A stretch of 64,000 nt of DNA, from positions 248,001 to 312,000 of the forward strand of contig JACQPN010000025.1 of the NCBI GenBank assembly GCA_016207515.1, in the 5' to 3' direction. Each line of letters opens with the position of its first letter. Within the stretch, counting starts at the first letter, position 1. The notes beneath the pieces were generated by a model. The model was not told where the DNA came from, searched no databases, and worked only from the letters and a program-made list of their open reading frames with translations. Origin of the DNA: Euryarchaeota archaeon. Its GTDB lineage: Archaea; Thermoplasmatota; SW-10-69-26; JACQPN01. The translations under genes were made by a program, and so were the position numbers. Shown piece by piece: positions 1-64,000 of this stretch.

Positions 1-317
1 TCTGCAATCTTGCCACCTTTGACAATAATACTAGTTTGTTTGTGCTTCGGCATGTGCCGGGAGTCGTTCGATTGGGTAACCCAATATTTAAACGCGACCA
101 AAGTCGCTTGTGACTATCAGTGCATCAGCGACGATAACTGGTCGTCAAAGTATATTTCAATACTGGCCGGTCTACCAAGCCACGGGTTGGGCCCGCGTCC
201 CTCACATGGCGATAGTCGAGGGTGCCACGTCAAGCCACCGGCATGTGATGCGCTGGCCGTGGACGGCGGACGGCCCAAAGGCGCCGCTTTCCGTCGCGGT
301 GCTCGACCACACCCCCT
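1..317. other. Left-edge stretch without a convincing gene
   Basis: No reading frame here looks coding: the open frames over 10-432 have no recognisable motif and overlap the 3' end of the minus-strand gene that starts at 1055. The only structure I see is the palindrome and TATA-like run at 71-107, listed separately. The stretch is probably the 3' flank of the vitamin-uptake operon plus the upstream region of a gene outside the window. Confidence 0.5.
71..107. promoter_or_regulatory. Palindrome overlapping a TATA-like box
   Basis: Bases 71-85 form a perfect inverted repeat (ATTGGGT-A-ACCCAAT). It overlaps an AT-rich TATA-like run at 83-92 (AATATTTAAA), followed by a second inverted repeat GCGAC-CAAA-GTCGC at 94-107. 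An operator touching a TATA box is the usual archaeal repressor arrangement. The TATA run could serve either strand; no clear target gene lies to the right, so it may serve a gene left of the window. Confidence 0.4.
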
Positions 318-1055
318 CTACTCGCACGGGACCATGACCAGTCGCGACCGGACGTGCCCAGCGCTTTCCGCGACCGCGTCCTCGCACTGGTCCGCGCTCG
401 ACACGAAAGCGAAACCCGCCGTGAAGCCGTAACTCGATCCCGAGACGTTCAGCGTCCCTTGAGAGGCCGCGCGCCACGTCTGTTCGGGCCACGAGGCTCC
501 GGCGCGGTGCTGTAAGTCGGGGAAGGCCGCTTCTACGAAGGCGAGGCGGCCAAGACCCGGCTTCGACGGCGGTTGATCCGGGAACCCGAGACGTAGCGGG
601 TGGACCATGTCGAAATCGTCCACGTACCAGAGGACCTCATCACCATCCTGTAACGGCGGCCCGTAACGGATCCACTGTTTGTGCACGCCGTAGTACGTTG
701 CCACATAGTTTACCCGGTATTCCCACCAATGGGACCCATCATCCCAGTATTCTTCCCCGACTTTTGCCACCGTGAAGTCCAAGTCCACGTTCCAATCGCT
801 CACGCCGAGTCGGAATCCGCCCGATCGCGAGGCGGCAACGAGCGCCGCCAAGGGCGTTGTCGGCTCCAACGAGTAGTTTGTGCCACCGGTCGCCGTGACG
901 TTCACAGGTCCTTCGAGAAAGACGAAGCCGTCCCAGATGTGGCTGTTCCTCCCCTCGACGCGCACGTGAAGTGCCAGGCCGGACTCGGACATTGAGGGCG
1001 CGGCGCTGGCGTGAAGCGCGAGGGCGACCACGGCGACGAACAGACCCATCTTCAC
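318..1055 (-). CDS. Secreted DUF4430-like protein, putative beta-domain half of a split transcobalamin-like binder
   Basis: This 245-residue protein starts with a short signal peptide (about residues 1-19, ending ASA). Most of the rest resembles the DUF4430 / transcobalamin C-terminal fold: an EYRVNYV strand, then the phrase LQDGDEVLWYVDD, typical of the loop entering the last strands of that family. No C-terminal anchor is visible. The GTG start (1053-1055) directly abuts the TAA of the toroid gene, so the two are translationally coupled. In animal intrinsic factor and transcobalamin, an alpha/alpha toroid is followed by exactly such a beta domain, and the gene order here is the same. Cobalamin or a related corrinoid as ligand is inferred from this and from the ECF genes upstream. 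The DUF4430 call is by eye, not by profile search. Confidence 0.65.
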   Translation of the reverse strand: MKMGLFVAVVALALHASAAPSMSESGLALHVRVEGRNSHIWDGFVFLEGPVNVTATGGTNYSLEPTTPLAALVAASRSGGFRLGVSDWNVDLDFTVAKVGEEYWDDGSHWWEYRVNYVATYYGVHKQWIRYGPPLQDGDEVLWYVDDFDMVHPLRLGFPDQPPSKPGLGRLAFVEAAFPDLQHRAGASWPEQTWRAASQGTLNVSGSSYGFTAGFAFVSSADQCEDAVAESAGHVRSRLVMVPCE

Positions 1056-2081
1056 TTAGACCACGACTAGCGGCGTTCCCGTGAGGCCGATGACGGCAAA
1101 GGCGGTGAGTGTCGTCGATGGTCCACCGAATCCGGGGTTGTCTCTCATCCAATCGAAATGGCCGTCGCTGCCTTGGAGCGCCAAGAGGAATTGTACAGGG
1201 TCCTCGCCGGCGGGGGTCGTCCATGTGGAGCTTCTGGCGTCGCCGCCCAAGGCGCGGATGGCGCTTACGGCCCAGGCCGTGCTTGCACTGTTCGCCGTCG
1301 AGGCGGAGCCGTACCAAACGGGGTCGAGCACTGTGGAGCCACACCCGCCCGATGTCTTGTCCTGGAACGACGACATGTAGTTCAACCCGGTCAACGATGC
1401 GACGGAGTCCGGGCTTTCCCCTACGAGACGTAAGCCCATGAGAGCGGCGGCGGTATCGTCGACATCCGCGCCGCCTCCTAACACGAAGCCCGACGGCTCC
1501 GTTGCGCGGGCGTACCCCCAGCCACCGTGGGGCAATTGGTTCGCCAAGACCCAATCCCTCGTCTTCTCGAGGACCTGGGCGTCCACCGAATACCCCTTCT
1601 GCCACGCCGCGCCAAGCGCGATCAACGCGAAATAATCGTCGTTCAAAAGATCCGGAGAGCCGACCTGGGTCCCGTCAAAATACGTTTCGACACCTGCCAC
1701 GTAGTCGATACCGCAGAAACCGCGCGGATCGCCACCTATGCTCACGACGGCCGCGAGGGCGAGTTCGCGGTTCGTGGCGGTCGGCGGGATGCCCGCTCCG
1801 CTCGAGCAGAGGTGGTCGCCAAGGCTCGGTGCGGTCGGCGAGCTTCTCACCTCGAAGACGTCTTCGCCTGCGGCGGCGAGGGCGATGGCGGCCCAGTACG
1901 AATCGCCGAGCCCCCCGATCGAGCCGTCGGGGGAGATCCGCCCTTTGATGTACGAGACGCCGAGCGCCACCGCATCATCTTCCGCCGTGGCCGCAGCGCC
2001 TTGCATCGGCACCATGGCAGTCAAGCCCAAGCCCACAACCCACACGAGAAGCACCTTCGTCAACCCCGCAACACCATCCAT
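1056..2081 (-). CDS. Secreted alpha/alpha-toroid protein (terpenoid-cyclase/intrinsic-factor-like)
   Basis: The protein has 341 residues. An N-terminal hydrophobic signal segment (about residues 8-30) ends at AAATA. The mature part carries repeated helical-hairpin signatures of the prenyltransferase/squalene-cyclase toroid superfamily: PDGSIGG (about 50), LPHGGWGYA (about 185), DVDDTAAALMGL, STAWAVSAI and GSDGHFDW. The same fold forms the cobalamin-binding alpha domain of intrinsic factor and transcobalamin. Enzymatic cyclase function is unlikely: it is short, secreted, and the DDTA motif alone is not diagnostic. It lies 20 bases after the fused ECF membrane gene and directly before the DUF4430-like gene, so I infer an extracellular substrate-capture protein for that transporter. 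The four Cys in the mature part could form disulfides. Confidence 0.7.
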   Translation of the reverse strand: MDGVAGLTKVLLVWVVGLGLTAMVPMQGAAATAEDDAVALGVSYIKGRISPDGSIGGLGDSYWAAIALAAAGEDVFEVRSSPTAPSLGDHLCSSGAGIPPTATNRELALAAVVSIGGDPRGFCGIDYVAGVETYFDGTQVGSPDLLNDDYFALIALGAAWQKGYSVDAQVLEKTRDWVLANQLPHGGWGYARATEPSGFVLGGGADVDDTAAALMGLRLVGESPDSVASLTGLNYMSSFQDKTSGGCGSTVLDPVWYGSASTANSASTAWAVSAIRALGGDARSSTWTTPAGEDPVQFLLALQGSDGHFDWMRDNPGFGGPSTTLTAFAVIGLTGTPLVVV

Positions 2082-2090
2082 TCAAACACA

Positions 2091-2106
2091 CTTGATTACA
2101 ATCAAG
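2091..2106. promoter_or_regulatory. Perfect 16-bp palindrome between ECF and toroid genes
   Basis: The sequence CTTGATT-AC-AATCAAG is a perfect inverted repeat. It spans the stop codon of the ECF T+S gene and lies about 10 bases before the toroid gene start. It could be an RNA hairpin that adjusts expression of the binding proteins relative to the membrane genes, or an internal operator. Confidence 0.4.
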
Positions 2107-3448
2107 CAGGTTTGACGCCGTACAGCCCTACGCGGCTTATACCTTCCCGGGGCGCTTCACGTGGACGGACCAGACCAGCACGGCGTAAGGTCGATAGGAC
2201 GGGATACGACAGCGCGACGAAAAGGGCCGAATTCGCGACGGCGGCCGGGCCGTTGAAAAGGAGCCCGCCCCCGACGACCACCATGTACACCGTCATGTCC
2301 GGCGGGGCGCCAGCCACGACGGCTAGTCCAAAGGAGAGCGAATCCGCCGCAACGCTGAAGAAGATGCTGAACGCGAAACCGAGGACGGCCGCGAGTACCG
2401 CGGCTATCGGGAGCGGCGAATCGCCCTTCTGCCCGAAGTCTACGCGGCCCAAGAGGCCGCTCACACCGCCAAGGAGCGCCATGGGGAGCGCATTGACCAA
2501 TATCCCCGCTCCACCGCTTGCGAGCGCGATATCCGTAGCGGCCATCGCCAATAATCCCGAGAGGAAACCGACGCGCGTCCCGTAGGCTACGCCTGCGATG
2601 AAGACGACGAAATATGTGAGGGCAACGTTGGGGATCCAGAGGAAAAGCAACCGCCCCGCGATGGCGAGCGAGGCGAAGGCGATGACCAATCCCACCCGCG
2701 TCGCTTCGCCCTCGTAACCCGCGACGACGAGGGCCCGCGACAGGTTCCTCGCCCGTTTTCCGGAGAGCACGAACGCGGGGACGACGAGGGCCCGTAGCGA
2801 ACGCTTCCTTCCCGCTTTCCCGCGAAGCGCCAGACCTCGAAGGTCCTGGGCGTTCTTGATGGCCTTCAACTCCTGGATCGCTATGGGGGCGAACCGGACC
2901 GTCCCGGCGAAAAGGACCGCGACGCCGGGAAGGCCGCAGAGAATGCGCATCCATTCACCGCCCGAAACGGTCGACCGTGCGACGCCGATGGCGAGTATCA
3001 CGACCGCGAAGCGCACAAAGAGGAGACTGCCCGCTTGGAGGCCGGGGACCGACACTCTAGCGAGGCCCAACTCGACGAAGGGCGGCGTGGGATTCGTGAC
3101 CGCCCAGATGATGGGAAGCGGGACGATCAGGAAGAAGGCGCGACCAGAATCCAAGATCGCCCGCTTCCTCGATGCCACCACCAGGATGGTGGCGCAAAGG
3201 AGCCCGTCGAGGACGAGGACCGTCGGGGCCCCCATGAGAGCTACGAGCGTGAGGATGAAGGGGACCGACGACCGGGCGGCGACCGGCACCCTGGCGTAGG
3301 GCGACACCGGTCGCCTGGAGCCTTGCGACGAAACGCGCGTCTCACGCTCGAAGGCACCGTTCCTCGTCGCAGCCACCAAGGGTCCTTCGTCCCGTGAGGA
3401 CACGTCTCGTAGGTCATCGACGGCCGGCCTCCACGCCGTCGCGGTCAT
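2102..3448 (-). CDS. ECF transporter membrane protein: fused T component and S-like component
   Basis: This 448-residue protein has a non-hydrophobic N-terminus (about 60 residues), then two hydrophobic halves. Residues 60-250 look like an EcfT/CbiQ T component, including the cytosolic coupling region with AQDLRG (about 205) and a second Ala-Gly pair in SRALVVAGYEG (about 245), matching the two short coupling helices of the family. Residues 255-425 look like an ECF S component: five or six membrane segments with YGTRVGFLSG and LLGGVSGLLGR. T and S are normally separate genes, so the fusion makes a dedicated transporter. It overlaps the ATPase gene by 4 bases. The substrate cannot be read from the sequence; corrinoid is inferred from the downstream secreted proteins. 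Confidence 0.75.
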   Translation of the reverse strand: MTATAWRPAVDDLRDVSSRDEGPLVAATRNGAFERETRVSSQGSRRPVSPYARVPVAARSSVPFILTLVALMGAPTVLVLDGLLCATILVVASRKRAILDSGRAFFLIVPLPIIWAVTNPTPPFVELGLARVSVPGLQAGSLLFVRFAVVILAIGVARSTVSGGEWMRILCGLPGVAVLFAGTVRFAPIAIQELKAIKNAQDLRGLALRGKAGRKRSLRALVVPAFVLSGKRARNLSRALVVAGYEGEATRVGLVIAFASLAIAGRLLFLWIPNVALTYFVVFIAGVAYGTRVGFLSGLLAMAATDIALASGGAGILVNALPMALLGGVSGLLGRVDFGQKGDSPLPIAAVLAAVLGFAFSIFFSVAADSLSFGLAVVAGAPPDMTVYMVVVGGGLLFNGPAAVANSALFVALSYPVLSTLRRAGLVRPREAPREGISRVGLYGVKPA

Positions 3449-4899
3449 CTTGCGGGGACGACCTCGGGGCGTCGCTCAAGGCGGCCGCTTTCCAAATGGA
3501 CTGATGCGTCGGCGAGCGGGAAAAGCCTGTCATCGTGCGTGGCGATCACGACGACATGGTCGCTCCTTGCTCTTTCGATGAGGCGGGAAAGACCGGCGAA
3601 CCCCTTTGCATCAAGGCCCACCGTGGGCTCGTCGAACAGATGCACGGCCGGATCGTGTGCAAGCGCCGCCGCGATCGCCGCACGCTGGCGCTCCCCCCCG
3701 CTCAAGGACGCGGGATGCCGGTCTAGAAGCGGTTCAAGCGCCAACGCCTCCACGAGCGCCGCGGCGCTTCCGGGGACGCCGAGATTCTCCGGGCCGAAGG
3801 CGAGTTCTTCGGCGACGGTAGGCGAGAAGAGCATATCGGCGGCCCTTTGCGTGACGAGCCCCACCTGCCTTGCCCTCTCCCCCGATTCGAGCGGCGCCAG
3901 GGGCTTGCCTTCGAGCGTGATGTTCCCGGCGTTTGGGCGCACGAACCCGGCCAAACAGCGTAAGAGCGTAGTCTTACCCGAGCCGTTGTCGCCAAGTAGC
4001 ATCGTGACGCCGCGACCCAACGACAGATCGATGGGCCCGAGCGAAAAACCGTCAAGGCTCACCTCAAGGCCCGCGATTTGAAGGCCGTGTGGGCCTTCTG
4101 CGACCGGGCCCTTCCCGCGTGCCCGGGCGTCCCATGCGCCGTGCACTCGCCCGCGCGCGGCCTCGGTGGCCGCCGTCCGCCCCATGAAGACCGAGGGCCT
4201 GCCGTCGAAAACCACGACACCCTCGTGGAGCGCGACGACCCGCTCGACGTGCGGCATGACGTCGCGCCACCGGTGCTCGGCGATGATGACGGTCGCATCA
4301 GCGGAGCGTGTGCCGATGTCGCCCAGGATTCTTTTTCGCCAATGCGCGTCGAGGCCGTTGAGCGGCTCGTCAAGAAGGAGAAGCGGGGCTGATCCCGGTA
4401 GGCAAGCGAGGGCCGCGCGGCGCGATTCGCCGCCACTCAGCGAATCAATCCGCCTGTCCGCGAATGCGTCGAGTCCAAGATTGGACAAGCGCTCGTAACG
4501 CGTCGCCCCCGTGCTCCCGGGCCCCGATGAAGCGGCACGTGCGTGAACGTCGGCACGCGCCTTGGGAAGCCCTAGAAGCGCGTCGCGGAGGATGAGTTCG
4601 CTTTCGACGTCCTCGGCCAAGAACTGGTTCTCGCTCTCTTGGAAGAGGAACCCTACGCGCCTCGCCGTTTCGCGGCTTCGTTTACCGGCATCGACACCAT
4701 CCAATCTGATGTGGCCCTCGACGGCGGCCGCTGCATCGCTCTTGAAAAGCCCGGCGATGGCCATGAGCAGCGTGCTCTTTCCCGAGCCCGAGGCGCCGGC
4801 GAGGAGCACCCGCTCGCCGGAGGCGATGTCGAGCGACCTCACATCGAGCATCAAGGCGCCGTTTTGAAAGACGCGGAGGCCTTCAATCCCTACGCGCAA
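3445..4899 (-). CDS. ECF transporter ATPase, two ABC domains in one chain
   Basis: This 484-residue protein holds two complete ATP-binding cassettes. The first has Walker A GASGSGKST (about residues 36-44), signature LSGGESRRA and Walker B LLLLDEP. The second has GDNGSGKTT (about 305), signature LSGGERQRA and VHLFDEP. The halves are joined by a linker near residues 245-270. This is the EcfA1-EcfA2 pair fused, as in some archaeal and actinobacterial ECF systems. It hydrolyses ATP to drive the T+S membrane protein encoded next, with which it overlaps by 4 bases; the upstream regulator gene overlaps it by 17 bases. All motifs look intact in both halves, so both sites may be active. Confidence 0.85.
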   Translation of the reverse strand: MRVGIEGLRVFQNGALMLDVRSLDIASGERVLLAGASGSGKSTLLMAIAGLFKSDAAAAVEGHIRLDGVDAGKRSRETARRVGFLFQESENQFLAEDVESELILRDALLGLPKARADVHARAASSGPGSTGATRYERLSNLGLDAFADRRIDSLSGGESRRAALACLPGSAPLLLLDEPLNGLDAHWRKRILGDIGTRSADATVIIAEHRWRDVMPHVERVVALHEGVVVFDGRPSVFMGRTAATEAARGRVHGAWDARARGKGPVAEGPHGLQIAGLEVSLDGFSLGPIDLSLGRGVTMLLGDNGSGKTTLLRCLAGFVRPNAGNITLEGKPLAPLESGERARQVGLVTQRAADMLFSPTVAEELAFGPENLGVPGSAAALVEALALEPLLDRHPASLSGGERQRAAIAAALAHDPAVHLFDEPTVGLDAKGFAGLSRLIERARSDHVVVIATHDDRLFPLADASVHLESGRLERRPEVVPAR

Positions 4900-5782
4900 A
4901 GCGTGCCGGTCCTCCGGGACTCAAGATCGCGATCGGGACGCGTTCCGGGGCGCTTGCGTTGTACGACTCCAATTCCCCGAGGACCTCCTTCATCTCTGGC
5001 CCGGGGACGAGTAGAAGCGCTTCAAGGCCGAGCTGGGCTGCGTTGAAGGCCGCCTGCACGGGGGCGAAGCGGAAGGCCGGCTCCAATCCGAGCCGTCGAA
5101 GCGCCGCCCGCCCCTCCGTGCCTACCGCGCCGGCGTGCACGGTGCGCATGTCGAGGTCGCCAAGGGAGGCTTGGAGTGCGCGCGTCCCCAACCGTCGTGA
5201 GCCGCCTTCGCGCGCCCCCGGGACTCGGACAAGGTTAAGCCGCGCCGTATTTATTTCGACCACACCTTCGAGGTCGCCCACGAGCACCTCTTCGCCGCGC
5301 TCGGCGGACGAGAGCGCCTTGCCCTTTGACGAGGAATCACGCCCGCCGAAAGCGACCAGCTCGCCTTCGACCATGAAAAGCCCCAAAGGATCGCCTTCCC
5401 TGATCTTGTTCCCCGCGACGGCCGAGCAGGCGTCGATCACGTTCAAACGGAGGACGGCGTCGTCCACGTAACGCTTGATGTCAAGCATCGACTCTAACAG
5501 TTCTTGGCGCCCGAGGGCACTGAGGTTGTACCCGTCGCTCGAATGCTCCACGTGCCTTGCTTGCCGGAGTTCATCGAGATGGTTCAAGACGCCTTGGATC
5601 GTCATGCCCACGGCGTCTGCGAGTTGTTTCGGCCGGACGGGCTCGGCCTGCGAGACCTCGAACATGAGAAGGAGCCGTGTGAGGCGCTTCTTGTCGCGTA
5701 GCGTTCTCGCATCGGAGCGGCGCTCTTCATGGCGTTGCGACGGGAACGTTTGAGGACGCATGCTTGCCACGGGCCGGTGCAT
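4883..5782 (-). CDS. Winged-helix regulator with C-terminal sensor-like domain, first gene of the ECF operon
   Basis: The protein has up to 299 residues. Residues 28-95 form a winged helix: RLLLMFEVSQAE, then LADAVGMTIQGVLNHLDELR as recognition region, then the wing. The remaining about 200 residues have no motif I can name; they resemble the C-terminal regions of archaeal predicted regulators with a small-molecule or sensor domain. Its 3' end overlaps the ATPase gene by 17 bases, so it is cotranscribed with the transporter and may control it in response to the vitamin. The start is uncertain: ATG at 5782, or the ATG at 5761 (MRPQ). A TATA-like GTTTAATA (minus strand, 5796-5803) lies just upstream, which fits a very short leader from a downstream start better. 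Confidence 0.6.
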   Translation of the reverse strand: MHRPVASMRPQTFPSQRHEERRSDARTLRDKKRLTRLLLMFEVSQAEPVRPKQLADAVGMTIQGVLNHLDELRQARHVEHSSDGYNLSALGRQELLESMLDIKRYVDDAVLRLNVIDACSAVAGNKIREGDPLGLFMVEGELVAFGGRDSSSKGKALSSAERGEEVLVGDLEGVVEINTARLNLVRVPGAREGGSRRLGTRALQASLGDLDMRTVHAGAVGTEGRAALRRLGLEPAFRFAPVQAAFNAAQLGLEALLLVPGPEMKEVLGELESYNASAPERVPIAILSPGGPARFARRD

Positions 5783-5795
5783 GCGACGCCGACCG

Positions 5796-5803
5796 TATTA
5801 AAC
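5796..5803 (-). promoter_or_regulatory. TATA-like box of the ECF operon
   Basis: GTTTAATA on the minus strand lies 14-21 bases before the ATG at 5782 and about 39 bases before the alternative ATG at 5761. No other AT-rich run is close. It is the likely promoter for the five-gene minus-strand operon. Confidence 0.4.
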
Positions 5804-5928
5804 TGGAGGTGAATTCATTCAATCCTGTTTAGGTCATGCTGCAGGTAAGACCGACCCTATTTGCCGACTTTCCCGGCGTATGCCCCGTCCGTGGGCGCTC
5901 CTATGAGCTATGCCAAACGTTCGCCCGG

Positions 5929-6186
5929 TCATTGGCCGAGCGCGAGACGCTCTTCGCCCCCATTGGGCCGCATGGTAAGACGCTCGACGCCAATCGCCGA
6001 AGGCTTGGCCAGCCGGAAATGCTCCCAACTCGCGTAGCCCGAAGCGAACCCGCACCAGCGGCAACTGTGCATCATCTCACCGAAGACCGGCTTTCCAAAG
6101 CGCGGGACGGCCACCGTTGATTCGAACACCCGCTCGCAAGACCGACACTGGACGTTGAAATTCTCCACCCAAAGCACCTCGGCCAA
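5929..6186 (-). CDS. Small zinc-ribbon-like protein
   Basis: This 85-residue protein has two CxxC knuckles, CRSC (about residues 14-17) and CRWC (about 42-45), separated by about 24 residues, which fits a single zinc ribbon. The rest is basic and aromatic with no membrane segment. It stands alone on the minus strand, head-to-head with purB. Such proteins in archaea bind nucleic acid or protein partners, but nothing here points to a particular role. I call it real because both knuckles are kept in one frame and the frame ends in the middle of an otherwise gene-free stretch. Confidence 0.5.
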   Translation of the reverse strand: MAEVLWVENFNVQCRSCERVFESTVAVPRFGKPVFGEMMHSCRWCGFASGYASWEHFRLAKPSAIGVERLTMRPNGGEERLALGQ

Positions 6187-6295
6187 GAGCGGCGCTCGTT
6201 GGACTTACGTACCGTGGAAGTCCCAAAACGGCCCGACTTTGACAGGTCATGGTCGCTTTCCCCCTGTCAAGGCTAGCGCCCTCCGCGCCTACACA

Positions 6296-6303
6296 ATTTA
6301 TAA
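6296..6303 (+). promoter_or_regulatory. TATA box of purB
   Basis: TTTATAAG lies with its centre about 28 bases before the ATG at 6328. That spacing fits a leaderless transcript beginning at or next to this ATG and argues against the in-frame GTG at 6310. Confidence 0.55.
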
Positions 6304-6327
6304 GGCCCCGTGCCTCTGGAAGACGCG

Positions 6328-7788
6328 ATGTCAGAGCTTCTCGCTTGCCCGCTCGACTACCGTTACGGCTCGCTCCAGATGCGAACAATATTCGCCGAGG
6401 AAGGCCGACTCGGCAGGCTCCTCGAGGTCGAAGCCGCCCTGGCGCGCTCACAGGCAAGGCTCGGAATCATCCCCCGTTCGGCAGCCACCGAGATCGGCCG
6501 AAAAGCGACGACCAAGGACGTGAAGGTCTCGCGCGTGAAGGCCATCGAGAAGGAGATCCAACACGACCTCATGGCGGTGGTGAAGGCGTTGACGGAAAAG
6601 TGCTCGCCAGAGGCCGGGCGCTACGTGCACTATGGCGCGACCTCCTACGACATCATCGATTGCGCCAACGCGCTCATGCTACGCTCCTCGCTCGACATCG
6701 TCGAGGCCCGCCTCATCGATCTCATGCGGGCCTTCGCTCGCCTCGCCAAGGAGCACCGTGACACGGTCTGCGTCGGAAGAAGCCACGGCCAGCACGCCGT
6801 GCCGATGACTTTCGGCCTCAAGATAGCGGTCTTCCTCGCCGAGGCCCGCCGCCACCTCGAACGACTACGCGAAGCCAGGGGACGCATCCTCGTCGGGAAA
6901 GTGATGGGCGCCGTGGGCACCGGCGCGGGACTTGGGCCCAAGGCCCTTGAGATCCAACGGCTCGTCGCCGCCGACCTCGGCATCGGCATGGAGGAGGCCG
7001 CCACACAGATCGTCCAACGCGACAGGTACAACGAACTCCTCGCGATACTCGCGAACCTCGCAGCCTCCCTGGAAAAGTTCGCAACGGAAGTGCGTAACCT
7101 CCAGCGAAACGAGATCGGCGAGGTGGCCGAAGGCTTCGATCGAGCGAACCAAGTAGGCTCCTCGACGATGGCGCAGAAACGCAATCCCGTCCGCTGCGAG
7201 CGGATAAGCGGCCTCGCGCGGGTGGTACGCGCACTGCTTGCCCCGGCTTACGAGAATTCCGTGCAATGGCACGAGCGCGACCTGTCGAACTCGAGCGGCG
7301 AGCGCGTGATAATCCCCCATGCCCTCATCCTCACGGACCACATACTATCCGACGCCGTACGCGTCTTCAACGAACTGGAGGTCTATCCGGAGGCGATGCG
7401 CCGAAACCTCCTCATGTCGAGCGAGGTGATGGCCGAATCCGTCGTCATCACGCTCACCGCGAACGGCATGGGACGCCAGGACGCGCATGAAATCGTTCGG
7501 ACCGCGGCGATGGCGGCCGAGGACGCTCGCGCCCATGCGCTTGCGAAGGGGCTTTCATCGGCCATGACCGGGCGGGAATTCCGCGATTCGCTCCTTTCGG
7601 ACAAGCGCGTTTCGGCGATACTCACGCGACCCGAACTCGATGAGGCCCTGCGACCGGAATCGTACGTCGGCGTGTCGGCCCAGATTGTGGACCGGGTGCT
7701 CAAGAACGCCGCGCCTGCGATCCGGGGAAAGGCGGCGACCGCGGCGAGGGTGGGGAAGACTCGCAGGCGCGGCTCAAGAAGGAAATGA
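6328..7788 (+). CDS. purB: Adenylosuccinate lyase
   Basis: It catalyses two beta-eliminations in purine synthesis: SAICAR to AICAR, and adenylosuccinate to AMP, both releasing fumarate. The family signature GSSTMAQKRNPVRCE is at about residues 280-294 and the conserved YGATSYDI and GRSHGQHAVP stretches (about 100 and 150) are present, as in the fumarase/aspartase superfamily. In the signature the usual Pro of SSxMPxKxN is replaced by Ala (TMAQKRN), which occurs in the family. Length (486 residues) is normal, with a basic C-terminal tail (KTRRRGSRRK). I chose ATG 6328 over GTG 6310 because of the TATA spacing. purM lies far away at 54 kb, so the pathway genes are not clustered. Confidence 0.93.
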   Translation: MSELLACPLDYRYGSLQMRTIFAEEGRLGRLLEVEAALARSQARLGIIPRSAATEIGRKATTKDVKVSRVKAIEKEIQHDLMAVVKALTEKCSPEAGRYVHYGATSYDIIDCANALMLRSSLDIVEARLIDLMRAFARLAKEHRDTVCVGRSHGQHAVPMTFGLKIAVFLAEARRHLERLREARGRILVGKVMGAVGTGAGLGPKALEIQRLVAADLGIGMEEAATQIVQRDRYNELLAILANLAASLEKFATEVRNLQRNEIGEVAEGFDRANQVGSSTMAQKRNPVRCERISGLARVVRALLAPAYENSVQWHERDLSNSSGERVIIPHALILTDHILSDAVRVFNELEVYPEAMRRNLLMSSEVMAESVVITLTANGMGRQDAHEIVRTAAMAAEDARAHALAKGLSSAMTGREFRDSLLSDKRVSAILTRPELDEALRPESYVGVSAQIVDRVLKNAAPAIRGKAATAARVGKTRRRGSRRK

Positions 7789-7855
7789 AAGTCTTAGGAA
7801 TCGCGACGATCAAGTCTTCGGGCTAGTTCTTGCTCGAAATCATGGTCTTGAGACC

Positions 7856-8296
7856 TCAGCCCTTCTGTGGCCGGGTGCCCGCGTTGTCCATCGTCTCCAC
7901 CATTTCGGCTGTCGTGAATGTCCGCACGCGTGTCTGCTTGCGGAGAGCTTTGTCCTGAGTCCAGATGCCATCGCACGGGACGGAGAGAGCGACGGCGACG
8001 AAGACGGCGTCCTCGGGATCGAGGTCGTGCATGATCTTACGGGCCTCGGGAAGATGCGATCGGAAGTCGCTTTCAGGAACGGTCTCCACGCGCGCCGTGA
8101 TGAGGGCGAGCAACAACTCGGCCTCGTCTCTCGACATGCCCATGCGGGCAACGAGATCGTCCAAATGGCGCTCGATCTCGGCTCTCCCGTGCTCTGGTAG
8201 AATGAAAGTGTGGACGGGGGAGGCGAGGATTGCGCGCGACGTCGAGTCCCGCAGAAGCGCAGCGATGACGATGTTCGTGTCGAGGACCGGCTTCAC
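7856..8296 (-). CDS. PIN-domain toxin-like ribonuclease
   Basis: This 146-residue protein begins MKPVLDTNIVIAALL, the typical PIN start with the first catalytic Asp at residue 6. Further conserved acids follow in AEIERHL (Glu), LDPEDAVFVAVAL (Asp pair) and GIWTQDKAL (Asp). PIN domains are Mg-dependent RNases, and VapC-type toxins usually cut tRNA or rRNA. The start overlaps the end of the small gene before it by 4 bases, the usual antitoxin-toxin order. All expected acidic residues are present, so it is likely active. Convergent with purB. Confidence 0.85.
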   Translation of the reverse strand: MKPVLDTNIVIAALLRDSTSRAILASPVHTFILPEHGRAEIERHLDDLVARMGMSRDEAELLLALITARVETVPESDFRSHLPEARKIMHDLDPEDAVFVAVALSVPCDGIWTQDKALRKQTRVRTFTTAEMVETMDNAGTRPQKG

Positions 8297-8520
8297 GCCT
8301 CGGCCTCGTACCGCTTTGCAAGCGACTTCTTGATCTTGCGACCGACTTCCTCGATGTCTTTCTCCGTGAGCTTGCTTTTGGACGCGAGCTTCTCCATGAG
8401 ATCAACGCGGCGTGCATAGTCCCACATGGCTTCTCGAGCTATCACGCTCCACTTTATCTCGGGGTGTTTCTTGATCAGCGTGAAGAGGTCCTCAGGCACC
8501 GCGAGCGTCATGTTGGCCAT
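8293..8520 (-). CDS. VapB-like antitoxin
   Basis: From ATG 8520 the protein has 75 residues: MANMTLAVPEDLF with a short beta strand, then EIKWSVIAREAMWDYARR, which matches a ribbon-helix-helix DNA-binding unit, then a charged C-terminal helix (KLTEKDIEEVGRKIKKSLAKRYEAEA) suited to cover the toxin. It precedes and overlaps the PIN gene by 4 bases. An in-frame ATG at 8541 exists but lies inside the operator-like palindrome, so I prefer 8520. Confidence 0.8.
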   Translation of the reverse strand: MANMTLAVPEDLFTLIKKHPEIKWSVIAREAMWDYARRVDLMEKLASKSKLTEKDIEEVGRKIKKSLAKRYEAEA

Positions 8521-8527
8521 ATGTTGT

Positions 8528-8545
8528 ATATGTGTCTGCACATAT
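8528..8545. promoter_or_regulatory. Operator-like inverted repeat upstream of the antitoxin gene
   Basis: ATATGTG-TCTG-CACATAT is a perfect inverted repeat with 7-base arms and a 4-base spacer, 8 bases before the antitoxin start. Ribbon-helix-helix antitoxins usually repress their own operon through such sites. Confidence 0.6.
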
Positions 8546-8594
8546 TGTTAAAGTTGTCGGTCTGGCCCGCCCCGATCCCCTGCGGCTGGCATGA

Positions 8595-9827
8595 CTACGC
8601 GACGATCGGCTGCGGCATGAATGTCAGGACCAGCACCACAAGGCAGGCGATACCCAGGATCTTGTCCGCCGTCGTTAGCGGTGTGACGTCGTCAAGCGGC
8701 GGCGGGTGCGCAAGACCCGTGAAAAGCACTATGGCGGCGAGGATGAGCCAACCCTCGAAACCACGGACCCCCGCGATATCCGTTCCCGTGAGAGCGGTCA
8801 ATCCCAGAATCCCGAGCACGGCAACCACCGCATACGCGAAGTACTTCACGTTGTCCCCGAAAAGCGCGCGAAACACATGACCTCCATCTAGTTGTCCCGC
8901 GGGAAGCAGTTGTATCGAAGTCACGAGGAGCCCGACCCACCCCGCCAGAGCAACCGGGTGGACCGCTTGGGCGAGGGAGACGCCAAGAAGAAGGCCGAGC
9001 ACGTCGTAGATGAGCGGCGAGTTGATCCCGACCTGTGTGCCTGTACTTGACGCGTCGGTCGCAAGCGGGGCGATCGCCCCCGGCTGACTCGTGGACAGCG
9101 AGAGACCGATGAATACGACGATGACACTTGCGATGAAACCAGCAAGCGGTCCCGATGAGCCGACGCGCACAAGTGCTCGCTTCGAGGGCATCGGCTCGTT
9201 CACGCTGATGACGGCTCCGAACGTTCCCGTGAAACCGATGGGTGGAGGTATCGGGATGAAGAAAGGAAGGCTCGGGTTCATTCCGCTACGCTTGGCGACC
9301 AAGAAATGCGCCGCCTCGTGGACGACGAGGATCGTCATGAGTGGCAACGCGTAGTAGAGGAAACCGTTCAAGAGGTGCCCGGGGTCGGTGAAAAGCGGGA
9401 TGAAGTCTATCGGGACGGTGAAGAAATACCCGTACGCGAAAACCGCGCCGGCGAGTGTCGTCGAAAGCGTCGTCACGATGAGAAGGGCGAGGTTGAGGCT
9501 CGGTTTCGCCCGTTTGGCCTCCGGCTTTTCGATGAGGTAGAGACAATAATCGGCGCCGCGCTTCGTGACCACGGGGACCATACCGTCCTTCGCGGCTTCG
9601 GGCTTGACCTTTTCGAATGTCTCGAGGATCACCCGTTGGTCGGTTGTCCGGAAAAGGATCTCGGGTTCCTTGGCACGCGGCGCCTCCGGATCGTGCGGGG
9701 CGACGGACGGTCCGACCGCGGCGTGAGGAGGATCGCGGCCTGCAGAGGAACTTTCCGGGGCGGCGGCCGACGTCCGCCGGGACACGATGGATGCGTTCTT
9801 CTTCTCAGGTCCGGAACTCGCCGTCAT
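8595..9827 (-). CDS. Site-2-type membrane metalloprotease (M50)
   Basis: This 410-residue protein carries the zinc motif HEAAH in VVHEAAHFLVAKRSG (about residues 167-171) inside a membrane segment, and the second metal motif LLPAGQLDGGHV (about 310), which supplies the Asp ligand. About six membrane segments are visible. An N-terminal soluble part of about 130 residues (FRTTDQRVILETFEKVKPE) precedes the first membrane helix and is shared with the paralogue at 21530. Such proteases cut membrane-bound substrates to release regulators or process surface proteins. It has no obvious operon partner. The catalytic residues are intact. Confidence 0.88.
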   Translation of the reverse strand: MTASSGPEKKNASIVSRRTSAAAPESSSAGRDPPHAAVGPSVAPHDPEAPRAKEPEILFRTTDQRVILETFEKVKPEAAKDGMVPVVTKRGADYCLYLIEKPEAKRAKPSLNLALLIVTTLSTTLAGAVFAYGYFFTVPIDFIPLFTDPGHLLNGFLYYALPLMTILVVHEAAHFLVAKRSGMNPSLPFFIPIPPPIGFTGTFGAVISVNEPMPSKRALVRVGSSGPLAGFIASVIVVFIGLSLSTSQPGAIAPLATDASSTGTQVGINSPLIYDVLGLLLGVSLAQAVHPVALAGWVGLLVTSIQLLPAGQLDGGHVFRALFGDNVKYFAYAVVAVLGILGLTALTGTDIAGVRGFEGWLILAAIVLFTGLAHPPPLDDVTPLTTADKILGIACLVVLVLTFMPQPIVA

Positions 9828-9872
9828 CGCTCACCCGTTCCTCCCATATTCCCCCGCAACATAAAGGAGGAG

Positions 9873-9917
9873 GGTTTCCGCCGAACCAAAAGCAGGATGG
9901 TTTCCGCCGAACCAAAA
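9873..9917. repeat. Two 19-bp direct repeats upstream of the M50 gene
   Basis: GGTTTCCGCCGAACCAAAA occurs at 9873-9891 and again at 9899-9917, period 26 bases. The pair lies between the cheA stop and the start of the minus-strand protease gene at 9827. Exact repetition at this spacing suggests a two-site regulator target or a small local duplication. Confidence 0.6.
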
Positions 9918-9961
9918 CGCCCGACGACGAGCGACGCGTACCCTCCGGTGGCCCGTCGACA

Positions 9962-12028
9962 CTATGATTCCATTATCCCGGCAACATCCAAGATCAAAGC
10001 CACGGTACCGTCCCCAAGGACGGTCGCCCCCCCGAGCTCGCGCGACTTGATGACGCTGCGGTCAAAATTCTTGACCACGACCTCCTGTTGTCCCATCACC
10101 TCATCGACCGCAAGGCCCGCCTTTCGACCATGCTTTTCCACGATGATGGCGTAGCGTTCCTCCCCGGCGTCCTGTACCGCCAATAGGCGCGACAGGCGCA
10201 GCAAGGGCACGACGTCCTCGCCGTGGTAGAAGACCTCCTTTCCGTGGATCGTCCGCACACCCGTCTCGACGAGGTCGACGGTCGCTTCCACCGCATCTAT
10301 CGAGAGGACGTAACGCTCGCTCCCGACGCGTGCGATGAGGCCCTGGAGGATCGCTAGGGTGAGCGGCAGACGCAGTGTGAAGCGGCTGCCTTTGCCGAGT
10401 TCCGAACCGATGCGAAGGGACCCTCCGACTGATTCGACCCAGTTCTTGACGACGTCCATCCCGACGCCCCGCCCGCTCGTCGACGTGACCTTCTCGGCGG
10501 TCGAGAAGCCGGGCCGGCAAAGAAGAAGGTACGTGTCGTTGAGGCTCAAGCCTTCGGCCTCCCGTTGGCTTACGATGTTCTTCTCGATAGCCTTCCGTTT
10601 GATTCTTTCCGGATCGATCCCCCGCCCATCGTCCGACACCTCGATCACGACGCGGTTGTGCTCGCGGTGCGTGTCTATCGTCACCGTCGCTTTCCTTGGC
10701 TTCCCGTTCTTCTCCCGTTCGAGCGCCGGTTCGACGCCATGGTCGATGGCGTTTCGCAAGAGATGAAGCAACGGTTCGGAGAGTTCTTCCATCACGGCCC
10801 GGTCGAGTTCGATGTCCCTGCCTTTCACTGCCAGTTCCACTTCCTTCGCCTGCGCGGCGGAGAGATCGCGGACCATGCGCGGGAACCTGTCGTAGACCGT
10901 GCCGAGGGGAAGTGTCCGGGTCTTCAACACGTTGTCGTAGAGGTCTGACGTCAAGCGGTCGATGCGCCCGAGCGCCTCAAGAAGAGCCGGTTGCTCCAAT
11001 TGGCGGCTCATCTCCAGGAGGCGCGCTTTCGAGATGACGAGTTCGCCCACCGTGTCGACGATCGTCTCGAGTTGTTGCGTCGAGACGCGGATGCTTGTCG
11101 TCTTCGGCGTAGCGGGCGGCGAAGTTGACGCACCAGAGGTCGACTTCGCCGACAGGGCCGGTGGTTGCGAAGCGGCGGCCTGTGTCTTCGCACCACTCGA
11201 AGTGGATGCGTCGGCCGAGGTCGTCGAAGCGGTTTCGCCGGGCACGCTTGGCGCTGCCTCGGAGGGCGGCGTGGCGCGTGCCGAGGATGAGACGCCGGTC
11301 GGCGACGCTGGCGAAGGCGCGGTCACCGGCCCGGCGTCCTGGACTCCCGCGCCTTCCTGACGCCCCGTAGCAGTGCTTGATCCCGCTCCGCCGCCGATCG
11401 TCACTGTTCTCACGTCAAGAAGCGCCTCCAAACGTGTGTGGATCTCGTCTTTTGGAACGGACCCTTCGAAAGCGACCGTGACGGATTCCGGTCCCGTGCC
11501 ATCGACCATGGCCTGCAAGGAAGGTTCCGATGAGATGACACGGCCCATGCGTTCGAGTGTCTTCACGACGATTATCCCGCGCGCGGCCTTTAGCGGGGTC
11601 GCGGGATCGAGCATGACCTTGATCGTGAACGCCGCCCCCACCGGGGGCGCGGAGGGTTGCGCGGCGGCCGCCTCGAGTCTTTGGATCATGTCCTCGTACG
11701 CGGGCTCGGTCCCGCTCGCCGCGATCGCCTCCACACCCACGGCGATCCTGTCGCGGGCCGCGAGAAGAAGATCCATTATGGGGCGATCCACTCCGCGCTC
11801 GCCCTTACGCAATTGGTCAAGCAGTGACTCGGCGCGGTGGGCGACCTCGGCGAGCTTGTTTAGGCCCACGGTCGCCGACATCCCCTTCAACGTGTGCGCC
11901 ATGCGGAAGATCTCGTTCAACGCGTCGCGGTTCGAAGGGTCCGCCTCAAGGTCGAGAAGCCGCTTTTCGATCGTCGCAAGGTGCTCCCTCGCCTCCTCGA
12001 CGAAGATGTCGCGGTACTCCTCCATCAC
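9962..12028 (-). CDS. cheA: Chemotaxis histidine kinase CheA
   Basis: The 688 residues show the full domain order. Hpt domain: residues 1-120, phospho-acceptor His45 in MAHTLKG. A P2-like CheY-binding domain: about 150-215. A long Pro/Ser/Ala linker: 220-315. Dimerisation helices: from about 320. ATPase with N box LRNAIDHGVEP, G1 box DDGRGIDPE and G2 box GRGVGMDVV. C-terminal CheW-like domain: from about 550. All catalytic motifs are intact. CheA autophosphorylates under receptor control and passes phosphate to CheY and CheB. It is the last gene of the ParA-receptor-CheW-CheA operon and overlaps cheW by 4 bases. Confidence 0.96.
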   Translation of the reverse strand: MMEEYRDIFVEEAREHLATIEKRLLDLEADPSNRDALNEIFRMAHTLKGMSATVGLNKLAEVAHRAESLLDQLRKGERGVDRPIMDLLLAARDRIAVGVEAIAASGTEPAYEDMIQRLEAAAAQPSAPPVGAAFTIKVMLDPATPLKAARGIIVVKTLERMGRVISSEPSLQAMVDGTGPESVTVAFEGSVPKDEIHTRLEALLDVRTVTIGGGAGSSTATGRQEGAGVQDAGPVTAPSPASPTGVSSSARATPPSEAAPSVPGETASTTSADASTSSGAKTQAAASQPPALSAKSTSGASTSPPATPKTTSIRVSTQQLETIVDTVGELVISKARLLEMSRQLEQPALLEALGRIDRLTSDLYDNVLKTRTLPLGTVYDRFPRMVRDLSAAQAKEVELAVKGRDIELDRAVMEELSEPLLHLLRNAIDHGVEPALEREKNGKPRKATVTIDTHREHNRVVIEVSDDGRGIDPERIKRKAIEKNIVSQREAEGLSLNDTYLLLCRPGFSTAEKVTSTSGRGVGMDVVKNWVESVGGSLRIGSELGKGSRFTLRLPLTLAILQGLIARVGSERYVLSIDAVEATVDLVETGVRTIHGKEVFYHGEDVVPLLRLSRLLAVQDAGEERYAIIVEKHGRKAGLAVDEVMGQQEVVVKNFDRSVIKSRELGGATVLGDGTVALILDVAGIMES

Positions 12029-12543
12029 GGCGGGACACCGGCTCCGCTCTTTTGCTGTACGGAAGGTGTCACGAGTGCCGAGATGTCGCAGAGTATGATG
12101 AGGCGGTCGCCGATCTTGGCTACCCCCCGAAGGTAGCGCTGCGACTGTTCGGTGAGGACAAGCGGAGGAGTCGATTCGAGACTGTCCGCCCCGACGCGAA
12201 GGACCTCGGTGACCTCGTCGACGACGAGGCCCACGGGTTGGGAGCCGGGGTTCTGTACGACGATCACGCGCGGTTGCATTCCCGGTGGGCGAGCGTCGAA
12301 CCCGAGTCTACGCCTCAAGTCGATTACCGTGAGTATCTGGCCCCGGAGGTTCATGACACCCTCCACCTCCGGGTCGGCGCGTGGGACGCGAGTCACCGAT
12401 TCGAGTTTCAGGATCTCCCGCACTTGGAGCACTGGAGCGCCGAACTCCTCGGCGCCGAGCCTGAAAACGACGAGCGCGACCTCCTCGCCGCCGGTACCCG
12501 CCCCCGTCTCCGAGTCCGTCTTCCTCGGCGCGTCGCCGCCCAA
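12025..12543 (-). CDS. cheW: Chemotaxis coupling protein CheW
   Basis: This 172-residue protein has the two-barrel CheW fold: ALVVFRLGAEEFGAPVLQVREIL (residues 24-46) opens it, and EGVMNLRGQILTVIDLRRRLG (about 65-85) is the hallmark stretch. DEVTEVLRV and GVAKIGDRLIILCDI follow. CheW links the receptor to CheA. The start lies 2 bases after the receptor stop, and the end overlaps cheA by 4 bases, so the three are made from one message. Confidence 0.95.
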   Translation of the reverse strand: MGGDAPRKTDSETGAGTGGEEVALVVFRLGAEEFGAPVLQVREILKLESVTRVPRADPEVEGVMNLRGQILTVIDLRRRLGFDARPPGMQPRVIVVQNPGSQPVGLVVDEVTEVLRVGADSLESTPPLVLTEQSQRYLRGVAKIGDRLIILCDISALVTPSVQQKSGAGVPP

Positions 12544-12545
12544 CG

Positions 12546-13913
12546 CTAACTCCTCTGTTCGAAGGGAGAGCCAGTGTCGAGCAGGCGTTGGAGTTCCTTC
12601 GACGTCTGGGCGAGCTCCTGTGCGATGACGGCGAGCTCTTCCATGCTCGACGTGAACTCCTCGATCGAGGCCGACGTCTCCTCTGTGGAGCTTGAGGTCT
12701 CCTCTGCGATGACCGCGACCTCGTCCACACTCTTCACGATCGTCTCCGCGCCGATGCGCTGCGTCTCCGTCGCCCGGCTTATCTCCTCGATTATGTGGTT
12801 CGTCGCCTCGATCGCCTCGGCTATCTCGCCGAGCGACTTCAACGATGTGCTGACGATGACAGATGAATCGGCGACGTCCTTCGTCCGGGCCCCCATGGTG
12901 TCGACGACCTGGTCGATGTCGGCGCTTATCTGGCCCGTGAGCGAGACTATCTGATCGGCGGCCTTTCGGGACGAATCAGCGAGCTTGCGGACCTCCTCTG
13001 CTACGACCGCGAAACCGCGTCCGTGCTCGCCCGCGCGGGCCGCCTCGATCGCGGCGTTCAAAGCCAGGAGGTTCGTCTGTTGCGCGATATTGGTGATCGA
13101 ACCTACGATGTTCTGGATCTGTGTCGAGCGGTCGCCGAGTTTGCGCACGACGTTCATCGACTCTTCCACACTTTGACGCACCGTCGCCATCTTCTCGATG
13201 GCCTGGCGTGCCGCCTCTTGGCCGGCCTTCGCATCGGTGGTCGCCGCCGCCGAGGCATCCTGGGCCCTCTTCACGGCTTCGCTGATGCTGTGGATCTCGT
13301 CGGCGAGCGTCTTCACTGCCCGCACCGTCTCCTCGACCCGCTGGGCCTGGTCTTGGGCCCCTTTGGCCACTTGTTGGATCGCGGCCGAGATCTCCTCGGT
13401 GGTTGCCGACAGGGTCTCACCCATCGTGGCAAGGGTCTGCGCCGCGGGGGCGATGCGGGCGGTGCGTGCCCGTACTTCCGTCGTCATCGTGCTATGCGGC
13501 TCGCCGAGCACCAACATCCAAGCGGCGTTTCCGGCGTCCTTGACGCGGAACGCGAAGATCTCCACCGGTTGTCCGCGGATGTCCGTGCGCGTCCTGTCGG
13601 AGCCCGTCGCCGGGAGGGAATCGAGGAATGCGGGCGCATCGCGCAGCCAATCTTGGATCGCGCGTCCGACGCAATCCTGGCCGCTGTTGAATTGGGTCCG
13701 GAACCAAGGGTTCGCGTATGAAACGTTCTTCGACGAATCCACTGCAAGGATAGGTCGAGGCGCCTGTTCCGCGAATACGTTCGCGAGAGGGTTCTCGGCC
13801 CCTGACGCGCCGGGGACCGGAGGCGTCACACGCGGTCTTCCCTCTGCGGCGGGAGTGGCGGTCGTGTTTCCAAAGACCGCGGAGCGGGCGGGCCTGCGTA
13901 TGATATCAACCAT
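12546..13913 (-). CDS. Soluble methyl-accepting chemotaxis receptor with PAS-like sensor
   Basis: The 455 residues contain no membrane segment. Residues 45-135 ([19 protein letters not shown] and following) read as a PAS-like sensor. A long coiled coil then follows, with the highly conserved receptor tip [20 protein letters not shown] at about 290-310. Glu/Gln-rich helices on both sides could be methylation sites for CheR/CheB. A cytosolic receptor senses an internal signal such as redox or a metabolite. It overlaps parA by 8 bases, and cheW follows 2 bases later. Both the fold and its place in the operon point to a cytoplasmic chemoreceptor array. Confidence 0.93.
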
Positions 13914-14685
13914 GGTTCATCACTTCCCTCGCGAGGTCGCGGTAAGCGCTACCGGCCGGCGAATCGGGATCAAGGTCGGAGATAGGGACGCCGAGGCGCT
14001 GCGACTCGAAAACGACACGGTCGAAGGGCACGACGTGGATCGAACGGAAGGACCTCCGCAGGTCCGACGCTAGTTCATTCACGTTGTCGTCCGCGCCGAA
14101 GAGCCGTTCGAAGAACCTCGGCCGCATCGCCCGCGTGACCACCGCGATGTCGGCGACGCGCTTCGATCCGACGTTCTCGGAGACATCCGCGAGAAGCGTC
14201 TCTATGGTCTTCACGTCTTCGAGGGCGAAGATACCGGGGTCAAGTGTCACGACGATCCTATCGGCCGCGGCGATGCCGTTCATCATGAGGACCCCGGCAC
14301 CCGGGGGCGTGTCGATGAGGACGAGGTCGTAGCGTGGCTTCACGGGTTCGAGGGCCCTTGCGAGCCGTTCGACACGGGCGTCCTTCTGGGCGTACAGCCA
14401 GGGTTCCGCCCCCACGAGATCAAGAGTAGACGGCGCGAGGTGGATCCCGGATTCCGTTTCGAGTATGACGTCCGTTATCGCAAGCCCCCCCGTGAGGACG
14501 TCGTACATCGAGCCCTTGATCGTCGAAACGTCGACACCAAGTCCGGACGTGGCGTTGGCCTGCGGGTCGACGTCGACGACCAGCACCTTGGCCTCCTTCT
14601 GGTGGGCGAATCCTGCGACGTTTATGCATGTCGTCGTCTTCCCCGTACCACCTTTATGGTGAGCGAACGTGACGACGGAGCCCAT
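13906..14685 (-). CDS. ParA/MinD-type ATPase leading the chemotaxis operon
   Basis: This 259-residue protein has the deviant Walker A KGGTGKTT (residues 11-18), the switch region [10 protein letters not shown] (about 37-46) and Walker B-like [11 protein letters not shown]. These are the ParA/Soj marks. No ParB gene or partition site is nearby; instead it overlaps a soluble chemoreceptor gene by 8 bases. In some bacteria (PpfA in Rhodobacter, ParC in Vibrio) such ATPases position chemoreceptor clusters. I infer the same job here: spreading or segregating the cytosolic array. Confidence 0.88.
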
Positions 14686-14706
14686 GCTTCGCCTTCATAA
14701 GTCAGG

Positions 14707-14720
14707 TAGATATATAAAAT
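14707..14720 (-). promoter_or_regulatory. Promoter of the parA-receptor-cheW-cheA operon
   Basis: The run TAGATATATAAAAT (14707-14720) contains a strong TATA-like box on the minus strand (ATTTTATATATC), centred about 28 bases before the parA ATG at 14685. The spacing fits an almost leaderless transcript. Confidence 0.6.
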
Positions 14721-14840
14721 CCCCCTGTGCAATCATGTGAGCCATGGCGGCTAGCGCCCCTGACCGCGACCAAGCTGTACCAACGCGGCTGGTCAATTGC
14801 GCCGGCCTTGAAACGCTAGGTGACGCGGCCCGGAGATGAC

Positions 14841-15755
14841 ATGGTCACCTTGAGGCGCAAACCGGCCGCACCCGCATCCACTCGAAGGGACATAGACCCC
14901 GAGGTCATGGAGGAGGCGGTGGCGTTCATCACGACCCGTTTGGGCATCGACGGCACCTCCTTCAATCCAGTCTACCTCAGGCGGCGCATCAGGACCCGCA
15001 TGCTCGCCCTTGGGCTATCCGATGTTCGCGAGTACCTGGACGCGGCGCGCATCGACCGGGCGGAGCAAGACCAGTTGAAGGACGCGATAACCGTCAACCT
15101 TACGGAGTTCTTCCGCGATCCCTCCACGTGGAGGGCCATTGAACGCCGGCTTCTTCCCGAACTTCTTCCCGCCGACGGGAGACGCTTTCCGCTTCGGTGC
15201 TGGAGCGCTGGATGCTCAAGCGGCGAGGAGGCTTATTCCCTCGGCATCTCGCTTCTTGAAAGGATGCGCGCCCAGGGCAGAAGCGACCGCGTCTCGATTC
15301 TTGCAACAGATGTCGACGTCGACTCTCTAGCGAGAGCACGCGCGGGGCGCTATGCGCCCGATCGGACGAAGAACCTTCTGCGGCCCCTTCGGGACCGGTA
15401 TTTGGAACGCGTCGAAGCGGAGCGGACCGTCTCGGCGCCGAGCCCGACCGGTGATCCTGACGCGGATTCCGGCGACGGCTACCAAGCTATACCGGCCCTA
15501 CGCGACCTCGTCACGTTCAGAAGCCTTGACCTTGCCGCGGGAAAACCGCCGGGGCTCTTCGACCTGGTCCTTTGCCGTAACGTCGTCATCTACTTCACGC
15601 CCGACATGCACGACAAGCTCATCGCAAGCGTCCATGCGTCGTTGAAAAGCGGCGGCTATCTCGTGATGGGGCGCACGGAACTGCTGCGCCGCCACCATCG
15701 CGGTCTTTTCGAGGTCGTAGACGCGAGGGAAAGGATCTACCGCAAACTCAGGTGA
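14841..15755 (+). CDS. cheR: Chemoreceptor methyltransferase CheR
   Basis: It transfers methyl groups from S-adenosylmethionine to receptor glutamates. The N-terminal helical domain includes RRRIRTRMLALG. The SAM-binding motif CWSAGCSSGEEAYSLG is at about residues 120-135, and FDLVLCRNVVIYF near 240 is the conserved strand before the C-terminal part. Length is normal (304 residues from ATG 14841). I prefer ATG 14841 to the upstream in-frame GTG 14820 because GGAG at 14832-14835 sits 5 bases before it. It reads away from the parA operon and is followed by cheY, and would adapt the soluble receptor at 12546. Confidence 0.93.
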   Translation: MVTLRRKPAAPASTRRDIDPEVMEEAVAFITTRLGIDGTSFNPVYLRRRIRTRMLALGLSDVREYLDAARIDRAEQDQLKDAITVNLTEFFRDPSTWRAIERRLLPELLPADGRRFPLRCWSAGCSSGEEAYSLGISLLERMRAQGRSDRVSILATDVDVDSLARARAGRYAPDRTKNLLRPLRDRYLERVEAERTVSAPSPTGDPDADSGDGYQAIPALRDLVTFRSLDLAAGKPPGLFDLVLCRNVVIYFTPDMHDKLIASVHASLKSGGYLVMGRTELLRRHHRGLFEVVDARERIYRKLR

Positions 15756-15974
15756 CGTGACGAGGCCCCTCGTGATGTCCGAAAAGGCAGCCTGCCGGCC
15801 GTCCCCTGGGCGTCCCCTTCAACCTACTCCTCTCTTAGCGGAGGGTTTATGCGAAAGACTGCCATGGAAGTGGAATTATCACGCCCTCGACCACAAGGCT
15901 GCCCGTCGCAACATATAGGCGACCTACTCCACCGCTTTGCCCCGCGATGAGCACCATGACGGGACGGTGATCAG

Positions 15975-16379
15975 TTGGGGCGCAGATACCTCGTTGTGGA
16001 CGATTCGCTGACGATCCGACTCGTCATGCAACAGATCCTAGCCCGGCTCGGCGCGATGCCGGACGACATCTCGCTCGCCGAGGACGGCATCCAAGCGGTC
16101 GAGCTTTTCAAGAAAGTGGATCCCGATGTTGTCTTCATGGACATCGAGATGCCCAGGATGACGGGAAACGAAGCGGCGACCGAAATCCTGAAAGTCAAGG
16201 CGACGGCTCGCGTGGTGGTCATGACGGGCGTCGATTCGAAGGATCAACGGGTCCGCAACCTCCTCGCGCAAGGAGCCTACGACCTCATCGAGAAGCCCAT
16301 CCGGTTCGATCGGATCCAGCAACTCATTCACCTGATGGACGTGGAAGACGGCCGCATGAAACGGATCGGTGGCGGATGA
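15975..16379 (+). CDS. cheY: CheY-like response regulator
   Basis: This is a single receiver domain of 134 residues: acidic pair Asp9-Asp10 (VVDDS), phospho-acceptor Asp56 (VFMDIEMP), Thr84 (VMTG) and Lys107 (IEKP) are all in place. The start is TTG with GGTGA 5-9 bases upstream; no better in-frame start exists. It is followed 21 bases later by an unknown small gene and then a membrane protein gene, probably one transcript. As an intact receiver it can take phosphate from CheA. Confidence 0.92.
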   Translation: MGRRYLVVDDSLTIRLVMQQILARLGAMPDDISLAEDGIQAVELFKKVDPDVVFMDIEMPRMTGNEAATEILKVKATARVVVMTGVDSKDQRVRNLLAQGAYDLIEKPIRFDRIQQLIHLMDVEDGRMKRIGGG

Positions 16380-16400
16380 GAGAAGGGCGGAGCGGATAGG

Positions 16401-16715
16401 ATGGTGGCACCGCTACTACGACGGCTCGAGGAGAATCTCGCCCCCATCTTCGGCCGTGGGATGGCGCCGTACGTCATCCGACGGGCGCTTCGGCGCATGA
16501 ACAAGAACGAGGAGAGCGTCGTCGATCGCGAGGTGGACGACCTATTGCGTCTCATCGAGCGCGAGAGCCTTGAGCGCGTCTACGGCGCTGGCGCCATCCC
16601 TCTCGCCGCCGAGATCTCGATGCACGTCCACCGCGGCACCATCATCGGCGCCGACACCGTGAAAACGCTAAAACGCGGCGAGAGCGCCCTTGCCCGGGCG
16701 CGGGAGCTACTCTGA
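16401..16715 (+). CDS. Unknown 104-residue protein between cheY and a membrane protein
   Basis: I do not recognise the family. The protein is mostly helical and charged (RRLEENLAP, VIRRALRRMNKNEESVVDREVDDLLRLIERESLERVYG), without cysteines or membrane segments. The ATG is preceded by GGAGCGGATAGG. Its stop and the next start share one base (TGATG), so it is translationally coupled to the membrane gene. Position suggests a chemotaxis or signalling adaptor acting with the CheY before it, but that is only context. Confidence 0.65.
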   Translation: MVAPLLRRLEENLAPIFGRGMAPYVIRRALRRMNKNEESVVDREVDDLLRLIERESLERVYGAGAIPLAAEISMHVHRGTIIGADTVKTLKRGESALARARELL

Positions 16716-17491
16716 TGTCCAGCGGCCAACTCGTCTCCGCCGGGATCCACCTCATCACGGCGCTCGCTTTCGCCTTCGTCGGGTGGCGGCTCATGACCCG
16801 GTTCGCGACGAGTTCGGAGGCGCGCCCCGCCATGGTATTCTTCGGCCTCTATTGGGCGGCCCTCGGTGGAAGCGCGCTCACGCAGTTTGCGCTACTCGTC
16901 TTGGCCGCCCTCGGACCCGTAGGCCTCGAGTTCTCGCTCCGACTCCTCTTCATCCTCGCCTTCGCGATAGTGTACGTGGGGCTTGCCGGTTTCATGTACT
17001 ACTTGGCCTACATCTTCACGGGTCGACGTGTCCTCAGCTCCGCGACGTTCGTCGTGTACTTGCTCTTCGGGGCGGGCCAGGTCCTACTCACCATCCAAGG
17101 CAGCGTGACGCCGGGCGACACCGATTTCACCTACCCGTTCTACACGAACGTCTCGACGGTGATCTTCCCGCCCGAGATCGCATACGTGCTGACCCTCGTG
17201 CCTTTCGTCCTCGGCACGTTCGGCCTCATCCTCCTCGGCTTCAAGACCGGACGTGTGCGCACGCACTACAGGGCGATACTCGTCGGAGGGGCGCTTCTCT
17301 TCTGGGCGGGTTCGAGCGCCGCCGCGTTCGCCATCCACTTCAAGGGCCTTCTCGAACTCGTCCCCCAACTAGTGGCGTTCGGTGCGGCACTCGCAGTCTA
17401 CCTCGCGTACTTCCCGCCGGCGTTCATCGAGGCTCGTCTGGACGAGATGGAAGACGCTGAACGCTCGAAGGTCAAGAGAGACGCGGCCTGA
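16715..17491 (+). CDS. Multi-pass membrane protein coupled to cheY cluster
   Basis: The 258 residues hold about seven hydrophobic segments (about 8-25, 38-62, 70-90, 98-118, 145-168, 182-202, 207-227) and end in a charged cytosolic tail (RLDEMEDAERSKVKRDAA). The layout resembles seven-helix sensory or receptor-like membrane proteins, but no retinal Lys motif or transporter signature is visible. Coupling to the 104-residue protein and CheY suggests a signalling role. Family unknown to me. Confidence 0.7.
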   Translation: MSSGQLVSAGIHLITALAFAFVGWRLMTRFATSSEARPAMVFFGLYWAALGGSALTQFALLVLAALGPVGLEFSLRLLFILAFAIVYVGLAGFMYYLAYIFTGRRVLSSATFVVYLLFGAGQVLLTIQGSVTPGDTDFTYPFYTNVSTVIFPPEIAYVLTLVPFVLGTFGLILLGFKTGRVRTHYRAILVGGALLFWAGSSAAAFAIHFKGLLELVPQLVAFGAALAVYLAYFPPAFIEARLDEMEDAERSKVKRDAA

Positions 17492-17537
17492 AGAGCAAAG
17501 GCTCTGGAGGATCCCGCTTGAGGCCGCTTTGCAGCGG
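17492..17537. terminator. Weak hairpins between convergent genes
   Basis: AGAGC-AAAG-GCTCT (17492-17505) and CCGCT-TTGC-AGCGG (17524-17537) are perfect 5-base stems in the 47 bases between the membrane protein gene and the convergent ABC permease gene. They may help end both transcripts; there is no T run. Confidence 0.3.
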
Positions 17538-17538
17538 A

Positions 17539-18648
17539 TCAATCCACGGTCCGTTTGAAAAGCCACGCCCCGCCGATCATGAGGACCAGCGTGGAGCCGA
17601 CCAATATACCGACCGCCGTCAGTTCCTGCCCCAGGCCATACCCCAAAAGCATCACCTGCCGCAACGCCGATGTCGCATGCGTGTGCGGGAGGATGCCGGC
17701 GATGAATTGTCCTGGAGCGCCCATGAGGTCGACGGGCGTGATCGCACCCATCATGAACATGAGCACGATGACGACCATGAGGGTCGCCACCATCACCTCC
17801 CGGTCGCTTTTTGCCCTCGCCGCGAGGAGTATCCCGATCCCAAGGGTCACAAGTCCTACGAGGAGCGCTAGGACAAGGAACGTGAGGATGTCGCCGTGGA
17901 AGCGCACGCCAAGGGCGAATATCGCGAGTGCGAGGATCGCGACGGCGCGGAAGAAAACGAGAAGGAGGCAGGCGAGGATCTTTCCAAGAAGGAACGAGGT
18001 CTTGCTCACCGGCGAGATGAATACGCGGCCCAGCGTCCCGTCGCTACGCTCCCTGGTGAGAGACGTCGCCATGTCGTTGAGGCTCGTGAAGGCGATGAGG
18101 AGTACTACGATGCCCGGCGTGAATATGTCGAGAGCGCCCCCGGTCGCGATGAGTTCCTGGTAACGGAAGTCCACCCCGCGCCCTTGTTGGAGGGCGATGG
18201 CCTCCAAGACGAGTTTCACGCGAGAGAGGGTGAGGGCCCCCACGTAGGGCTTCGAGTTGTCGTAGAGGAACCCGATCTGCGGTTTGCCGTTCCTGAAAGC
18301 CTCCCCGAAACCGTCGGGGATGAGTAGCGTCCCGTAGATCCCGTTCTCCTTCATGTAAACCGACGCGTTCCGGTCCGCCGGCAGGATGTGCAGGGTGAAA
18401 AGCTGGGTGCGAGACAGTATGTCGATGAACTGGACGCTCTCGGCGGAAGCGTCCATGTCCTTCACCGCCATCGGGTAAGGCACCGAGTCCGCGGTCGGCT
18501 GGAAGTTCTGGCCGCCGAAACTCAACGAGAAGGCCGCCATCGCGACGATGGGCAGGACGAGCGTCAGGACCTGGCTTCGCTTGTCGCGACTCAGGTGCAC
18601 TAATTCTTTCTTTGCGACGAGAAGCGCGTCGCGCACCAGGCCACCCAT
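17539..18648 (-). CDS. ABC-2 type export permease
   Basis: The 369 residues have the ABC-2 layout: one N-terminal membrane helix after KKELVHLSRDKRSQ, a large outside loop (about residues 45-175), then five membrane segments, including the conserved region with LTRERSDGTLGRVFISPVS before the transport core. Such permeases export drugs, lipids or polymers with a separate ATPase. No ATPase adjoins it; the nearest candidate is the ABC ATPase at 19962, on the other strand. It follows the cheY-cheC pair by 122 bases on the same strand, so it may be read from the same or a separate promoter. Confidence 0.85.
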   Translation of the reverse strand: MGGLVRDALLVAKKELVHLSRDKRSQVLTLVLPIVAMAAFSLSFGGQNFQPTADSVPYPMAVKDMDASAESVQFIDILSRTQLFTLHILPADRNASVYMKENGIYGTLLIPDGFGEAFRNGKPQIGFLYDNSKPYVGALTLSRVKLVLEAIALQQGRGVDFRYQELIATGGALDIFTPGIVVLLIAFTSLNDMATSLTRERSDGTLGRVFISPVSKTSFLLGKILACLLLVFFRAVAILALAIFALGVRFHGDILTFLVLALLVGLVTLGIGILLAARAKSDREVMVATLMVVIVLMFMMGAITPVDLMGAPGQFIAGILPHTHATSALRQVMLLGYGLGQELTAVGILVGSTLVLMIGGAWLFKRTVD

Positions 18649-18770
18649 TCCTACGGTTCCCCCTCGAGACGATTCACGGGATCCACCGGCCCCCCGCCGA
18701 TCATCTTATTCCACCATCAGAGCCACGGGGGACTCCGTCGCACCGGTCCCCTCCTCTTTGCGAAAGCGGC

Positions 18771-19403
18771 TCATTCGGACCCGCCTGCGGCCTTCGTGAA
18801 GAAGACCAGCAGCATCGTGCCACCGACCCCGGACGTCTTCTCGGCGAAGGCCGTCTCGAGGAGTATCGCGTGGTCTTCGCCGTGACTTGGAATGGACAAG
18901 GCGTCGAGCCGTTCCTTCGGCTTGAAAGTCGTATCCGGGACACCCGTCTTGATCGACGAGCCCGACACAGCTGCGGCGGCGGTGACCATGGCGTTCAACG
19001 CGATGTTCGCGGTCTCCGCGACCGCGCTCTCCTCGAGGGCGGCGAACTTCGTCGTCGATCCTAGGGGTTTTCCCAGGAGCAAGTCGACGAGGCGAAGCGC
19101 CTCGTTCTTTCCAAGGACCAACGCGCCAAAACCGTTCGCGTCACGCTCGAACGTCATGCCGGCCGCGGCCGCCGCTCCATAGTGCCTCGAAAGCACCGCG
19201 CCGAGGGTGGTCAATGGGACGAGCGCGATGCCGCTCGACGATATTTCGACGGGTTGGCGCGTGAGTTTGCCAAGCGACTCGACACCTTTCGATGTCGATT
19301 CGTGGCCGATGGACCGAAGGAGGCTGATCGTGTCCTGCGCCGAACGAAGGAAGGAGACGTGGCTCTTCGAACCGCCTAGGGGCCAGAGCGCCATGGTGTT
19401 CAC
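18771..19403 (-). CDS. CheC-family phosphatase
   Basis: This 210-residue protein carries the phosphatase signature S-x-x-x-E-x-x-N in ESAVAETANIALNAMV (about residues 125-140); only one clear active site is visible. CheC proteins remove phosphate from CheY and adjust adaptation. The gene overlaps the preceding cheY by 4 bases, an apt pairing of substrate and phosphatase. It could also be a CheX-like relative; the fold is the same. Confidence 0.75.
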   Translation of the reverse strand: MNTMALWPLGGSKSHVSFLRSAQDTISLLRSIGHESTSKGVESLGKLTRQPVEISSSGIALVPLTTLGAVLSRHYGAAAAAGMTFERDANGFGALVLGKNEALRLVDLLLGKPLGSTTKFAALEESAVAETANIALNAMVTAAAAVSGSSIKTGVPDTTFKPKERLDALSIPSHGEDHAILLETAFAEKTSGVGGTMLLVFFTKAAGGSE

Positions 19404-19759
19404 TTCAGGACCGTGGTGATGGTCTTCGTCACTGCCGCCTCGTCGAAGGGCTTCACGAGGTAGTCAGAGGCGCCGAGCGCCACCGCTTGGGCGATCTCGG
19501 ACTGCTGGCCTATCGCACTCACGATGACGACTCGCGTGTTCGGATGGGACTTGCGAAGCCCCTTGAGGCACTCCATGCCGCCCATGCCGGGCATGACGAG
19601 GTCGAGGGTGACGAGCTCCGGCTTGACTTTTGGCGCCTCCGCGAGGCATTTCTCGCCGCTTTCCGCCTCGCCCACCACCTCGTGGCCGGCTTTGGTGAGG
19701 ATGTTGCGAAGCACTTGCCGCATGAACATCGAATCGTCCACTATCATGACGCGGGCCAT
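19400..19759 (-). CDS. cheY: CheY response regulator
   Basis: From ATG 19759 the protein is a 119-residue receiver: acidic pair at Asp8-Asp9 (IVDDS), Asp53 (LDLVMPGMGG), Ser81 (VSAI) and Lys103 (LVKPF). It ends by overlapping cheC by 4 bases. A longer open frame upstream lacks coding character. A TATA-like run (minus strand, 19787-19800) lies about 30 bases before the start. MFMRQVLRN after the acidic pair is close to archaeal and Bacillus CheY. Confidence 0.92.
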   Translation of the reverse strand: MARVMIVDDSMFMRQVLRNILTKAGHEVVGEAESGEKCLAEAPKVKPELVTLDLVMPGMGGMECLKGLRKSHPNTRVVIVSAIGQQSEIAQAVALGASDYLVKPFDEAAVTKTITTVLK

Positions 19760-19961
19760 GGTATCGCTTCCGTAACGCCCGGACGCGCTTTTAACATTTT
19801 CATTGGCAAGATAGCGGAAGGATGCCGAAGGAACACGTCCGAGCGGCGCTCTGACGACGACGGCTTGGCGGCGAAAAGCCACGACCGGGACCCCGCGCCA
19901 TCCGTCCTCGCCTACCGGCAGGCTTATTCGCGGTAGCGACGGTTTCTCGGCCGGAGTTTTC

Positions 19962-20918
19962 TTGGGCGCGGCCGTGGAGATAAGGGGACTCGAAAAACGA
20001 TTCGGCGACTTCGTCGCGTTGCAGCCCCTCAACCTTTCCATCGACGAAGGCGAGATCTTTGGGTTCCTCGGCTCGAACGGGGCGGGGAAGACGACAACGA
20101 TCAGGATGCTCACGACCCTCCTCGAACCGTCGCGTGGGACGGCGCTCATCCATGGCAAAGACATCGTGAAGGACCAGAACGCTGTCCGAAAACTCATCGG
20201 CGTAGTCTCGGACAAGATCAACCTCTACCCCGACCTCTCCTCGGAACAGAACCTGCGCTTTTTTGCAAGCCTCTACGGTCTCGGCGAGAAAAAGGTCGAC
20301 GAGCGCGTGAAGGACGTCTTGAACCGCGTCGACCTCTGGGATCGCCGCAAGGACAAGATCGGCGGTTATAGTTTCGGCATGCGTAAGCGCGCGGAGATAG
20401 CCTGTGCGCTGGTGCACGAACCCAAGGTGCTCTTCATGGACGAGGCGACGACGGGCATCGACCCCCAGAACAGCATCCGCATCCGCAACCTCGCTTTGGA
20501 GCTTGCCAAAGAAGGCATGAGCATCATCTGGACGACGCACATGATGGAGGAACCGGAGCGGCTTTGCAAACGCGTGGCCATCATGAGCCGCGGCGAGGTG
20601 ATGGCCATCGGCAACCCCTACGAGCTGGCCCGGTTGATCGAGAAGGAGAAGACCATCGAGATCCGGGCGGACCAGAACGTGAACCCGGAGCAGGTCCAAC
20701 TGCTCTTTGGGATACTTCGCAGGCAGGGGATCCCGGCCACTTCCGAGAATTTCGAGAACGGTGTCTTGAAAGTCGTCGTGGACAAGGACTTCGACGTGAC
20801 GAAGGTACTTACGATCACCCAGAATTTCGGGTACATTCACAGCATCAACACGTTGGAACCAAGCCTTGAGGACGTGTTCATCCATTACACTAGCGGGAAA
20901 GGAGTGGTGGCTGCATGA
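19962..20918 (+). CDS. ABC transporter ATPase (DrrA/NatA type)
   Basis: The roughly 318 residues contain Walker A GSNGAGKTTT (about 36-45), Walker B VLFMDEATTGID, a switch His in TTHMMEE, and a C-terminal extension of about 90 residues typical of DrrA/NatA subunits. The usual LSGG signature is changed to YSFGMRKR, so the second Gly-Gly is lost but the basic tail is kept. The start is TTG 19962 or GTG 19974 (VEIRGLEKRFG). It overlaps the next gene by 4 bases, but that gene is not a normal permease; the ABC-2 permease at 17539 is the nearest candidate partner. Confidence 0.87.
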   Translation: MGAAVEIRGLEKRFGDFVALQPLNLSIDEGEIFGFLGSNGAGKTTTIRMLTTLLEPSRGTALIHGKDIVKDQNAVRKLIGVVSDKINLYPDLSSEQNLRFFASLYGLGEKKVDERVKDVLNRVDLWDRRKDKIGGYSFGMRKRAEIACALVHEPKVLFMDEATTGIDPQNSIRIRNLALELAKEGMSIIWTTHMMEEPERLCKRVAIMSRGEVMAIGNPYELARLIEKEKTIEIRADQNVNPEQVQLLFGILRRQGIPATSENFENGVLKVVVDKDFDVTKVLTITQNFGYIHSINTLEPSLEDVFIHYTSGKGVVAA

Positions 20919-21460
20919 GCGAAGGGGCGGTTTCCGCGATCACGAAGCACTGGAGGCTCGCGATCCCAAGCTGGCTCACGGGCGTTTTCGTCCTGGTGGC
21001 CGCGATGGACGCCGAGGCGGCGACTCGAAGCCTCAGCATCAAGGAACCGAACCCCCTCTTCGCCGACACGACGCTCATGTTCGCGAACGTCGGGCTCGTA
21101 CTCGTCGTGGTCCTACAGATCGCTCGGAGCTTCATCGCGAAGAAGAACAAGTACAAGGCGGTGAAGGATTGGCAGAGCCCGCCGAGCCCGGGGGCGGCGC
21201 CGACCCCAGCGTCTTCATCCGCCCATCCATCGCGCGCCCAGTATACGCCTTCCGCGCCTCCGGCCATGGGACGCGTGGGCGCCTCCTCAGCACGTCCCGC
21301 ATCGGTCACGCGCCCTTCCCCTACGCCCGCTCCGGCTACACCTACCGCCGCCACGATCGTCCAATGCGCGTCGTGCGGACAGAAACTCTCATTGAAGATC
21401 GCCACCCGTCCGGCGAAGTTCAGGTGTCCAAAGTGCCAGACCGTGGGGGTCGTCAAGTGA
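20915..21460 (+). CDS. Membrane protein with Pro-rich linker and C-terminal zinc ribbon
   Basis: The 181 residues have a hydrophobic segment at about 14-33 and a second at about 53-70, then a basic stretch (IAKKNKYKAVKDW), a long Pro/Ala/Ser linker (85-145) and a zinc ribbon with CASC (about 150) and CPKC (about 172). The ATG overlaps the ATPase stop (ATGA), so it is coupled to that gene, yet it is far too short for a permease. The layout of membrane anchor, disordered linker and cytosolic ribbon recalls the surface-protein tails at 26-39 kb, suggesting a shared adaptor logic. Role unknown. Confidence 0.7.
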   Translation: MSEGAVSAITKHWRLAIPSWLTGVFVLVAAMDAEAATRSLSIKEPNPLFADTTLMFANVGLVLVVVLQIARSFIAKKNKYKAVKDWQSPPSPGAAPTPASSSAHPSRAQYTPSAPPAMGRVGASSARPASVTRPSPTPAPATPTAATIVQCASCGQKLSLKIATRPAKFRCPKCQTVGVVK

Positions 21461-21529
21461 GTCCCCACCCGAGAGCAGCGACGGGCCCTTCCTCTTCGAC
21501 GGGCTTCTGCTCGCAAGATCTCCAAGGGG

Positions 21530-22648
21530 GTGCCCCGCTTGGAATTTGAAGCGCTCTCCCAGATATCGCGGAAAATCGAGAAGATCAACGACATCTACGA
21601 AGTGGACCCGAACGACCAGGTCGCCGCCGTGTTCTCCTCGGCCGACCCGACGCAGATGCTCGACATGTTCGGAGCGCTCAAGGAAGAGGTCGCGAAGGAC
21701 AACCGGTTCCCGCTGCTTCTCAAGCGGAAAGACGATTACGTGCTATTCATCATGCAAAAACCGACGGAGAAACCAGACCCGGCGTGGCGGGCTTGGCTCC
21801 TCTTCGGCTTGACCCTTGCCGCGACCGTCATCGCAGGCGCGACTTTCGTCCAATCGTACGAAAGCGCCATCGATCCGAGCGTGGCGGCCGACAAGTGGAG
21901 TGTTGGGTTTCTCCTCAAGGGCCTCTTCCAGTTCGCGATACCGCTTCTTGCGGTCGTCGCCATCCACGAGCTTGCCCACCAATGGGCCGCGAAACGAAAC
22001 GGTGTGCATGCGTCCTGGCCGTTCTTCATCCCCCTTCCGCCCCCGTTCTCGCTTCTCGGGACCCTTGGCGCGGTCGCGAACTTCAAGGACCCGATGCCTA
22101 CCCGTAACGCCCTCATGCGCATCGGCGCCGCGGGGCCGGTGGTCGGTTTCATCGCTTCGCTTTTCCTTTTGGCACTCGGGCTCACCCTCTCGACGACCGT
22201 CGGAGGGGCGGCCGCGAGCGTTTCGGCCGGTGAAAAGATAATCAACATCACGATTGGCGAGCCCCTCATCGTGACCGGTATGTCGAAACTCCTCGGTATC
22301 CCCGACGCGGCGCGGCTTCACCCGTTGGCGCTTGCGGGGTGGGCCGGGATGTTCATCACGGCCATCAACCTCCTTCCCGGAGGAGCCCTCGACGGCGGGA
22401 TGGTGGCACGGGCGTTCCTTGGGCCCAAGGCGAAATTCCTCGGGTACGGCGCGATAGTGGTCCTCGCTGGACTCGGCATCTTCTGGACTCCGTGGGTGTT
22501 CGTCGCGGGACTCCTCCTCGTGAGCGGTGTCGTGCACCCGCAGCCCTTGAACGACGTGACACCGCTTGACCGGAACGGGAGACTCTGGGGACTTGCGGCC
22601 GCGGTGATACTGGTGTTGACGTTTACCGTCGTCCCGATCGGACTTTAG
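21530..22648 (+). CDS. Second site-2-type membrane metalloprotease (M50)
   Basis: The 372 residues carry HELAH in VAIHELAHQWAAKRNG (about 149-153) and the Asp motif NLLPGGALDGGMV (about 285). About six membrane segments are present. The N-terminal soluble region (AVFSSADPTQMLDMFGALKEEV) corresponds to the start of the paralogue at 8595, as do FFIPLPPPFSLLGTLGAV and LHPLALAGWAGM. Start is GTG 21530. It follows the zinc-ribbon membrane gene by 69 bases and may be in its transcript. Both catalytic motifs are intact, so the organism has two active paralogues. Confidence 0.88.
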   Translation: MPRLEFEALSQISRKIEKINDIYEVDPNDQVAAVFSSADPTQMLDMFGALKEEVAKDNRFPLLLKRKDDYVLFIMQKPTEKPDPAWRAWLLFGLTLAATVIAGATFVQSYESAIDPSVAADKWSVGFLLKGLFQFAIPLLAVVAIHELAHQWAAKRNGVHASWPFFIPLPPPFSLLGTLGAVANFKDPMPTRNALMRIGAAGPVVGFIASLFLLALGLTLSTTVGGAAASVSAGEKIINITIGEPLIVTGMSKLLGIPDAARLHPLALAGWAGMFITAINLLPGGALDGGMVARAFLGPKAKFLGYGAIVVLAGLGIFWTPWVFVAGLLLVSGVVHPQPLNDVTPLDRNGRLWGLAAAVILVLTFTVVPIGL

Positions 22649-22751
22649 GTGAACAGATATCGGGGACATTGAAGGCGGTCCGGCTTGCGCCAATGCACAT
22701 CTTCACGGTCCCGGACGAAGCCTTCTTGAGCACGGAAAGCCAATCTCAGGG

Positions 22752-22895
22752 ATGATGGATTGGCGTCGTGCCAAGAAACTGCGGGAGACCGAACGGTTGC
22801 GTGATCTCCCGATTGCGGTCAGGATGCGGATGGGGTTTAGCCTGATGAATTTCGCAAAAAGACTCAGACAGGCGGCCGAGCGTGCGCGAGGTTGA
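22752..22895 (+). CDS. Small basic helical protein overlapping a nucleotidyltransferase gene
   Basis: This short frame encodes 47 residues starting MMDWRRAKKLRETERLRDLP and ending AERARG. It overlaps the start of the nucleotidyltransferase gene by 14 bases in another frame. Its arginine-rich helical make-up and position fit small partners that precede MNT/DUF6036-type nucleotidyltransferases in toxin-antitoxin-like pairs. That family link is inference from position and composition only. Confidence 0.5.
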   Translation: MMDWRRAKKLRETERLRDLPIAVRMRMGFSLMNFAKRLRQAAERARG

Positions 22896-23421
22896 ATCCG
22901 TGGCACTGGCCTTCGACCGGGCCGCGACGAGGGCCGGCGTCGGTTACGCAATGGTCGGCGGGATGGCCGTCATGGCCTGGGGCCGCCCGCGGGCGACGGC
23001 CGACGTGGACGTGCTCCTCTCCATCCCCCCCGGGAGCCTGACGTCGTTCGTGACGTGCCTGGAGGTTGAGGGGTTTTCGGCGAACCCCTTGGATTTCAAG
23101 GACGTGGGCGAACTCGGCGGACACGTCACCATCTTCGACAACGATTCCCCGTTCCACGTGGACGCGAAGATTGCGCGGGGCGAGCCAGAGTTGACCCAAA
23201 TCGCCTCTGCCGTGGAGGTGGCGTTTGGCGACGGGCGGGTTCGCGTGGCATCGCCGGAGGACACCATCGCATTCAAGCTTCTCTATGGTTCGCCCCAAGA
23301 CCTCGAGGACGCTCGATCCATCATAGACCTCATGGAAAAGGCTCTTGACATTCCAAGATTAAGGACCATCGGGGCACGGCTTGGCGTCACCACAAAACTC
23401 GATGAACTCCTAGCGGAATAG
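22882..23421 (+). CDS. MNT/DUF6036-like nucleotidyltransferase
   Basis: The 179 residues start (GTG) with a helix and then the nucleotidyltransferase core MVGGMAVMAWGRPRATADVDVLL (about 20-42): Gly-Gly, then Thr-x-Asp-x-Asp metal site. HVDAKIARG later supplies a third acidic residue, and VASPEDTIAFKLLYGSPQDLEDARSI is the conserved C-terminal stretch of this family. Such proteins occur as one half of toxin-antitoxin-like pairs that modify RNA or protein with nucleotides. The active-site acids look intact. Confidence 0.78.
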   Translation: MREVESVALAFDRAATRAGVGYAMVGGMAVMAWGRPRATADVDVLLSIPPGSLTSFVTCLEVEGFSANPLDFKDVGELGGHVTIFDNDSPFHVDAKIARGEPELTQIASAVEVAFGDGRVRVASPEDTIAFKLLYGSPQDLEDARSIIDLMEKALDIPRLRTIGARLGVTTKLDELLAE

Positions 23422-23427
23422 AGAACG

Positions 23428-24003
23428 CTACTTCGTATCCAGCCAAGTCTTGTCCGCGAACACGATCCGTCCCCTTTCGATGAGCCGCATGTGCTCCTCG
23501 TCGTTTGCGAGCACGGCTTTCCGAGTCGCCTCCACGCCGATCACACGCACCGAGAACGGTGAAAGCTGTCCAGCAGCATTGACGAGCGCGGTTTCGACCT
23601 TCGACGCATCATCCGCGATGGCGACGAGCCACAATGCCCTGCGGCGATCCTCCGACTCCGAGGGGTCGAAGACCCAGAAGGCATAACGGATGCCGTCGCG
23701 GCCGGCTTTCCTGAGTATCTCCTCCGCCTGCCGGTGGATCGCCACCGATTCTTCCTCGAAGATGCGTTTCAAGACGACACCCAATGGATAATCCGCGGCA
23801 AGCCTGAAAACGCGGCTCTTCCCGACGAGGCGCGTCGATATCACTCCCGCAAGCGCCAATTGTTGGAGAGCCGGGACAAGAGTGCCCGTGGACTGGCCCG
23901 TCGCCTTGGCCAGGTCGTCCGTGGTGACCTCGTCGTTACCCCGGCGAGCGAGTTCGCGCACGATGCGGACCTTGGACCGCGCCCCCAACGCGTCCTCTAG
24001 CAC
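23428..24003 (-). CDS. Winged-helix transcriptional regulator with C-terminal nucleotidyltransferase-like region
   Basis: From GTG 24003 the protein has 191 residues: VLEDALGARSKVRIVRELARRG, then LAKATGQSTGTLVPALQQLALAG (recognition helix) and a wing, all within residues 1-70. The rest (IRYAFWVFDPSESEDRRRALWLVAIA) is like the degenerate nucleotidyltransferase domains found behind archaeal winged helices. I chose GTG 24003 because GGAGGTC precedes it and a TATA-like box lies about 26 bases upstream; the longer open frame to 24225 has no coding character. It is convergent with the nucleotidyltransferase gene, 6 bases apart. Confidence 0.72.
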   Translation of the reverse strand: MLEDALGARSKVRIVRELARRGNDEVTTDDLAKATGQSTGTLVPALQQLALAGVISTRLVGKSRVFRLAADYPLGVVLKRIFEEESVAIHRQAEEILRKAGRDGIRYAFWVFDPSESEDRRRALWLVAIADDASKVETALVNAAGQLSPFSVRVIGVEATRKAVLANDEEHMRLIERGRIVFADKTWLDTK

Positions 24004-24023
24004 GACCTCCGGAGCCCAGTGGT

Positions 24024-24033
24024 GGTTAATAAC
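24024..24033 (-). promoter_or_regulatory. TATA-like box of the winged-helix gene
   Basis: On the minus strand GTTATTAACC is centred about 26 bases before GTG 24003, so transcription may start at the start codon itself. Confidence 0.45.
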
Positions 24034-24294
24034 GTCTATCGACGTTTCGATGCCAAGGAGGCGGCGGCCTTGACGCCCGCTTGTGCGGGCCTGCATCCTG
24101 CGAAGCGCGTTCACGCCTTGACAAGAAGGCTTATCTCGCCAAGTCGCGTCAACAAATCCCGCTGTTGGGCACGGAGGAAGGAGGGCGCGTGTCTGGTCCT
24201 GAGGCCGAGAAGGGCTGGACAACAATGGTCAATTAGGTTCTGAACCAAGGCGCCCCCGGGGCTTGATGGGAGGCGCCAAAGGGGGCGAAAAAGT

Positions 24295-25056
24295 ATGCGG
24301 ATGTCGCCATACGAGGTGAAAAAGACGAGATTTGCCATTAGCGCATTCGCCATGCTCGGCTTGGCGTCGGCCTTTCTTGGCGTCCCGGCGGCCGGGCATC
24401 TGGGGCAGGACGACCCCCCGATCTGGTCCGGGACCCCGTCCCAAGTCTACCAACCCGTAAACATCAACACTGTGAGGTTCGACGGCCAGACTGCACCCAA
24501 CGGTCACGCCTCTGGCTCCGTCGACCTGATTGAGTTCGACACAAAGAACATCCCGAAAGACCTCACGTTCGACGGCGTCGACTACCCGATCCCAGCATCC
24601 TCGACCGTATTCATCGAGCACTTCGCCGGGAATTGGCAGATAAACCAGGGAAACAACTTCAAGTTCCTGGGCAAAGCCCACTCACTGACCATCAGGCACG
24701 ACGGGGGCGATCCTACGTACACGAGGTCCCGCGTCCTCATCCAGACGGAGCCAGCGACCAACGGCATCGGCATCGATATGCTCCTCAACGCGGCCGGCGT
24801 GACCGTGCGGCAACACGCACATGTGCCGGCGGCGAGCCCGGTGCCGATCTACTACTTGCACGACGTGAGCAAGACGTCATCGGAAATCGCCAATTCGCCG
24901 AGCGTGACGATATCGATGGAACCCTGCAACTTCCAAGGCACGGATGGGAGCTGCTTGAGCGTGTACGACCCGGACCCGACGCTCATCAACCAATTCGTCC
25001 CGGTGGTCAACCGGCAAGTATGCCTACGTGCTCCTGAGACGCCGACGCTCTGCTGA
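24295..25056 (+). CDS. Secreted protein, first of the surface-protein run
   Basis: The 253 residues begin with a signal peptide (about 1-34: basic MSPYEVKKTRF, then a hydrophobic run to GVPAAGH). The mature part is beta-rich, with four Cys near the C-terminus (EPCNFQGTDGSCL and RQVCLRAPETPTLC), probably disulfides. Residues about 78-132 (IEFDTKNIPKDLTFDG ... NFKFLGKAHSLTI) align by eye with the C-terminal part of the next gene product (YEFEVRTEHKSITFND ... NTKFSGNATAVEI), so the two share a domain. No anchor is visible. Function unknown. Confidence 0.7.
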   Translation: MRMSPYEVKKTRFAISAFAMLGLASAFLGVPAAGHLGQDDPPIWSGTPSQVYQPVNINTVRFDGQTAPNGHASGSVDLIEFDTKNIPKDLTFDGVDYPIPASSTVFIEHFAGNWQINQGNNFKFLGKAHSLTIRHDGGDPTYTRSRVLIQTEPATNGIGIDMLLNAAGVTVRQHAHVPAASPVPIYYLHDVSKTSSEIANSPSVTISMEPCNFQGTDGSCLSVYDPDPTLINQFVPVVNRQVCLRAPETPTLC

Positions 25057-25248
25057 TCTTGGAGTGACCCGAACGGCGAAGCGTCGACTCCGGTGACGAC
25101 CCCTCATTCGCCCGTGCCGCACCCGGCTCGGGTGCCGGATTCGACTCTACTTGACCGCGTTTAGCTCGCCCGAAAACCCGATTCGTCAATCGGAATTCCA
25201 TGTTATGCGTCGATAGCCTTAAACGCCGCCAAGAGGCTCGACCGCCGC

Positions 25249-26172
25249 ATGAGGGGTAGAATACGGTTTTCGTGGCGAACGGCGTTGGCGCTTGCCGTCG
25301 CGGGACTGGCCGTCTCACCCGCGGGATTCGCCGGAACGCGCTCGGCCCCCGAGGTAGTAGACACTTACGGGGATACGGCCGATGCCTTCACCGGCGCGCC
25401 CGTCGAGGAGACCGACTTGGACCTCGTCGCGGCGTGGTTCACCGAAACCTCCGCGCAGTTCCAGGTCCATGTCGCCGCTGCCGACCTCACCGTGAACACG
25501 CCATCGGCGTACCGCATCGGCGTGACATCACATCTTTGGGTGGTCTCTTGGAATGCCGGTAGCGACGCTTTCACGGCGCGTGCCGGCAGAGACATCCTAG
25601 GCGGGACCTTCGGAGCTTTGTCGCCCGGCGGCGCCAACACGGATGACGGAGTGGCCACCATCGCTTTCGATATCGCGGCCGACGAGATCACTATTACGTT
25701 CCCGCGCGCTTTTGCGGACGCGCTCACCGGCCAACAGTGGGAATTCGGGTCTGGCACCACCTTCACGGCCCCCCGTGCCGACAGCTTCGAGGGGCTTGCC
25801 CCAGGAAGCGACCGACACGGGTGTGCCCCCTGCCGCCAACTGGACGCCGCGGCGCCAGGACGCGATTTCACGTTCTCGTCAACGATTCGTAACCTTTACT
25901 CCGGGACCAACCCGGAGGGAGCCACCATCGACACGAATTACGTCAAACTCCTCGGCGTCGCGATACACGACCAGCGCGGGACCGGGAGCTTCGCGACGTA
26001 CGAGTTCGAAGTCCGCACGGAGCACAAGTCCATCACCTTCAACGACGTGAACACCGATCTCCACATCGGGGACGTCGTGCTCATCCGTGACTTCTCCGGA
26101 AGCTACGTCATCTCCGCCCAGAACACGAAGTTCAGCGGGAACGCGACGGCCGTGGAGATCACGCGGGCCTGA
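25249..26172 (+). CDS. Secreted two-module protein
   Basis: The 307 residues have a signal peptide (about 1-29, ending GFAG). Module 1 (30-205) matches the N-terminal part of the next, 1435-residue protein: both have PEVVDxxGD near the start and a closing GC(A/S)PC pair followed by APGxxFTF. Module 2 (about 220-307) matches the secreted protein at 24295. It thus bridges its two neighbours. The Cys pair could form a disulfide. A TATA-like CCTTAAAC (25217-25224) lies about 28 bases before the ATG. No enzyme motif is visible; I infer a surface-structure role. Confidence 0.72.
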   Translation: MRGRIRFSWRTALALAVAGLAVSPAGFAGTRSAPEVVDTYGDTADAFTGAPVEETDLDLVAAWFTETSAQFQVHVAAADLTVNTPSAYRIGVTSHLWVVSWNAGSDAFTARAGRDILGGTFGALSPGGANTDDGVATIAFDIAADEITITFPRAFADALTGQQWEFGSGTTFTAPRADSFEGLAPGSDRHGCAPCRQLDAAAPGRDFTFSSTIRNLYSGTNPEGATIDTNYVKLLGVAIHDQRGTGSFATYEFEVRTEHKSITFNDVNTDLHIGDVVLIRDFSGSYVISAQNTKFSGNATAVEITRA

Positions 26173-26176
26173 ACCG

Positions 26177-29100
26177 ATGCCAAGACAAAGCGCCCAACGA
26201 CCATCGAACATCCTTGCGGTTGCCGGTACGCGGCCGATCCATTACGCGCTTGTCATGCTCGCCGTTGTCTCGATTCTACTCCCTTGGACTGCTTCGGCGG
26301 GATCACCCGGCAATCCTGAGGTGGTTGACCCCTCTGGCGATGAATTCGACCCGATCCAGAACCAACACGTGGACGCGCCGAACTCCGACGTGTTGAGCGG
26401 CTGGTTCGAGGAAAGGGGCGACGACCGTTTCGAGGTCCACTTCCGGCTGCAGGACATCAACGGGGCGTTCAGGGATGGGACGAACTCGCAGGTGTGGAAC
26501 TTCTACTGGGACGAGCCGGGCGGGCGCTCGTGGCGCGTTTCCGTGTTTCGCGACAGTACCGGCGCCAATCCACCCTTCGCAACACTGGATTCACCCGGCG
26601 ACACCGCGATCAACGTGCTGGCCGCGCCAACGCTTGACCAATCCAAGAACGAGATCGCGGTGACGGTCCCACGAAGCTTCAGCATCGCGATTCCGAATGG
26701 AACGGCGACCGAAACGGCAGTAGTCTGGGAAGACGGCACCACGTTCGTGAACCCGTTGGTGAGAAACCAAGACGGCCTTGGGTCCAGCGGCTGCAGCCCC
26801 TGTAACGAGGTGGACACGACGGCCCCTGGGTCGAGTTTCACGTTCAAGTCGAACCTCTCCTACAACCGCCACGTCACCGTCCGGCCCACCTCAGCAATCG
26901 TCGCCGCCGAGCCCGGCCGGGACACGACTATCTCCTTCACTGCCTCTTCGCCTCCCGGTATTGCGATCGACCTCACGACCGATCTACTTGCGAAACTGAG
27001 CATCGACGGCTGGCGTATCGACGGCAACTCGCTCGGTCTCAGCGTCCTTCCCGGGAAAACATCCTCCCTTGCCTTCACGGTGCATGTCCCGGCGTCGGCG
27101 AAGCCCGGCGAAATGGGATTGCTGACCATCGATGGCGGGGACGTGCCCGTGAGCGTCCTTGTCGTCGTCGGAAAAGACGAGGCGGAGAAGGTGAAAGCGC
27201 TCCAACTCGGTCCGGACTTCTCAAGCACGCCCGCCGCGTCCACTCTTCATCTCGTAGGCGTCACGGTGAATAGCGCCTCGGAACCCGTCGTCCCGGGCGA
27301 TCTCGTGCGGGACGCGCCGAAGGGCACGAATGAGCAGTTGATCGCACGCACGTTCGCGTCGACGGACGCGATCCTTCCCTTCGGGACGTGGCGCACACTC
27401 CCACTGGAGAACGATCTCACGCTGTCGGGACCGCTCGAACTGGCGGTGGACGTGGATTGGACGAACACGCAAGGCACGACACTTCTCGCACTTGTCGGTC
27501 CCGACCCGCTTCCTCTTGACTGGGACGGGATCACGGCGCCCGCCGGTACCGTGAAACTCGTCGGCACGGCCCAGGCGGCGACGAACGCGCGAGCGTTTCT
27601 CAAGGCGAGCGGGACGGCCGACGACTTTTCGCTCGCAAGGGGTGATGCGCTTTCCGTCGCAATCTTCGTGGCGCAATCCCAAGGCACGGGAAGCGTCCAA
27701 CTCCACATCTTCACGCTGGTCTCGGATTCGCGTCTCAATTTCACATACCTCGATAAGACGCTGGCACCCATCGAAGGCGTCGCGCTTCCCGGCGGGAAGA
27801 ACGCCATCTATCTTACGGGCTCCCCGGCGCCGTTGGGGCTTATGACGTACGGCAACGTGACGGGACTCGCGGTCGGGCCAAGTGGCGAGACCGTGCTTTC
27901 CGTGGGTTCGTCGCCGAGAGCCGCCGTCGTAGGCGATTCCTCTAAGAAGCCTGCGAGCGACACGACGAGCGATTCGTTCCTTCGAAGCGACGCGACGGGA
28001 ACCACGAAGAAGATCGCTTTCGACATAGGCGACGACGTGCAATCGGTGAACGTGAGACTCTCCGGCCAACACGCCGCGGTGAGGACGCGCGACACCAATA
28101 TCGACCTCGAAGTGTACCGGTTGGGCGGCACCAACCGCACCATCGTGAAAGCGTCCCGGGCCAACGGACCCGAGGAGAACGTCACGGTGTCGAGGGCGGA
28201 TCTCGAAAAGTTCGGGCGTGGCCCCTACGAGGCGGACGTGATCCTCAAAGCCGTCGGGCCAACGAGCATCTCGCCCACGGTGACGTTCGACATCACCGTC
28301 ACGAAAGGGTTCTCCGAGCATGTCCCGGACGCCCTCGTCGAGAACTGGCTTCTTTGGGATTACTCGGGAGAGCCCGCCGGAAACTACAGCATTTCGGCAC
28401 GGCGCGGCGCTTCGCCTGCCGTCGCTTCGGCGCCGTTCCTTCTCACTTCAATCGGCCCGACCCTTCCCCCCGTGGCCGGATTCGTTTTCTCGCCCATCCT
28501 TCCCGCCGTGGGCGACAGCGTGAACTTCGCCGACGTGTCGGCGGATCCCGATGGCCGCATCGTCTCGTGGTCGTGGGATTTTGGGGACGGCGCGAAAAGC
28601 GACCAGGTGACGCCGACGCACACGTACGCAGCAGCGGGGAACTACCCTGTAGTCCTCGTTGTCACCGACGACTTCGGGGCCGTGTCTTCGGCGTCGGTCC
28701 GCGAAGTCACCATCGTCGCCTCCCAGACCGGCCTGCCGACGGACGGCATCCCGAGCCAGGGGACGCTCGGCATCTACAAGGATCTCTACGCGAAGGGTCT
28801 CACCCATGTCGAGGCATACACGGACGCATGGCTCGGTAGCGAGATCTCAGGCGCGCCAGGAAGGGAATACCTTCCGGGGCGAGGGGTTCAAGCCTACGTC
28901 CATGGTACTTCCTTGAACGCCGCGGTCGTCACCACCTGGAACGGCGGAACGCTCTCGCTCACCAATCTCTTGGGCGGCGTCTTGGGCTTCGATCGCGGCG
29001 AGGGCCTGCAATCGCTCGGGGAGGCGCGCGTGCGTTCGCTTCCCCCGAAGAACGTCACCGTGAACGGTGGGCCACAGGAACTCCAGGGGTTTTCCGCCGC

Positions 29101-30484
29101 TCCCCAGCATCACGACGACGCGAACGACGGGCTCTTGATGGTCGAACTTTCGCACCTGCGTGGCACCTTGAACGCGAAGCGTACGCTCACTTTCCTTGAA
29201 GGCACGCTCCACGGAGACGTTAGAAACGTCATCCGTTCCTCGCCCGGCGACACCCTGAACCTCACGACGGAGACCGTCATCACGGCTCCGTCAGGCTCGT
29301 GGCTCGCACACGCATCGGGAGCGACCGTACACACCTTGCGGCTCGTCGACGGCGAGGCTGTGAGCGTCACGTTCGACGCCGGGAACGGTTGGTTCGCGGT
29401 GTATAGGCCGACCGACGTTTCCGTCGCCGGCGTCGTCTTCTCTGGCGATGCTAGGTCGGCGACGGCGACGCTGTCAGGAGCGCTTCTCAGGATACGGACC
29501 GACTACGAAGCCGTCGGATCGCTTCTGTCCGCCCAGTACATCCTCGCTTACGACGTGGCCGACACGGACGCGACGCGCTACGCCGGGGTGATGGAGATCG
29601 CTCACCAGGACGAAGAAGAGATCGGGACCGCGGTCCTTGCAGACGACCGCGCCGCGGCCGTAGGCTGGGCGGGGGCCCGTTCCACGATGGAGGCGGGTGT
29701 GGCCTCGGGGCTTGCCGCGGATTGGACCGCCTTGAACGGGTTCCCGATGGAATGGGACCTCCGGGTCGAGGCCCCTTCGACGCAAGGCGGAGAGGCCGTG
29801 CGTCTCATACTTCCGGCCCACGTGCTCGCGGACGGTTCCGTGGCTTTCACCATCGACGGCGCCGAGTTGTCGCTTTCGAAGATCGCGGCGATGAGCGACG
29901 ACGTGACGCTTGTCGCGCTGGCGCCGATCGACCATTTCAGCGTCCGTAGCGTACAGGTCCGAAGCGTCGTGCCGGGCCTCGCGCCCATCTTCCTGTGGGC
30001 GACGTTGGGCCTTGGCGCGATCGTGAGCGCCGAAGCGCTGGTCCTGGCCCGACAGGCACTTGGCGGTGGCGCCGCGGCGCGCGGCACGGAACGGTTCGGC
30101 GCCGGCACTCAAAGCGCGGCGGTGAGGCGGGCGCTCGGATACGCGCCCGACGACGAGGGACCATCCGGTTCCGGCGAGACGCGCGAGGTGAAAGGCATCA
30201 TCGCGGGGGACCGGGAACGAATGACTAGCGACCGGTTGCCGTCGGGCGCTCAAAGCGACGCCGTGCGAAAGGCGCTTGGGATGGACGCGGAGACACAGGC
30301 CGCGAAGGCAGCGCTCCTTGCGAAGCTCGCGGGGCCCGCGGCACCCTCGGGACCCAAGGGGCCAGACCTTCGACCGGCGGAAGCGAAATGCTCTCGTTGC
30401 GGTCAACCCGTCGCCTTCGCCAAGGACGCTGGGTCCGCAACGTGCGCCGCCTGCGGCGCGATGAACACGAGGCGAGAGACATGA
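26177..30484 (+). CDS. Large surface protein: PKD domain, shared stalk, one membrane helix, cytosolic zinc ribbon
   Basis: From ATG 26177 the protein has 1435 residues: signal peptide (about 20-42), a module shared with the previous gene (45-220, with GCSPC), beta-rich domains, and a PKD domain at about 765-850 (DGRIVSWSWDFGDG ... HTYAAAGNYPVVLVVTD). The family stalk module follows at about 870-1260 (LEGTLHGDVR, YILAYDVAD, IDHFSVRSVQV), then one membrane helix (about 1265-1290). The cytosolic tail has two copies of a QSxAVRxALG motif and a terminal zinc ribbon (CSRC, CAAC). The open frame extends upstream into the previous gene; ATG 26177, 4 bases after that stop, is the sensible start. It overlaps the next gene by ATGA. 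Confidence 0.85.
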   Translation: MPRQSAQRPSNILAVAGTRPIHYALVMLAVVSILLPWTASAGSPGNPEVVDPSGDEFDPIQNQHVDAPNSDVLSGWFEERGDDRFEVHFRLQDINGAFRDGTNSQVWNFYWDEPGGRSWRVSVFRDSTGANPPFATLDSPGDTAINVLAAPTLDQSKNEIAVTVPRSFSIAIPNGTATETAVVWEDGTTFVNPLVRNQDGLGSSGCSPCNEVDTTAPGSSFTFKSNLSYNRHVTVRPTSAIVAAEPGRDTTISFTASSPPGIAIDLTTDLLAKLSIDGWRIDGNSLGLSVLPGKTSSLAFTVHVPASAKPGEMGLLTIDGGDVPVSVLVVVGKDEAEKVKALQLGPDFSSTPAASTLHLVGVTVNSASEPVVPGDLVRDAPKGTNEQLIARTFASTDAILPFGTWRTLPLENDLTLSGPLELAVDVDWTNTQGTTLLALVGPDPLPLDWDGITAPAGTVKLVGTAQAATNARAFLKASGTADDFSLARGDALSVAIFVAQSQGTGSVQLHIFTLVSDSRLNFTYLDKTLAPIEGVALPGGKNAIYLTGSPAPLGLMTYGNVTGLAVGPSGETVLSVGSSPRAAVVGDSSKKPASDTTSDSFLRSDATGTTKKIAFDIGDDVQSVNVRLSGQHAAVRTRDTNIDLEVYRLGGTNRTIVKASRANGPEENVTVSRADLEKFGRGPYEADVILKAVGPTSISPTVTFDITVTKGFSEHVPDALVENWLLWDYSGEPAGNYSISARRGASPAVASAPFLLTSIGPTLPPVAGFVFSPILPAVGDSVNFADVSADPDGRIVSWSWDFGDGAKSDQVTPTHTYAAAGNYPVVLVVTDDFGAVSSASVREVTIVASQTGLPTDGIPSQGTLGIYKDLYAKGLTHVEAYTDAWLGSEISGAPGREYLPGRGVQAYVHGTSLNAAVVTTWNGGTLSLTNLLGGVLGFDRGEGLQSLGEARVRSLPPKNVTVNGGPQELQGFSAAPQHHDDANDGLLMVELSHLRGTLNAKRTLTFLEGTLHGDVRNVIRSSPGDTLNLTTETVITAPSGSWLAHASGATVHTLRLVDGEAVSVTFDAGNGWFAVYRPTDVSVAGVVFSGDARSATATLSGALLRIRTDYEAVGSLLSAQYILAYDVADTDATRYAGVMEIAHQDEEEIGTAVLADDRAAAVGWAGARSTMEAGVASGLAADWTALNGFPMEWDLRVEAPSTQGGEAVRLILPAHVLADGSVAFTIDGAELSLSKIAAMSDDVTLVALAPIDHFSVRSVQVRSVVPGLAPIFLWATLGLGAIVSAEALVLARQALGGGAAARGTERFGAGTQSAAVRRALGYAPDDEGPSGSGETREVKGIIAGDRERMTSDRLPSGAQSDAVRKALGMDAETQAAKAALLAKLAGPAAPSGPKGPDLRPAEAKCSRCGQPVAFAKDAGSATCAACGAMNTRRET

Positions 30485-32091
30485 TGAAAAGGATCTCGGT
30501 AGGCCAGGCACTGCTCGTTGCGTCCTTGTTGATCGCGACGCCGATCGTCGCGTTGGGCGCCACGTGGGTGTCGTGGGATGAGGAAAGAGACGCCCTCGCG
30601 CACCATTCATTCCCGTCGGCCGGCGCCGATGACGATTCCGTTTGGACGGCAGTTGGAGAGTCGCGCGCCTCGGCCGAGAACGGCGTGGTGGCGCGGGAAG
30701 GCGCGGCGGTTGTCGACGTGACTTTGCCGCGCGTATCCTCTATTGACGATTCGGCGCCAGGATTGAAAACTGGCGGCACTTACGCAAGCGCGGGCTCGGC
30801 GACCGTCACGCGCACGCTCACGCTTCTCGAGGGGACCTCGCACGCAGACATCCGCACCAAGTTGGCAAGTTCGCCCGGGCCCCCGTTGGAACTGGTCACC
30901 GAAGTGAAGCTTTGGGCACCCGAAGACGCACGCGTCGCCTATGGGGATGCGACGGGGTCCAAAGATGTGTTACTCGACCCGCTTACCCCTACGACCCTCG
31001 ATTTCGCCGCGAAGAGCGCTTGGGTGGCCGTCTTTGATCCCTCGACGAGAACCACCGCGGGGGTCGTCCTCGCCGGTCCAATGGAACGGGTGGCACTGCG
31101 TCTCGTAGACAACGGACTGTCGGTCACAACGACGTGGCGCGGTGTCGGCTCCCTCGTAGGCGCCGAGTACCTGACCGCGACGGACACAGTCGCTGCGGAA
31201 CAGCCGTTTGAAGCGCTCTCCCGATTGGCCGAGCGCGAGCGCTCGGAAGTCGGCACGGCGTTCCTCGGCGACGGCTACACTGCGGCCGTCTCGTGGCGGT
31301 CAAGCGATGCCGAGGTGACGACCGGCGCCTCGTCGACCACGACCGATTTCGTGGACAGCCTCGGCGGCGAAGCGCGCTCATGGATGCTCTCCATTTCCGC
31401 CGACGCGGGTAACGGGGGCAAGGCGATGCGTTTCGTCGTCCCCCAACGACTGGCGGACGGGTTGGTGCCATCTGCGACGCTCGATGGGGAACCTGTGGGC
31501 CTTGAGCGCGCCGCCGAATCGCGAGGAAACGCCTCCTTCACGCTAGTCATCCCGCACTTCAGCCTTCGCACCGTACAGATCAAGTCCGTGACCCCCGGGG
31601 TGCCGCCCATCTTCATGTGGCTCACCATCGGCCTCGGCACGGTCGCGACCGGTGGCGGCATCGCGATCGGGAGCAGGATGCTAAAGTCGAAGGCGGCGCG
31701 CCTTGGGATCGGCGAGGCGGCGGCTGGCGGCGGGGGCGGAGGTTTCACGGGACCGCGTAGCGCCGCCGTCCAACGTGCGCTCGGCAGCGCCGACCAGCTT
31801 GGAGGCGGCGGCCCCGCGGAGGGCGCCCTGAAGAGCGAGGCGGCAAGGAGAGCGATGGCCTCGGAGGCCGTGATGAAAGCCGGGCTGGACGAGTCCACGC
31901 AGGCGGCGTTGAGGAACGAACTGCTCATGAAACTGGGAGCACCCGGTTCGACGACGAAGCGATCCGGAACGGCCGCCCGGTCCCATTACGCGCGCTGCGT
32001 CCAGTGCACGAAGCCCATCCGGTTCGACCCCGGGCAGGCGTCCTTGAAGTGCCCGAATTGCGGACGCGAAAACTTGAATGAAATGACGTGA
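30481..32091 (+). CDS. Surface protein with shared stalk, membrane helix and cytosolic zinc ribbon
   Basis: This 536-residue protein starts at ATG 30481, overlapping the stop of the previous gene. Signal peptide about 1-28 (ending VALG), then almost only the family stalk module: LTLLEGTSHADIRT, AGVVLAGPMERV, EVGTAFLGDG and IPHFSLRTVQIKSVTPG. The membrane helix is at about 372-395. The tail has RSAAVQRALG and related repeats (KSEAARRAM), a Gly-rich spacer and a zinc ribbon (CVQC, CPNC) ending NLNEMT. It looks like a minimal member of the family, with little besides the stalk. Confidence 0.85.
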   Translation: MMKRISVGQALLVASLLIATPIVALGATWVSWDEERDALAHHSFPSAGADDDSVWTAVGESRASAENGVVAREGAAVVDVTLPRVSSIDDSAPGLKTGGTYASAGSATVTRTLTLLEGTSHADIRTKLASSPGPPLELVTEVKLWAPEDARVAYGDATGSKDVLLDPLTPTTLDFAAKSAWVAVFDPSTRTTAGVVLAGPMERVALRLVDNGLSVTTTWRGVGSLVGAEYLTATDTVAAEQPFEALSRLAERERSEVGTAFLGDGYTAAVSWRSSDAEVTTGASSTTTDFVDSLGGEARSWMLSISADAGNGGKAMRFVVPQRLADGLVPSATLDGEPVGLERAAESRGNASFTLVIPHFSLRTVQIKSVTPGVPPIFMWLTIGLGTVATGGGIAIGSRMLKSKAARLGIGEAAAGGGGGGFTGPRSAAVQRALGSADQLGGGGPAEGALKSEAARRAMASEAVMKAGLDESTQAALRNELLMKLGAPGSTTKRSGTAARSHYARCVQCTKPIRFDPGQASLKCPNCGRENLNEMT

Positions 32092-32308
32092 TGCAAAACG
32101 GCACCTGCCGGAACAACGACTGGTGGACCGCGGCCTTGCCGCCGAACCCCGGCGTCGGGGCCGCGGACCGGTCCTTGCGGGCGGCAGATCATCGCCGGGT
32201 CGACCCCCGAGGGACACAAAAGTCGACCGCACCCATCCACCACTCTTTTATGCCATTACACCGATGGAGCGCGAGATCATGGGCCCAAGGTCAGGGGGAC
32301 ACTGACGT

Positions 32309-32704
32309 TTGACACGTTACCTGGTCGGCAAGGGCAGCCTTTCGATCCGAAAGACGTCGAGGGGCGCCTTGGATTCCGTCGAGCATGAAGAGGCCGCGGT
32401 CGCCGAGGCCGGCGACGCGACGGACGCTGTCGCGCGGCTCATCCGACCGGATCCGAAGGTCGTGTTCCTTGACAGGATATCGCCGGGCGAAGCGGACGGC
32501 GTGGTTTCGAGGCGCGCGATGTCTTCGCAACAGTCCCAGGCGCGCCTCGTCCCGACCACGATCATTCCGCAGGACGACCCGGACGTGCGATCCGCAACGA
32601 CCATCGGCGCGTCCGGCCGACTTATGAAACCGATCCGGCAGGAGGACGCGCGAATGATCCACCACGGCGTCGAGGAAGAGACGAGCGGAGCCGGGCCCAT
32701 ATGA
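32309..32704 (+). CDS. Degenerate CheY-like receiver (pseudo-receiver)
   Basis: The 131 residues align with the CheY at 15975: MTRYLVGKGSLSIRK against GRRYLVVDDSLTIRL, and VVFLDRISPG against VVFMDIEMPR. The acidic pair is replaced by Lys8-Gly9, while Asp55, a Thr (about 83) and Lys107 (LMKPI) remain. Loss of the metal-binding acids means normal phosphorylation is unlikely. The start is TTG with a G-rich sequence upstream. Its stop overlaps the ATG of the next surface-protein gene (ATGA), so it is translationally coupled to a membrane protein with a cytosolic tail. I infer a phosphorylation-independent binding role, or a decaying gene. Confidence 0.7.
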   Translation: MTRYLVGKGSLSIRKTSRGALDSVEHEEAAVAEAGDATDAVARLIRPDPKVVFLDRISPGEADGVVSRRAMSSQQSQARLVPTTIIPQDDPDVRSATTIGASGRLMKPIRQEDARMIHHGVEEETSGAGPI

Positions 32705-34254
32705 TGACCCGCCCCGCCTTGATCGCCGTGCTGTTTTCCCTATCGATGGTCGCGAGCGTAGCGGCCGCCACTTGGACCGGGACTTCCCCCGCTGGCGATA
32801 GGATCGATTTCGACCTCGACCATTCGTCCGTCTCGCGAGACAGCCGTATAGCGACCGTTCGGCTCCCTGAATCCGTTTCGATCGACGGCTCTTCATCAGC
32901 GATCACGGGGGCGCTGTCCCCGGTCGAAGGCGACCATGCGGCCGCCATGACGACGCGAAGCGCCGACCTGACTTTTGGCGTGGGACGTGGCGGATGGACA
33001 GCGACGATCCTCAAGGGCACGCGCCACACGGACTTGCGCCTCAACACCGTCGCGGCCGGCCACGACATCGCGTTCGAGACCGTAGTCACTCTTTCAATCC
33101 CAGGGGCGGCCGAGATCGCTTTCGGTGAAGGAGCCGAAGTGGAATCGCTTGCTTTTGATTCGTTCACCGACGAACACCGGCCCGTTTCCAGCCCGAACAT
33201 GTGGGTAGCACTTCGCGGCGCCGACGGGGGATATGCGTCCGTGGTCCTTGCAGGAGATCTTCGAGACGTTACGGTGTCGCGCGCGGGCAACGCCCTGGCG
33301 GTGACAGCGGGCTGGGCGGGCGAGGACGCCGTGGATGCCGGCCACTACGTTCTCCTTGGACGTGCCTCCGGCGCCGCTCCTTACGACGAAGTCATGGAAC
33401 TCGCCCGGATGGATCGGGAAGAGCTGGGCCTTGCCTACCTTGGGGTCGGCGTGGGTGCGGGCGTTCCATGGGTGAACGGGGCCCGCAGCATAGACGTCGC
33501 CGCGACCACGACCGGATCCGATTGGTGGGAAGCCTTGTGGGGGACGACGAGGGCGTGGACGATCCAGGTCGAAGCGCCGGCCGCTCAGAACGGGAAACTC
33601 CTCAGGGTCATCGTACCCACCGAACTTTCAGGGGAACTCAGTCCGAAAGCGACGATCGACGGCATGCCCGCCGGCCTTGCGTCATCGTCCACGATGGAAG
33701 GGGACGGCACGGATTCCTTCGCGGTCCGGATCCCCCACTTCAGCCTTCGCACTGTACAGATCAAAACAGTGACGCCAGGCGTGCCTCCCGTCTTCATGTG
33801 GCTGACACTCGCGCTGGGCGCCGTCGTGGGCGGCGAGTCGTTCATACTGGCGAGAGGCACGCTTCGATCCCGCGCAGCGGCACGAGGCGCCGCGGGAGGC
33901 TCTTCGGGCGGCGTGGAGCTACGCTCGAAAGCCGCAGCACGCGGCATGGGGCCCGGCGCTGGCGGGGAAGGGCCGCAGACCCCGACGTCGGGGGCTGCGA
34001 GGTCGGAGGCGGTGCGGCGTGCGTTGGGCGAAACGCCGCGGGGCTCGGCCCCTATGGGCGAGACGGGGGATACCGAGTTCAAGAGTTCGCTTCTCAAGAA
34101 ACTACAAGAAGGCACGGGGGGCCCGCCTCAACCCGGGGCACGCGCCCGCTACGCTAGATGCAATGCATGCGCCAGGCCCATAGTCTTCGCGCCAGGCGCG
34201 GCGACCGTCGTATGTCCCCACTGTCAGGCGCAGAACGTGAATTCGGAGACCTGA
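32701..34254 (+). CDS. Surface protein with shared stalk, membrane helix and cytosolic zinc ribbon
   Basis: This 517-residue protein has a signal peptide (about 1-22, ending SVAA), the stalk module (ILKGTRHTDLRL, ASVVLAGDLRDV, MELARMDREELGLAYLG, IPHFSLRTVQIKTVTPG), a membrane helix at about 356-380 and a cytosolic tail with RSEAVRRALG and a zinc ribbon (CNAC, CPHC) ending NVNSET. It is very close in plan to the 30481 product. Translation is coupled to the pseudo-receiver gene before it. Function unknown; the architecture suggests an outside sensor or structural element reporting to a cytosolic partner. Confidence 0.85.
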   Translation: MMTRPALIAVLFSLSMVASVAAATWTGTSPAGDRIDFDLDHSSVSRDSRIATVRLPESVSIDGSSSAITGALSPVEGDHAAAMTTRSADLTFGVGRGGWTATILKGTRHTDLRLNTVAAGHDIAFETVVTLSIPGAAEIAFGEGAEVESLAFDSFTDEHRPVSSPNMWVALRGADGGYASVVLAGDLRDVTVSRAGNALAVTAGWAGEDAVDAGHYVLLGRASGAAPYDEVMELARMDREELGLAYLGVGVGAGVPWVNGARSIDVAATTTGSDWWEALWGTTRAWTIQVEAPAAQNGKLLRVIVPTELSGELSPKATIDGMPAGLASSSTMEGDGTDSFAVRIPHFSLRTVQIKTVTPGVPPVFMWLTLALGAVVGGESFILARGTLRSRAAARGAAGGSSGGVELRSKAAARGMGPGAGGEGPQTPTSGAARSEAVRRALGETPRGSAPMGETGDTEFKSSLLKKLQEGTGGPPQPGARARYARCNACARPIVFAPGAATVVCPHCQAQNVNSET

Positions 34255-34285
34255 AAGGAAAAGCCAGGGAAGGGTTTGGAATGGA

Positions 34286-37200
34286 ATGCGACTCCAACGT
34301 GAACCGGCGAGGTGGCCTCGATTGAGCCCACGTGCCGCCCATGGAGGCCCGCATGGCCACCGGCCGGGTCTTCGCCTCGCCCTGGTCGCCCTTATCGTCC
34401 TCCTCGTTTCCATGCCTCCAATAGGGCCCTTTGATGAGAGCGCGTCCGCCGCGCTAACGTCCGTCTCCGACGCGCGACTCCCGTCCGCCCGGGAGCGCAC
34501 GAGCGCTGTCTTTGATGGTCAATACGCATTCGTCTTCGGAGGCCGCAACGAGGCAGGTTACCTCGACGACATCCTGAAGTACGATTCGGCGACGGGGACC
34601 GTTGTGAAGATGCGGGCCGTCCTTCCGCGTGGACTCGCCGCGACGAGCGCCGTGTGGACGGGCCGGTACGCCTTCATCTTCGGCGGCCTTTCCGGGGAAT
34701 CGACGCAAGGTGCCCTCGAGAAACGCATTTTGCGCTACGATCCCCAATCGGATGCGCTCGCGATCATGGGCGCGACCTTACCGGCCGGGCTTGAAGGGAC
34801 CATGGCCGTCTGGGACGGAAGGCACGCCCACGTGATCGGGGGGCGTACCCTTGGATTGTCCGTGTGGGACCGGATCGTCCGGTACGACCCCGCGCGCGAT
34901 GAGGCGACGCTCGCGAGCGCGAAACTTCCGCGTTCCATCTCCTACGGTAGCGCCGTCTGGGACGGCGATGGGGCGACTGTCTTCGGAGGCGTCGAATCCG
35001 ACCCCGTGACGCGCTTCGAGACGCCGCTTTCCTCCATCTTGCGGTACGACCCGGTGGCGGAGGTCGTGTCCACGCTTACCAACACTCTCCCAAGTGCCCG
35101 CCAATTCGCGTCGGCCGTGTTCGACGGTAGCGACGCCTACGTCTTCGGCGGCCGGAACGCGACGGTCCCGCTTTCCGAGGTCCTACGCATCGGCCCCGCC
35201 GCAACGGACGTCTCCGTGATGGATGTCTCGCTTCCTTCCGACGTCGCCGCGGCCAGTGCCGTCTGGGACGGCGAGAAAGCGACGATCTTTGGCGGTTTCA
35301 CGGAAGGCGCTGCAAACGGCACTCGGCTTCTTCGCCGTAGCATCATCGAGTACGACCCGTCGGGGAGCCCGGCATCGATCGAACGGTCGACGGCGATCGC
35401 GAGCCTCAACGCTACGGGTGCTGCGTCCACGTTCGACTCGTTCATCGAGGGCGCCCGTTCGTTGTCGGTCGACGGGCGCTATCTCGTCTTCACGTCCTAC
35501 GAGCCGACGCTCGTCGCCGGTTCGGACGCTTCCGGCCCGCAAGTCTACCTAAGGGACATGGAAACGGGGCAGAACTTCCTCGTCTCCGCGACCGTCGCGG
35601 GAAAAGCCGGTAATGGCGTCTCGGAGCAGCCCGCGGTGAGTGCCGGCGGACGCTACGTCGTCTTCGTCTCGAACGCAACGGACCTCGTGACGGGTGATTC
35701 GAACGGAAAACGTGACGTGTTCGTCAGGGACATGGCCCAAAGATCCACCTCGCTCGTAAGCGCTTCGGCCGCCGGGTCGCTCGCGGACGGGGATTCCTAC
35801 GAGCCGGTCGTCTCCTCCGAGGGGCAGATCGTGGCCTTCTATTCCTACGCCACCAATCTGGTGCCCGGCGATACGAACAGCATTTCCGACGTGTTCGTCG
35901 TGGACCGCGGCGCGAAGAACGTTTCGCGCATAAGTGTGGGGGCGGGCGGACTGCAATCGGACGGCGGCAGTTTCGCGCCGGCGATCTCGTCCGACGGACG
36001 TTACGTGGCCTTCCGCTCGACGGCGACGAACATCGTCACAGGCCGGTCGAGCAACATCCCCGGCATCTTCGTGACCGACAGGCTCCGAGGGACGACGGCG
36101 CTCGCGAGTGTGGCGACGGACGGGACGCAAGCGAACGATTTCTCGTTCAGGCCGTCGATAAGCGGCGACGGACGCTACGTCGCGTTCGAATCCGACGCCA
36201 CGAACCTCGTGCCGGACGACACCAACCGGGCGCGCGACATCTTCATCCGCGACGCGTCCGCGGGAACGACCCGCCTTGTCACGGTCTCGACGTCGCAGGC
36301 CCAGGCGGATGGGGCCTCGCGTAACGCTGCCATCTCGACCAACGGCCGGATCGTCGCTTTCGAATCGGACGCAAGTAACCTGGTCGGCGTCGACGAGGCT
36401 GGGCTCACGGACGTCTACGTGCGCGACCTCGACAACCTCACCACCGAGGCCGTGAGCGTTTCGACATCGGACGCAACAAGCGACGACGATTCCTCGTTCC
36501 CATCTGTGAGCGGGAACGGCCGCTACGTAGCCTTCACTTCGAAAGCTTCGACGCTCGCGCCCGGGAACGGAGACCACGCAAGGAACGTCTTCATCCGCGA
36601 TCGCAGCGCCCAGGAAGTCGCCTCGTGGCTCACGGCAGCACCCGACGTGCCGGTCCTGACGGTTTCACCCGCGACGGCCGATGGGAAGGAGGGCTGGTAC
36701 CGGACGACGCCGACCGTGACGCTCTCCGGTGGAGCGCGAGAACGGATCATGGTGAGCCTCGACGGCGGATCTTCGACGATGTACGAGGCCCCCCTCACGA
36801 TCGGGGAGGGCTCTCATTCGCTGGTCTTTTACGCCGTGAGCGGGGCCGGTGTGCGTAGTGCTGCGGGGCGTTTCTTCGCCGCGGTGGATTCGGTCGGCCC
36901 ATCGCTGTCGGACGTATCGGTCGAGCCCGAGAGTCCCGTCCAGGGAGCAAAGGCGTTCGTCAATGTATCCGCCTCGGACGCGACTAGCGGCGCCGTGAGG
37001 ATCGAGGGGACCCTGGAATTCAGCGATGCCCTCGGCAAGCAAGCGCGTTCCACCATCGGGCTCGTGACGTCGGACAACGTCTTCTTCTCCGGAGGGTTCG
37101 TCCCCTCCTCGACGGGCCGGCATGTCTTGACGCTCGTCGCCTTCGATGAGGCCGGAAACAGCGGCAATCTCTCGACGACCTTCGATGTGTCGACCGCAGC

Positions 37201-38938
37201 AGGCGTCGAGGAACAGGGGAACGGGACGGAAGGCGACGACGTAACCGGCGGCAACGACACAATCGAAAACGGGACCTCCGACGGGACCGGCGGCGACGAA
37301 CCCGGGCAAGGAGGGACCGTCGAAGAGTATTCCGCCGCGTACGCGGCGGGCGAATCTCACGACGAGACCTACACAGAGGAGCGGCGGGACGCGGAACTCG
37401 TCGGCGCCGCTGGTGAAGACTACATACAACCAACAGGCGGGCGCGCCTCGTACCTCCAAGGCTCGATCACGGGCGTCCTTGGAAGCGACGCGGCAGAGGA
37501 TCTTTCGACAGGTTTCGAGAACGCCATCGGCGTCGAGACCGCCTTCGCGGACGGGACCGCTAGCCAAGGGGTCGGCGAGACGAAGGTCGAGGCGGAGGCC
37601 CCCAAGGAGGCTTTGGTGGCCGGTGTAAGCGTGGACCTGTCCCACGCGGACCTTCGCGCGGGCGACGTGAAGAAGGACGAGGCTGCGCCGGGCCTCTTGG
37701 CCGGGGAAAAGACCGTGGTGAGAGACGGGACCGAGATGTGGCGGCGCTTCGCGCTTCTTGAAGGTACCCTGCACTCCGATTCCCGTACTCGCGTCCGCGT
37801 CGCGGGAAGCGAAAAAGTCACGATCACGGGGGAAATAGCGCTGGAAGCACCGGCTGGATCCTGGCTTGCGACCGAGGAAGGGGGAAGGGTGCGAGCAGTT
37901 CCCGTGTCGAAGGCCGGCGGACTCGTATTCCAAGGCGTTCCTGGAGAGAACCGTTGGTTCTCCGTCTACAATCCCGCGACAACCGACGTCGCCGGCGTGG
38001 TCCTCTCCGGAAGCGCGCCGAGCGTCACCTTGCGGGTCGACGGGACCCGCCTCATCATCGTCCCGGAGCGTAGCGGCGCGGGGGAGGTGCTCGCGGCGGA
38101 GTACCTACTCGCGTACAAGGTCGCCGATCTCGGCGCCACGCGCTACGCCGGCATCATGGAACTCGCGCGCGAGGACTCGGAGGAAGTGGGTGTCGCCTTC
38201 ATAGCGACCGGCCGCCACGGGGCCAACGGTTGGGCGGGAAGCCGGGCGGCGTTGTCGATAAGCGCCGAGCCCGGCGAGGCGCAGCCATTGGACCAGAGCA
38301 CGGTCTCCGGCACGTGGCGCCTTGTCGTTGACGCGAGTTCGGAGAACGGGGGAAAGACGCTTCGGACGATCATGCCCGCCGGCTTCATGGATGTGGGTGG
38401 CCTCGACATCGAACTCGACGGTGTCGCCGTGAATCCGCTTGGACTCGGGGGCCTCACGGATGGCGAGACGCTCATCCTTACGTTCCCGATCCCCCATTTC
38501 AGCGAACGGACGGTCGTGATCCGGACCGTGCTTCCCGGGGTGCCGAGCTTCTTCCTCTGGTTGACGCTCGGTCTCGGCCTTGTCGCAGGCGGCGAGGGCG
38601 CGTTGTTGCTTCGCATGACGCTTCGATCAAGGGCGGCCGCACGCGGGTTAGGGGAACCAACCTCGCGGGGCCCGCGTTCGGAGGCGGTGCAACGGGCCCT
38701 TGGGAAAACGCCGCCTTCCAAGAAGGGGTCTGACCTTGAGGCAGAAGGCGCGACGCCCCCCGGTTTCAAGAGCGAGACGCTACGCCGGATGCAAGAGCGG
38801 CCGACCCCCCCCGGCGATTCACCGCGTGCGCGCTACGCGCGCTGCCGAAACTGCGATGCGCCCATCATGTTCGAGGCGGGAGCCGTGAGCGCGACTTGCG
38901 ATTCCTGCGGGGCGCAGAACGTCAACGAGCCGACCTAG
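34286..38938 (+). CDS. Giant surface protein: kelch and PD40-type propellers, shared stalk, membrane helix, cytosolic zinc ribbon
   Basis: The protein has about 1550 residues. After a signal segment (about 28-55) come six kelch-like repeats (AVFDGQYAFVFGG, AVWTGRYAFIFGG and four more; about 70-350). Seven TolB/PD40-like repeats follow (SGDGRYVAFESDATNLV type; about 390-775), then a beta sandwich (about 790-980) and an acidic Gly/Asn/Thr linker (about 985-1020). The family stalk is at 1030-1410, the membrane helix at about 1415-1440, and the tail with RSEAVQRALG at 1441-1517. The zinc ribbon (CRNC, CDSC) ends NVNEPT. Propellers bind partners or glycans, so this is probably an adhesin or receptor. 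Start not certain; ATG 34286 gives a plausible signal peptide. Confidence 0.85.
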   Translation: MRLQREPARWPRLSPRAAHGGPHGHRPGLRLALVALIVLLVSMPPIGPFDESASAALTSVSDARLPSARERTSAVFDGQYAFVFGGRNEAGYLDDILKYDSATGTVVKMRAVLPRGLAATSAVWTGRYAFIFGGLSGESTQGALEKRILRYDPQSDALAIMGATLPAGLEGTMAVWDGRHAHVIGGRTLGLSVWDRIVRYDPARDEATLASAKLPRSISYGSAVWDGDGATVFGGVESDPVTRFETPLSSILRYDPVAEVVSTLTNTLPSARQFASAVFDGSDAYVFGGRNATVPLSEVLRIGPAATDVSVMDVSLPSDVAAASAVWDGEKATIFGGFTEGAANGTRLLRRSIIEYDPSGSPASIERSTAIASLNATGAASTFDSFIEGARSLSVDGRYLVFTSYEPTLVAGSDASGPQVYLRDMETGQNFLVSATVAGKAGNGVSEQPAVSAGGRYVVFVSNATDLVTGDSNGKRDVFVRDMAQRSTSLVSASAAGSLADGDSYEPVVSSEGQIVAFYSYATNLVPGDTNSISDVFVVDRGAKNVSRISVGAGGLQSDGGSFAPAISSDGRYVAFRSTATNIVTGRSSNIPGIFVTDRLRGTTALASVATDGTQANDFSFRPSISGDGRYVAFESDATNLVPDDTNRARDIFIRDASAGTTRLVTVSTSQAQADGASRNAAISTNGRIVAFESDASNLVGVDEAGLTDVYVRDLDNLTTEAVSVSTSDATSDDDSSFPSVSGNGRYVAFTSKASTLAPGNGDHARNVFIRDRSAQEVASWLTAAPDVPVLTVSPATADGKEGWYRTTPTVTLSGGARERIMVSLDGGSSTMYEAPLTIGEGSHSLVFYAVSGAGVRSAAGRFFAAVDSVGPSLSDVSVEPESPVQGAKAFVNVSASDATSGAVRIEGTLEFSDALGKQARSTIGLVTSDNVFFSGGFVPSSTGRHVLTLVAFDEAGNSGNLSTTFDVSTAAGVEEQGNGTEGDDVTGGNDTIENGTSDGTGGDEPGQGGTVEEYSAAYAAGESHDETYTEERRDAELVGAAGEDYIQPTGGRASYLQGSITGVLGSDAAEDLSTGFENAIGVETAFADGTASQGVGETKVEAEAPKEALVAGVSVDLSHADLRAGDVKKDEAAPGLLAGEKTVVRDGTEMWRRFALLEGTLHSDSRTRVRVAGSEKVTITGEIALEAPAGSWLATEEGGRVRAVPVSKAGGLVFQGVPGENRWFSVYNPATTDVAGVVLSGSAPSVTLRVDGTRLIIVPERSGAGEVLAAEYLLAYKVADLGATRYAGIMELAREDSEEVGVAFIATGRHGANGWAGSRAALSISAEPGEAQPLDQSTVSGTWRLVVDASSENGGKTLRTIMPAGFMDVGGLDIELDGVAVNPLGLGGLTDGETLILTFPIPHFSERTVVIRTVLPGVPSFFLWLTLGLGLVAGGEGALLLRMTLRSRAAARGLGEPTSRGPRSEAVQRALGKTPPSKKGSDLEAEGATPPGFKSETLRRMQERPTPPGDSPRARYARCRNCDAPIMFEAGAVSATCDSCGAQNVNEPT

Positions 38939-39018
38939 GAGCAGGCCATGATCGACCCATGCGAGCCTTTGCGATCCACAGGCGACGTTTGCCGGAGCGG
39001 GCGGAGGCGGTCGTCTTG

Positions 39019-40044
39019 GTGAGCGTCGTCATCGTCGACGATTCACTCTACATGCGCACGGTCCTCGCGGAGCTTCTCCGCTCCGCCCGGGTCGAGGTGG
39101 TCGGCCTCGCGGGAAGCGCACGCGACGCGATGGGGATGATCGGGAAACTACGACCCGATGTCGTCCTCGTGGACCTCGAGATGCCAAGAACCGACGGGCT
39201 GGCGCTTCTTGACGCGATAATGGCGGAGGCGCCTCGGCCTGTCGTCATCATGGTTCCCGGGAAGGACGTGACGAAGGCCGTCGCCCACCGGTTCGAGATA
39301 CGAGGCGCCGCAGGCGTTGTGAAGAAACCGAGGAACGTGGCGACCGAGACGCGTACGGGCGAGGACCTCGTGAATGCGGTCATCGCCGCCGCAACGAAGG
39401 GGAACGTCACCGGCTACCTTTCGCGCCCCGATGAACCGGGTCTCGCGACACGCCTCGTCGTCATCGCTTCGTCCGCTGGCGGGCCGAACGCCCTCACGGC
39501 GGTCGTTCCGCGCCTTCCAGTCGACCTCGCCGCGGGAGTCGTGGTAGTACAGCACATGCCGGCCGGCCTCACCAAGACCCTGGCCAACCGGCTCGATTCC
39601 GTCTCGAAGCTCCCCGTGGCGGAAGCCGAGGACACCGAGCCCATACACGAGTCGAGCGTGCTCCTAGCGCCTGGCGGCTGGCACCTTCTCATCGAACTCG
39701 TGCGCGGTGTTCCCCTTGCGCGTCTTAGCGACTCGCCGCCCATCGCAGGACTACGCCCCCGCGCCGATCTCACCCTCGAATCCGCGGCCAAGACGTTCGG
39801 GCGATCCACCGTCGGTGTCGTCCTCACCGGCATGGGGGAGGACGGCGTCAAGGGGATGAGCGCGGTCAAGGCCAACGGGGGCAGGATCCTCTGCCAGGAC
39901 GCCGCCTCGTCCGCGATCGACGGGATGCCGCGGGCCGTCCGGGACCGTGGCCTAGCGGACGAAGTGGTGCCGCTTGAGGGCCTTGCGGACCGGATAGCCG
40001 CCACGGTGAAGGCCATCCCGGCCATCGGCGTCGCCGACCGATAG
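39019..40044 (+). CDS. cheB: Chemotaxis methylesterase CheB
   Basis: This two-domain protein (about 341 residues) has an N-terminal receiver (IVDDS; VDLEMPRTDG with the phospho-Asp; VKKPR) and a C-terminal methylesterase with the catalytic triad stretches SSAGGP (Ser), VVQHMP (His) and TGMGEDG (Asp). It removes methyl groups from receptors. In the receiver the usual Thr/Ser position reads MVPGK, as is common in CheB. I chose GTG 39019, with GGAGG at 39004-39008; ATG 38959 is an alternative that adds 20 residues. It directly follows the surface-protein gene at 34286 and precedes a cheC. Confidence 0.92.
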   Translation: MSVVIVDDSLYMRTVLAELLRSARVEVVGLAGSARDAMGMIGKLRPDVVLVDLEMPRTDGLALLDAIMAEAPRPVVIMVPGKDVTKAVAHRFEIRGAAGVVKKPRNVATETRTGEDLVNAVIAAATKGNVTGYLSRPDEPGLATRLVVIASSAGGPNALTAVVPRLPVDLAAGVVVVQHMPAGLTKTLANRLDSVSKLPVAEAEDTEPIHESSVLLAPGGWHLLIELVRGVPLARLSDSPPIAGLRPRADLTLESAAKTFGRSTVGVVLTGMGEDGVKGMSAVKANGGRILCQDAASSAIDGMPRAVRDRGLADEVVPLEGLADRIAATVKAIPAIGVADR

Positions 40045-40124
40045 GACCACATCGACGCCGAGGTCCTGGCGAGGCCCGGGGACCTAGCGAAAGGGCTATC
40101 CGCCCTCGTCCCGATTGCCTTGTC

Positions 40125-40733
40125 GTGGAACTCTCGGCGATGGAGCGCGACGCGCTGAAAGAGATCGGCGAAATGAGCGCCGGAGCGACGTCTGCGTCGA
40201 TCGCAAAGCTCACCGGGCGTCGAACGACGCACGTGACTTCCCAGACCTACGAGGTGCCGGCGCGCGAACTGGCGACTGCCCTTGGCGTCACGGGTCTTGG
40301 GATCGCCGGTGCCGCGACGAAGCTACAAGGCGACATCCGGGGAGCGATGTTGATAGCGTTCCCGGAGGAAAGCGCCAGGGAGGTCGCCGACCTCATGCAA
40401 GGCAAGAAACCCGGGACGACGCGGACCCTCGGCCCGCTCGAACAATCTGCGTTGAAGGAGCTCATCAATGTCGCCACCGGCACGTACCTCAAGACGTTCT
40501 ACAATTTCCTGGGCTTCGAGGTCGACTACGGGGTCCCAACGATCGCCTCCGCCGGGTGGGAGCCCCTCATGAAATACACGTTCCTCGGGAGCACTCCTGG
40601 CGCCGAGCGGGTCTGGGCGGTGGGAAGCACCCTCGACCTCGGCATCACGCAGAACGGCAGGCTTTTCCTGCTTCTCGACGCGACGGGCGTCAAGCGCGTC
40701 GTCGACGCGATCCACAAGAAGACCCAGGGTTAG
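40125..40733 (+). CDS. cheC: CheC phosphatase with one altered site
   Basis: The 202 residues have two CheC helices. The first, ERDALKEIGEMSAGATSAS (about 6-24), keeps Asp and Glu, but the Asn of D-x-x-x-E-x-x-N is Glu. The second, EQSALKELINVATGTYLKT (about 105-125), has an intact S-x-x-x-E-x-x-N. CheC dephosphorylates CheY and, with CheD, sets adaptation; no cheD is in the window. Start ATG 40125 may be GTG/TTG-shifted by a few codons. It lies 80 bases behind cheB, likely the same transcript. Confidence 0.88.
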   Translation: MELSAMERDALKEIGEMSAGATSASIAKLTGRRTTHVTSQTYEVPARELATALGVTGLGIAGAATKLQGDIRGAMLIAFPEESAREVADLMQGKKPGTTRTLGPLEQSALKELINVATGTYLKTFYNFLGFEVDYGVPTIASAGWEPLMKYTFLGSTPGAERVWAVGSTLDLGITQNGRLFLLLDATGVKRVVDAIHKKTQG

Positions 40734-40755
40734 TCGGGGCGTACTTTTTCAAGGT

Positions 40756-42021
40756 GTGGGCCTCTTTGCCTATGTGGAAACGGCCCGAAGCGCGGCAATC
40801 GTCCTCATGCTCGCCCTCGCCGGTCTTTCAGGCTGCCTCACGGCGCCTCCCACGGAGACTGTCGTCGCCGGGGATGAGTCGCATTCGAACGAGGAGGTCG
40901 TCCTCAGGACCGGCATCCTTTCGATCCCCGCGGGGAGCCGTTACGAAGTGGACGGTGGGGCGCTTCGGCTCAATTCCGATCCGGCGGTGGTCGTAAACGG
41001 GGTCGTGGAGGTCCGAGGTGCCCTCGTGGTCCGCAACGCCGCCATCACGAACCTTTTCCGGCTCACCGCCTACCCTGGATCGACGCTTGAGCTCGATCAC
41101 GTCCGCATCACCGGCGGCGCAGTCTACCCGTCGCTTTACATCCGTTCCCAGACTGCCACGATCACGGCGAGCACCCTTGACGTAAGCGTCATGGAGGTGA
41201 CGAGCGCCGCGGAGCTTCGAGACAATGAGATAAGGGTGCACACCTCGCTTCCAGCCGTCTATTGGCATGACGCGGTGGCGACGTTCACTGGAAACCGGGT
41301 GGAAGCCCCCGGGTTCGCCCTCCTCTTCGAACGCGTTACCGGTGAGGTGTCGGGGAACACCGTCTCCGCGGGCCTCAGTGGAGTGGAGGCCGCGATTGCG
41401 GTGCGCGGCGGCCAGCTCGCCGTCGTGGGAAACATGATCGTGACGGCAGCGGTCGGCATCGGTGCCGAGAACGCGAACGTGGAAATGAGGGGGAACACCG
41501 TCCGGGGCACGTCACAAGCAGGTGTCGCGTTGGTAGCGACGAAAGGCCTTGTCACGGGAAACACCATCGAGGGCAACCGAAGGGCCGGCGTCTACCTCAA
41601 GGATTGCACGACCGAGACGCGCGTCGAGGGGAATAGGATCCAATCGAACGGCGACGGCTCGGCGACGGATATCCGCCAATCGGGGGCCGGGGTGGCCGTG
41701 GACGGCGGCTCGGCCTCGTTGGTCGGGAACGATTTTCTTGGAAACGACAACGGTGTCGCCATCCTCAACGGGACCGCCGTCGTACAGCAGAACAACTTCG
41801 AGGGCCATCGCCTGTTCGCGGTCGTCCGGGATATCGCCGTCGATCCGGGTGCGGCGACGGCCGCGCAGGACCAACTGGACGCGTCGAACAACTGGTGGGG
41901 CGCGGCAAGCGGTCCGGTCGCGAGTGCGCCGGGGACGGAAGCGCTACCGGGCGCCCCGGGCGCGGACCGCGTCGGGCCCGGGGTCAATTACGCGCCCTGG
42001 CTCACGGCGAAGCGGGCCTAG
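40756..42021 (+). CDS. Beta-helix surface lipoprotein (NosD-like repeats)
   Basis: The 421 residues start (GTG) with a hydrophobic segment ending in a lipobox-like LAGLSGC (Cys about 27), so the mature protein is probably lipid-anchored outside. The rest is a ladder of parallel beta-helix repeats: EVRGALVVRNAAIT, VEMRGNTVRG, LVTGNTIEGNRRAGVYLKD, VEGNRIQSNGDG, LVGNDFLGNDNGVAILNG. It closes with NNWWGAASGP, typical of NosD/PbH1 proteins. Beta-helix proteins bind or cleave polysaccharides, but no catalytic site is recognisable. It closes the run of surface and chemotaxis genes that begins at 24 kb. Confidence 0.8.
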   Translation: MGLFAYVETARSAAIVLMLALAGLSGCLTAPPTETVVAGDESHSNEEVVLRTGILSIPAGSRYEVDGGALRLNSDPAVVVNGVVEVRGALVVRNAAITNLFRLTAYPGSTLELDHVRITGGAVYPSLYIRSQTATITASTLDVSVMEVTSAAELRDNEIRVHTSLPAVYWHDAVATFTGNRVEAPGFALLFERVTGEVSGNTVSAGLSGVEAAIAVRGGQLAVVGNMIVTAAVGIGAENANVEMRGNTVRGTSQAGVALVATKGLVTGNTIEGNRRAGVYLKDCTTETRVEGNRIQSNGDGSATDIRQSGAGVAVDGGSASLVGNDFLGNDNGVAILNGTAVVQQNNFEGHRLFAVVRDIAVDPGAATAAQDQLDASNNWWGAASGPVASAPGTEALPGAPGADRVGPGVNYAPWLTAKRA

Positions 42022-42222
42022 CCGACGGCCGCCCACTTGGCAGTTTGGCCAAACCGGACGTTGCGGGTCGGATAAGTAGCGGAAAACACTAAGACTTCTA
42101 ACCAATTCATATAGCATTGACATATACGATAGCGCGCTTGAAATGCAACAAATAACCACTTTGAGTTCTTTAGGAATTCTCTTATCACGCGCGTTCCCTC
42201 TCTGGTTCGGGCAGGGACAACC
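42022..42222. promoter_or_regulatory. AT-rich upstream region of the giant Ala/Ser-rich protein
   Basis: These 201 bases are clearly richer in A and T than the surroundings. TATA-like stretches include CATATAG at about 42107-42113 and CATATACG at 42120-42127. Distance to the ATG leaves a leader of roughly 70-90 bases. A separate, probably strong promoter fits an abundant surface protein. Confidence 0.4.
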
Positions 42223-45200
42223 ATGCCATCCGGAACACGAACACAGAACAAAGCACGGGTTTTGATCATCCTTCTGGCGCTCTCCTTTGTCGCGCCATAC
42301 GCACTGCCTTTTGCAGAAGCCCAGGGTGGTCTATCATCCGCAACGTCAGCAGCTACCCAAGCCAAGTCCGTCGGAACGTTCGACGTGGCACCTGTTGAAG
42401 GTGCCACCGGCTCCGGACAGGCCGAAGGATCGATTGTGTCGACGACGGTGGTCGAATCCACCACCGACCCAGCCTTGAAAGACACCGTCCTTCAAAGCTT
42501 CACGGTCGCCTCAAGCGGCGAAACAAGCGCCTCGGCCGAACTCTTCACCGACGTGAAGATCGCCGGCTTCGTCCCGACTTCGAAGATCCAGGGCGCAGGT
42601 ACTTCCTCCGTCACCCTGAAAAGCGCTGACGCCCTAATCTCGGTCACTGACAACGTCAACTCGTTGCTCGTGATCAAGGCCACAGGGTCGGCCGACCAGG
42701 AGGTCACCTTCGACGCACCCGCCGGGGTCACCTTCAACAAGAGGGCCTCCGCGAACATCGTGGATGTCCAATCCTCGGCCGCGGGCGCCGTGAGCGGCGC
42801 CATCGTGCTCGTCTCCGCCAAGGGTGAGGCTAGCGTCGCGAGCGGCTCGAGCATCGCCGCGACGACGAGTTCCCAGGCGAAGGCCACCTTGAAGTCCGAC
42901 ACGCAACTCATCTTCAGGGCGAACTCCGAATACTCGGGAAGCGCCGACGTCTCCTCGTACAACCAAGCAGTCGTGGAAGCGATAGCCTCCGCGCGCCTTG
43001 CCGGCGAAGCGACGACGGAGTTCTCGAGCGGGGCAAGCCTCCTTGCGAACGCGAACTACTTCTCCTCCGCCTCTGCAAAGACCGAGGCGAAAGTCGAGAA
43101 CCGCGTCACCACACAGGTGAAGGCGGCCGCGAACGCTGCGGCAGCCGCCAGTGCGGCGGCAAGCGGCGGGTACTCGCTCGCTTATGACCTTGACTACGTC
43201 AACGTCCCGGCCCAGAGCGCCTCGAACGTCGCCGTCTACGTGAACGGTGCCCTCGCGACGCGCGTGAACACGCCGGCCGAGGTCAACACGAAGGCCGCGG
43301 GTAGCGCGGAAAGCTACTATGCGACGACGTCGGAAGGCCGGGTACTCGTACTCGCCTCGACGGCGACGAGGGCCTCGGCATCCACCATCACGATCGCGAG
43401 CGTCCCGGACGCCTCGGTCGCGGCGAAGACCCTGGCACAACTTGATGCCCAACTGGGCGTCACCTCGCAAGTACAGGGCTCGTTCAACGTGCTCGGCAAC
43501 CTCCAGACAAGCGCCGAAGGCTCCGGCCAAGTGATCGGGTCCTTCGACAGCTTCTTTGCAAGCGAGGCCAAGGGCGACGCGAACGTGGAGTCCTACTCCG
43601 ACGTGCGCTCCTCGACCGAGATCTTCGCCAAGATCGACTTCGCGGCCCACGCCGCCGCGGACGCCACGGCGTCCGTGACGAGCGCCGCGTCCGCAGGTGC
43701 CTCGGGCGCCTCGGCCGCCAACATGGACACGAGTGTCGCAAGCAGCATCGTCGCAAGCGCGACGTTCACCGACGCCGTTTACTCGTCCATCGTGGCCGAG
43801 GCGAAGGCCGCGACCACGACGCGGTGGACGCTCGGCAGCGACGTTTCGGCGACGGCGATCAGCGACACTGTCGCAAGGATCGACGGCCCCAAGGGTACGC
43901 TCGGGTACCTGTTCATCGCGAAGGCCGACGGTTCGGCCGCTTCGACGTCGAAGCTCGACACGAACGCCGCCGCCGACGCAAAGGCCGCCGTCGAAGCGCG
44001 GCTTGCGGCCGGCGAGTCGATCATCTTCCGCGGTTCGGCCGAGGCCCAGGCCAAGGTCAACGCGGAGATAATCGCGAAGGCCGTCGCGGCAGGGCAGGTC
44101 GCCAGCGAAGTCAACGTAGGCATCGTGGCCAACGCCGTCTCGTCCGCGAACGTGGACTACACGAGCTCGGTGGACGCCGCCGTGAACGCGGCAGCATCGC
44201 ACAGGGGCACCGTGCAAGTCGACGTCACGGGCAAGGTCCAACAGGCGACCGCGGTCGTGCTCACGGCCGACAGGCCGTCGCTACCGGCCGCGTCCGCGAG
44301 CGACATACTCGTGAGCGTCAACGGTCAAGCGGCGACCCAGGCCTCGACCGCTGCGGAAGTGTTCGCGGCCGCAAGTGCCGCGGCAAGCGCTTCCGCGGGC
44401 GCGAAGTACTTCGTCCAGACGAACCTCCAGGGACAGACCCAGATAATCACGTCGTTGCCGAACCTTGCGGCCAACGTCGCAAGCAAGGTCGTCGTGACCA
44501 GCAAACTGGAAGCCGATGCCAGGGCGAAAGCGGCCCTCGACGTCTTCGGGTCGTTCAAGGCAGGCTACGGCGGCGCGGCCACCGGCTCCATCGTGAGCAT
44601 GGTCGCAAAGCCCGACGCCGGGCTCATCCTGGACTACACGGTCGCGACCAAGTCCAAGGCGGACGTCTCCGCGGCGACGACCAACGTGTTTGACGCGGTG
44701 AAGGTCGGATCCTCGGCCTTCGCCCAGGCCTCTGCATCGAGCGCGAACTCGATAAGGTTCACAAACGAGCAGGCGGTCCTGGAAGCGTTCGACACCTCGA
44801 GCGCCGTGATGAAGATCACGGCGACCGCGCAGACGACAGCGAACTTCGACTTGGGCTCGAACATCCAGGCGCGATCCGCCGCGAGCGGTGTCTTGATGTT
44901 GACCTCGTCCGATTTCGTCGGCGCCCTCATCCTCACGAAGGCCGAGGGCGGTGCCGCTGCCGGGTCGAGCTTCAACACGGCCGCCTCTGCGCAGGGTGAG
45001 ATCACCGCGAACCTGGCGGCGGGAAGCCAGGTCATCTTCAAGGCCTTCTCGGGCTTTGAGGCGGAACTCACGGCCGCGGAGCAACAGGCGCAGGCCGAGG
45101 CGATAGCCAAGGGCCAGCTCCTGGGCCAGGTCATCGTGGACACGAACGCCGCGACGAGCGCCACGGCCACCGCGAACGTGAACTACTACGCGAACGTGGC

Positions 45201-45588
45201 CGCGGTGACGAAGGTCGCCTCCGCCGAGAAGATCGAGATACTTGTCGACAGCGCGAGCCAGGTCGGCAAGTCGATCGTCATCTCGCTCGACCGAGAGACC
45301 GTCTCCGGCCTCATCAAGGGCGAAGCGGAACTCCTGGTCGACGGCAAGGTCGTCTCACGGGCCTCGAACTACCAGGACGCCTTGAAACCCGACGCGGACA
45401 AGTACTGGCTGATAACCACCGAAGGCGAAGTGGGCCTGCAGGCGATCGTCACGTTGAGCCACTTCTCGACGCGGACGATCACGTTGCAGACGCCGCCGCC
45501 GCCGTCGATCTACCTCTACACGACCATCGGTCTTGGAGTGGTGGTCGCGGCGCAGGCGATCCTTCCGAGGATCCGCCGCAAGTGGTAG
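42223..45588 (+). CDS. 1121-residue Ala/Ser-rich surface protein with three tandem repeats
   Basis: The signal peptide is about residues 1-34 (ending AEAQ). The mature chain is very rich in Ala, Ser, Thr and Val and poor in Cys, and consists of three repeats of about 350-360 residues. Each opens with a (V/F)GxFxV-type strand followed by a GSGQ/GSIV stretch (near residues 49, 416 and 770). Shared landmarks are SAD-type strands with FxA, 'VYVNG/ILVSVNG/ELLVDG' turns and a (Y/W)xxTTxGxV phrase. It ends LSHFSTRTITLQT, one membrane helix (about 1095-1115) and RIRRKW. The end is like the zinc-ribbon family stalk end but without the ribbon. I infer an S-layer-like or fibre-forming protein. Confidence 0.82.
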   Translation: MPSGTRTQNKARVLIILLALSFVAPYALPFAEAQGGLSSATSAATQAKSVGTFDVAPVEGATGSGQAEGSIVSTTVVESTTDPALKDTVLQSFTVASSGETSASAELFTDVKIAGFVPTSKIQGAGTSSVTLKSADALISVTDNVNSLLVIKATGSADQEVTFDAPAGVTFNKRASANIVDVQSSAAGAVSGAIVLVSAKGEASVASGSSIAATTSSQAKATLKSDTQLIFRANSEYSGSADVSSYNQAVVEAIASARLAGEATTEFSSGASLLANANYFSSASAKTEAKVENRVTTQVKAAANAAAAASAAASGGYSLAYDLDYVNVPAQSASNVAVYVNGALATRVNTPAEVNTKAAGSAESYYATTSEGRVLVLASTATRASASTITIASVPDASVAAKTLAQLDAQLGVTSQVQGSFNVLGNLQTSAEGSGQVIGSFDSFFASEAKGDANVESYSDVRSSTEIFAKIDFAAHAAADATASVTSAASAGASGASAANMDTSVASSIVASATFTDAVYSSIVAEAKAATTTRWTLGSDVSATAISDTVARIDGPKGTLGYLFIAKADGSAASTSKLDTNAAADAKAAVEARLAAGESIIFRGSAEAQAKVNAEIIAKAVAAGQVASEVNVGIVANAVSSANVDYTSSVDAAVNAAASHRGTVQVDVTGKVQQATAVVLTADRPSLPAASASDILVSVNGQAATQASTAAEVFAAASAAASASAGAKYFVQTNLQGQTQIITSLPNLAANVASKVVVTSKLEADARAKAALDVFGSFKAGYGGAATGSIVSMVAKPDAGLILDYTVATKSKADVSAATTNVFDAVKVGSSAFAQASASSANSIRFTNEQAVLEAFDTSSAVMKITATAQTTANFDLGSNIQARSAASGVLMLTSSDFVGALILTKAEGGAAAGSSFNTAASAQGEITANLAAGSQVIFKAFSGFEAELTAAEQQAQAEAIAKGQLLGQVIVDTNAATSATATANVNYYANVAAVTKVASAEKIEILVDSASQVGKSIVISLDRETVSGLIKGEAELLVDGKVVSRASNYQDALKPDADKYWLITTEGEVGLQAIVTLSHFSTRTITLQTPPPPSIYLYTTIGLGVVVAAQAILPRIRRKW

Positions 45589-45607
45589 ACTAGTCGCACC
45601 ACATGGA

Positions 45608-45649
45608 CGCCCGGGGCGTTTCGAGCCTCGGGCGCTCCCCCCCTTTTTT
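45608..45649 (+). terminator. Hairpin terminator after the giant surface protein gene
   Basis: A 10-base-pair stem (45608-45617 with 45625-45634, one G-U pair, 7-base loop) is followed by a C run and TTTTTT at 45644-45649. It lies 20 bases behind the stop codon. Confidence 0.6.
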
Positions 45650-45730
45650 CCATTTCCTCCTCCGTCCCACGGCCGCGTCCCCTTTGCTTCCACAATGCCT
45701 TAATACGCCGGGGGACGATTCGCACGGGAA

Positions 45731-47254
45731 ATGGCGAAGCCTGCGTACTTCTCCGCGTGGGTGAGCCCGCTCTCGAGAGGCCTCCGCCTCGACCTCCGTC
45801 TGAAAACTCTTGCCGGCCTCTTTTTCAACATGGGCGCAGGGATAGCGGAATTCGGCGGTGAGGCGCTACGCGACCGGGTGATAGTCGAACCCGCCTACGA
45901 GGTCGGCAAACACCAGGGCGCCTCGTATGCACGCGACTTCGAGGTGCAGGGGAAGAACGCGGTCTCATCGTCTGCCGGCGCCGTAATCGCCATCGAGACG
46001 TACGAGGCGAAATACGAGGTGCCGCGGGCATCTGGAGGCGGACTCGAGATGCGGATAACGCATTGCCCGCTGAAGGACATCGCCGCGCAGTACGGTCCGG
46101 AGGCCGCCGCCTCCTGCTGTTCGTCCTGCGGCGAGTACCTGCGCGGCCTCGTCCATGCGGTGAACGCCGAGGCGAGCTTCGAGATGCCGGAGCGCATGGG
46201 CTGGGGCGACGACTCTTGCCGCTTCGACGTGTCGGTCAAAGGCGTGAAACCCGGGCCAAAGAAGTTCTTCCTCCCGGACCGCGTCAAGTTCATGCCGGCG
46301 ACGACCCGCAAGGAAATGCTCGTGGACACGTTCATCCGGTTCATCACGGAGGCGACGCGGGTATCGCAAACGGGACTTGAGAAGGAGTTCGCCGCGCGCG
46401 TGATGAGCTACGCGGCTTACCCCGTGGGAAAGCGCGACGGGCGGGTCTTGCGCGACGTCTTCCGGATCACGGGAAAAGACCTTGAAAGCGCCGGCCTCAC
46501 CGCGAACGCGATGAGCGAGGTGGAGGGGATCGATTACGATCTCGTGGCGACGGATGCCGACCGCTACGTGTGGCGCGGGGCCCAATGCCCCTTCGTCGAC
46601 CTCATGCCGCTTGCCAAAGGCACGGCGAGCGATTTCATCTGCGAGGCTTGCCGCAACTACAACGAGGGGCTCGTCCACTCGGCGGCCGAGGACTACGTCT
46701 TGGAGATCGACAAGCGCCTCGCTGCCGGCGACCCTTACTGTGAGTTCCGCGCCGAGCGCATCCCCGCCCGACGGCAGCTTCGCCGGCCGTCGCGCGGCTG
46801 GGTCGACCTAGGGCTCTCGCGCGTGGCGCTCCTCGATTCGGGCTCGACCTACTATTACATCTGGAAACTCTTGGGCGAAACACTCGAACCCGTGGGACGG
46901 CGCGCCGCGGCGGACTTCATCAGGAAGAGTGTGAGGTTGAAGACCGTGGCAAAGGACGAGGAGGGGTTCCGGCGCGCCGTCGAGGCGCTCGCCGATGCGG
47001 GCTACGGCAACTTCAGCGTCCTCGAGGCTGACCTGTCGAGGCCGCGGGCCGTCTTCGCCTGCGCCAACAGTTTCGAGGCCGACGCGGCCTTGAGCCACGC
47101 GGAGGAAGCGGCCGCCGCGTGCCACTTCACGCGCGGGCTTCTTGCCGGCATGACGGAGGAGATGAGCGGCCTACGAGGACTTTCGTCTGAGGAGATCCAG
47201 TGCGCGGCGCGAGGGGACGGGCGCTGCGAGTTCGTGGTGGATCGCGCCCGATAG
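45731..47254 (+). CDS. Cys-rich sensor-like protein: two ATC-hydrolase-like modules and a C-terminal V4R domain
   Basis: The 507 residues form three related parts. Parts 1 (about 80-190) and 2 (about 260-340) share a THCPL/AQCPF ... CSSCGEY/CEACRNY ... DDSCRF/DPYCEF pattern, like L-2-amino-thiazoline-carboxylate hydrolase-like domains. Part 3 (about 370-507) has the V4R ending CHFTRGLL ... EIQCAARGDGRCEFVV. V4R domains bind small hydrocarbons or serve as sensors, and the clustered Cys could bind a metal. No signal peptide, so it is cytosolic. A TATA-like CTTAATAC lies about 32 bases before the ATG. Stands alone; the convergent TrmB gene follows 28 bases on. Confidence 0.65.
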   Translation: MAKPAYFSAWVSPLSRGLRLDLRLKTLAGLFFNMGAGIAEFGGEALRDRVIVEPAYEVGKHQGASYARDFEVQGKNAVSSSAGAVIAIETYEAKYEVPRASGGGLEMRITHCPLKDIAAQYGPEAAASCCSSCGEYLRGLVHAVNAEASFEMPERMGWGDDSCRFDVSVKGVKPGPKKFFLPDRVKFMPATTRKEMLVDTFIRFITEATRVSQTGLEKEFAARVMSYAAYPVGKRDGRVLRDVFRITGKDLESAGLTANAMSEVEGIDYDLVATDADRYVWRGAQCPFVDLMPLAKGTASDFICEACRNYNEGLVHSAAEDYVLEIDKRLAAGDPYCEFRAERIPARRQLRRPSRGWVDLGLSRVALLDSGSTYYYIWKLLGETLEPVGRRAAADFIRKSVRLKTVAKDEEGFRRAVEALADAGYGNFSVLEADLSRPRAVFACANSFEADAALSHAEEAAAACHFTRGLLAGMTEEMSGLRGLSSEEIQCAARGDGRCEFVVDRAR

Positions 47255-47282
47255 GGGTCTTTTGCGCCGGGTTCTTCCGGCC

Positions 47283-48572
47283 CTATCCGCGGCCTCGCGG
47301 CGAGGCGCCGATCCACAAGGCGTCAAATAGCGCGGCCATCGCGCCTCCCAAAGGTGTCCCCTTCGCATGCACCGTGTGGGGGCCGAAGGCGGACGCGTCG
47401 AGGAAGGGGCTGTCTGCGGCGTTTGCGGAGTCGATGAGCAGCGCCCTTCGCGCGTCCGCGACGAAGAACCTCGCCGGCACCCGTTCAAGGGTCCGCACCT
47501 CCACTATCTCGTTCAAGGGGTCGAGTGCTTTCACGTTCATACTCGTCTGCGGGACGAGCACACGGATCCGGACTCCACGGCCGCGGGCGGCAAGGAGAGC
47601 GGTCTTGAGACCGAGAAGCTGGAAGACCCCGAGTTCGGTGGCGGCGATCGAAAGGTCGCGCTCGGCTTCCGCTACGATCGCCTTCGCGGCCGCAAGGGCC
47701 TCGCGGGGGTCGCGAACGACATCGGTGAGGCGAAGCTCTTTCCCATCGAGCTCGGCGATACGCTCGGGAAGCGGCGTACCGACGTGCCAGGAAGACGCGA
47801 TCGCCTCGGACGCGAACCGCACGAGCGCTCTGTCCGTGACCATTATGGCCCGTTCCTGTCCGCGTAGCGGCCGCTCGCCCGTGGAGCGTGCGTGCGAAAG
47901 GAGCGCGGCCGACTCGTCGGCGACGACCGCGAACGTGGCCGTCGGCCTCGTGTTGTGGCGAACGTCGGCGTAGCGGCCGAGGCGCTTTGCCTGTTCTACG
48001 TTGTCGCGTGTGATTGGGAGGAGGACCCGAACTTCGACACCGTCCTCGGTCTTCTCGCGGATGACCGTGACGAAGCCCTTCGACAGTTCCTCGGCGAAAG
48101 GCGCTGTCCCGGAGATCTGGAGGGTGCGCTGCGCCTCGCGCGCCGTCTCGAAGGCGCGCGAAAGGATGTTGCGCTTGCCGGAGACTGCGGCGACGCGCCC
48201 GGCATCGCCGGCCCCCGTGTCCTCGGAGGGCCTGAACTGCGCGGCAAGGACCTGCGCCTCGGCGTCTATGGAATCTGCGCGGCCGCGAAGGTCGCGTGCG
48301 AATCCGCGTAGGTAAGCCTCGATGGCGACCGCCCGGTAACTAGCGGGGGGGCCGAGCGACGATTCGACGAGGCCACGCGTCTCGAGTTCCTTGAGGACGC
48401 CGTATATCTTCGGTTGCGGCACGGCGCTCGAACCGGCGATCTCAGAGGCCGTCGCGGATCCGAGCGAGAGTAGCGCCACGTAGGTCTTGGCCTGGTACTC
48501 GGTGAGGCCGAGCTGGCGGAGCCGGTCATGTTTGGACGGGTTCGGCGCGTCGCGCTCGCTCACGCGCAGCAA
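47283..48572 (-). CDS. TrmB-family transcriptional regulator
   Basis: The 429 residues start with a winged helix (about 18-85: LRQLGLTEYQAKTYVALLSLGSATASE, VPQPKIYGVLKELETRGLV), the TrmB DNA-binding domain. A long C-terminal part follows with two similar halves (RALVRFASEAIASSW, IRVLVPQTSMN), the PLD-like regulator region that in TrmB relatives binds sugars. The ligand is unknown here. It is divergent from the ribbon-helix-helix gene at 48748 and shares the intergenic region with it. Confidence 0.85.
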   Translation of the reverse strand: MLRVSERDAPNPSKHDRLRQLGLTEYQAKTYVALLSLGSATASEIAGSSAVPQPKIYGVLKELETRGLVESSLGPPASYRAVAIEAYLRGFARDLRGRADSIDAEAQVLAAQFRPSEDTGAGDAGRVAAVSGKRNILSRAFETAREAQRTLQISGTAPFAEELSKGFVTVIREKTEDGVEVRVLLPITRDNVEQAKRLGRYADVRHNTRPTATFAVVADESAALLSHARSTGERPLRGQERAIMVTDRALVRFASEAIASSWHVGTPLPERIAELDGKELRLTDVVRDPREALAAAKAIVAEAERDLSIAATELGVFQLLGLKTALLAARGRGVRIRVLVPQTSMNVKALDPLNEIVEVRTLERVPARFFVADARRALLIDSANAADSPFLDASAFGPHTVHAKGTPLGGAMAALFDALWIGASPRGRG

Positions 48573-48671
48573 TCTCCGCCGCGCGCTAAAGAACGCTCCG
48601 GAATGCCCGCGATTTAGCCCTGGGTGCCAGGACGCGATGGGGCGACGCGAACGCCCAGACGAAACGACTCT

Positions 48672-48704
48672 GTATGATATATCTCAACCACGAATGTTAT
48701 ATAT
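48672..48704. promoter_or_regulatory. Divergent promoter region with TATA-like boxes
   Basis: Two AT-rich runs, TGTATGATATATC (about 48672-48684) and TGTTATATATCT (about 48694-48705), lie between the TrmB gene (minus) and the ribbon-helix-helix gene (plus). Either could be a TATA box for its strand; both contain ATATATC, which might be a shared regulator half-site. Confidence 0.4.
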
Positions 48705-48747
48705 CTATGAGCTCACATTCAGGCTGGGGGAGTCCGAGGGGATAAGC

Positions 48748-48984
48748 ATGGACGGGACAAGCGTGGGGGGAGCGCGCAAGCGTTCCATCAAGATACCCAT
48801 CACAGAGGCCCTATACGAGGATCTGGAAAAACTCCACAACGAAGAGGGCCGGCCATTGGAAGCCTTGATCGAGGAGGCGCTGCGCCAATACAGCGAACGA
48901 CACCGGCGCGGCGACCCCCACGACGACGCCGATCATGACGAGGAGATCGCCGAGGGAACGCGCGACCACAGGCGCCTAGCGTAA
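48748..48984 (+). CDS. Small ribbon-helix-helix (CopG-like) protein
   Basis: The 78 residues hold a short strand RSIKIPITEALYEDL then a helix pair (EDLEKLHNEEGRPLEALIEEALRQYSER), a typical ribbon-helix-helix unit, and an acidic, His-rich tail (HDDADHDEEIAEG). I chose ATG 48748, with GAGGGG 7 bases upstream; the frame is open further upstream but that part has no coding character. No toxin gene follows directly, so it is more likely a stand-alone regulator than an antitoxin. Confidence 0.7.
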   Translation: MDGTSVGGARKRSIKIPITEALYEDLEKLHNEEGRPLEALIEEALRQYSERHRRGDPHDDADHDEEIAEGTRDHRRLA

Positions 48985-49036
48985 GAACACCGACCCTTGA
49001 CCCTCCCGCCGGACAGGGGGCGCCGCCTCCGTTGCA

Positions 49037-49909
49037 ATGGAACAACCTTTAGAACCGGCACGCTTAGAGCCTTACGTGAGGGACGTAGCGCACAAGAAGC
49101 GGCGGCCCGGCGCGCCCGGGTCGGCGGACCTCGCGCTTGCAAGCCTTCTCGCCTCGGCCACCGAAGCCTCGGCCCAAGGGCCCCAGGAACCGGCCGAAGC
49201 CATCGAGAACGTGATGCGATCCCGTTGGCGCGCCCGCGACGCCCTCGGTTACCTCCTCGGCCTCGCCCTCTTCATCCTCCTGCTCCTCCTCATCAAGGCC
49301 TACCGACTCGATGAGACCGCGCTTCCGCAGCTTTCCGCTGCCGTGACTTCGTTGGGCATCTTCGGCCCCCTCCTATATGTGGGCGCGTTCGTGGTGGCCG
49401 CCCTACTCCTCTTCCCCGCCACGCTCATGATGGCGACGGGCGCCCTCATTTTCCCCAACATCTACGAGGCCACGATCTACGCGATGGTGGGCGCCACCAC
49501 CGGCGCAACGGCCGCGATGCTCGTCGGACGCCGCCTCGGAAAACGCTTCGCCGCGCGTTTCCTCGGGGACAGGATGCAACAACTCGAGGAGTTCGCGAAC
49601 GACCACGGCTTCATGGCGGTCCTGTCGCTGCGATTGACCCCTGTGCCGTACGGGTTCACCAACTACGGGGCAGGGCTATCAAAGACCCGCCTCGGCGACT
49701 TCGTGCCGGCGACGCTAATCGGAATGGTGCCCCACATCTTCACGGTCGTCTACTTCACGAAAAGCGCGGCGTCGATCCAATCCCCGTCGGACGTATTGAA
49801 CCCCGGGTTCCTTCTTCCCCTTCTCTTCTTCCTCGGCGTCGCCTCGTTGCCCCTGTTCTACAGAAGGTACAAGAAGGGTCGCGGACAATCCGACAATCAA
49901 GAGGAATGA
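49037..49909 (+). CDS. TVP38/TMEM64-like (DedA superfamily) membrane protein
   Basis: The 290 residues have a soluble N-terminal part (1-65), then about five membrane segments with the VTT/DedA core: FGPLLYVGAFVVAALLLFPAT, GATTGATAAMLVGRRLG, and LRLTPVPYGFTNYGAGLSK. The family moves lipids or acts in membrane homeostasis. It is followed 3 bases later by a molybdopterin oxidoreductase gene, an association seen by position only. The 65-residue N-terminal extension is longer than usual. Confidence 0.85.
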   Translation: MEQPLEPARLEPYVRDVAHKKRRPGAPGSADLALASLLASATEASAQGPQEPAEAIENVMRSRWRARDALGYLLGLALFILLLLLIKAYRLDETALPQLSAAVTSLGIFGPLLYVGAFVVAALLLFPATLMMATGALIFPNIYEATIYAMVGATTGATAAMLVGRRLGKRFAARFLGDRMQQLEEFANDHGFMAVLSLRLTPVPYGFTNYGAGLSKTRLGDFVPATLIGMVPHIFTVVYFTKSAASIQSPSDVLNPGFLLPLLFFLGVASLPLFYRRYKKGRGQSDNQEE

Positions 49910-49912
49910 ACC

Positions 49913-50476
49913 GTGGGCCCGAAGGAACGCGTGCCGCCCGGCCAAGACGTCACGGGACTCTTCCCCGTCCTCCACGCGGGCTCGATCCCCGCCTTCGACG
50001 AGAAGACATGGGCGTTCAGGGTCTATGGCGCCGTCGAGAACCCGATCCGCTTCTCGTACGCCGAATTCATGAGGCTCGCAAAGAAGGAGGTGCTGTGCGA
50101 CATCCACTGCGTCACCTCTTGGAGCAAGCTCGACACCAAATGGGGCGGCGTGGGCTTCAAGACCCTCATGGAGATGGCACGACCGACGGCGAAGGCCAAG
50201 TACGTCGTTATGGAGTGCGAGCAGGGCTTCACGACGAACCTCCCCTTTTCGGACATGGACCGCGACGATGTCCTCATCGCGTACGAATACGACGGCAAGA
50301 AACTCACGGGAGAGCACGGTTTTCCGCTGCGCACCCTCGTCCCCCACAAGTACTTCTGGAAAAGCGCCAAATGGGTGCGGGCGCTAAGGCTCCAAGAGGA
50401 GGACGAGCCGGGATTCTGGGAGGTCAGGGGTTATAGCAACAGCGCTGACCCTTGGAAGGAAGAGCGTTACTGGTGA
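49913..50476 (+). CDS. Sulfite-oxidase-fold molybdopterin oxidoreductase, single-domain
   Basis: The 187 residues match the molybdopterin-binding domain of sulfite oxidase/YedY (MsrP): FRVYGAVENPIRFSYAEF, then DIHCVTSWSKLDTKW with the Mo-ligand Cys66, GFKTLMEMA, and KYFWKSAKWVRALRL near the end. The C-terminal phrase GYSNSADPWKEERYW is typical of the short, stand-alone subgroup. It lacks a dimerisation domain and signal peptide. The start is GTG 49913, 3 bases behind the TVP38-like gene. The substrate cannot be predicted. A damaged copy of its last 16 codons lies 92 bases downstream. Confidence 0.85.
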   Translation: MGPKERVPPGQDVTGLFPVLHAGSIPAFDEKTWAFRVYGAVENPIRFSYAEFMRLAKKEVLCDIHCVTSWSKLDTKWGGVGFKTLMEMARPTAKAKYVVMECEQGFTTNLPFSDMDRDDVLIAYEYDGKKLTGEHGFPLRTLVPHKYFWKSAKWVRALRLQEEDEPGFWEVRGYSNSADPWKEERYW

Positions 50477-50537
50477 TCGCTCCCGTCTTGAAGGGTCAAG
50501 CGCTCGTCACCCGCGGTGGCTGGTTTTCCGTCGACGC

Positions 50538-50560
50538 TTTTTGGGTCCCCGGCCCAAAAA
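50538..50560. terminator. AT-armed hairpin behind the oxidoreductase gene
   Basis: TTTTTGGG (50538-50545) and CCCAAAAA (50553-50560) pair perfectly around a 7-base loop. The symmetrical stem could stop transcription from either side. Confidence 0.45.
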
Positions 50561-50567
50561 AGGGTCG

Positions 50568-50614
50568 GGTTACAGCAACAGCGCTGACCCCTGGAAGGAG
50601 AGGCCTATTGGTGA
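50568..50614 (+). pseudogene. Frameshifted copy of the oxidoreductase gene end
   Basis: These 47 bases repeat the last 48 bases of the oxidoreductase gene (50429-50476) with a few changes and one base missing. The copy still encodes GYSNSADPWKE before the frame shifts. No earlier part of the gene is present, so it is a fragment left by a local duplication or by loss of a second gene copy. Confidence 0.7.
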
Positions 50615-50820
50615 CGCGGCGCGCGGACGGCGCCGGCGTGTGTGGGAGGCGGCCGCAGGCCTTTTTCCGCCCATGTTCCGCCCTTGGCGTCACGCCAAAG
50701 AATTATTTCGATTACTTTATACGGAAACGCTTCCTCCTTCCATCCGGAGGGATAGGGATAGCACTATCTGTCAAAGTACTTGACGAGGCAAAGACCGCCC
50801 AATACCGCTTCTACATCGAC

Positions 50821-51048
50821 GTGGGAGCGCTTCTCGTGATGCTCGCCGCCGTCGGCGCCATGATGTCTGACGTCTATTTCCTAGGGATCACGTCCTTCGG
50901 GGGGGGAGGAAGCTTCGAGGCCAACACCGCCCGCGACTCCGCCTTCTTCCGCGTGGCGCGCGACGCCTTCGTGGCCGCCCTCGCCTTCGCGTGGCTCTCC
51001 TATCGCGTCATCCAGAATTCGACGCGGGAGAAGTTCGGGAGCGTCTGA
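50821..51048 (+). CDS. Small membrane protein of uncertain start
   Basis: The frame has one clear membrane segment (VGALLVMLAAVGAMMSDVYFLG) and a second hydrophobic stretch (AFVAALAFAWLSYRVI), joined by a Gly-rich loop. The part just upstream (VKVLDEAKTAQYRFYID) also looks coding, but there is no ATG/GTG/TTG in frame between 50638 and 50821, so the true start may be earlier or a frameshift may hide it. It ends 2 bases before the TTG of the next gene and is probably in an operon with it and the GTPase. Confidence 0.5.
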   Translation: MGALLVMLAAVGAMMSDVYFLGITSFGGGGSFEANTARDSAFFRVARDAFVAALAFAWLSYRVIQNSTREKFGSV

Positions 51049-51050
51049 GG

Positions 51051-51701
51051 TTGACGGGCGAGGAGACGATCTCCGAGTTCGTGTCCAACTCACGGGGACG
51101 GTCCGAGCCCGAGATGTACAGCGAATTCATCGCGAAACCCCACGTCACAAAATGGCTTGGAAGCGACCTTGCAAGGCACGAGCGCCTGAAAGCCGAGTTC
51201 CATCGCATCTGGTCGGAACATTGGGGCACCTCGCATAGCGGGGCCCACTCGCCACGTCGCGCAAGCCCGGATCAGATGCCGCGCGATGTGCACGTCGAGC
51301 AAGGCGCAGGCCAGCAAGGGCCTCACACGGTGCAAGTGCTTGCAAGACCGATAGAGGCACCGCAGAGCCTAAGTCCCGTAAGCGGCGGAAACGGACACGC
51401 GGTGCGGGCGAGTGTCGATGTGGAGAGCGCGTCGTCCCACCCGCTCGTCGTCGATCGGCGGGAGCTCTACCTTTGCACGCTTTGCAAGAAGATGGGCGTC
51501 TTCTCGGAGTGGGACGGGCACGAGATGAAGGTCATATGCCGCAGTTGCGGCACGCACTTCTCCGACCTTCTCAGCCTCATCCCCGTGATCAAGGTGAGCC
51601 CGCTCGAATACTACTTTGGCGCAGGGCCAGCGGGCGTTGTGAAGGCTGCGGCCCTTGCCGGGATCGCCTTGGCTATCTACGCGGGGCTGAACTTCCTTTG
51701 A
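51051..51701 (+). CDS. Zinc-ribbon protein with C-terminal membrane anchor
   Basis: The roughly 216 residues (TTG 51051; GTG 50991 is an alternative) have a helical N-terminus (LTGEETISEFV, SEPEMYSEFI), a variable middle, a zinc ribbon with CTLC and CRSC (about 140-165), then a C-terminal hydrophobic helix (GVVKAAALAGIALAIYAGLNFL). Archaeal genomes often pair a zinc-ribbon protein with an Era-like GTPase, and that gene follows 16 bases later. I infer a membrane-tethered partner of the GTPase. Confidence 0.68.
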   Translation: MTGEETISEFVSNSRGRSEPEMYSEFIAKPHVTKWLGSDLARHERLKAEFHRIWSEHWGTSHSGAHSPRRASPDQMPRDVHVEQGAGQQGPHTVQVLARPIEAPQSLSPVSGGNGHAVRASVDVESASSHPLVVDRRELYLCTLCKKMGVFSEWDGHEMKVICRSCGTHFSDLLSLIPVIKVSPLEYYFGAGPAGVVKAAALAGIALAIYAGLNFL

Positions 51702-51717
51702 TCGCGGGGGTCCGCTG

Positions 51718-52353
51718 ATGTTCGCTGCGCTTCTTCAGCGCATCATCCGGCCGCTGCAGCGCCTCTTCGGTGCCGGAGACGGCACGATAGGCATCTACGG
51801 CGCCCCGAACGCAGGCAAGACGATGCTTGCGAACCGCATCTGCCAGGATTGGAACGTGGAAGCGCAAGGGTCGGTGAGCGAAGTCGCCCACGAGACGCGT
51901 AGCGTCCGCGAGATCAAACGGGTACGGCTCGCCTCCGAGAAAGGCGGCATGACGATCGACATCGTGGACACGCCGGGCCTTGCCTCAAGAGTCACCGCCC
52001 TCGACATGGAGATGCAATGGGGCCTCGACTCGGATGACGCCGCCTCGCGGGCCCGACAGGCGACGGAGGGGATAGTCCAGGCGATCGGACACCTCAATAG
52101 GGTCTCGGGGCTCGTCCTCGTGGTCGATTCGACCGAACGGCCCGACAACCCGGTGAACATGAAGCTCCTCGAACACGCAAAGGCACGAAAGCTCCCGGTG
52201 GTGGTCGCGGTCAACAAGATCGACCTGCCGCAATCGGACGTCACGCGTGTCTCGGACGCGCTTCGCGAGTACCGGATCGTGCCTATAAGCGCCCTGAACA
52301 GGTGGAACTTCGACACCTTCTACAACGCGATGTTCGAGGAATTCCGCAATTGA
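51718..52353 (+). CDS. Era-like small GTPase
   Basis: The 211 residues contain G1 GAPNAGKT (28-35), G3 DTPG, G4 NKID and a G5-like SAL. The N-terminal MFAALLQRIIRPLQRLFG is an amphipathic helix that could touch the membrane. This matches the archaeal Era-like GTPase group encoded beside zinc-ribbon and DUF2073-type proteins; no DUF2073 gene is here. Cellular role unknown; ribosome- or membrane-related roles have been suggested for relatives. Motifs are intact. Confidence 0.82.
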   Translation: MFAALLQRIIRPLQRLFGAGDGTIGIYGAPNAGKTMLANRICQDWNVEAQGSVSEVAHETRSVREIKRVRLASEKGGMTIDIVDTPGLASRVTALDMEMQWGLDSDDAASRARQATEGIVQAIGHLNRVSGLVLVVDSTERPDNPVNMKLLEHAKARKLPVVVAVNKIDLPQSDVTRVSDALREYRIVPISALNRWNFDTFYNAMFEEFRN

Positions 52354-52446
52354 AGGCAGTGCCCTTCGACCCCGTCGACGCCTCCGATTACCGGCCTGTT
52401 ACGGAAAACCTTTAAGCGCCCCTCCTTGACTATAGGCCGGAAACCG

Positions 52447-52776
52447 ATGACTGAAGGCGGCGCGACGTACCTCACGGATGGCGATTTCGAGACGAAAGTG
52501 AAGGCCAACAAGGTCGTGCTTGTGGACTTTTATGCGGACTGGTGCGGCCCATGCCGCATAATGGAGCCCTACGTCCAAGAACTGGCGCGCGAGTGGAGCG
52601 GAAAGGCGCTCGTTGCGAAACTCGACGTTGATGCGAACCCGGCGACGGCTATGCGGTTCGGCGTCATGTCCATCCCAACGACCATAGTCTTTCGCGACGG
52701 CAGGCCAATAGCGCAGATGGTCGGAGCGCAACCGAAACGGAACCTCGAAGCCGCTTTGAAGAAGGCCGCCGAATAG
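52447..52776 (+). CDS. trxA: Thioredoxin
   Basis: The 109 residues form a standard thioredoxin: VVLVDFYADWCGPCRIM with redox pair Cys33/Cys36, VDANPATAMRFGVMSIPTTI with the cis-Pro loop, and FRDGRPIAQMVGA. It reduces protein disulfides in the cytosol. ATG 52447 is preferred over the upstream in-frame 52426. A TATA-like CTTTAAG lies about 30 bases upstream, so the leader is very short. It does not share an operon with the GTPase gene in an obvious way. Confidence 0.95.
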   Translation: MTEGGATYLTDGDFETKVKANKVVLVDFYADWCGPCRIMEPYVQELAREWSGKALVAKLDVDANPATAMRFGVMSIPTTIVFRDGRPIAQMVGAQPKRNLEAALKKAAE

Positions 52777-52798
52777 GGCTTCCTCCCGAGGGGCGCCT

Positions 52799-54127
52799 TC
52801 ACGTAAGAAGCGGGTTCTGCTCGTAACCGGATAGCTGCACAAGCTTCAGACCCGTTATCACCAACAATCCAGCGAGGACGAACGTGGCCGCGTATCCGAA
52901 CTCCGAAGCGGTCGCCCCTCCGAGGTAGCTCCCGACTACTGTTGCGACGCCGATGACGGCGTTGAGGAGCCCTATCGCCTCGCCCTTGTACTGCGAGGGG
53001 GCCATGGCCGGGACCGCCAGGGTCATGGTCACGTTGATGAGCGCCCAAGCGAGGCCGAGACTCGCATTGAGCAAGGCCACGATCAGGAAGGATATCCCGC
53101 CGGAAAACGTCGGGACCAGGATCATCACTGGGAACATCGCTCCACGGTACGCGAGCGCAATCAGTTGCATCTTCACGACACCGCCGCGCTCGATGATGGC
53201 CCCGGAGCGACGGTACATGAAAGTGGAAGCGACCGAGCTTGCGGCATAGACGAGAAAGATGGAGCCGGCAACTAGATGGACATCGTCTCGAAGGAATATG
53301 GGAAAAGCCGTGTAGAAGGATGTGAACCCGATGAAGAAGAGCAGCGTCGCAAAATAGTAGGTCCCTAGGGTACCGGAGAAGTTTCGTGAATGGTCCCGTA
53401 GGGCCCGCAAAGCGCGCGTCGATGGAAGCCATTGGGTGAGCCTTCCGGTCGATCCGGAGTGCTCCGGCATCCGCTTCTCGAAGAGCATGTGTTGGAAGTA
53501 GTCGCGTAGCGACGCCCGGAATCCGCGTTCGGGCACGGTGAGGCGCAAGACCACGGCGCTTAACACAAAGAACGCCGCGGCGACGTAGAATAGGGCGCTT
53601 GGATGGGCGCCCAAGATCTCTAACGAAGCGAAACCCGCCGCTCCGGTGAGAAGCCCGAGGATCCAGCCGTAGTTGCCGACAAGGTTGAAACGCGATATCG
53701 CCTCCGCCCAATCACCGCTCCTCGCTCTCTCCATGACGAGGACGTTGCTTATCGGCGGGGACGCCGCGACGAAGAAGTTCCACGCCCCGATCCACAGTAG
53801 ATACGTAGAGACCTCGGAGGCGGCCCCGGCGAAGACGAGGGCGATCGCGCAACCGAGGAAGCTCGCGACCAATATGGCCGAACGATGCCGGCTCTTGTCG
53901 GCGAGGTGGCCCCAGAGGATGGCGCCCGCCACGTTCGCGAGGCTGCCCGCGGCGAGCACTAGCCCCACGTCCCCTAGGTCCCCACGCAGTTCTCCCACGA
54001 TGAAAAGAGGCGTAAGGGGAAGGAGCAGGCCGCGCGCCGCATCCTTCGGGACGAACGCGTAATACCAACGTTGAGCCGGATCCGCGGGCCCTGCGCGCCG
54101 TCGCGCCGTTCCCCATTTCCACGCCAC
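52799..54127 (-). CDS. Major facilitator superfamily transporter
   Basis: The 442 residues have twelve membrane segments with a long central loop near residues 195-245 (YFQHMLFEKRMPEHSG). The first cytosolic loop shows the MFS motif WGHLADKSRHRSA (about 72-84). Substrate unknown; the set resembles drug or metabolite efflux members. It is divergent from purM, with a palindrome CGGTTAACCG between them. Confidence 0.88.
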   Translation of the reverse strand: MAWKWGTARRRAGPADPAQRWYYAFVPKDAARGLLLPLTPLFIVGELRGDLGDVGLVLAAGSLANVAGAILWGHLADKSRHRSAILVASFLGCAIALVFAGAASEVSTYLLWIGAWNFFVAASPPISNVLVMERARSGDWAEAISRFNLVGNYGWILGLLTGAAGFASLEILGAHPSALFYVAAAFFVLSAVVLRLTVPERGFRASLRDYFQHMLFEKRMPEHSGSTGRLTQWLPSTRALRALRDHSRNFSGTLGTYYFATLLFFIGFTSFYTAFPIFLRDDVHLVAGSIFLVYAASSVASTFMYRRSGAIIERGGVVKMQLIALAYRGAMFPVMILVPTFSGGISFLIVALLNASLGLAWALINVTMTLAVPAMAPSQYKGEAIGLLNAVIGVATVVGSYLGGATASEFGYAATFVLAGLLVITGLKLVQLSGYEQNPLLT

Positions 54128-54150
54128 GGTGCGCGCGATTGCGACTTCCC

Positions 54151-54160
54151 CGGTTAACCG
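54151..54160. promoter_or_regulatory. Palindrome upstream of the MFS transporter
   Basis: CGGTTAACCG is a perfect 10-base palindrome 24 bases before the transporter start and well away from purM. It could be the site of a repressor of the transporter gene. Confidence 0.3.
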
Positions 54161-54311
54161 TTGCTAAAGTGCGCGGACCGGAAGACGCCGGGGGCCCCTC
54201 CAGCGCAGTCCCTCGTCCGGGCGACGTCCAGTGGAAACGGCGCCGGAATCATCTTTATCTATCAAGGGCCCGATTGCGTTCGCCCGGTGTCTGCCGGACG
54301 AGTGAAAGCAA

Positions 54312-55340
54312 GTGACCACGGAAAAACCCAAGAAACTCACCTACGCGGACTCCGGCGTCGACATCGAAAAGGCCGACAAGGCCAAGAAGGCACTCATCAA
54401 GTCGCTCGCCTTCAAACGGACCGGCGTTGGCGCGCCCATCGACCTCTACTGGGGCTACGCCGGCCTCGTGGACTTCGGCGACTCGGCGCTCGTCCTTTGC
54501 ACCGACGGGGTGGGGACCAAGCTCGAGGTCGCAACGGCGATGAAGAAGTGGGACACGGTCGGGATCGACTGCATCGCCATGAACGTGAACGATTGTATCT
54601 GTGTCGGCGCAGAACCGATGGCCATCGTCGATTACCTAGTGCTCCCCAGGGCCGACGCCGAGACGACGCGGCAACTCGGGATCGGCCTCACGGAAGGCGC
54701 ACGGCAGGCGAACGTGAGCATCATAGGCGGCGAGACGGCCATCATGCCGGAGATCGTGAACGGCATCGACTTCTCGGCGACGTGTCTAGGCTCCGTGAAG
54801 AAAGACAAGATAATCACCGGTGAGAAGATCCAGCCCGGCGACACGATCATCGGGGTCAGCGCGTCCGGCGTCCACAGCAATGGTTACACGTTGATCCGGA
54901 GAATCCTTCGGGAAAAGGCAATCAGCTATGCCGATCCCGCCTTCGACGGGAAGACATGGGGCGATCTCCTCATAGAGCCGACCCGGATCTATGTCAGGGC
55001 GATCATGGAGCTCATCCAACGCGTGGATGTCCATGGCCTCGCGAACATCACCGGTGGCGGCGTCACGAAATTCAGCCGCCTCAACAGGAAAGCGGAGTTC
55101 CTCCTTGACTCGCCGATGAAACCGACGAGGCTTTTCACCGAGATCCAAAAACTCGGCGATGTCGATACCAAGGAGATGTACCGGACTTTCAACATGGGGA
55201 TGGGCTTCGCGGTCATCGTCAAGGACCGTGACGCCGACGATGCGCTTTCGGTGCTTCAGAAGCACTTCCCGGCGCAGGCCGTGGGACGCGTCTCCGTGGG
55301 AAGCGGCGTTTGGATCCCGAGTCTGGATCTACGCTACTGA
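54312..55340 (+). CDS. purM: Phosphoribosylformylglycinamidine cyclo-ligase
   Basis: This 342-residue enzyme closes the imidazole ring in purine synthesis (FGAM to AIR, using ATP). Typical stretches are YADSGVDI (10-17), LCTDGVGTKLE (about 62-72), GIDCIAMNVNDCICVGAEP (about 83-101), IIGGETAIMP and GVSASGVHSNGYTL. GGGVTKFSRLN marks the C-terminal half, where the usual GGG-[IL]-x-[ED]-N is GGGVTKFSR, as in archaeal members. Start GTG 54312; a TATA-like CTTTATC lies about 55 bases upstream. Confidence 0.95.
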   Translation: MTTEKPKKLTYADSGVDIEKADKAKKALIKSLAFKRTGVGAPIDLYWGYAGLVDFGDSALVLCTDGVGTKLEVATAMKKWDTVGIDCIAMNVNDCICVGAEPMAIVDYLVLPRADAETTRQLGIGLTEGARQANVSIIGGETAIMPEIVNGIDFSATCLGSVKKDKIITGEKIQPGDTIIGVSASGVHSNGYTLIRRILREKAISYADPAFDGKTWGDLLIEPTRIYVRAIMELIQRVDVHGLANITGGGVTKFSRLNRKAEFLLDSPMKPTRLFTEIQKLGDVDTKEMYRTFNMGMGFAVIVKDRDADDALSVLQKHFPAQAVGRVSVGSGVWIPSLDLRY

Positions 55341-55380
55341 ACGGCGAAACAAGAGCCTGGCTACGGTACGATGGGCCTCA

Positions 55381-57654
55381 TCAACGCCTTTCTTTTAGTA
55401 CGTTCAAAGCGCTCCCCGCCTTGAACCACTCGACCTGCTCCTTGCTGAAAGTGTGCCGGACCGCGAAGGACTCCTCGGACCCGTCTTCGTGGCGGAGCGT
55501 AACGGTGAGATCCTTTCCGGGCGCAAGCCCCGCCAATCCGGAGATCGATATCCGGTCCCGCTCCTTCACCTTGTCGTAGTCGCGGGGGTCGGCGAACTTC
55601 AGGGGCAACAATCCCTGCTTCTTGAGGTTCGTCTCGTGGATGCGGGCGAAACTGCGCGCGATTATCGCGCCGCCGCCAAGAAAACGCGGCTCCATCGCTG
55701 CGTGCTCTCGCGACGAGCCCTCACCATAGTTCTCGTCCCCGACGACGACCCAGCGAAGGCCCATCCTCTTGTAATGTCTTGCGATCTGGGGGAACGTATC
55801 CGTGTCCCCCGTCTCCTGGTTGACGCCTTTTCCCGGTTCGCCCGTGAAGGCGTTCGTGGCGGCCGTGAACATGTTGTCGCTGATCTTGTCCAAGTGACCG
55901 CGGAAGCGCAGCCAAGATCCCGCCGGACTGATGTGGTCGGTCGTGCATTGGCCGCGCGCCTTCAGTAGTAGCGGCAGGCGATGGAAGTCCTTGCCGTCCC
56001 ACTTGTCGAATGGAGCGAGAACCGCTATCCTTTCCGACGACGGCTTCACCTTGACCTCTACCCTCGAAGGGTCCCGGGCCGGCGCAACGTAACCGGCAAC
56101 GTCGCGCTCGAAACCGCGCGCCGGCACCTCTGGCGCCTTCGCGGGGGCATTGAGCCTGAACTTGCGACCGTCTTTCCCCGTGAGTTCGTCGGTGAGCGGG
56201 TTGAAGTCAAGCCGGCCAGCAAGGCCGTACGCCATGACGACCTCGGGGCTTCCCATGAAGGCGAGCGTGTTCGCGTTCCCGTCGTTACGCTTGGGGAAGT
56301 TCCTGTTGTACGACGTCACGATGACGTTCGTCTCCCCGGGTTTGAGCTCGGGGCGTTTCCATTGGCCGATGCATGGACCGCAGGCGTTCGCCAAGACGGT
56401 GGCGCCTACCGCTTGGATCTCCGACATCTGGCCGTCGCGCTTGATGGTCAGGTTCACCTGTTCCGAGCCCGGTGTGACAAGGAGGGGTATCGGCATGTCG
56501 AGGCCGTGCGACTTGGCCTGGCGGGCGACGTCCGCGACGCGGGAGAAGTCCACGAAGGACGAGTTGGTGCAGGAGCCGATGAGGGCGACGCTGATCTTCG
56601 ACGGGTACTTTTCGCTCGCCACGGCCGCCTTCATCGTCGAAACAGGGCGGGCGAGATCCGGCCGGTGCGGGCCCACAAGGTGCGGCTCAAGCGTCGAAAG
56701 GTCGATCTCGACCACTTGATCGTAGAAGGCTTCCGGATGCGCCTCGACCTCGGGGTCGCAGCGAAGAAGAGCGACGTTACGCGCGGCCAGGTCGGCAAGA
56801 CCTTCCCTCCCGGTCGAACGGAGGTACGTGGCCATGCGTTCGTCGTACGGGAAGATGCTGGTAGTGGCGCCCACCTCCGCCCCCATGTTGGTGATGGTCC
56901 CTTTGCCGGTGGCCGAGATGGACTTTGTGCCGGGGCCGAAGTATTCGATGACGGCGTTCGTGCCGCCTTTGACCGTGAGAAGCCCCGCGAGCTTGAGTAT
57001 CACGTCCTTCGGCGCCGCCCACCCGTTGAGTTCACCCGTCAGCTTCACGCCGATGATCTTCGGGTGGAGCACTTCCCACGGGAAACCCGCCATCACATCG
57101 ACGGCGTCCGCGCCACCGACGCCGGCCGCGAACATCCCGAGGCCGCCGCCGTTCGGCGTGTGGCTGTCGGTGCCGATCATCATGCCGCCGGGGAACGCGT
57201 ATTGTTCGAAGACGACCTGGTGGATGATTCCGGCCCCCGGCCTCCAGAAGCCTATCCCGTACTTCGTCGACGCGGATTCAAGGAAATCATAGACCTCCTT
57301 GTTCTGCTCCAAGGCGATGGGGAGATCGCTTGCCGCGCCTGATTGCGCCTGGATGAGGTGATCGCAATGAACGGTCGTCGGGACCGCCACGGTCGGTATC
57401 CCCGCGCTCATGAACTGGAGAATCGCCGTCTGGGCGGTGGCGTCCTGCATCGCGACACGGTCAGGGTTCAATTGCAGGTACGCCTTGCCCCGCTCGAGTT
57501 CCTGTTCCTCCGGGTAAGCCAAGTGTCCGAAGACGATCTTCTCGGTGAGGGTCAACGGGCGGCCGAGGCGGCGACGTGCGACGGCCACGCCTTTCTCCAT
57601 CTTGGCGTAGACTCTCTTGACGAAGTCGGGGGTTGATTCGATGGCGATGGGCAA
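55381..57654 (-). CDS. acnA: Aconitate hydratase
   Basis: The 757 residues catalyse citrate to isocitrate in the citric acid cycle. The [4Fe-4S] ligands are visible as IGSCTNSS (about 363) and NACGPCIGQW (about 420), and the active-site stretch TDSHTPNGGGLGMFAAG near 165. The C-terminal swivel domain includes GEGSSREHAAMEPRF (about 650), with the substrate Arg. The overall plan (HCDHLIQAQ, GFWRPGAGIIHQ) is that of mitochondrial-type aconitase. TATA-like TTTTTAAATAGG lies on the minus strand at about 57689-57700. Confidence 0.95.
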   Translation of the reverse strand: MPIAIESTPDFVKRVYAKMEKGVAVARRRLGRPLTLTEKIVFGHLAYPEEQELERGKAYLQLNPDRVAMQDATAQTAILQFMSAGIPTVAVPTTVHCDHLIQAQSGAASDLPIALEQNKEVYDFLESASTKYGIGFWRPGAGIIHQVVFEQYAFPGGMMIGTDSHTPNGGGLGMFAAGVGGADAVDVMAGFPWEVLHPKIIGVKLTGELNGWAAPKDVILKLAGLLTVKGGTNAVIEYFGPGTKSISATGKGTITNMGAEVGATTSIFPYDERMATYLRSTGREGLADLAARNVALLRCDPEVEAHPEAFYDQVVEIDLSTLEPHLVGPHRPDLARPVSTMKAAVASEKYPSKISVALIGSCTNSSFVDFSRVADVARQAKSHGLDMPIPLLVTPGSEQVNLTIKRDGQMSEIQAVGATVLANACGPCIGQWKRPELKPGETNVIVTSYNRNFPKRNDGNANTLAFMGSPEVVMAYGLAGRLDFNPLTDELTGKDGRKFRLNAPAKAPEVPARGFERDVAGYVAPARDPSRVEVKVKPSSERIAVLAPFDKWDGKDFHRLPLLLKARGQCTTDHISPAGSWLRFRGHLDKISDNMFTAATNAFTGEPGKGVNQETGDTDTFPQIARHYKRMGLRWVVVGDENYGEGSSREHAAMEPRFLGGGAIIARSFARIHETNLKKQGLLPLKFADPRDYDKVKERDRISISGLAGLAPGKDLTVTLRHEDGSEESFAVRHTFSKEQVEWFKAGSALNVLKERR

Positions 57655-57871
57655 GCTCTTGCTCCTTCCGGCTAATGGAATCGGGGCAGCCTATTTAAAA
57701 AGGCTTGCGCACGGAAAGTATGAGCGCGTCCCGGGCCACTGGCGCCTTCGAGTGGAATCGCGTTCGCGCCAAGCACTAAAAACGTCGTCGTTCGAGGTGG
57801 CAATCGTCCTGCTGGTCGCGCCAAGCGAGCAGGCAATCCGTTTCCGATCCCGCACCGACCGGGGGCGCGCC

Positions 57872-57958
57872 GACTGCTCGTCACAATTGATCGTCTTGCC
57901 GACGACACCGTTGTTCGAGATGATCACGGTGATCCTGTTCGGACCCGGCGCGCAGTCG
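57872..57958 (-). pseudogene. Copy of the pilin gene 3' end
   Basis: These 87 bases match 59228-59314, the last codons of the pilin gene, with five differences, in the same orientation. Three differences are silent in the pilin frame, one changes Asp to Gly, and one turns the stop TAG into CAG. The encoded end reads DCAPGPNRITVIISNN and GKTINCDE. Homology fades just beyond 57958, apart from a neighbouring Tyr codon. No start or N-terminal pilin segment is present. It is either the remnant of a second pilin gene or a duplicated gene end. Confidence 0.75.
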
Positions 57959-58165
57959 TAGGCCCCATATCACCAAGAGCGGTCGAGGGTCACGGGAAAA
58001 AAGATATCTTGTCGCATCACGACTCACGAGCGATGGTCACGGAAGGAAAAGAGCACAATGTTGAGCGCGGCAAATCGTTTCCGGGACGCCCCGGCCACCA
58101 AATCTCCGGTCTACAATCGAGCGGCCCCTCCTCCAGGCGATCTGTGGCAAAGCGGACGCCGCAAG

Positions 58166-58195
58166 GTTTATTACTTACCAAGCGTAAGTATACTT
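58166..58195 (+). promoter_or_regulatory. Promoter and operator-like palindromes of the winged-helix gene
   Basis: A TATA-like GTTTATTA (58166-58173) lies about 30 bases before ATG 58201. It is followed by ACTTAC-CAAGC-GTAAGT (58173-58189) and the perfect palindrome AAGTATACTT (58186-58195). Sites between TATA and start suit self-repression. Confidence 0.55.
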
Positions 58196-58200
58196 CTGGA

Positions 58201-58539
58201 ATGAAAGCGGAGATCATGGATATCCTGGGACACCAAGCCCACCTCCGAGTCCTCCTCGTCCTCCGAGCGAGGGGCCCGATGCGCTTCACCCAGATACAAG
58301 AGACCCTCGGCCTCAATCCGGTCCAGGTAGACCGAGCGCTTAAGGCACTACGCGATGGCTTCTGGATCTTTGCGGAAACGGCCCCCGCGAACAAAGGCCG
58401 GATCCAGGTCGAATACCAGATCGGCAAACGCGGAGCCGCGCTATTACGGGCTTTCGACTCATTCTTCAAAGCCATCGAGGGTTCGCGCAGCGCGATTCGA
58501 GTCGCAGAAGTACGCACCTTGGAGAATCTCTACGCCTAG
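58201..58539 (+). CDS. Winged-helix regulator (HxlR/ArsR-like)
   Basis: From ATG 58201 the protein has 112 residues: ILGHQAHLRVLLVLRARGPMRFTQI, then TLGLNPVQVDRALKALRDG as recognition helix, a wing (RIQVEYQIGKRGAALL) and a C-terminal helix. The frame is open 192 bases upstream, but the promoter elements at 58166-58195 lie inside that part, so 58201 is the start, probably leaderless. The next gene follows 8 bases later and may be its target or partner. Confidence 0.78.
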   Translation: MKAEIMDILGHQAHLRVLLVLRARGPMRFTQIQETLGLNPVQVDRALKALRDGFWIFAETAPANKGRIQVEYQIGKRGAALLRAFDSFFKAIEGSRSAIRVAEVRTLENLYA

Positions 58540-58547
58540 GCGAGCCC

Positions 58548-59039
58548 ATGGGCGTCATTCTCCTACTCGGCCCCAGTGAGTGGGACCCGACCCGCCGGAA
58601 GCCGGTTCCCCCCACGCCCATGGACATCCGGCGTTCACTCGCGGCCGTATTGACCGCTGAACGAGGGCACGCAATCATCCTTCTCGAGGATGAGAAGGAT
58701 CGGTCTACGGAGGATCTTGTAGACAAGTTCGACCGGATCCTACGGACCCGTGGCATCACCGACGTCGTCGTCTGGTGGCCACCTGGCGCAAAGATGCAGA
58801 CAACCTTCGATGAACTCTTACTGCTTCGGGACAGAGTGGAGCCTGGCCTGCCGCGAATCTGGGTCGTCCATCACACGTCGGTCGCCACGATCACTGCCGA
58901 CGAGTTTGTCATCAAGGAGGCCGGGGGACGGAGCAGATATCTTACGGCGCTGACGCGCCTGCGCACGCGACCGATAGAGTGGGTCGATTTGGATGGCCTC
59001 GACAGGAAGATACGATTCCTCGCAAATGAGATCTCGTGA
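58548..59039 (+). CDS. Unknown 163-residue protein paired with the winged-helix gene
   Basis: I do not recognise the family. The chain alternates strands and helices: GVILLLGPSEWDP at the start, HAIILLEDEKD, ITDVVVWWPPGAKMQTTFDEL, PRIWVVHHTSV, then a charged C-terminal part. This could be a Rossmann-like or nucleoside/TIR-like fold, with GPSEW and WWPPGA as possible ligand loops. No membrane segments or Cys pairs. It lies 8 bases behind the regulator, between the two copies of the pilin gene end. Confidence 0.6.
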   Translation: MGVILLLGPSEWDPTRRKPVPPTPMDIRRSLAAVLTAERGHAIILLEDEKDRSTEDLVDKFDRILRTRGITDVVVWWPPGAKMQTTFDELLLLRDRVEPGLPRIWVVHHTSVATITADEFVIKEAGGRSRYLTALTRLRTRPIEWVDLDGLDRKIRFLANEIS

Positions 59040-59150
59040 TGAGAGCCGTCCTGGAGCCTGGGCCTACCATGGCCTCACATAACCACTCCACGTCTTTCCC
59101 CATGAAGCGTCCGCCGCCACAGGGCGGGCCTCCGTGCCGCTCACGGCGTC

Positions 59151-59187
59151 AAAAAAAAACTAAAGAAGCCCGCCCCCTCGGGCGGGC
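59151..59187 (-). terminator. Strong terminator of the pilin gene
   Basis: On the minus strand a perfect 8-base-pair GC stem (59168-59175 with 59180-59187, 4-base loop) is followed by TTCTTTAG and a run of nine T (to about 59151). A second stem (59189-59210, one G-U pair) stands just before it. Such a strong signal fits an abundantly expressed pilin. Confidence 0.7.
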
Positions 59188-59229
59188 AGGGACGACCAAA
59201 GGGTCGCCCCTTCAGGGCATCAGCCGAGA

Positions 59230-59775
59230 CTACTCGTCGCAGTTGATAGTCTTGTCGACGACACCGTTGTTCGAGATGATCACGGTGATCCTGTTCGGAC
59301 CCGGCGCGCAGTCGATGTAGAGCTTCTCACCGTTACGCCACGTCTGCACGGCTGGGGCTTCGGCGCCCGGGCCGACCTGCGTCACGGTCGTGAAGATGTA
59401 CTTGCTGACGCCCTGCGCAAGGGCAGTACCATTCACCATGATGGAGACGTTCTGGGCCGTGAAATTGTTCAAGGCGATGGTCGACCCATCCAAAGTCGTT
59501 CCATTACGCTGAACCTTCACGATACCGGGCGCAAATGGCGCCGATGGCGCATCGGTCAACAAGAACTCGATCGCATCTGTCGCGCCGTTCCCGCTGCTGT
59601 CATACGCGCGGGCATTGACGGACGCCTGTACTATGTTCGAGCTCGACGCCCCGAACTGGTTGACTAGTACGAACACACCTGCAGCGAGCACGACCGTGAT
59701 GGCCACCATCAAGATGACCGCAATCACGGGCGATACGGCTTCCTCTCTATCGATGAACTTTCGGTTTGCTTTCAT
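59230..59775 (-). CDS. Archaeal type IV pilin
   Basis: The 181 residues begin MKANRKFIDREEAVSPVIAV, a class III signal peptide; prepilin peptidase would cut near EEAVSP, leaving the hydrophobic core helix (about 13-40). The C-terminal beta domain has sequons such as NGTT, NVS and NGT, and ends with two Cys (IDCAPG, INCDE), perhaps a disulfide. This is the DUF1628-type N-terminus. A strong GGAGGAG lies about 10-16 bases before the start, and a TATA-like GCTTAATACC about 65-75 bases upstream. No pilus assembly genes are near. Confidence 0.9.
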   Translation of the reverse strand: MKANRKFIDREEAVSPVIAVILMVAITVVLAAGVFVLVNQFGASSSNIVQASVNARAYDSSGNGATDAIEFLLTDAPSAPFAPGIVKVQRNGTTLDGSTIALNNFTAQNVSIMVNGTALAQGVSKYIFTTVTQVGPGAEAPAVQTWRNGEKLYIDCAPGPNRITVIISNNGVVDKTINCDE

Positions 59776-59953
59776 GTGCTGCTCCTCCTACCCGATTGCT
59801 GCGGGGTCTCCCGCAAACATCCCCCCACTACCGGACCTTGGTATTAAGCAAATCGGAAAAAGTCTATCTAGCGATGAAACTAAAAATCCGGAAAAATTGC
59901 GCTTTTTGGTTGATATTTCAACGTTCTCAAGTGGAGGAAAGAAACGAGGGGAT

Positions 59954-61297
59954 TCACACGATGAACAGGCGCTCTACAACCATCATGACGTAAAGGGCCG
60001 TCAGGTATAGGATCGAGAAGTGAAACAGCCTTTTCGCGGACTTGATCGACTTCTCGCGCGCCGCGAGGATGGTCAAATACAAGAAGAGGACGCCGAGGAT
60101 AAGCGCGGAGGCGAGGTAGACCTCGCGGAGTACCCCAAGAGGATAATAGAAGAGGATCGACGCGACGAGGAGGACGACGGAATAGGCGACCATCTGTTTC
60201 CTGGTCGCGTCGTCGCCGACGACGTTTGGCATCATCGGGATGTTCGCCCTGGCGTAGTCTTCCTTGTACACTATGGCTAGGGCCCAGAAATGTGGAGGCG
60301 TCCACAAGAAGACGAGAAAGCCGAGAAGCACTGCGGCCCACGAGAGCTCCCCCGTCGCGCCCGCCCAGCCGACGAGCGCCGGAAACATGCCGGCAGCCCC
60401 CCCGATGACTATGTTCTGCGGGGTGCGGCGCTTGAGGGCCAGCGTGTATATCACCACGTAGAAAAGCAACCCTCCGACGGCGAGTGCCGCCGAGAGGACG
60501 TTCACGTACGCAACAAGGATGATGACGGCGGCGGAGGCGAGGATCAGACTGAATAGCAGTGCCCGGCCCCGGTCGACGCGACCGGCCGGTAGCGGCCGCC
60601 CCATTGTGCGGTGCATCCGGCTGTCGACGTCCACTTCGAAGTAATTGTTCAGGGCGTTCGCCGACGCGGCCGCAAGGGTGCCGCCGAGCAACGTGTAGAA
60701 CATGTTGTCAAGGGTGAGGCTTCGGCCGGCGGCGACAATCATGCTCGCGAGTGCTGCGAGGACGAGAAGGAACAGGATGCGGGGCTTTGCAAGAAGCCAA
60801 TAATCCTTCCATGTTTCGCGCGTCTCACCGAAACCGGCCGGCTCTGGTGTCCGCATGCGGGCGTCGGTTCCATTTCCGGCGAACGCGAGCGCCGTGAGAG
60901 CCGTGAGGCTTCCAAAAAACAACGAACCGATGGCAAGGTGAAGGACTACGAGGTCGGGGATGCCCGGGTTACGCACGCGGAGCCCGCCGAGGATAATCTG
61001 CATCGGGACCAATACGAGCGCCACGCGCGAAAGCCACACGATCGAGCGCGGCTGCCTTGGAGACTGGTGGGCGACTATCGCGAGCGCCAGGACCGCGAAA
61101 CCCGCCACCGAAGCGACGAGCCGGTGACTGTATTCGATGAGGACGGGGGTCGTGAATTCAGGGACTATGCGTCCGTGGCAAGTGGGCCAGTCGGGGCAAG
61201 CGTCGCCGGAACCCGTGGCCGTCACGTAGCCGCCGACCACGATGAGGAGGAGCACGATCAAGGTGGTCGCGAGGGAGACCTTCTGGAGCCGGTTCAT
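59954..61297 (-). CDS. Fused half-size heme A synthase and heme O synthase
   Basis: The 447 residues join CtaA and CtaB. Residues 1-130 hold four membrane segments with CPDWPTCHGR and YSHRLVA plus a later HLAIGS, a half-size CtaA like the compact archaeal version, which works as a dimer. Residues 160-447 are protoheme IX farnesyltransferase: NYFEVDVDSRMHRTMGRPLP (prenyl diphosphate Asp site), LKRRTPQN and FLWTPPHFWALAI. Together they turn heme B to heme O to heme A for the oxidase encoded 40 bases upstream. Such fusions are known in other archaea. Confidence 0.88.
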   Translation of the reverse strand: MNRLQKVSLATTLIVLLLIVVGGYVTATGSGDACPDWPTCHGRIVPEFTTPVLIEYSHRLVASVAGFAVLALAIVAHQSPRQPRSIVWLSRVALVLVPMQIILGGLRVRNPGIPDLVVLHLAIGSLFFGSLTALTALAFAGNGTDARMRTPEPAGFGETRETWKDYWLLAKPRILFLLVLAALASMIVAAGRSLTLDNMFYTLLGGTLAAASANALNNYFEVDVDSRMHRTMGRPLPAGRVDRGRALLFSLILASAAVIILVAYVNVLSAALAVGGLLFYVVIYTLALKRRTPQNIVIGGAAGMFPALVGWAGATGELSWAAVLLGFLVFLWTPPHFWALAIVYKEDYARANIPMMPNVVGDDATRKQMVAYSVVLLVASILFYYPLGVLREVYLASALILGVLFLYLTILAAREKSIKSAKRLFHFSILYLTALYVMMVVERLFIV

Positions 61298-61337
61298 CTC
61301 ACGGCTTCCCGGGCACGGATCGCTTTCCCGTCAAGGC

Positions 61338-63053
61338 TCATTTCCCGGCGCCCCAATCGCTGGCGCGCGCAGGCTCGGGCACGAGGACCACTTCGCCGGG
61401 GGCGCCCGCCGCAGCCAAGGGCCCGGGTGAAGTGGGGGCGCTGGAGGGCGGGCCCGTCGGGGCTCGGTAGGGGGCCATGGCCGATTCCCACTCGGCTCCG
61501 CGGTCGATGTCCCACGGGACGGAGTCGACCTTTGGCCCGTTCTTCATGCTCCAAAGCATGTTGGTGAAGAAGAGCAGCATCGCCGCGCCGATGGTGAAAG
61601 CGCCGAGGGAGGCGAGGAAGTTCATCCACCCGTACTGCTCGCCGTAGTCGTAGACGCGCCGGGGCATGCCGTCGGTGCCCATGACGTGCATCACGAGGAA
61701 GGTCGCGTTGAGGCCGATGAACATCAGGACGAAGTGGACCTTGCCCCAGAACTCGTTGTACATGCGCCCCGTCATCCGGGGGAACCAGTAGTATATCCCC
61801 GCCATGACGCCCATGACGGTGCCGGCGAAGAGCACGTAGTGGATATGCGCGACGACCCAATAGGTGTCCGTCAAAGCGTAATCCACGGGGATCGAGGCGA
61901 GGAAGACGCCGTCGAGGCCGCCGATGGTGAAGAGGGCCACGAACCCGAGCGCGAAGAGCATCGGGGTCCGAAGCAGTATCTTCCCGCCGTGGACGGTCGC
62001 GATCCAATTGAAGATCTTGACGCCCGTAGGGACGCCGATGATCATCGTGTTGATCATGAAGACCGTGCGCACGCGCGGGTCGATGCCGGTGACGAACATG
62101 TGGTGCGCCCAGACGGTGAAGCCGAGGAACCCTATCGCGATAGTGGAGTAGGCGATGGCCTTGTAACCGAAGATGGGGCGGCGCGAGAATTTCGGCAGCA
62201 CCTCGGAGATAATGCCCATCGCGGGGAGGATCATGATGTAGACGGCCGGATGGCTGTAGAACCAGAAGAGGTTCTGCCAAAGGATCGGCCCGCCGAGGTC
62301 CGCGTTGAAGAAGTGCGTCCCGAAGTTACGATCCGCGTACAGCATCACGAGCGCGGTCCCAAGGACGGGTGTCGCAAGGAACGTGAGAAGCGCCGTGGTG
62401 AGCTGCGCCCAGACCATGAGCGGCATGTTCGTGAAAGTGACTCCCGGACCCCGCATGAAGAATATCGTGGCGATGAAATTGATGGCTCCAAGCGTCGAGG
62501 CCACACCGATGAGCTGGAGCCCAAGGATCCACATGTCGATTCCGATGCCCTTGGTCATCATGGAGAGGGGCACGTAGCCCGTCCAGCCGAGGTCCGCGTA
62601 GTTCACGTCCGGGAGGAAGGCACCCGCCCAGATGAGAAGCCCTGCCGGCGGGATGAGCCAGTACGAAAGCGCGTTGAGGCGCGGGAACGCCATGTCCTTC
62701 GCTTTGATCATCAAGGGGACGAAGTAGTTCCCGAAGCCCGCAAGCACGGGGATCGTCCACAGGAAGATCATGGTCGTCCCGTGCATGGAGAAGAACTGGT
62801 TGAAAGTCGAAGCCGTCATGACGCATCGGGGAACGTCGAGCGCGGGGTTACACGCGGGGCCGCCGTTCGGGAACATGAGTTCGAGGCGCATGAGAAGCGC
62901 CATGATGCCGCCGAGGACGAAGAAGAAGAACGCCGTCCAGATGTACATGAGGCCGATGTCTTTATGGTCGGTCGTGAAGAGCCAACGCTTGATGCCCGTC
63001 GGCTTGTGGTGGGCTTCGGCGTGACCGTGTCCGGCTGACGGGCTTTCAGACAT
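61338..63053 (-). CDS. ctaD: Cytochrome c oxidase subunit I (heme-copper oxidase)
   Basis: From ATG 63053 the protein has 571 residues with twelve membrane segments. FYSHPAVYIMILPAMG (about 240) holds the Cu-B His and the cross-linked Tyr; its YSHPAV form, without the Glu, marks a type A2 oxidase. Other ligands are in WAHHMF (Cu-B His pair), HIHYV (heme His) and SMHGTTM (low-spin heme His). MIIGVPTGVKIFNW is the K-channel helix. The C-terminal tail is Pro/Ala-rich. It reduces O2 to water and pumps protons. The ctaA-ctaB fusion gene follows in the same direction. Confidence 0.94.
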   Translation of the reverse strand: MSESPSAGHGHAEAHHKPTGIKRWLFTTDHKDIGLMYIWTAFFFFVLGGIMALLMRLELMFPNGGPACNPALDVPRCVMTASTFNQFFSMHGTTMIFLWTIPVLAGFGNYFVPLMIKAKDMAFPRLNALSYWLIPPAGLLIWAGAFLPDVNYADLGWTGYVPLSMMTKGIGIDMWILGLQLIGVASTLGAINFIATIFFMRGPGVTFTNMPLMVWAQLTTALLTFLATPVLGTALVMLYADRNFGTHFFNADLGGPILWQNLFWFYSHPAVYIMILPAMGIISEVLPKFSRRPIFGYKAIAYSTIAIGFLGFTVWAHHMFVTGIDPRVRTVFMINTMIIGVPTGVKIFNWIATVHGGKILLRTPMLFALGFVALFTIGGLDGVFLASIPVDYALTDTYWVVAHIHYVLFAGTVMGVMAGIYYWFPRMTGRMYNEFWGKVHFVLMFIGLNATFLVMHVMGTDGMPRRVYDYGEQYGWMNFLASLGAFTIGAAMLLFFTNMLWSMKNGPKVDSVPWDIDRGAEWESAMAPYRAPTGPPSSAPTSPGPLAAAGAPGEVVLVPEPARASDWGAGK

Positions 63054-63154
63054 TAGGCGACCTGCCGGGAAGATACTGGTAGAGCTCAAAAACGTTGCTC
63101 CTTACGCGCACTCGGCCTTGGTCACGGGATCCGACGCCGATCGACGATTCGATG

Positions 63155-63174
63155 TATACGTACTTGTATGTATA
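63155..63174. promoter_or_regulatory. Inverted repeat in the divergent oxidase promoter region
   Basis: TATACGTAC-TT-GTATGTATA is a 20-base inverted repeat with one mismatched pair. It lies between subunit I (minus, start 63053) and subunit II (plus, start 63264). It overlaps a TATA-like run for the minus strand and is a good candidate for a shared regulator site. Confidence 0.5.
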
Positions 63175-63263
63175 GACCTGCGGCGTACCTGATCGCCGGA
63201 TGCGAAAACCCACGTGTAAAGGAAGTATTAAGTGACGAATCCTCATTGACGCGGCCGACCAGA

Positions 63264-64000
63264 ATGCGTTCCTCGCACCTCTTCATCGCCGTGGCGCTTT
63301 GCGCACTCGCAGTCGCAGGCCCGGCGGCAGCGCAATCCTTGGAGGACCCCGGTTCATCGACGCAAGGCCGCATCGTCGCGCTCTACGAGCCGATCTATTG
63401 GATCGCCATCGCGATAGGCGTCGGCGTCGAGGGCGTCATCCTCTTCACGGTGCTCAAGTACGGCGATAAGGGGCCCGGAAAGCGGAGCGAAGAGGAGCGC
63501 GGCCACACGAAACTCGAGATCATGTGGACGATCCCGCCGGCCTTGATCCTCCTGTGGGTGGGCATGGTCTCAGCCCAGACGCTTTTCGACATCGAGACGC
63601 CGCCGCAGGAGCCCGATTTCGAGATAACCGTCATCGGCCGCCAATGGTCGTGGGAATTCGTCTACCCCGACGGGACGTCGAGCCTCGACGACCCCGCGTT
63701 CGCGACCGCGGTGCTCCCGAACGACCAGTACGTGATGAGGGTCGAGGCGGGAAAACTCGTTCTTCTCAACGTGACCACGACCGACGTCATCCACAGCTTC
63801 AACATCCCGGGCCTCGGAGTGAAGCTCGACTCCGTCCCGGGCCAGACGAACAAGTTCTGGTTCAGGGCCGACAACGCCGGCGAGTACTACGTCCAATGCA
63901 CGGAGTACTGCGGGACCGGGCACGCCTTCATGCGCGGCAAGGTCGTCGTCTTCGCGCCAGGGACACAGGATAAGCCGTTCGGCTTCGCCGCGAAAGGCGT
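63264..64000 (+). CDS. ctaC: Cytochrome c oxidase subunit II (partial)
   Basis: The reading frame runs to the right edge of the window without a stop (245 codons seen). A signal peptide (about 1-23) is followed by two membrane segments (about 42-65 and 88-108) and the cupredoxin domain: GRQWSWEFVYPDG, then DVIHSF and CTEYCGTGHAFM, which supply the Cu-A ligands (two Cys, His, Met). A TATA-like AGTATTAAG lies about 37 bases before the ATG. It accepts electrons from a soluble donor and passes them to subunit I, encoded divergently. Confidence 0.92.
   Translation, partial: MRSSHLFIAVALCALAVAGPAAAQSLEDPGSSTQGRIVALYEPIYWIAIAIGVGVEGVILFTVLKYGDKGPGKRSEEERGHTKLEIMWTIPPALILLWVGMVSAQTLFDIETPPQEPDFEITVIGRQWSWEFVYPDGTSSLDDPAFATAVLPNDQYVMRVEAGKLVLLNVTTTDVIHSFNIPGLGVKLDSVPGQTNKFWFRADNAGEYYVQCTEYCGTGHAFMRGKVVVFAPGTQDKPFGFAAKG

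Follow-up and report, generated by a model that had tools for sequence, protein, structure and literature searches.

A family of predicted surface proteins with a repeated tail motif, mostly encoded beside chemotaxis genes, in a Thermoplasmatota archaeon

Gene arrangement and domain composition

The analysed window, a stretch of 64,000 nucleotides from an archaeal genome of 2.67 Mb (G000, 98.4% complete), contains a run of plus-strand genes in which p1, p2, the receiver-like p3, p4, p5, cheB, and cheC follow one another consecutively (Table 1). Their spacing is operon-like. The p1/p2 and p3/p4 pairs overlap by 4 nt, and the gaps amount to 217 nt between p2 and p3, 31 nt between p4 and p5, about 80 nt between p5 and cheB, and 80 nt between cheB and cheC, which bears out an earlier note on this DNA describing the genes as coupled or close on one strand. 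Family matches confirm the CheB and CheC that the note had placed among them, together with a receiver-like p3 and, elsewhere in the window, CheY. The four family genes lie between cheY and cheB/cheC.

The proteins p1, p2, p4, and p5 are paralogues, as had been proposed. In a six-frame search of the genome, p2 retrieves p4 with E=1.4e-70 and p1 with E=6.1e-57. Pairwise identity among the four is 23-37% in the shared ectodomain, 31-50% in the membrane-proximal part, and 33-64% in the helix. Each protein has a signal-like N-terminal helix, a single predicted C-terminal membrane helix (weakest in p2 by hydropathy), and a CxxC-x14-CxxC pattern near the C-terminus. The outer parts are indeed variable, but they are distributed differently from the earlier description: kelch and PD40 repeats both belong to p5, the PKD domain belongs to p1, and p2 and p4 are without a large head.

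A fifth paralogue of 2945 amino acids with kelch and Ig-like repeats is encoded elsewhere in the genome (7250-16087, minus strand, of locus L008, G000:C23). It retains the predicted supersandwich domain, anchor, and helix described below, and carries four copies of the tail motif. It has no ribbon, and a ribbon lost downstream is excluded, as none is found there in any frame. The gene lies between amino-acid-biosynthesis-type and CTP-synthase-type genes (named from reading the ORFs), and no che gene was seen beside it. This paralogue, the repeated tail motif, and the junction common to the 42223-45588 protein were all absent from the earlier note.

Two further genes of the window are recorded here as separate observations. 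ORF 45731-47254 combines an ATC_hydrolase-type domain with a C-terminal V4R domain. ORF 59957-61297 (minus strand), next to COX1, matches partial COX15/CtaA and UbiA and is an apparent heme A/heme O synthase fusion.

Table 1 Features of the locus, with positions counted from the first letter of the window.
Feature	Position	Strand	Basis or remark
CheA, CheW, soluble PAS-MCP, ParA/MinD-type ATPase (chemosensory core)	9962..14685	-	
CheR	14820..15755	+	
Second CheC-like protein and CheY	18771..19762	-	
Secreted protein, family unrecognised; opens the same-strand gene run	24295..25056	+	no Pfam/NCBIfam match
Secreted protein, tandem paralogue of p1 N-terminal domain (32% over 197 aa), 4 nt upstream of p1	25249..26172	+	
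p1, 1435 aa: N-terminal domain, PKD, supersandwich, membrane-proximal domain, TM, motif tail, ribbon	26177..30484	+	
p1 beta-supersandwich (galactose-mutarotase-like) domain, predicted	28946..29704	+	AF2 model, Foldseek
p1 membrane-proximal beta-domain, predicted, ending in IDHFSVRSVQV	29741..29971	+	AF2 model, sequence comparison
p1 transmembrane helix, predicted	29984..30067	+	prediction, AF2 model
p1 tail motif QSAAVRRAL	30110..30136	+	second copy QSDAVRKAL at 30251
p1 zinc ribbon CSRC-x14-CAAC	30389..30454	+	cysteine pattern
p2, 536 aa, headless paralogue	30481..32091	+	start overlaps p1 stop by 4 nt
p2 tail motifs RSAAVQRAL and KSEAARRAM	31756..31857	+	
p2 zinc ribbon CVQC-x14-CPNC	31996..32061	+	Zn_ribbon_19 E=0.055, under cutoff
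p3, degenerate receiver domain	32309..32704	+	overlaps p4 start by 4 nt
p4, 517 aa, headless paralogue	32701..34254	+	
p4 tail motifs RSKAAARGM and RSEAVRRAL	33922..34026	+	
p4 zinc ribbon CNAC-x14-CPHC (LSD1-like)	34159..34224	+	zf-LSD1 E=0.0086, under gathering score
p5, 1550 aa: kelch and PD40 repeats, then shared domains, TM, tail, ribbon	34286..38938	+	
p5 tail motifs RSRAAARGL and RSEAVQRAL	38624..38701	+	
p5 zinc ribbon CRNC-x14-CDSC	38843..38908	+	
CheB, receiver and methylesterase	39019..40044	+	Pfam
CheC-like protein	40125..40733	+	
Ala-rich repeat surface protein, 1121 aa; only HFSTRT and helix anchor common with the family	42223..45588	+	

Predicted fold of the shared ectodomain and the membrane-proximal anchor

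The shared ectodomain of p1, p2, p4, and p5 has no match in Pfam or NCBIfam. Among PDB sequence relatives, the sole match is an S27e ribbon at chance level (E=0.7), and none covers the shared ectodomain. AF2 models of the last 589 aa of p1 and of p4 (517 aa), built from an input alignment of the four sequences only, reach a pLDDT of mostly about 80-95 in the ectodomain core. With these two models, Foldseek retrieves GH38 mannosidases (E=4.5e-8 and 6.8e-9) and the P1 domain of YidC (E=1.5e-7 and 5.1e-7), further GalM and related glycosidases with both models, and OpgG/OpgD or MdoD. The models yield 89 and 65 PDB matches at E<=0.001, the best ones listed being mostly supersandwich structures with a probability of 1.00. 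Normalised by target length, the TM-scores reach about 0.5 at most (YidC P1), a borderline value that corresponds to a match at the level of the fold only.

The shared ectodomain is predicted to comprise a beta-supersandwich, the fold of the galactose-mutarotase-like superfamily, which both models adopt, and a second, small membrane-proximal beta-domain. The models and Foldseek matches place in this fold the region that had previously been taken for a stalk; it is predicted to be globular and near the membrane, with no long stalk. In the alignment of all five paralogues, a D, an H-D-R, a W, and an E position are invariant. Compared to galactose-mutarotase-like proteins (GalM, GH38 and GH36 domains, OpgG, YidC P1), the predicted fold is alike in two paralogues, and YidC P1 is, like the family ectodomain, membrane-tethered. 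In contrast to these proteins, the family has neither an attached catalytic domain nor a sequence match to them, and its head, anchor, and tail differ. From the fold, we infer that the supersandwich probably contacts glycans or the glycosylated envelope of the cell. To our knowledge, YidC P1 is not known as a sugar binder; because it has the same fold, the fold alone is no proof of glycan contact.

The last approximately 90 residues up to and through the helix form an anchor with the pattern IPHFSxRTVxI ... PGxPxxFxWxTxGLG. The junction noted before as IPHFSxRTVQIxxVxPG is present, but p1 deviates from it (IDHFSVRSVQV). An hhalign comparison (probability 97.9, E=5e-13) shows homology of the anchor with the terminal part of the 42223-45588 proteins, which groups the present family, by membrane-proximal domain and helix, with HFSxRT-anchored archaeal surface proteins. 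The anchor also occurs in relatives of the same order (G001, G002, G004) and in a genome of another class (G016). The 42223-45588 protein and its relatives stop just past the helix and, unlike the family described here, are without the supersandwich domain, motif tail, and ribbon. As the anchor is found in other surface proteins, the HFSxRT junction is, by sequence comparison, a general anchor and no hallmark of p1, p2, p4, and p5. The 42223-45588 protein itself has a paralogue on another contig of this genome (G000:C14) and relatives in three genomes of the order. The MAG contig JAJPHT010000051.1, deposited as 'Proteobacteria bacterium', encodes the archaeal-type surface protein family, and its label is probably wrong.

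Tail motif, zinc ribbon, and distribution of the family

All five tails carry two to four copies of the motif [KRQ]SxA(A/V)xR(A/G)(L/M)G. The strict form, [KRQ]SxA[AVL]xR[AG][LM], occurs nine times, compared to a mean of 0.0014 and a maximum of 1 in 5000 shuffles, and has no copy in the ectodomains. A 17-position profile matches 15 sites across the genome; 14 lie in the five family tails, and the fifteenth is weak (E=0.29). As the profile was built from these same tails, their own scores are expected, and the informative part is the absence elsewhere in the genome. Basic tails contrast with acidic ectodomains, a charge split that is consistent with an inside location of the tail. The extreme C-termini follow the earlier pattern N-(V/L)-N-E-x-T only as a loose motif, and p1 ends in NTRRET. 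In MCPs, the CheR/CheB tether is the pentapeptide NWETF. We rejected the C-terminal residues as a tether of this type; the aromatic residues of the pentapeptide are missing, and p1 deviates.

The putative zinc ribbon weakly resembles LSD1- and RpoP-type ribbons, its best weak matches, with which it has in common CxxC-x14-CxxC, PGA-like residues, and C-terminal N residues. It differs from them in scoring below the curated cut-offs (for p4, PF06943 16.4 versus 20.2 bits and TIGR01053 14.8 versus 15.5 bits) and in ending a membrane protein. The genome also encodes an RpoP-type subunit, which marks the organism as archaeal. A cytosolic ribbon on a surface protein had been called unusual; it is less so than claimed, as other membrane proteins of this genome or the order end in a ribbon (20915-21460 in the window, G000:C22, G002:C18) and the fifth paralogue is without one. 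Bacterial membrane proteins of the TcaA/YvbJ type combine a cytosolic zinc ribbon, one membrane helix, and an ectodomain, presumably differing from the family in an N-terminal position of the ribbon and in having no supersandwich. A literature search found no paper on ribbon-tailed archaeal surface proteins.

Relatives over the full ectodomain were found in none of the six other genomes of the class, none of 390 genomes of the phylum, and none of 84,980 species in a pattern-plus-tblastn scan, which may not cover the genome itself and could overlook divergent copies. Together with the missing Pfam and NCBIfam matches, this upholds the description of the family as undescribed. Weak matches in other genomes comprise the anchor module only. 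With 7 genomes, sampling of the class is thin, and the relatives found include no other member of this genome's own taxonomic family. Within these searches, the full family is found only in this genome. A viral origin was rejected, with no family match in viral contigs.

Chemosensory genes and possible roles of the family

The window encodes CheA, CheW, CheR, CheB, CheY, two CheC-like proteins, and an MCP of 455 amino acids with no evident membrane helix, the N-terminus of which is PAS-like by sequence reading, with no family match. No MCPsignal domain matches p1, p2, p4, or p5, which sets them apart from chemoreceptors. The receiver-like p3 (Pfam E=1.5e-6) keeps the Asp and Lys positions of a phosphorylatable receiver and carries KG where such a domain has the acidic DD pair; without this pair, normal phosphorylation is unlikely. 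Between cheR and an ABC permease, a 258-aa protein (16715-17491) with about seven membrane helices and no Pfam match is a possible membrane sensor.

Archaellin (PF01917) and ArlD/E (PF04659) were not found in this genome; both are present in four of the six other class genomes (G001, G002, G004, G006) and in control genomes. CheC, searched with the whole protein since PF04509 alone is too short to match even this genome, has no match in the other class genomes. The CheB matches in those genomes fall within long frames, three of which also contain CheR, and no gene of the family adjoins them. At three loci of class relatives (L038, L039, L042), CheB and CheR similarity falls into single long frames of 553-1198 residues instead of a che cluster. 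In a survey of archaea, those containing MCPs have the archaellin system, yet few strains have ArlA/ArlB (PMC9680633). The same survey proposes that pili, among other systems, may come under the control of chemotaxis systems (PMC9680633).

We postulate that p1, p2, p4, and p5 belong to a lineage-specific family of surface adhesins or receptors with a multivalent cytosolic docking tail, our best reading and one held with moderate confidence. Variable heads (PKD, kelch, PD40, or none) would sit atop a supersandwich touching glycans or the cell's own glycosylated envelope, followed by the widespread membrane-proximal anchor. Inside, the basic, disordered tail would offer two to four helical copies of [KRQ]SxAVxRALG as docking sites for one cytosolic partner, the ribbon of four members would serve as a second interaction module, and the proteins would be held in a cytosolic scaffold. 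The conservation of supersandwich, anchor, and helix in five paralogues and the heads, which are typical extracellular modules, speak for this arrangement, as do the carbohydrate-active or envelope proteins retrieved with both models, the repetition and near-exclusivity of the tail motif, and the charge split. However, no docking partner was identified, and the motif might instead associate with the membrane or play a structural part.

It is plausible that the family is functionally connected with the Che system. In the fuller form of this reading, a local Che pathway without an archaellum would be wired to the surface proteins; as input, the soluble MCP may be reached through the tails, or, as output, CheY, CheC, and the pseudo-receiver may control adhesin display. 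This arrangement is possible but rather unlikely. The consecutive same-strand genes with small gaps, the overlap of p3 with the p4 start, and the combination of Che proteins and an MCP without a membrane helix with no detectable archaellin or ArlD/E, both present in four of six class relatives, argue for it, as does the proposal that archaeal chemotaxis systems may also target pili (PMC9680633). On the other hand, CheA, CheW, and the MCP are encoded on the opposite strand at a distance of 12-20 kb, with unrelated genes in the interval, and no che gene is near the fifth paralogue. No relative in the phylum or species searches carries the family, and the class relatives have no CheC match, while three of their CheB matches share a long frame with CheR.

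That the proteins are simply adhesins of the cell envelope or associated with the S-layer, with tail and ribbon serving only to anchor, fold, or help secrete them, seems distinctly unlikely. Their ectodomains, which are large and variable and contain PKD, kelch, and Ig-like repeats, would suit such a role, and the anchor is common to other surface proteins without the tail, but the tails diverge apart from the repeatedly conserved 10-residue motif, a pattern that points to selection for binding. Least probable, and in our judgement doubtful indeed, is proteolytic release, in which an M50 protease of the site-2 type would cleave the glycine-rich helix so that the basic tail with its ribbon could act on transcription. 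In its favour, the region is flanked by two M50 paralogues that carry HExxH (8598-9827, minus strand, and 21530-22648, plus strand; 39% identical), the second lying 69 nt downstream of the small ribbon-ending membrane protein at 20915-21460, and the family ribbon resembles RpoP- and LSD1-type ribbons. Against it, such proteases are widespread among archaea, the ribbon is missing from the fifth paralogue, and neither a site-1 protease nor a DNA-binding domain was seen.

In a bolder version, the chemosensory pathway of an archaeon without an archaellum would have been rewired to surface adhesins, the Che proteins and pseudo-receiver acting through the [KRQ]SxAVxRALG/ribbon tail so that the taxis machinery would control or read surface contact instead of swimming, a proposal we regard as unlikely. 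If true, the Che link would offer a concrete, testable case of an archaeal chemosensory system in a non-swimming role, which the survey proposes but does not show (PMC9680633). Even without it, the tail motif is a defined bait for a cytosolic partner, in a field where little is known of the inside contacts of archaeal surface proteins.
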